This document shows positions 1-16,090 of a DNA stretch of 16,090 nucleotides, piece after piece. A program made the position numbers and the translations under genes. The notes under the pieces were generated by a model. That model was given only the letters and a program-made list of their open reading frames with translations. It ran no database searches and was not told the origin of the DNA. Where the stretch lies: positions 1 to 16,090 of the forward strand of contig JAIOQD010000058.1 in assembly GCA_021413595.1 (NCBI GenBank). Direction: 5' to 3'. Within the stretch, counting starts at the first letter, position 1. Each line of letters starts with the position of its first letter. The stretch is from Bacteroidota bacterium. GTDB lineage: Bacteria > Bacteroidota > Bacteroidia > 2-12-FULL-35-15.

Positions 1-66
1 TCTATGTCAATTCCCCCTAACCAACCACTAATTAAAACGTATTCAAAAGAAAGTTCTATTAATTAA
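1..66 (+). CDS. Possible C-terminal end of an upstream gene (partial)
   Basis: Frame 1 is open from the first base to a TAA at 64-66 and would encode the last 21 residues of a protein, ending in the residues YSKESSIN. The other two forward frames close within 30 bases. In crAss-like and most other tailed phages the gene directly before the portal is the terminase large subunit, so this could be its tail, but 21 residues carry no recognisable motif. The stop lies about 25 bases before the promoter of the portal gene, which fits the end of a separate transcription unit. Confidence 0.4.
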   Translation, partial: SMSIPPNQPLIKTYSKESSIN

Positions 67-69
67 ATT

Positions 70-90
70 AAGAAAATTTTAAGAAAATTT
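70..90 (+). repeat. Two-copy A-tract direct repeat, 11-base period
   Basis: The ten bases AAGAAAATTT occur at 70-79 and again at 81-90, one helical turn apart, just upstream of the portal promoter. Such phased A-tracts bend DNA and can act like an UP element. The repeat is seen directly; the role is inferred. Confidence 0.5.
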
Positions 91-91
91 A

Positions 92-119
92 TTTGGTATT
101 GTGAAAAATGCTATATTTG
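92..119 (+). promoter_or_regulatory. Bacteroidota-type promoter for the head operon
   Basis: TATATTTG at 112-119 matches the Bacteroidota -7 consensus TAnnTTTG exactly, and TTTG at 92-95 matches the -33 element, with 16 bases between them (slightly short of the usual 17-23). Transcription would start near 123-127, leaving a leader of about 15-20 bases before the portal GTG. Position, orientation and the upstream A-tract repeat all support it. Confidence 0.65.
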
Positions 120-141
120 ATGTATAAATAGCATATTTTCT

Positions 142-2553
142 GTGAGTTTAATCCCAAATGTCAATAGCAGCAACGGTGGTTCATCTGTAATGAGAGATTT
201 TCAGATGGATAAAAGCATTCAATCCAAATTAGACCCTCAATTTGGACAAGGGCTTGCTAAATACATTAATTCTACAATCAACGGAACAAATAGCTATTAT
301 TGGTTGCGCAATATTCGTTTTAGAAAAAACAGAAGTTACGCAAACGGTAAGATAGATATGTCGCAATTTATGGACAGGCTGGAAATGAATGGGAAAATGA
401 ACTATGTAAACTTAAATTGGAGTTGCATTAAACTTTGCAATACCATTATAGGTAGAATGGTTGGTTCTTGGATTGCTCGTAATGAAAAGGTAACTGTTAC
501 GGCAGTAGACGATATTTCTATTGCAAATAAAAAAGATAGAGCAGACCAAGCAGAATTTGTTTTTGATAATAAAGAATTTCTTGGTCAAATTCAAGAAGAA
601 TCAGGTGTTCAAGTTGTCCCACAAGACCAATTTGTAGCAGAAGATAAAGACGAATTAGATGAATGGTGCAGTCAATTTAACAATCTTCCGGAAGAAATTA
701 AATACGAAATAGGGGTTAATAATATATTAGCCGCTAATAGCTGGTTTGATGTATTAAAATCTAAAATGCTGCACGATAGCGCAGAAGTTGGATTAGTTGG
801 TACATATACATATATGAATACTGATGGAGAAATTATTGTTGAATGGGTAAGACCTGAAAACATGATTTATTCTTATTCAGAATATCCTGATTTTAGAGAT
901 ACTACATGGCGTGGTAGAATGACAAGTCTTAAAGTTAGCGAACTCCGTAAAAGATACGGGAAAGCTTGTGGCGGCACTTTGGACGAAGAACAAGTTTGGC
1001 AAATAGCGCAAACGGCTAAAGAGTATCAACTTTTAGATAAAATTACATGGAATCAACAATGGACTGTTTCTATTCTTAGACCTTATGACGAATGGAACTT
1101 AGATGTAATGGAATTTGAGTTAAGAAGTCTTGATGTTGAAACATTTACCGTAACAAAAACAAAAACAAACAATTCTACTTTAATTACAAAAGGAAGAATT
1201 GATAAAATAAAGGAAAATCAGAAGATTGTTGAAGATAAGCAAATTAATATCTACAGAGGCGTATATGCTGTAACATCAGATATTATGCTTGAATGGGGCA
1301 TTAAAAAAAATATGATTACTCCGCAAGACCCTAAAGAAGTTGGTAATGCGGAATTTTCTTATTCATTTTATATGTATCAAAGCTATGATATGAGAAACAT
1401 AGCTGTTCCTGAAAAAATAGAAGAACCTTTAGACCAAATGATTATTGCACGACTGAAAATACAACAGTTAGTTGCTAAAATGAAGCCAGCGGGTGCGCAA
1501 ATAAACATAGATGCATTACAAGAGTTGGATTTGGGATTAGGCGGCACTACAAAACCATTAGAGGTTCAGAAAATTTGGGAGCAATCAGGAAATCTTTATT
1601 ATAGAGGTAGAGATGCCGATGGAAACCCGATTCCAGCCCCTATTGCAGAATTAGCTAATGCTGGGTTTGTTCAGCAAATGCAAGGGCTTATAGCTTTATA
1701 TCAATTTCATTATCAAGTATTAAAAGACGAATTAGGTCAAGACCCTAATTTAATAGCATCTGCAACAACTCCAAGAGTAGCCGCAGGTAATGTTCAATCA
1801 GCTATAAAGGTTTCAGATAATACTATTGACCATATGTACGATGCATATTTACTTTGCATGGAAGATACTTCAAGAAAAGTAGCTTGTTTGCTTAATAAAA
1901 GCGTTTCTTATGGGGCTAAAAAATATAGGGAATTATTAAAAGAAGATGAAGTAAAAAATAGGGTATTTAATACAAAAATTCAGATGCTACCGGATGAAAC
2001 CGAAATAGCAAAATTAGAGCAAATGATGAATATTGCTATTGAATCTAATCCTGATTTTATATTGTATTGTGATACATTTAAATTAATTCGTGTAGCAAAA
2101 GAAAATGTAAAATACGCTGAATTACTGTTTAGAAAAGCACAAAAAAGATTTTTAAAAAGCAAGCAAGAGCAAGCGCAACAAAATAGCCAATACAATTCAG
2201 AGATACAGATTAAATCTCAACAAGAAAAAGCATCATCTGATGCTATGTTAGAGGATAAAAAGAATCAGGCTAAAGAAAGGCAAATAGTTCTTCAAGGAAG
2301 CTTTGATTTAATGAAATCGGCAGTACCTATGTCAAATGAAATGACAGCGTTACTTGGACAGGTTATTAAAAATGTATCTATCCCTTTGTTTATGGAAAAC
2401 GACCAATTAGAGCAAGCTATGGGGCAAATGGAACAAGAGAAAGAGCAAGCGCAAATGGAACAAGAGCAGCAAATGCAAGAACAGGGACAAGGACAGCAGG
2501 AACAACAAGGCATGGAACAGGGGATGGAACAACAAATGCAACAACAACAATAA
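142..2553 (+). CDS. Portal protein, crAss-like
   Basis: Probable portal protein, forming the dodecameric ring at the capsid vertex through which DNA is packaged and ejected. At 803 residues it has the size of crAss-like portals. The N-terminal region (residues about 18-115, with the stretch YYWLRNIRFRKNRSYANG) and its place before the head genes and capsid gene support the call. Residues about 680-730 are K/Q/E-rich and probably coiled; residues 754-803 form a low-complexity tail of Q, E, M and G. The start used is GTG at 142, a suitable distance after the promoter; the first in-frame ATG is at 190 (residue 17), and no Shine-Dalgarno sequence decides between them. The ATG at 157 is out of frame. 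The call rests on recalled family resemblance and gene order. Confidence 0.8.
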   Translation: MSLIPNVNSSNGGSSVMRDFQMDKSIQSKLDPQFGQGLAKYINSTINGTNSYYWLRNIRFRKNRSYANGKIDMSQFMDRLEMNGKMNYVNLNWSCIKLCNTIIGRMVGSWIARNEKVTVTAVDDISIANKKDRADQAEFVFDNKEFLGQIQEESGVQVVPQDQFVAEDKDELDEWCSQFNNLPEEIKYEIGVNNILAANSWFDVLKSKMLHDSAEVGLVGTYTYMNTDGEIIVEWVRPENMIYSYSEYPDFRDTTWRGRMTSLKVSELRKRYGKACGGTLDEEQVWQIAQTAKEYQLLDKITWNQQWTVSILRPYDEWNLDVMEFELRSLDVETFTVTKTKTNNSTLITKGRIDKIKENQKIVEDKQINIYRGVYAVTSDIMLEWGIKKNMITPQDPKEVGNAEFSYSFYMYQSYDMRNIAVPEKIEEPLDQMIIARLKIQQLVAKMKPAGAQINIDALQELDLGLGGTTKPLEVQKIWEQSGNLYYRGRDADGNPIPAPIAELANAGFVQQMQGLIALYQFHYQVLKDELGQDPNLIASATTPRVAAGNVQSAIKVSDNTIDHMYDAYLLCMEDTSRKVACLLNKSVSYGAKKYRELLKEDEVKNRVFNTKIQMLPDETEIAKLEQMMNIAIESNPDFILYCDTFKLIRVAKENVKYAELLFRKAQKRFLKSKQEQAQQNSQYNSEIQIKSQQEKASSDAMLEDKKNQAKERQIVLQGSFDLMKSAVPMSNEMTALLGQVIKNVSIPLFMENDQLEQAMGQMEQEKEQAQMEQEQQMQEQGQGQQEQQGMEQGMEQQMQQQQ

Positions 2554-2566
2554 AAAATATATTAAA

Positions 2567-2908
2567 ATGGCACTTAGTCAATTATTAGATTTAACAGAAA
2601 AATTCAATGTAGGAAGTTCAGTAGTTTTAGATGTAGAAGGGTACGACTATGCTATTGTACAAATAAAAACACCTTCTGCTACTATTGATTTTTCTACAAC
2701 AAATAATGGAGGAAACCCCGATAAGGCAGCAAACGCAGTTGATTTTGTTTCTTTTATGGGTACAAATTTAACTACTCAAACCGGAGTTGTGACATTAGCA
2801 ACAAGCGGGATAGTTAGAACAGAAAGGGGAGGTAAATACTTAAAATTATCGGCAGCGGCAGCCACAACAGTTGCTTTGCTTATTGTTAGATTATATAAAA
2901 TAGCTTAA
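2567..2908 (+). CDS. Small beta-rich head protein, possibly decoration or head-fibre base
   Basis: A 113-residue protein, rich in V, T, A and G with alternating hydrophobic residues, predicted by eye to be nearly all beta-strand. It has no signal peptide; the C-terminal segment (TVALLIVRLYKIA) looks like a buried strand, not a membrane helix. It begins 13 bases after the portal stop behind an A/T-rich leader without Shine-Dalgarno and ends 2 bases before the next gene. Small beta proteins between portal and capsid genes in crAss-like phages include head-fibre and decoration proteins, so a capsid-surface role is the best guess. No specific family was recognised. Confidence 0.65.
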   Translation: MALSQLLDLTEKFNVGSSVVLDVEGYDYAIVQIKTPSATIDFSTTNNGGNPDKAANAVDFVSFMGTNLTTQTGVVTLATSGIVRTERGGKYLKLSAAAATTVALLIVRLYKIA

Positions 2909-2910
2909 TC

Positions 2911-3288
2911 ATGGTACTTACAGCAGAATTAATTCAGTCAAAATTATTTAATCTTTATTTAGCTGCACATAAGCTTCATTTAGATACTCGTTCTTATTCC
3001 CAGCATAAGGCATTAGGTGAATTGTATGAAGGACTATTGGGATTTACTGATAGCATTAGTGAGATTTTAATGGGCTATCAGGGGGGCAAAAGAATTGGGA
3101 AGCTAATGCCCGAATCCCCTGCTATTTATAGCTTAGAAGCGGTAGATAAGCTTATTGAAGATGTGTTAAGTTTTTCTTATGAATTATACGAATGGGCTGA
3201 AACTAAAAAATATTGCGATGTAGAAAATAAAGCGCAAGATTTAAGTGGGTTATTTGCATCAACCAAATACAAATTAACACTTAGCTAA
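2911..3288 (+). CDS. Dps/ferritin-like protein in the head operon
   Basis: A 125-residue, almost wholly helical protein resembling the Dps branch of the ferritin superfamily, which binds and oxidises Fe(II) and protects DNA from peroxide damage. Visible residues are H20, H32, D47 and E51 (H32 in QHKALGELYE, D47/E51 in DSISE). Their spacings of 12, 15 and 4 equal those of H51, H63, D78 and E82 of E. coli Dps, the inter-subunit ferroxidase ligands. H23 is an alternative first ligand. The D67 equivalent would be G36, with E37 next to it, so the site may be modified. It is shorter than typical Dps (about 165 residues), lacking the lysine-rich N-terminal tail and part of the last helix. It starts 2 bases after the previous stop. 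Whether it is packaged in the virion or acts in the infected cell cannot be told. Confidence 0.65.
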   Translation: MVLTAELIQSKLFNLYLAAHKLHLDTRSYSQHKALGELYEGLLGFTDSISEILMGYQGGKRIGKLMPESPAIYSLEAVDKLIEDVLSFSYELYEWAETKKYCDVENKAQDLSGLFASTKYKLTLS

Positions 3289-3310
3289 TTAATAACCAAA
3301 AAAACAAAAT

Positions 3311-4456
3311 ATGTTAGAAGAATCAACAAATCCAACAGAAACCGCATCTCAATTTAACCCATTTGATGAATCTTCTTGGGTTGAAAACGGCAATGATGAA
3401 CAAACATTAGAAAATACCCAAATAATAGAGCAAGTTGCAACAGCAGCTACCGAAGTTAAAAAAGAAGAAGTTGCTGATACTTCACCCGATTATAATTCTT
3501 TTATTAAAGAAACATTTGGGTATGAAAATGTAGAAGCTGCAAAAGAAGATATAAAAAGATTAAAAGAAACTCCTGCAAAAGAAGAAGTAAAATTTGCTAA
3601 TGAAGATAGTGAAAAGCTTTATAAAGCATGGGTTGAAGGCAAGCAGGACGAGGTATATGGTTATTTAAATAATCAAAAGAAAATAAATAAGCTATTAAAT
3701 TCAGAAATAAATGAAGTTAATGCGGCTGAAATAATTAAATTAAGCATACAAAATACAAATAAAGACCTTTCAGACGATGAAGTTGAATTTGTGTTTAATA
3801 AAAAATTCTCAATTCCCAATAAGCCAACTCAATCTTATGATGAAACAGATGAAGATTATGAAGTAAAGGTTAATCAATGGGAACAGCAGGTGGTAACAAT
3901 GAAAAAAGAACTTGTTATCGAAGCCAAAATGGCTAAACCGCAAATTGAGAAATTAAAATCGGAATTAACACTACCTGATATTCAAAAAGAACAGAGTATT
4001 AATCAGCCAACGCAAGAAGATTTGCAAGAGGCAGAGCAATACAGAAAATCTTATGAAAATGCTTTAGAAGCGGAGTATAAAACCTTTGGCGGGTTCAATG
4101 TAATGTTTAAAGATGGGGATATTGAAATTCCTATTACTTACACCCCAACAGATGAAGAAAAAACTTTGCTAAAAACAACCTTAGTTGATTTTGACAGCAA
4201 TCAGTATTTTGGTGAAAGATGGTTTGCCGAAGATGGTAAGCCAAAAATCCATGATATTATGGCTGATAAATATTTTCTTGAAAATAAAGAGAAAATAATG
4301 CAAAAGGTTGCAAATGAAGCGGCTAATCAAATGCGTTTGCAAATGATAGCAAGAACAAGTAATGTTAGTTTAAATGGAAGAACTCAACAACAATCATTCA
4401 ATCCAAACGGTAAAACCGAATTAGAAGGATTAGCTGATTGGGCTTTTTCAAGTTAA
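3311..4456 (+). CDS. Acidic, coiled scaffold-like protein preceding the capsid gene
   Basis: A 381-residue, strongly acidic protein placed immediately before the major capsid gene, the usual place of a scaffolding protein that directs procapsid assembly. Residues 1-65 are low-complexity and E/T/N-rich, probably disordered. Residues about 65-250 are charged and helical with likely coiled coil; about 250-350 contain a more globular part (FGGFNVMFKDGDIEIPITYTP). The C-terminus ends in a conserved-looking hydrophobic patch (ELEGLADWAFSS), suited to touching the capsid protein as the C-terminus does in other scaffolds. It starts 22 bases after the Dps-like gene behind an A-rich leader. The role is inferred from position and composition; an internal head protein is the main alternative. 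Confidence 0.6.
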   Translation: MLEESTNPTETASQFNPFDESSWVENGNDEQTLENTQIIEQVATAATEVKKEEVADTSPDYNSFIKETFGYENVEAAKEDIKRLKETPAKEEVKFANEDSEKLYKAWVEGKQDEVYGYLNNQKKINKLLNSEINEVNAAEIIKLSIQNTNKDLSDDEVEFVFNKKFSIPNKPTQSYDETDEDYEVKVNQWEQQVVTMKKELVIEAKMAKPQIEKLKSELTLPDIQKEQSINQPTQEDLQEAEQYRKSYENALEAEYKTFGGFNVMFKDGDIEIPITYTPTDEEKTLLKTTLVDFDSNQYFGERWFAEDGKPKIHDIMADKYFLENKEKIMQKVANEAANQMRLQMIARTSNVSLNGRTQQQSFNPNGKTELEGLADWAFSS

Positions 4457-4493
4457 AAAAAACAATATTTTAAACAAACAAAAACTTTAAACA

Positions 4494-5912
4494 ATGGCAG
4501 GTATAAATACTTCCAACATTTTACAGCCGGGGGCTATTTCAGCCTCGTCTAATCAATGGTCACTCATTAGTGACTTGCAGCTTCTTACCCCTCAATTTTA
4601 CAACAAGTATGTACAAAAGTACGGTAATGAAGATTTTACATGGTGGTTATCTACTTTCGGTGGTATGGAAGAAGTTAAAAATCGTGAATTCTTTTGGTTT
4701 GAAAACAGAGGTAAATTGATGCTTGCAGTAAGCAATCTTACCGCTGTATCTGCTCCGGCAGCAGGTGCAACTGTATCTGTAACCGTTTCTGATGGTTATT
4801 ATAATTCAGGCACTCAAAACCCTATTCGTGCAGGAGAAACTGTTCGTGTAGCTTCTTCTAACATTGAAGGTGAAATCTTGACAGTAGACACAACTACTGC
4901 TTCTGCTTTCGTAGTTACTATCCGACCAAAGAAATCTACACAAGCTTTTGTAAGTGCTGGTTCTGCTAACTTGCTTGCAGGTGAGGTATTGCTTTTAAGT
5001 GGTGATACTGATGCTGGTGAAGCTTCTGATAGCATTAACCCACAAATTCATCTTGATATTAAGTATAGTAATACTATTACTGAAATCAGAGAAAGTTGGG
5101 CTGCAACAGATTTGGCTGAAATGACTGAAATTTTCTACAATAGTGGAGTAACAGGAGATGTTCCAGCCGCACAAGCAGGAAACTCTTACTACACTTTGAA
5201 AGGATTGATTAAAGCCAACACCCGATTCAAGAATAACGTAGAGTTCAAATTGATGCGTGGTGATAAGCAAACCAACACAGGTCTTTCTAATTCAGTTGGT
5301 GCGCAAGGTATTATCTCTCAAATCGAAGAAAGAGGTGAAACCGTAAACTACACAGCAGGTTCTTTGGACATTGCTAAATTGCACGAAATTACCCGTATTA
5401 TGGATGTAAACGGTTGTGCAAAACAAAATATGTGGTTGCAGGATATTTACCAAAAACAAAACTTTTCTGATGGTATTTTCAAAGAGTTCCCAGCAGGTGC
5501 ATTTGTTTGGGGTCAAGGCGAAAAATCAGAAGAAGCAAGTGTTTCTTATGGTTTCCAGCAAATGTATATTGATGGATATATGCTACAGACTAAGAAGTAT
5601 TCTAACTTCAACTCTGAAGTTGTTTACGGTAAAACTCCAAATGTTGATTACTTCCGTAACTACGGAATTATCTGCCCTATGGGAGAAAGTCGTGATGCTC
5701 GTGATGCAAGCAAATCTTACAAAAACATTACCATTATGTATCAAAATCCTCCTAAAGGTGGAACAGTTGGTAATGCAGTAAGAGTTTGGAGGCATGGTGG
5801 CGGTTCTCAAAATCCTACCAATGGTCAAATGATTGACAAGGTGGAGATGATTACTTACAAATCAAGTCGTGTTACAGCGGGCAACCAGTTTGTTATCGTT
5901 CAAGCTTCATAG
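4494..5912 (+). CDS. Major capsid protein, HK97-fold, crAss-like
   Basis: Probable major capsid protein building the icosahedral shell. The 472-residue length fits crAss-like capsid proteins. The N-terminal segment with aromatic residues (TPQFYNKYVQKYGNEDFTWW, then EEVKNREFFWFENRGK at 58-73) is followed by a beta-rich insert at about 78-178, then a helical and mixed core; the C-terminus is a beta-strand (NQFVIVQAS). Codon use differs from its neighbours: of 16 arginines, 9 use CGT, 2 CGA and 5 AGA/AGG, while the upstream gene uses AGA for 5 of 6. It also favours TTC, AAC and TAC. This is the pattern of a very highly expressed gene. The leader at 4457-4493 is long and A-rich without Shine-Dalgarno. 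It stops with TAG, has an in-frame TAA 33 bases on, and is followed by a strong terminator. Confidence 0.85.
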   Translation: MAGINTSNILQPGAISASSNQWSLISDLQLLTPQFYNKYVQKYGNEDFTWWLSTFGGMEEVKNREFFWFENRGKLMLAVSNLTAVSAPAAGATVSVTVSDGYYNSGTQNPIRAGETVRVASSNIEGEILTVDTTTASAFVVTIRPKKSTQAFVSAGSANLLAGEVLLLSGDTDAGEASDSINPQIHLDIKYSNTITEIRESWAATDLAEMTEIFYNSGVTGDVPAAQAGNSYYTLKGLIKANTRFKNNVEFKLMRGDKQTNTGLSNSVGAQGIISQIEERGETVNYTAGSLDIAKLHEITRIMDVNGCAKQNMWLQDIYQKQNFSDGIFKEFPAGAFVWGQGEKSEEASVSYGFQQMYIDGYMLQTKKYSNFNSEVVYGKTPNVDYFRNYGIICPMGESRDARDASKSYKNITIMYQNPPKGGTVGNAVRVWRHGGGSQNPTNGQMIDKVEMITYKSSRVTAGNQFVIVQAS

Positions 5913-5927
5913 TTTTTAATTATTACA

Positions 5928-5961
5928 ATGGTAGCGGGTTAAAATCCGCTACCATCTTTTT
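5928..5961 (+). terminator. Rho-independent terminator after the capsid gene
   Basis: A perfect 10-bp stem pairs ATGGTAGCGG (5928-5937) with CCGCTACCAT (5946-5955) around an 8-base loop, followed by C and five T (5957-5961). It begins 15 bases after the capsid stop. No clear promoter separates it from the next gene, so it may be a partial terminator that lowers downstream expression. Confidence 0.85.
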
Positions 5962-6033
5962 AGAAGAACACCCGATACAATTTCGGGGGGCGATATGCTA
6001 TTAAAAGTTATAAACGCTTAAAATAAAAGCAAA

Positions 6034-6951
6034 ATGGGACGACCAAAAGGTACACAAGCAGCAGGTATTGCCGATGTGCAATATTCTCAAACAGGCATTG
6101 GCGATATGCAAAGCCAGCCTCAAATTACAGCAGAGTTAATGCACTCTTTTATTGCTAAAGACGAAGCAGTAGAGCCGAAATCAGAGTACAGAATTTTTAA
6201 ATTAATCAATACCGCTAAACGGGGCAGAGTTCACATTGACGGTATTGATGATGTGATTAATCCCAAAACAGGTAAAGTTGAAAGGGTAAGGCTTCTTTCG
6301 GGAGTAGATACTATTTGGTTAAAAGAGCAGAAAGATGTTACAGAGGACTTTATTCGTCAAAACAGAAGAAGTTTGATTTTTGAAGATAAAGTATTAAGAA
6401 TCCCTTCATGGGATTCTACAGCTATTTCATTTATTGAAGTTAGTAGGCATTTGGTAGATAATCCAAACAGAAAAACAGGTTCTAAAACTGAATTTTACGA
6501 ATGGAATCCTCAAAAACAAGCTGAATTAGCACTTAAACAAAGGCATCAAAAAGTAGAAGCTATGAAATTAGCTATGACTATTGATGAAGATAAAATGAGG
6601 AAACACGCTTTATTCTTAGGAGTTTCTTTTGTAGATGAAGTCGGTATGGTTAAAACGCCTGATTCGTTAAGAAACGATTATGTTTTAAAAGCAGAAGAAA
6701 ATCCTATTAATTTTATTGAAACAGTAGAAAGCCCATTGGTTCATATTTCCTATTTAATTAAAAAGGCTATTATAGATACAAAAATTGATTTGGGCAGAGA
6801 AAGCAATAAAGTCTATTGGTCTACAGGTGGATTTATCTGTTCTATCCCTTCTCATATGAAAGCGCAAGCTTATTTAATTGAGTTTGCATCAAATGGCACA
6901 CAGGAAAGTAAAGACTTCCTTGCGCAACTTGAAATTGTAGTTAAAAAATAG
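6034..6951 (+). CDS. Conserved phage structural-module protein, unknown function
   Basis: A 305-residue soluble protein with mixed helix and strand and no signal peptide or membrane segment. The first 35 residues are low-complexity (Q/A/G-rich). A compact domain follows at about 50-125 (RVHIDGIDDVINPKTGKVER, then NRRSLIFEDKVLRIPSWD), then a charged helical segment with EFYEWNPQKQAE at about 154-165, and a C-terminal domain containing KAIIDTKIDLGRESNKVYW. I recall proteins of this kind in Bacteroidota phages next to capsid genes, always without a defined role. Lying alone between two terminators, it may be an auxiliary capsid or head-completion protein, but this is inference. The ATG at 6034 follows an A-rich leader (AAAAGCAAA). 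It ends TAG, with TAA two codons later. Confidence 0.6.
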   Translation: MGRPKGTQAAGIADVQYSQTGIGDMQSQPQITAELMHSFIAKDEAVEPKSEYRIFKLINTAKRGRVHIDGIDDVINPKTGKVERVRLLSGVDTIWLKEQKDVTEDFIRQNRRSLIFEDKVLRIPSWDSTAISFIEVSRHLVDNPNRKTGSKTEFYEWNPQKQAELALKQRHQKVEAMKLAMTIDEDKMRKHALFLGVSFVDEVGMVKTPDSLRNDYVLKAEENPINFIETVESPLVHISYLIKKAIIDTKIDLGRESNKVYWSTGGFICSIPSHMKAQAYLIEFASNGTQESKDFLAQLEIVVKK

Positions 6952-6971
6952 AATTAATTAATTCTATAATT

Positions 6972-7007
6972 AAAGCCTATGAAACTAAAAAATTCATGGG
7001 CTTTTTT
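6972..7007 (+). terminator. Rho-independent terminator before the neck/tail operon
   Basis: AAAGCCTATGAA (6972-6983) pairs with TTCATGGGCTTT (6993-7004) to give a 12-bp stem with one G-T wobble and a 9-base A-rich loop. The last stem bases run into six T at 7002-7007. It starts 20 bases after the preceding stop. Confidence 0.85.
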
Positions 7008-7008
7008 A

Positions 7009-7029
7009 TTTGGAAATGTATTATATTTG
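7009..7029 (+). promoter_or_regulatory. Bacteroidota-type promoter for the neck/tail operon
   Basis: TATATTTG at 7022-7029 is an exact TAnnTTTG -7 element, identical to that of the portal promoter. A TTTG lies at 7009-7012 but is only 9 bases away, too near for a standard -33 element, and nothing better is seen further up because the terminator stem occupies that place. Transcription would start near 7034-7037, leaving a leader of about 17 bases before the ATG at 7053. Its place directly after a terminator supports it. Confidence 0.55.
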
Positions 7030-7052
7030 TTCTATACAATTTTCAAATTAAA

Positions 7053-7718
7053 ATGACAGTAGATACTGCATATAAAATTATTCTTTTCGCTATAAATAAA
7101 AGCCAAAATGGGTATGTTTCACCTGATGAATTTAATTTAATAATTAATCAGGCTCAAACTCAATTTATGAATTATTTATTGGGCGAGTTTCAACAATACC
7201 AAGTTGGCAGACCTATTTCAAGAGTTCAGTACGGTAATAATGAAACTACAAGACAAAGATTAACTCCGTTTATAAAATCAGCATCATTGACTGTAGGTGG
7301 AGATGGGACAGTTCTTTACCCATCAAATTACCAGCAAACAGATACAATGTGGACTACTAATGATTCAAGAGTTAAATTTGTTTCGCAAGATTATTTATCA
7401 TCTTATCTTTCAAGCAAAATAGACCCTGTAGCTACAAATCCTATTTATCTATTGAATATGTATGGATTTAAATTTTATCCAAGTACAATAGGGTCTGCTA
7501 AAATAAATTACATAGAAACTCCAAATCAAATAGTGTGGGGATATACAACAGATTCTAATGGGCTTCCTGTTTATGCCCCATCTTCAAGTGTAGACCCAAG
7601 ATGGTATGATGTTGATATGATGGAAATAATCACAAGAGCATTAAGAATTATAGGTGTTAATCTGCAATCAGGAATGGTATCTCAATACGCTAACGAAATA
7701 GAGCAAAAAGGACAATAA
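7053..7718 (+). CDS. Neck/tail ring-like structural protein 1
   Basis: A 221-residue protein, counted from the ATG at 7053. A longer reading from 6996 is rejected because it begins inside the terminator stem and would run through the promoter. The N-terminus is helical (YVSPDEFNLIINQAQTQFMN, about residues 21-40), the centre is beta-rich (LTVGGDGTVLYPSNY), and the C-terminus is helical again with RWYDVDMMEIITRALRIIGV. This arrangement and position resemble the ring or connector proteins below the portal of crAss-like phages. I recognise it as a common Bacteroidota phage virion family but cannot say which ring it forms. Its stop overlaps the next start by one base (TAATG), suggesting translational coupling. 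Confidence 0.65.
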   Translation: MTVDTAYKIILFAINKSQNGYVSPDEFNLIINQAQTQFMNYLLGEFQQYQVGRPISRVQYGNNETTRQRLTPFIKSASLTVGGDGTVLYPSNYQQTDTMWTTNDSRVKFVSQDYLSSYLSSKIDPVATNPIYLLNMYGFKFYPSTIGSAKINYIETPNQIVWGYTTDSNGLPVYAPSSSVDPRWYDVDMMEIITRALRIIGVNLQSGMVSQYANEIEQKGQ

Positions 7719-8344
7719 TGGCAACAAGAGGACTTATTTGTGAAAGAATACAAAGGCAGATTTACAATAATTTTGCATCAGACGATGCGACTATTACCCT
7801 AAATCTAATAAATTCATATTTAAACGATGCAATAGGGATTGCCGTAAAAGCAAATTATAAAGAAAGCATTCAAGCAGATGGAATTGGTTATGTAAATAAC
7901 TCTTTCTATGCAACATTTAAAGGAATAGCGGTTACAAAAAATGATGATGAAACTTACAAGCTAACACTTCCCCAAATACCCTTTGGTATAGGTAAAAATG
8001 AAGGAGTAGCAACTTTGCAATTTAAAAAAGATAATGAAGTTTCACAGACCGCTATCCCTATTAGTATAAATCAAGTTGGGTATGCATTTAATATGCGACC
8101 AATGCAAAATAAAATAATATATTGGACTGAAAACCAATACGCATACGTTAAATCAACATTGCCATTATACCTATTTACTGCAACAGTTAGAATGATTTCA
8201 GGTGGCATTTCTACTGACTTAGATTCAGTTGTAAATGTACCCGATGAATATTATCCAATTATGGTAGAATATATAAAAAATCAGCTTTTATTTGAAAGGC
8301 AGCAGCCTATAGATACTTCAAATGATGGTGTAGATAAACCTTAA
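7718..8344 (+). CDS. Neck/tail ring-like structural protein 2
   Basis: A 208-residue protein starting at the shared A of TAATG. Residues 1-45 are helical (IQRQIYNNFASDDATITLNL, then INSYLNDAIGIAVKANY), followed by a beta domain at about 50-160 (DGIGYVNNSFYATFKGIAVT and FNMRPMQNKIIYW) and a final helical part (YYPIMVEYIKNQLLFERQQP). The helix-sandwich-helix plan is like that of its upstream and downstream neighbours, suggesting stacked neck or tail rings. I recognise it as a virion protein type of crAss-like phages. A single specific function cannot be given; a head-tail connector or ring role is inferred from position and fold pattern. Confidence 0.65.
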   Translation: MATRGLICERIQRQIYNNFASDDATITLNLINSYLNDAIGIAVKANYKESIQADGIGYVNNSFYATFKGIAVTKNDDETYKLTLPQIPFGIGKNEGVATLQFKKDNEVSQTAIPISINQVGYAFNMRPMQNKIIYWTENQYAYVKSTLPLYLFTATVRMISGGISTDLDSVVNVPDEYYPIMVEYIKNQLLFERQQPIDTSNDGVDKP

Positions 8345-8354
8345 ACCAATAAAT

Positions 8355-8618
8355 ATGCAAGCATTATTGAACCAAGTTATTTTAAAATCATTTGAAATTG
8401 AAGGGGTTACATCAGGTGGAATTATATTGCCGGATTCAATCAAAAGAAGAAGCAGCAAAGCAGAAATAATTTCAGTAGGTAAAGGAACAAAAAAAAGACC
8501 TATGATTTGGGAAAAAGGTCAAATAGTACATCATGTTAAAAATCATGGAACAGAAGTTATAGATAATGGAGAAAAAGTGTACTTAATGGATATGGATGCA
8601 ATTATTGCGTACTATTAA
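8355..8618 (+). CDS. GroES-like co-chaperonin
   Basis: An 87-residue protein resembling GroES (Cpn10), the heptameric lid of the GroEL folding chamber. The order of GroES features is kept: an N-terminal strand (NQVILKSFE, residues 6-14), the mobile loop that binds GroEL with its hydrophobic triplet in SGGIILPDS (20-28), the strand AEIISVGKG (37-45), a short roof loop, KGQIVHH (54-60), and the C-terminal part DNGEKVYLMDMDAIIAYY (70-87). It is about 10 residues shorter than bacterial GroES, mainly in the roof region. No groEL is visible, so it would act with the host GroEL, as phage T4 gp31 does for its capsid protein. It lies 10 bases after one ring-like gene and 11 before the next, so it is made together with tail proteins. 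Confidence 0.75.
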   Translation: MQALLNQVILKSFEIEGVTSGGIILPDSIKRRSSKAEIISVGKGTKKRPMIWEKGQIVHHVKNHGTEVIDNGEKVYLMDMDAIIAYY

Positions 8619-8629
8619 TTTAAATAAAA

Positions 8630-9400
8630 ATGGCTCAACAAAATAGACAATATGTTACAATAGATTCGATAGTTAATGACTATATCGAACAAAGTGAGCA
8701 ATCAGCACATAAATATTTTAAGTTGTGGCAACTTGCATTTAGGGGGATGGAAAGGCTTGGTATAAATTTTTTCTATCAAATTCGTTCAGTTAAATTGCCA
8801 TTGAACCCCAATAAAACAGTAACACTACCAAATGATTTTATTAATTACACCAAAATAGGGGTACTTAATAGTGCCGGAGAAATAGCTATTTTGAAATATA
8901 ACCCAAAACAAACATTTCTTGGTGACCAAATGCCCAATAGGGAGCAAATGGTTGTAGACGATTCTGTTCAAACTTATTCAGAATGGAATGCTAATTTCTT
9001 TTTTAATTATTGGAATGGAACAAGTTATACGAATCAATATGGCTTCCCAAGTGGCGGTGTTGATATTGGAAGTTTTAATATTGACAATACAAATGGAGTA
9101 ATACTTTTGAACCAGCATTTTAATTATGATTATTTGATGGTTGAATATATTTCATCTCCCAATCCCGATGAAGATTATCAAGTTCCTGTTCAATTTAGAG
9201 AAGCTTTGGTAGCATGGCTTGGATGGCAAGAAATTATGTATATGCCAAATACAAGAAAAGGTGCATTAGGGGACAAAAGAGATAGAAGAAATAACTTTTT
9301 TAATGAAAGAAGATTAGCAATAGCAGAGTATAGTCCATTTCGTTTAGAAGATGCTTATGAATTATCCCAAACAGCTACAAGACTTGTTCCAAAAGCGTAA
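8630..9400 (+). CDS. Tail adaptor/ring-like structural protein 3
   Basis: A 256-residue protein. An N-terminal helical part (residues about 5-55, with YIEQSEQSAHKYFKLWQLAF) leads into a beta domain (about 58-185, with KTVTLPNDFINYTKIGVL and YLMVEYISSPNPDEDYQVPV), then a helical C-terminus with EALVAWLGWQEIMYM and RRNNFFNERRLAIAEY. This pattern (helices, beta sandwich beginning with 'LPxDF', then helices with basic residues) is that of P22 gp4/T7 gp11-type tail adaptors that join portal and tail. It lies directly before the muzzle gene with a 12-base gap. The adaptor assignment is by recalled fold pattern and position, not by alignment. Confidence 0.65.
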   Translation: MAQQNRQYVTIDSIVNDYIEQSEQSAHKYFKLWQLAFRGMERLGINFFYQIRSVKLPLNPNKTVTLPNDFINYTKIGVLNSAGEIAILKYNPKQTFLGDQMPNREQMVVDDSVQTYSEWNANFFFNYWNGTSYTNQYGFPSGGVDIGSFNIDNTNGVILLNQHFNYDYLMVEYISSPNPDEDYQVPVQFREALVAWLGWQEIMYMPNTRKGALGDKRDRRNNFFNERRLAIAEYSPFRLEDAYELSQTATRLVPKA

Positions 9401-9412
9401 AAATATACAATA

Positions 9413-12400
9413 ATGCCGATTATAAATAGGACATTTAGTGCAGGATTAGATTTAGATAACCATCCATACAGAGTAGCTGAAGGTAGTTATATAGATGCAT
9501 TAAATATTACAAGGGATGCGCAAGGTGAATCCTCCGATGAAGTTGTTTCAAATATTTTAGGCAATGCCATTGTCGCCAATTCGCTTCCGGCAGGTCAAAA
9601 TAAAATAATTGGCGGGTATTCGGATAAGGTAAGAAATAGACTTTATTTTTTTAATTGGAATAGTAATGATTATGATGCAATTTATTATTATAATCAAGAT
9701 ACTGATTCTGTAGTTAAATTGCTTCTTAATAAAACAGATACAAGTGGTGTTGATGTTTTAAATTTCAATCCAAGTTATAAAGTAACTTCAATAAATATAA
9801 TTTACAGGGATGCAGCAGAAGGTGATTTATTATTTTTTAATGATGCCTATAATGAGCCAAGAGTAATGAATGTTTCGGCTAATTTTGGGACAAGCTGGAA
9901 AGCAGAATACTTATCTGTTGCAAAAGCACCTCCTATAATGCCATTAAAGCCTGTTTATGAAAATGATGCAACTAATACGATAATCAATACAACTATTTTA
10001 GATGTTGTAAAAAATACGACTTCAAATTTATTTACGGGTGGGCTTCAAACAAATTATGTATCATTTAATTTATTTTCCTCAACGGAATTTACGACAAATG
10101 TAGGTAAGGATGAATTTACATATATTGGTTCAGGGACTAATATGGACTTAAATGTAGCCCTACTTATGGGATATAATTTTCCTGTAGGAACTGTTGATAT
10201 ATCTTTATTACTCAACGGAGTTGAAATATCGGGTTCTTTGCAGACTGTTCCAGCAGGATTTGGAGGGCTATCTTATTCAAAATCAATAAACATAGCGTTA
10301 ATAGCGGGTGACATAATAAAAGTAAAATTTTATACAAGCAACTCATTTTCATATCCTACTTATTATTTTAATTTAACAAGCGGGGGATTAACCGGAATTA
10401 CGCAAACATCAAGTTCAAATTCAAGGGTAACTGTAAATAATTTAAGAAACTCTTTATTCCAATTTAGGCACAGATACGTTTATGACGATAACGAAAAATC
10501 TGTTTGGGGTTCTGCAAGTATAGTTCCATTGCCAAATCAGCCTACAGGTCAATTAACCTATGATACGTTTACTGATAATGCAAGAATATCCTTGTCTTTT
10601 ACCACAGGGAATGAGCAAGTAAAAGCTATTGAATTAGCATTTAGGAAGTTTTCAAACGGAACTACAACAGATTGGCAGTTAATAGATAAAATCAATAAAA
10701 CTGATTTAGCGATACCCGATAATGACATAAGAACATATAAATTCTATAATGATGGAATTTACAATACAATAGATATTTTAGATACCGAAAAGCTACAAGA
10801 TTATGTTCCACAGTTAGCTAATGCTGGTGAACTTGCTAATGGTAATACATTAATTTATGGCGGGATTACAGAGGGGTACGATTCTTTAAAATCCAATATT
10901 TCAGAATTAACCAATCTTAGTACAGGCGGGTTTTTTTATGATTATAATGGCTTATTGTTTTTTGCTACTATTGGAGGGAATGATTCGGGTTCAAAAGGAA
11001 CTACAATGAAAGTATTTCTTTATGGAACAGGAAATAATAGTACAATTACAAATGAAGTAGAGGTATTAAATAATGGCAAGGCTACTTTTGCAATAGATGT
11101 AATTGATAGTTTAGGCACACAAATAGGTGCTTCATATGCCGGAACTAACTCATTAACTGTAGCTACAGCACTTGGGTCTTTATCTGTATTATTGGTTACT
11201 AATGGATGGAATGAAACATCTTTAGTGGGAAATGTTTTAACAATGTCATATCCTACTACCGTAACATTACTTTCAAGTGGGACTAAATTAATTGCTACTA
11301 CAGATAATGACCTTACAACTTCATTCGCAAATGTATTTGAAGGGGCTTATCAGGTAGGGGTAATGTACTTTGATTCAAAGGGCAGAACCAACGGGGTAAT
11401 TACAAACGTAACAGCAAGCTATAACACCCCCAAGAACACAACGGTAAATTATTGCCAACCAAGAATATCAATTAACCATAGACCACCTACATGGGCTTCC
11501 TATTATCAAATAGTAAGGTCTAATAACACAACTTACAATAAAAGGTTAAATTGGGTTAGCAATTCCGCTTTTTCTGCTAATCAAGTAACTCCATCAGGGA
11601 ATGTTCAATTTTCCTATGTAGGCATAAGTAATTTAGATTATTACAATGAGCAGATAAAAGCAACACAAGGGGTTGTTAATTATAGCTTTACAGAAGGTGA
11701 CAGGATAAGGTTTCTTAAAAGATATAATTCATCAGGAACGGCTGCAAGTGTAACCGTTTATGATTATGAAATACTTGGGGTTGAAAGTAGTGTAAATATT
11801 GATGGGGTTGATGTAGCTGGTAAATTTATTAAAATTTATCATCCATCAACAGATGGGTCTGTTTTATTTGATGGCAATGCTGATTATCAAAATTATCAAA
11901 TACTTATTTACAATTATACCCAGCAAACGGGTTCAAAAAATAGGGTTTTTAATGAATTTGGGAAATGTTTTGGAGTGGGGAATGCGGGTACTGCGAATGC
12001 GTATCATGTTGGACTAAATCAATCTCAAAGCGCAACAGACCCAACAACCATTCCTGCTATTATAGATATAGTCAATGGAGATTTGTTTTTTAGAAAAAGA
12101 ACAGTTCCGATTGGAGCAAATCAAGTATTTAATTCAGGAATGTTTACTCAAAATACCCCATATGCTACAGCAGCAGCGGCTATTACGGGTTCTCCGCTTA
12201 CAGTAGGCTCGTATGTATTTTCTAATCAGACTACAGCGGTAGCAGGGGTAGGCGTTGGGGATTATCCAACTAATGCTAATACCGATTGCATATTTACCAA
12301 TAATTCATCAGTATCGGTTGGATTAAGAATAAGAGGTTCTGTTTCTGCTTATTCAGATATTACATCTTCAATTAAATTATTGGTTAAAATAACTAATTCA

Positions 12401-13822
12401 AGTGGAGTTTCATTATCTACAATAATGACTAATCAATCATTAACAATAGGGAACGCTTCTTATTCTTTTGAGTTCGATACAACCATTACCGTTCCAGCAA
12501 ATAGCAAAGTGTTTTTGTTAAATAATTTAACAGGAAGAACAACTACTGCCCCCGTACTTGGATTTGGTCAATTTGAATTAAAAGTAGATGTGTTAAATAA
12601 CATAACTATCCCAATTATAGAATCAAGCTTTAGCGATGTATATAATATTGTTACAAATAGCAATGGAAGGGAATCAATAGTAGATGAAAACGCCAAAAAG
12701 ACTTATTATCCAACATTAGTTAGATTTAGTCAATCTTATCAGGCAGATACTAATATAAACGGAGTTAATAGATTCTTTTTTGATAATCAAGACACCTACG
12801 ATAGAGGATTCGGAGATGTCCAAAGACTTCATGTTAGGGATAGATACATGAAAGTTTACCAAAGGCTTAAAGTAGGTAATGTGCCTATATTAACTCAAAT
12901 AGTAAAAGATGTAACAGGTAATCCGCTGCAAGCAAATACCGACCAATTAATAAATAAAATACAGTATTACGCAGGTGATTATGGAATAGGGGATAGTGTT
13001 TGCAGCCTTGCATGGGATAATTTTGCCGATTATTTTGTAGACGATTTTAGAGGAGTAGTTTGTAGATTAAGTCAAAATGGTATAGAGCCAATAAGTATTG
13101 TATATAAAACAAATGCGTTTTTTGTTAAAAACTTAAAAGCTTATAGAAAATCGTTAAATAATGGCATAGCACCTATTGGTGAAACTTATTCAGGAAACCC
13201 AACACTTTACGGGTGTTTTGATGCAGCTACAAACAAGTACATTTTAGCAATGGAAGAAATTAATAGGTATTCAACCCCTTATACTCTTTCATTTAATCAG
13301 GAATCATACACTATATCTTTTGACGAAAGAAAAAATCAATTTGATAGTTTTTATTCCTATAAGCCGGAATGGATAAGTTGCTTAAACACATTAACGCTTT
13401 CATTTAAAAACGGAGCAATTTGGAAGCATAATAGCGAAACTCATTGTAATTTTTATGGTGTTCAATATGAGGCAAATATTACCCCTGTATTTAATAGCTT
13501 TAGTATTCAAAAGAAAACATGGGTAAGCATATCAGAATACTCAAATACCGTATGGGATTGCCCAAGTATTGTATCTCAAATGAATACATATGGGACAACA
13601 GAGCAAAGCAGCTTAATTCCAGCCGCTAATTTTAAAGCGTTAGAAAGCAATTATCATTCTAATTTTTTAAGAGATATTAATTCAAATGGGTCATTAATTA
13701 ATGGCTCATCTCTAAAAGGGAACTATCTTATAATAAAATTAAGAAAAACAAACGCAAATCAATTTTTTTACATAAATTTGGTATCGGTGAAGTATATAGA
13801 TTCACCACTTACAAATAGTTAA
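9413..13822 (+). CDS. Giant tail 'muzzle'/stabilisation protein, crAss-like
   Basis: A 1,469-residue, almost wholly beta protein, matching in length and position the muzzle or stabilisation protein at the tail tip of crAss-like phages. Residues 1-175 begin with INRTFSAGLDLDNHPYRV and continue with blade-like repeats (IIGGYSDKVRNRLYFFNWN). Conserved-looking core segments include QFRHRYVYDDNEKSVWG (about 351-367), VGVMYFDSKGRTNGV (about 647-661), the segment near 1187-1228 with DSVCSLAWDNFADYF, and FDERKNQFDSFYSYKPEW (about 1302-1320). Between them lie three beta-rich, T/S/N-rich segments (about 203-338, 501-632 and 900-1062) that look like inserted sandwich domains. There is no signal peptide. 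The ATG at 9413 is 12 bases after the adaptor gene. Confidence 0.8.
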   Translation: MPIINRTFSAGLDLDNHPYRVAEGSYIDALNITRDAQGESSDEVVSNILGNAIVANSLPAGQNKIIGGYSDKVRNRLYFFNWNSNDYDAIYYYNQDTDSVVKLLLNKTDTSGVDVLNFNPSYKVTSINIIYRDAAEGDLLFFNDAYNEPRVMNVSANFGTSWKAEYLSVAKAPPIMPLKPVYENDATNTIINTTILDVVKNTTSNLFTGGLQTNYVSFNLFSSTEFTTNVGKDEFTYIGSGTNMDLNVALLMGYNFPVGTVDISLLLNGVEISGSLQTVPAGFGGLSYSKSINIALIAGDIIKVKFYTSNSFSYPTYYFNLTSGGLTGITQTSSSNSRVTVNNLRNSLFQFRHRYVYDDNEKSVWGSASIVPLPNQPTGQLTYDTFTDNARISLSFTTGNEQVKAIELAFRKFSNGTTTDWQLIDKINKTDLAIPDNDIRTYKFYNDGIYNTIDILDTEKLQDYVPQLANAGELANGNTLIYGGITEGYDSLKSNISELTNLSTGGFFYDYNGLLFFATIGGNDSGSKGTTMKVFLYGTGNNSTITNEVEVLNNGKATFAIDVIDSLGTQIGASYAGTNSLTVATALGSLSVLLVTNGWNETSLVGNVLTMSYPTTVTLLSSGTKLIATTDNDLTTSFANVFEGAYQVGVMYFDSKGRTNGVITNVTASYNTPKNTTVNYCQPRISINHRPPTWASYYQIVRSNNTTYNKRLNWVSNSAFSANQVTPSGNVQFSYVGISNLDYYNEQIKATQGVVNYSFTEGDRIRFLKRYNSSGTAASVTVYDYEILGVESSVNIDGVDVAGKFIKIYHPSTDGSVLFDGNADYQNYQILIYNYTQQTGSKNRVFNEFGKCFGVGNAGTANAYHVGLNQSQSATDPTTIPAIIDIVNGDLFFRKRTVPIGANQVFNSGMFTQNTPYATAAAAITGSPLTVGSYVFSNQTTAVAGVGVGDYPTNANTDCIFTNNSSVSVGLRIRGSVSAYSDITSSIKLLVKITNSSGVSLSTIMTNQSLTIGNASYSFEFDTTITVPANSKVFLLNNLTGRTTTAPVLGFGQFELKVDVLNNITIPIIESSFSDVYNIVTNSNGRESIVDENAKKTYYPTLVRFSQSYQADTNINGVNRFFFDNQDTYDRGFGDVQRLHVRDRYMKVYQRLKVGNVPILTQIVKDVTGNPLQANTDQLINKIQYYAGDYGIGDSVCSLAWDNFADYFVDDFRGVVCRLSQNGIEPISIVYKTNAFFVKNLKAYRKSLNNGIAPIGETYSGNPTLYGCFDAATNKYILAMEEINRYSTPYTLSFNQESYTISFDERKNQFDSFYSYKPEWISCLNTLTLSFKNGAIWKHNSETHCNFYGVQYEANITPVFNSFSIQKKTWVSISEYSNTVWDCPSIVSQMNTYGTTEQSSLIPAANFKALESNYHSNFLRDINSNGSLINGSSLKGNYLIIKLRKTNANQFFYINLVSVKYIDSPLTNS

Positions 13823-13833
13823 ATTCAAATAAA

Positions 13834-14444
13834 ATGAGTCCAGCATTAATAGCAGCAGGAGTTCAAGGGGTAGTTATCAATCTCAACAATACCAAACAGC
13901 AGTAAAGGGTGCGCAAGCAGGAACAGCAACGGGGTTAGGCGCATTGCAGGATAGGAGAAGTGGGATAGCTGGTGTAAGTAGAATGGTTGGAATACAGAAT
14001 CAGGCATTAGATACAGCAAGAGTAAATGCAGAAAATCAAAGAAATCAAAGATTTGGTCAATTAGGTGGTGCTACTCAAATGCAAAGTGCAGAAGATAGGA
14101 GATTATTTCAGCAAAACGTATTAAGCCCTTACGAAAGAAGATTGCAGTTAGCAAATATGAAAGCGCAAGGAGCAACTAATGTATTTAATGCAGGGATGAG
14201 TAACTTGGCAGGAGCAGGTAGTACTGCTGCTATGATGAACATGAGGAAGTCTGATACTATGGGAGCAGATAGCTATAGAAAAAATCTTCCTGACATGAAA
14301 GTTGGTAGTTTGCCAACGGAGATGGCTAATTATGCAGCGCAACAATCAACTGCTGATATGCCTTCGGGAATTGCAAACACATTTCCGAATGAAATTAGAA
14401 ATACATTATTACTTCATCCAAGTTTTAGAACAAAAAGTTATTAA
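13834..14444 (+). CDS. Small internal virion (cargo-like) protein, apparent frameshift
   Basis: An ATG at 13834, 11 bases after the muzzle stop, opens a frame starting MSPALIAAGVQG that ends at TAA 13903-13905 after 23 codons. The frame one base back is open from 13833 to 14444 and continues sensibly with GSYQSQQYQTAVKGAQAGTA and then LQDRRSGIAGVSRMVGIQNQ. One extra G in the GGGG run at 13867-13870 would join them into a 203-residue protein. Without the join, the only start before the conserved-looking part is a TTG at 13944 (166 residues). The protein is rich in A, Q, N, R and M and probably helical. Its place after the tail-tip gene and before a 454-residue helical protein resembles the T7 gp14-gp15-gp16 block of ejected proteins, so a cargo role is inferred. 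Sequence error, real mutation and ribosomal frameshift remain possible. Confidence 0.6.
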
Positions 14445-14457
14445 AATTATTATCTAA

Positions 14458-15822
14458 ATGGCAGCTTCAAGAATATTAAATCAAGCAACAAACCCTTATT
14501 CTGCGGGTGCATTAGTTCTTGACACTACCCCAATAACACAATACTATCTTAATCAACAAGCTAAGAAAGAAGCTAAAGACGAAGCATTAGATAAATACTA
14601 TCAAGACCAAATGGCTTCTTTATCTTCTAAGGGTCTTAGAGAAATAGATATGTCTCGATTTTCGGATAAATTCAATAAATTAAAGCAATTATTTATTCAA
14701 AATAAAGAAGCTATTAAAAACCCAATGAAATATGGGTTTGAAAAATCACAAGAATTTAATGAATTAAAGCAAGAATTAACCAATTATCCGGAACTAAGTA
14801 AACAAGCAAAAGACGAAAAAGCACAAGCGTTAAAAATATCAATGAATCCGGCAAATAGAGATTTAATAGATATTCCAAGTTTTGATGAATCATTAAAATT
14901 TCATGATTTACCCATAGGTGACCCAAATAGAAAGGCGTTAAATTTAAGTAATTTGCCATATTTGGCAAAACAATTAAACCCATCTGAATATAATACTTAC
15001 ATAAAAGGCGTATTATCAAATGTCGGAACAACGGGTTCGTTTGGTGAAAGTAAAAAAGTAGGTAATTTTATGGTTGAAACTCCATATACAAAAGAATATT
15101 CAAAAGAAAATTTATTAAAAGCGGGAGAAAGAACAAAAATAGATGCAGTATCTAACCCTTCATTAAAAAGAACAGCTAAAATAATGTTTGATAATGCGCC
15201 CGATACAGAAAAAGCAAACTTAGCTAAAATACATCAAGATTATTTTGGCAAACCGCTTTTAAATGGAGAGGATATTTTAGCCGCACAAGTAATTCAATCA
15301 GGTTTAACGGCTAAAGAAGTAGAAACAAAACAAGCACCTAATTTTGGGCTTAGAGCAGCTACTAATAATGCTTATATAAGTGGAAGAAAAACAAGCGGTA
15401 AGGCAAGTGGGGAAGAAACTTATGATTTTATAAAGAAAGGTTCTGAAATTTTACAAAGCGGAAACGCTGATTTAGCTAATCAATATTTTTCAACATGGAA
15501 AGCAGCCTCTAAAAATGAAATAGGAGGTAATATAGGTTTTCAAAATGTTAGTTATACGCCCGCAGGTTGGATTAAAATAAAATATAACGCACCAATTACT
15601 CAAGAAGGTGTTACGGTAGCAGTCCCAACAGAAGTTAAATTAGACCCTAAAGACCCTCAATTATTAAATAAAATAACAGGACTTCATCAGCAATTTATGG
15701 GCGGTGATGTTAAAGTTGAAAAGGCAGCACAAAAAGAAGCAGCAAAAGCAGGTGCAGCTAAATCAAAAGAAATAAAAGAAACAAAAACATTTGTATTTCC
15801 TAAAGGTAAAACTAAGTTTTAA
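14458..15822 (+). CDS. Probable internal virion (cargo-like) protein
   Basis: A 454-residue basic, lysine-rich, mostly helical protein without signal peptide or membrane segment. Residues 1-25 include the A/L-rich start and LVLDTTPITQYYLNQQA; residues 30-130 are charged helices (EALDKYYQDQMASLSS, KFNKLKQLFIQNKEAIKNP). A mixed middle part follows, and the last 40 residues are A/K/E-rich and probably disordered (KAAQKEAAKAGAAKSKEIKE). No enzymatic motif is seen. Position after the muzzle gene and helical, charged make-up are as expected for a protein packed in the head or tail and ejected with DNA. It starts 13 bases after the previous gene and shares one base (TAATG) with the next, so the two are probably translationally coupled. 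Confidence 0.6.
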   Translation: MAASRILNQATNPYSAGALVLDTTPITQYYLNQQAKKEAKDEALDKYYQDQMASLSSKGLREIDMSRFSDKFNKLKQLFIQNKEAIKNPMKYGFEKSQEFNELKQELTNYPELSKQAKDEKAQALKISMNPANRDLIDIPSFDESLKFHDLPIGDPNRKALNLSNLPYLAKQLNPSEYNTYIKGVLSNVGTTGSFGESKKVGNFMVETPYTKEYSKENLLKAGERTKIDAVSNPSLKRTAKIMFDNAPDTEKANLAKIHQDYFGKPLLNGEDILAAQVIQSGLTAKEVETKQAPNFGLRAATNNAYISGRKTSGKASGEETYDFIKKGSEILQSGNADLANQYFSTWKAASKNEIGGNIGFQNVSYTPAGWIKIKYNAPITQEGVTVAVPTEVKLDPKDPQLLNKITGLHQQFMGGDVKVEKAAQKEAAKAGAAKSKEIKETKTFVFPKGKTKF

Positions 15823-16090
15823 TGCAAGATAACAACGAGATATACCAATTTATGAAGGCTAATAGCCTTACAGATAAAGACGAAAAAACTTTTCTTAACG
15901 AGTATTCAAATCCTCAAAAAGCAAAAGAACTTTATAGTTTTTTTCAAGCAAACAAACTTACAGATAAAGATGAATCTTCTTTTTTTGATACTTACTTAAA
16001 AAAAAAAGAATCTATTCCTTCTTCATCTTTGGATTTACAATCTCAATCATTATTACAGGAAGGTGGTAAAGCTTTAAGTGGTGAAATATT
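15822..16090 (+). CDS. N-terminus of a large virion-associated protein (partial)
   Basis: An ATG at 15822, overlapping the preceding stop as TAATG, opens a frame that stays open to the window end: 89 complete codons. The N-terminus holds two copies of a short motif, residues 7-28 and 37-58, with shared pattern (I/L)Y-x-F-x-x-AN-x-LTDKDE-x-x-F-x-x-x-Y, 30 residues apart, followed by a lysine run and an S/Q-rich linker. I recall similar paired motifs at the start of very large Bacteroidota phage proteins encoded after the tail genes. Those are candidates for ejected cargo, and in crAss-like phages this part of the genome can also hold giant virion RNA polymerase subunits. The rest of the gene is outside the window, so no function is assigned. 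Confidence 0.7.
   Translation, partial: MQDNNEIYQFMKANSLTDKDEKTFLNEYSNPQKAKELYSFFQANKLTDKDESSFFDTYLKKKESIPSSSLDLQSQSLLQEGGKALSGEI
15840..15995 (+). repeat. Two-copy coding repeat (22-residue motif, 90-base period)
   Basis: Copies at 15840-15905 and 15930-15995 encode the LTDKDE motif of the partial last gene. They share the identical core CTTACAGATAAAGA, with the rest diverged more in DNA than in protein, indicating an old, selected duplication. Confidence 0.7.

Follow-up and report, generated by a model that had tools for sequence, protein, structure and literature searches.

Dps proteins such as E. coli Dps and H. pylori HP-NAP have a four-helix ferritin-like bundle in common. We take residues H25, H37, D52 and E56 of HP-NAP to be its ferroxidase residues, and a basic N-terminal tail that binds DNA is a feature of Dps, although not a universal one. 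Phage-encoded DPS-like proteins are already in print: members of the ferritin superfamily have been described in the Bacteroidetes gut phages 'Gratiaviridae' and 'Flandersviridae' (PMC8008677) and in Lactobacillus phages (PMC6669764), with a proposed role as an aid against oxidative stress. We liken these proteins to ours by description, and the accessible portions of the two papers draw no tie to DUF5856, to the T4 gene rI.-1 or to a head operon; in its accessible portion a further paper, PMC7824862, makes no mention of Dps or ferritin. Our literature search, with most subscription journals outside its coverage, found no work on DUF5856 by name, nor any title that deals with Dps-like proteins encoded in the head module of a phage. 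As for T4 rI.-1, a frameshift in the gene tells T4 laboratory sublines apart, according to the part of PMC8573959 available to us, so that the gene is probably dispensable in T4.

In this work we have analysed a stretch of 16,090 nucleotides (the window), which corresponds to positions 1-16090 of a contig from an incomplete genome (83.6% complete, 793 contigs). It carries head and tail genes of podophage type, in which the capsid candidate is followed by virion-structural, GroES-like and tail-module genes. The features discussed here are the following; the counts refer to related phage loci which are described below.

142..2553, + strand: portal protein (phrog_6547, E 6e-49)
2567..2908, + strand: 113-aa protein with no assigned function, in the interval between portal and DUF5856 genes; relative in 80 of 82 related loci
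2911..3288, + strand: 125-aa Dps-like protein of DUF5856/phrog_858; H23, H32, D47 and E51 are the presumed metal ligands
2977..2979, + strand: codon of H23, aligned to HP-NAP H25 (Dps H51 position); conserved
3004..3006, + strand: codon of H32, aligned to HP-NAP H37 (Dps H63 position); conserved
3049..3051, + strand: codon of D47, aligned to HP-NAP D52 (Dps D78 position); conserved
3061..3063, + strand: codon of E51, aligned to HP-NAP E56 (Dps E82 position); conserved
3311..4456, + strand: 381-aa protein in the scaffold position; each of the 82 related loci has a relative
4494..5912, + strand: candidate for the major capsid protein, by position and by a match to phrog_13704 'virion structural protein' (E 9e-17)

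The DUF5856 gene (2911-3288, + strand) is an intact open reading frame of 125 aa with an ATG start and a TAA stop. As the first-pass annotation of this DNA had claimed, it lies within the head operon, 2 bases from the previous ORF (end 2908) and 22 from the next (start 3311), and this place is kept in those relatives that carry the gene. The same annotation called the upstream gene a head protein, a name which finds no backing: 2567-2908 gave no Pfam match up to E 1 and its best PHROG match had E 0.017. The product of 3311-4456 is a putative scaffold protein, named for its position, since the family searches returned no informative match for it. NCBIfam gave no match for the four proteins searched. 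Portals of the phrog_6547 type have relatives in 87 of 50,697 phage records, and by name 86 are phages of Flavobacterium, Cellulophaga, Maribacter or Tenacibaculum. A CrAss_Ring_2 match in the window, which bears on membership of Crassvirales, stayed below threshold (21.4 bits, cut-off 27). The tail module also contains a GroES/Cpn10-like gene (window 8355-8618), with a relative in 73 of the 82 related loci.

The window protein matches Pfam DUF5856 (PF19174) with 59.1 bits (E 9e-16; curated cut-off 34.6) over the entire model (profile 1-94 of 94), and phrog_858, labelled 'starvation-inducible transcriptional regulator', with E 1.2e-17. Judging from these comparisons, the similarity to both families is more than chance. 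T4 rI.-1 (MobD.6; AF158101.6, 58819-59205) is itself a phrog_858 member (E 9e-55); it shares with the window protein the conserved H, H, D and E as well as a C-terminal Tyr/Leu. A tblastn search with the window protein found matches in 1,297 of the 50,697 phage records at E<=1, a number that falls to 789 at E<=0.01. By organism name these are mostly enterobacterial phages, and T4-like phages, in which the gene goes by rI.-1 or MobD.6, account for many of the matches listed. The view that a Dps-like protein would be unusual in a phage is therefore contradicted, both by these records and by the published phage DPS-like proteins. Among 295 genomes of the window's bacterial class, DUF5856 was matched at E<=0.001 in four, with only the window's own genome above the cut-off, and one of 14 control genomes, that of Bacillus subtilis, also had a match below the cut-off. 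The ratio dN/dS was 0.02-0.30 in 26 of 78 gene pairs, the pairs listed (dS between 0 and 1.5), and is rough, as many of these pairs have dS near or above 1; by this measure the DUF5856 gene is under purifying selection.

An alignment-based model of the window protein, which superseded a single-sequence model (pLDDT 59.5), is a four-helix bundle with pLDDT 90. Dps-family structures make up 45 of the 50 Foldseek matches listed against the PDB, the VIA-align rows likewise back a four-helix ferritin-like bundle, and the DUF5856 family profile reaches HP-NAP by sequence with E 6e-5. The ferritin/Dps-type fold that had been proposed for this protein is thus supported, in that the predicted monomer is a ferritin-like bundle. 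The BC helix is absent from the model, where residues 57-74 carry no helix and pLDDT is about 78 over residues 61-80. Pfam Ferritin (PF00210) had no match to the window protein up to E 1, nor, under the search filters applied, up to E 10, and it matched only two of 46 family members, with a best E of 0.12. Among the fold matches in BFVD are two models named prohead protease (ranks 28 and 32; E 0.06 and 0.12), and small proteins of Pithovirus LCPAC404 and Fadolivirus also match the fold (E 0.01 and 0.03). From these matches, domains of the Dps type may be scattered across the large DNA viruses.

The first-pass annotation equated H20, H32, D47 and E51 of the window protein with the ferroxidase residues of Dps. 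All four residues are present, and the spacings of 15 (H32-D47) and 4 (D47-E51) stand; it is H20 as the counterpart of Dps H51 that we had to give up, as the profile alignment to HP-NAP places H23 there and H20 is less conserved. That alignment leaves a gap of 3 residues between the two histidines, and the distance of 12 from H20 to H32 reflects an intervening loop that is 3 residues shorter in the window protein than in the Dps family. In members with a 3-residue GEG insertion (L005, L009 and LR745206) the spacing of 12 is measured from the second His; this, and the replacement of H20 by Lys described below, both agree with H23 as the true counterpart. We compared 72 sequences: a set A2 of 46, the window included, which is biased since it was chosen by patterns containing the H32 motif, 11 found only via the capsid gene, and 15 which we chose from phage records. 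H23, H32, D47 and E51 are all present in 46/46, 11/11 and 15/15 sequences of the respective sets, while H20 is found in 46/46, 11/11 and 13/15, the two exceptions being IME08 and Thanatos-2, which have Lys there and keep H23. Of the residues named earlier, H32, D47 and E51 are thus invariant and H20 is not; H23 is invariant instead. The D67 equivalent is Gly36 with Glu37 adjacent, as had been noted. Position 36 is Gly in 29/46, 1/11 and 6/15 sequences and Asp in 0/46, 0/11 and 6/15, and whereas the window protein has Gly, the T4, IME08, GAP32 and Thanatos-2 members have Asp. In set A2 no Glu, Asp or His reaches 90% beyond the loop and helices A and B, and this confinement of ligand-type residues points to a Dps-type rather than a ferritin-type site. 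DNA binding through a basic tail does not accord with an N-terminus (MVLTAELIQSK) that is not rich in Lys or Arg, nor with a pI of 5.3 and a charge of -4.2.

The window protein therefore differs from Dps in several respects: at 125 residues it is shorter than the Dps chains among the matches listed (mostly 143-185), and it is without the BC helix, D67, the basic N-terminal tail and a Pfam Ferritin match. It is a DUF5856 protein, Dps-like in fold and not Dps proper, and its chemistry is probably Dps-like. Taking together the homology, the predicted fold, the conserved H23, H32, D47 and E51, the purifying selection and the fact that in the window and 12 related contigs the scaffold gene follows directly, we consider it reasonably likely that the gene encodes a minimal Dps-type ferroxidase which is made during head assembly. 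Two subunits would form a pair like that in Dps, in which iron is bound jointly by H23 and H32 from one chain and D47 and E51 from its partner. Synthesis would be late, alongside the head proteins, and the protein would oxidise and sequester Fe(II) using H2O2 or O2, and new genomes might thereby suffer less hydroxyl-radical (Fenton) damage around packaging.

How constant is the gene in its own phage lineage? Among viral_contigs we found 82 related loci, 80 via the capsid and 2 via the portal, with L228 and L230 being the two ends of one contig. DUF5856 is present in 11 of them, each time directly before the scaffold match, and missing from 71, although relatives of portal, scaffold and capsid were all found there. 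In the loci without it, the stretch before the scaffold gene holds other ORFs or no ATG-started ORF of at least 40 aa. The sole capsid relative in genome_contigs, 80% identical, is on a Sphingobacteriia MAG contig (L264), which also carries DUF5856, 61% identical; the capsid protein had no match among the phage records. In a quickly built capsid tree with 81 rows, which left out 3 loci with partial capsid genes, the presence of DUF5856 requires at least 3 changes. The slot before the scaffold gene is an accessory-gene position in the head operon, and within the window lineage DUF5856 is patchy, accessory and not essential for assembly. This distribution bears on the idea that the protein is a structural or decoration protein of the head which has kept the ferritin fold without iron chemistry. 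Such a role would suit the position before the scaffold gene, the loss of the D67 equivalent and the occurrence of other ORFs in the same slot; however, the four ligand positions are conserved while their neighbours vary, and the 71 loci have portal, scaffold and capsid relatives and do without the gene. We regard it as very improbable.

Two further observations concern this region. In L184, L194, L204 and others, the slot before the scaffold gene is filled by non-DUF5856 ORFs, 45 of which are mutually related and form one cluster; the one member printed has Thr repeats at its end. In another locus (L177:5650-6393), a 247-aa ORF which by sequence reading resembles a GIY-YIG homing endonuclease lies between the 113-aa gene and DUF5856.

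Across phages in general the setting of the gene is more varied. We collected 158 DUF5856 loci, the best-scoring 80 of each scan and not a random sample, which came to 152 after 6 repeat fetches of a single contig were dropped. A gene of the portal cluster adjoins DUF5856 in 63 of the 152, directly upstream in 62 of these 63, which look like one lineage, and a portal, terminase, scaffold or capsid cluster is no more than five genes away in 76, the cluster names resting on one or two representatives per cluster. An endolysin cluster is adjacent in 32, a second endolysin cluster, not counted among the 32, lies directly downstream in 11 loci, and 44 have neither head nor endolysin context. The head-linked cases differ in their head genes and include, besides the window lineage with portal phrog_6547, podophages with portal phrog_156 and capsid phrog_283 (among them DSL-LC05 and ctNMl277), ctyzp037, three loci with capsid phrog_11589 (L005, L009 and L010), one with the order terminase-DUF5856-portal and capsid phrog_334 (L169), and one with a phrog_220 minor head protein as second match (L002, E 1e-25); a piece of L090 gave no Pfam match. 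T4-type members adjoin tk and rI, whereas the window gene is in the head operon: the members in T4, KP5, Thanatos-2 and IME08 follow rI or an annotated lysis-inhibition gene, that of P19250A is beside a holin and that of GB2A beside an endolysin. In GAP32 and phiAS5 neither a head nor a lysis context is evident.

These lysis-linked neighbours, together with the 32 adjacent and 11 downstream endolysin clusters, could mean that the protein acts in lysis timing like T4 rI.-1, with the ferritin-like fold a mere scaffold. Over-expression of rI.-1 slightly prolonged lysis inhibition, as cited in the accessible part of a review (PMC6832632). However, the window and its 12 relatives keep the gene in the head operon, and a pure scaffold would have no need of conserved metal ligands. 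In addition, phage RaK2 has a homologue, although according to its authors homologues of rI, rI.1, rIII and T are absent, and because these partner genes are missing they doubted a lysis role for it, as stated in the part of PMC3622015 available to us. We find the lysis-timing role improbable as an account of the window protein.

Could the protein instead be shut into the prohead together with the scaffold and remain with the packaged DNA, or be injected with it? In the window lineage the scaffold gene comes directly after it, the portal is adjacent in 63 of the 152 contigs, and two of the BFVD fold matches bear the name prohead protease. A further indication comes from Chryseobacterium phage MA9V-1 (L086:3594-7637). 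There the DUF5856 domain (Pfam 473-572, 46.8 bits; PHROG 465-576) is inside a 1,347-aa protein which starts with a head maturation protease (phrog_207, E 9e-25; Peptidase_S77 25.9 bits, just below the cut-off of 27), worded 'prohead core protein serine protease' in the accessible part of the MA9V-1 paper (PMC10537231). Phage MA9V-2 has the same polyprotein (92% over 90% of its length; domain 93%). The MA9V-1 polyprotein contains 27 NE dipeptides, compared with a shuffle mean of 7.2, and none of 2000 shuffles reached 27. Of these, 21 have the form [ILAV]NE[SAG], and cutting there would give 22 pieces; the piece 441-577, between two NE sites, holds the Dps-like domain and nothing else that was recognised. 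Pfam and PHROGs were confident within the polyprotein for the protease and the Dps-like piece only. The next gene encodes a protein with 33% identity over 505 residues to a PAU protein annotated as major capsid, in which NE occurs only at residues 23 and 61; this position is suggestive of a propeptide cut region, while the count itself (2 vs 1.7 expected) is not above expectation. We infer that NE is the cleavage motif of the protease and that the Dps-like piece would be freed inside the prohead in this one lineage (MA9V-1 and MA9V-2); the polyprotein is perhaps a packaged multi-cargo precursor. Searches for further fusions gave 15 pattern matches in viral_contigs, none of them a relative, and only MA9V-2 in the phage records, among the matches listed (30 of 48 and 20 of 871). 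The PAU proteins annotated as 'internal capsid protein' were considered as relatives and rejected, having no PHROG match up to E 0.01, and the DUF5856 HMM had no match up to E 1 in stretches of PAU and pT24 of about 12 kb each.

For the window protein itself, packaging as virion-internal cargo seems to us possible, though rather doubtful, since it is free-standing and without a protease, the NE cleavage is deduced from motif counts which in the capsid relative do not exceed expectation, the fusion is confined to one phage lineage, and some members of the family have an endolysin, holin or rI gene as neighbour. Ferroxidase activity, the reading that we prefer, is compatible with both packaging and lysis timing and need not exclude either. 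More speculatively still, DUF5856, including T4 rI.-1, might be a phage branch of minimal Dps-type ferroxidases which has been repeatedly recruited to head morphogenesis, once as a cleavable cargo of the prohead protease, and some phages would thus build an iron-oxidising protector of the genome into their capsids. We put this forward tentatively and think it somewhat unlikely to hold as a whole.

With the ferroxidase reading, a biochemical hypothesis that can be tested at four named residues becomes available for a little-studied family, which is 'unknown' in Pfam and occurs in T4 and, at E<=0.01, in 789 of 50,697 phage records; its T4 member puts the question within laboratory reach. If the head-linked members are packaged, virions would carry a protein for antioxidant defence or iron handling, which would bear on the survival of the particles and the fate of the injected DNA.
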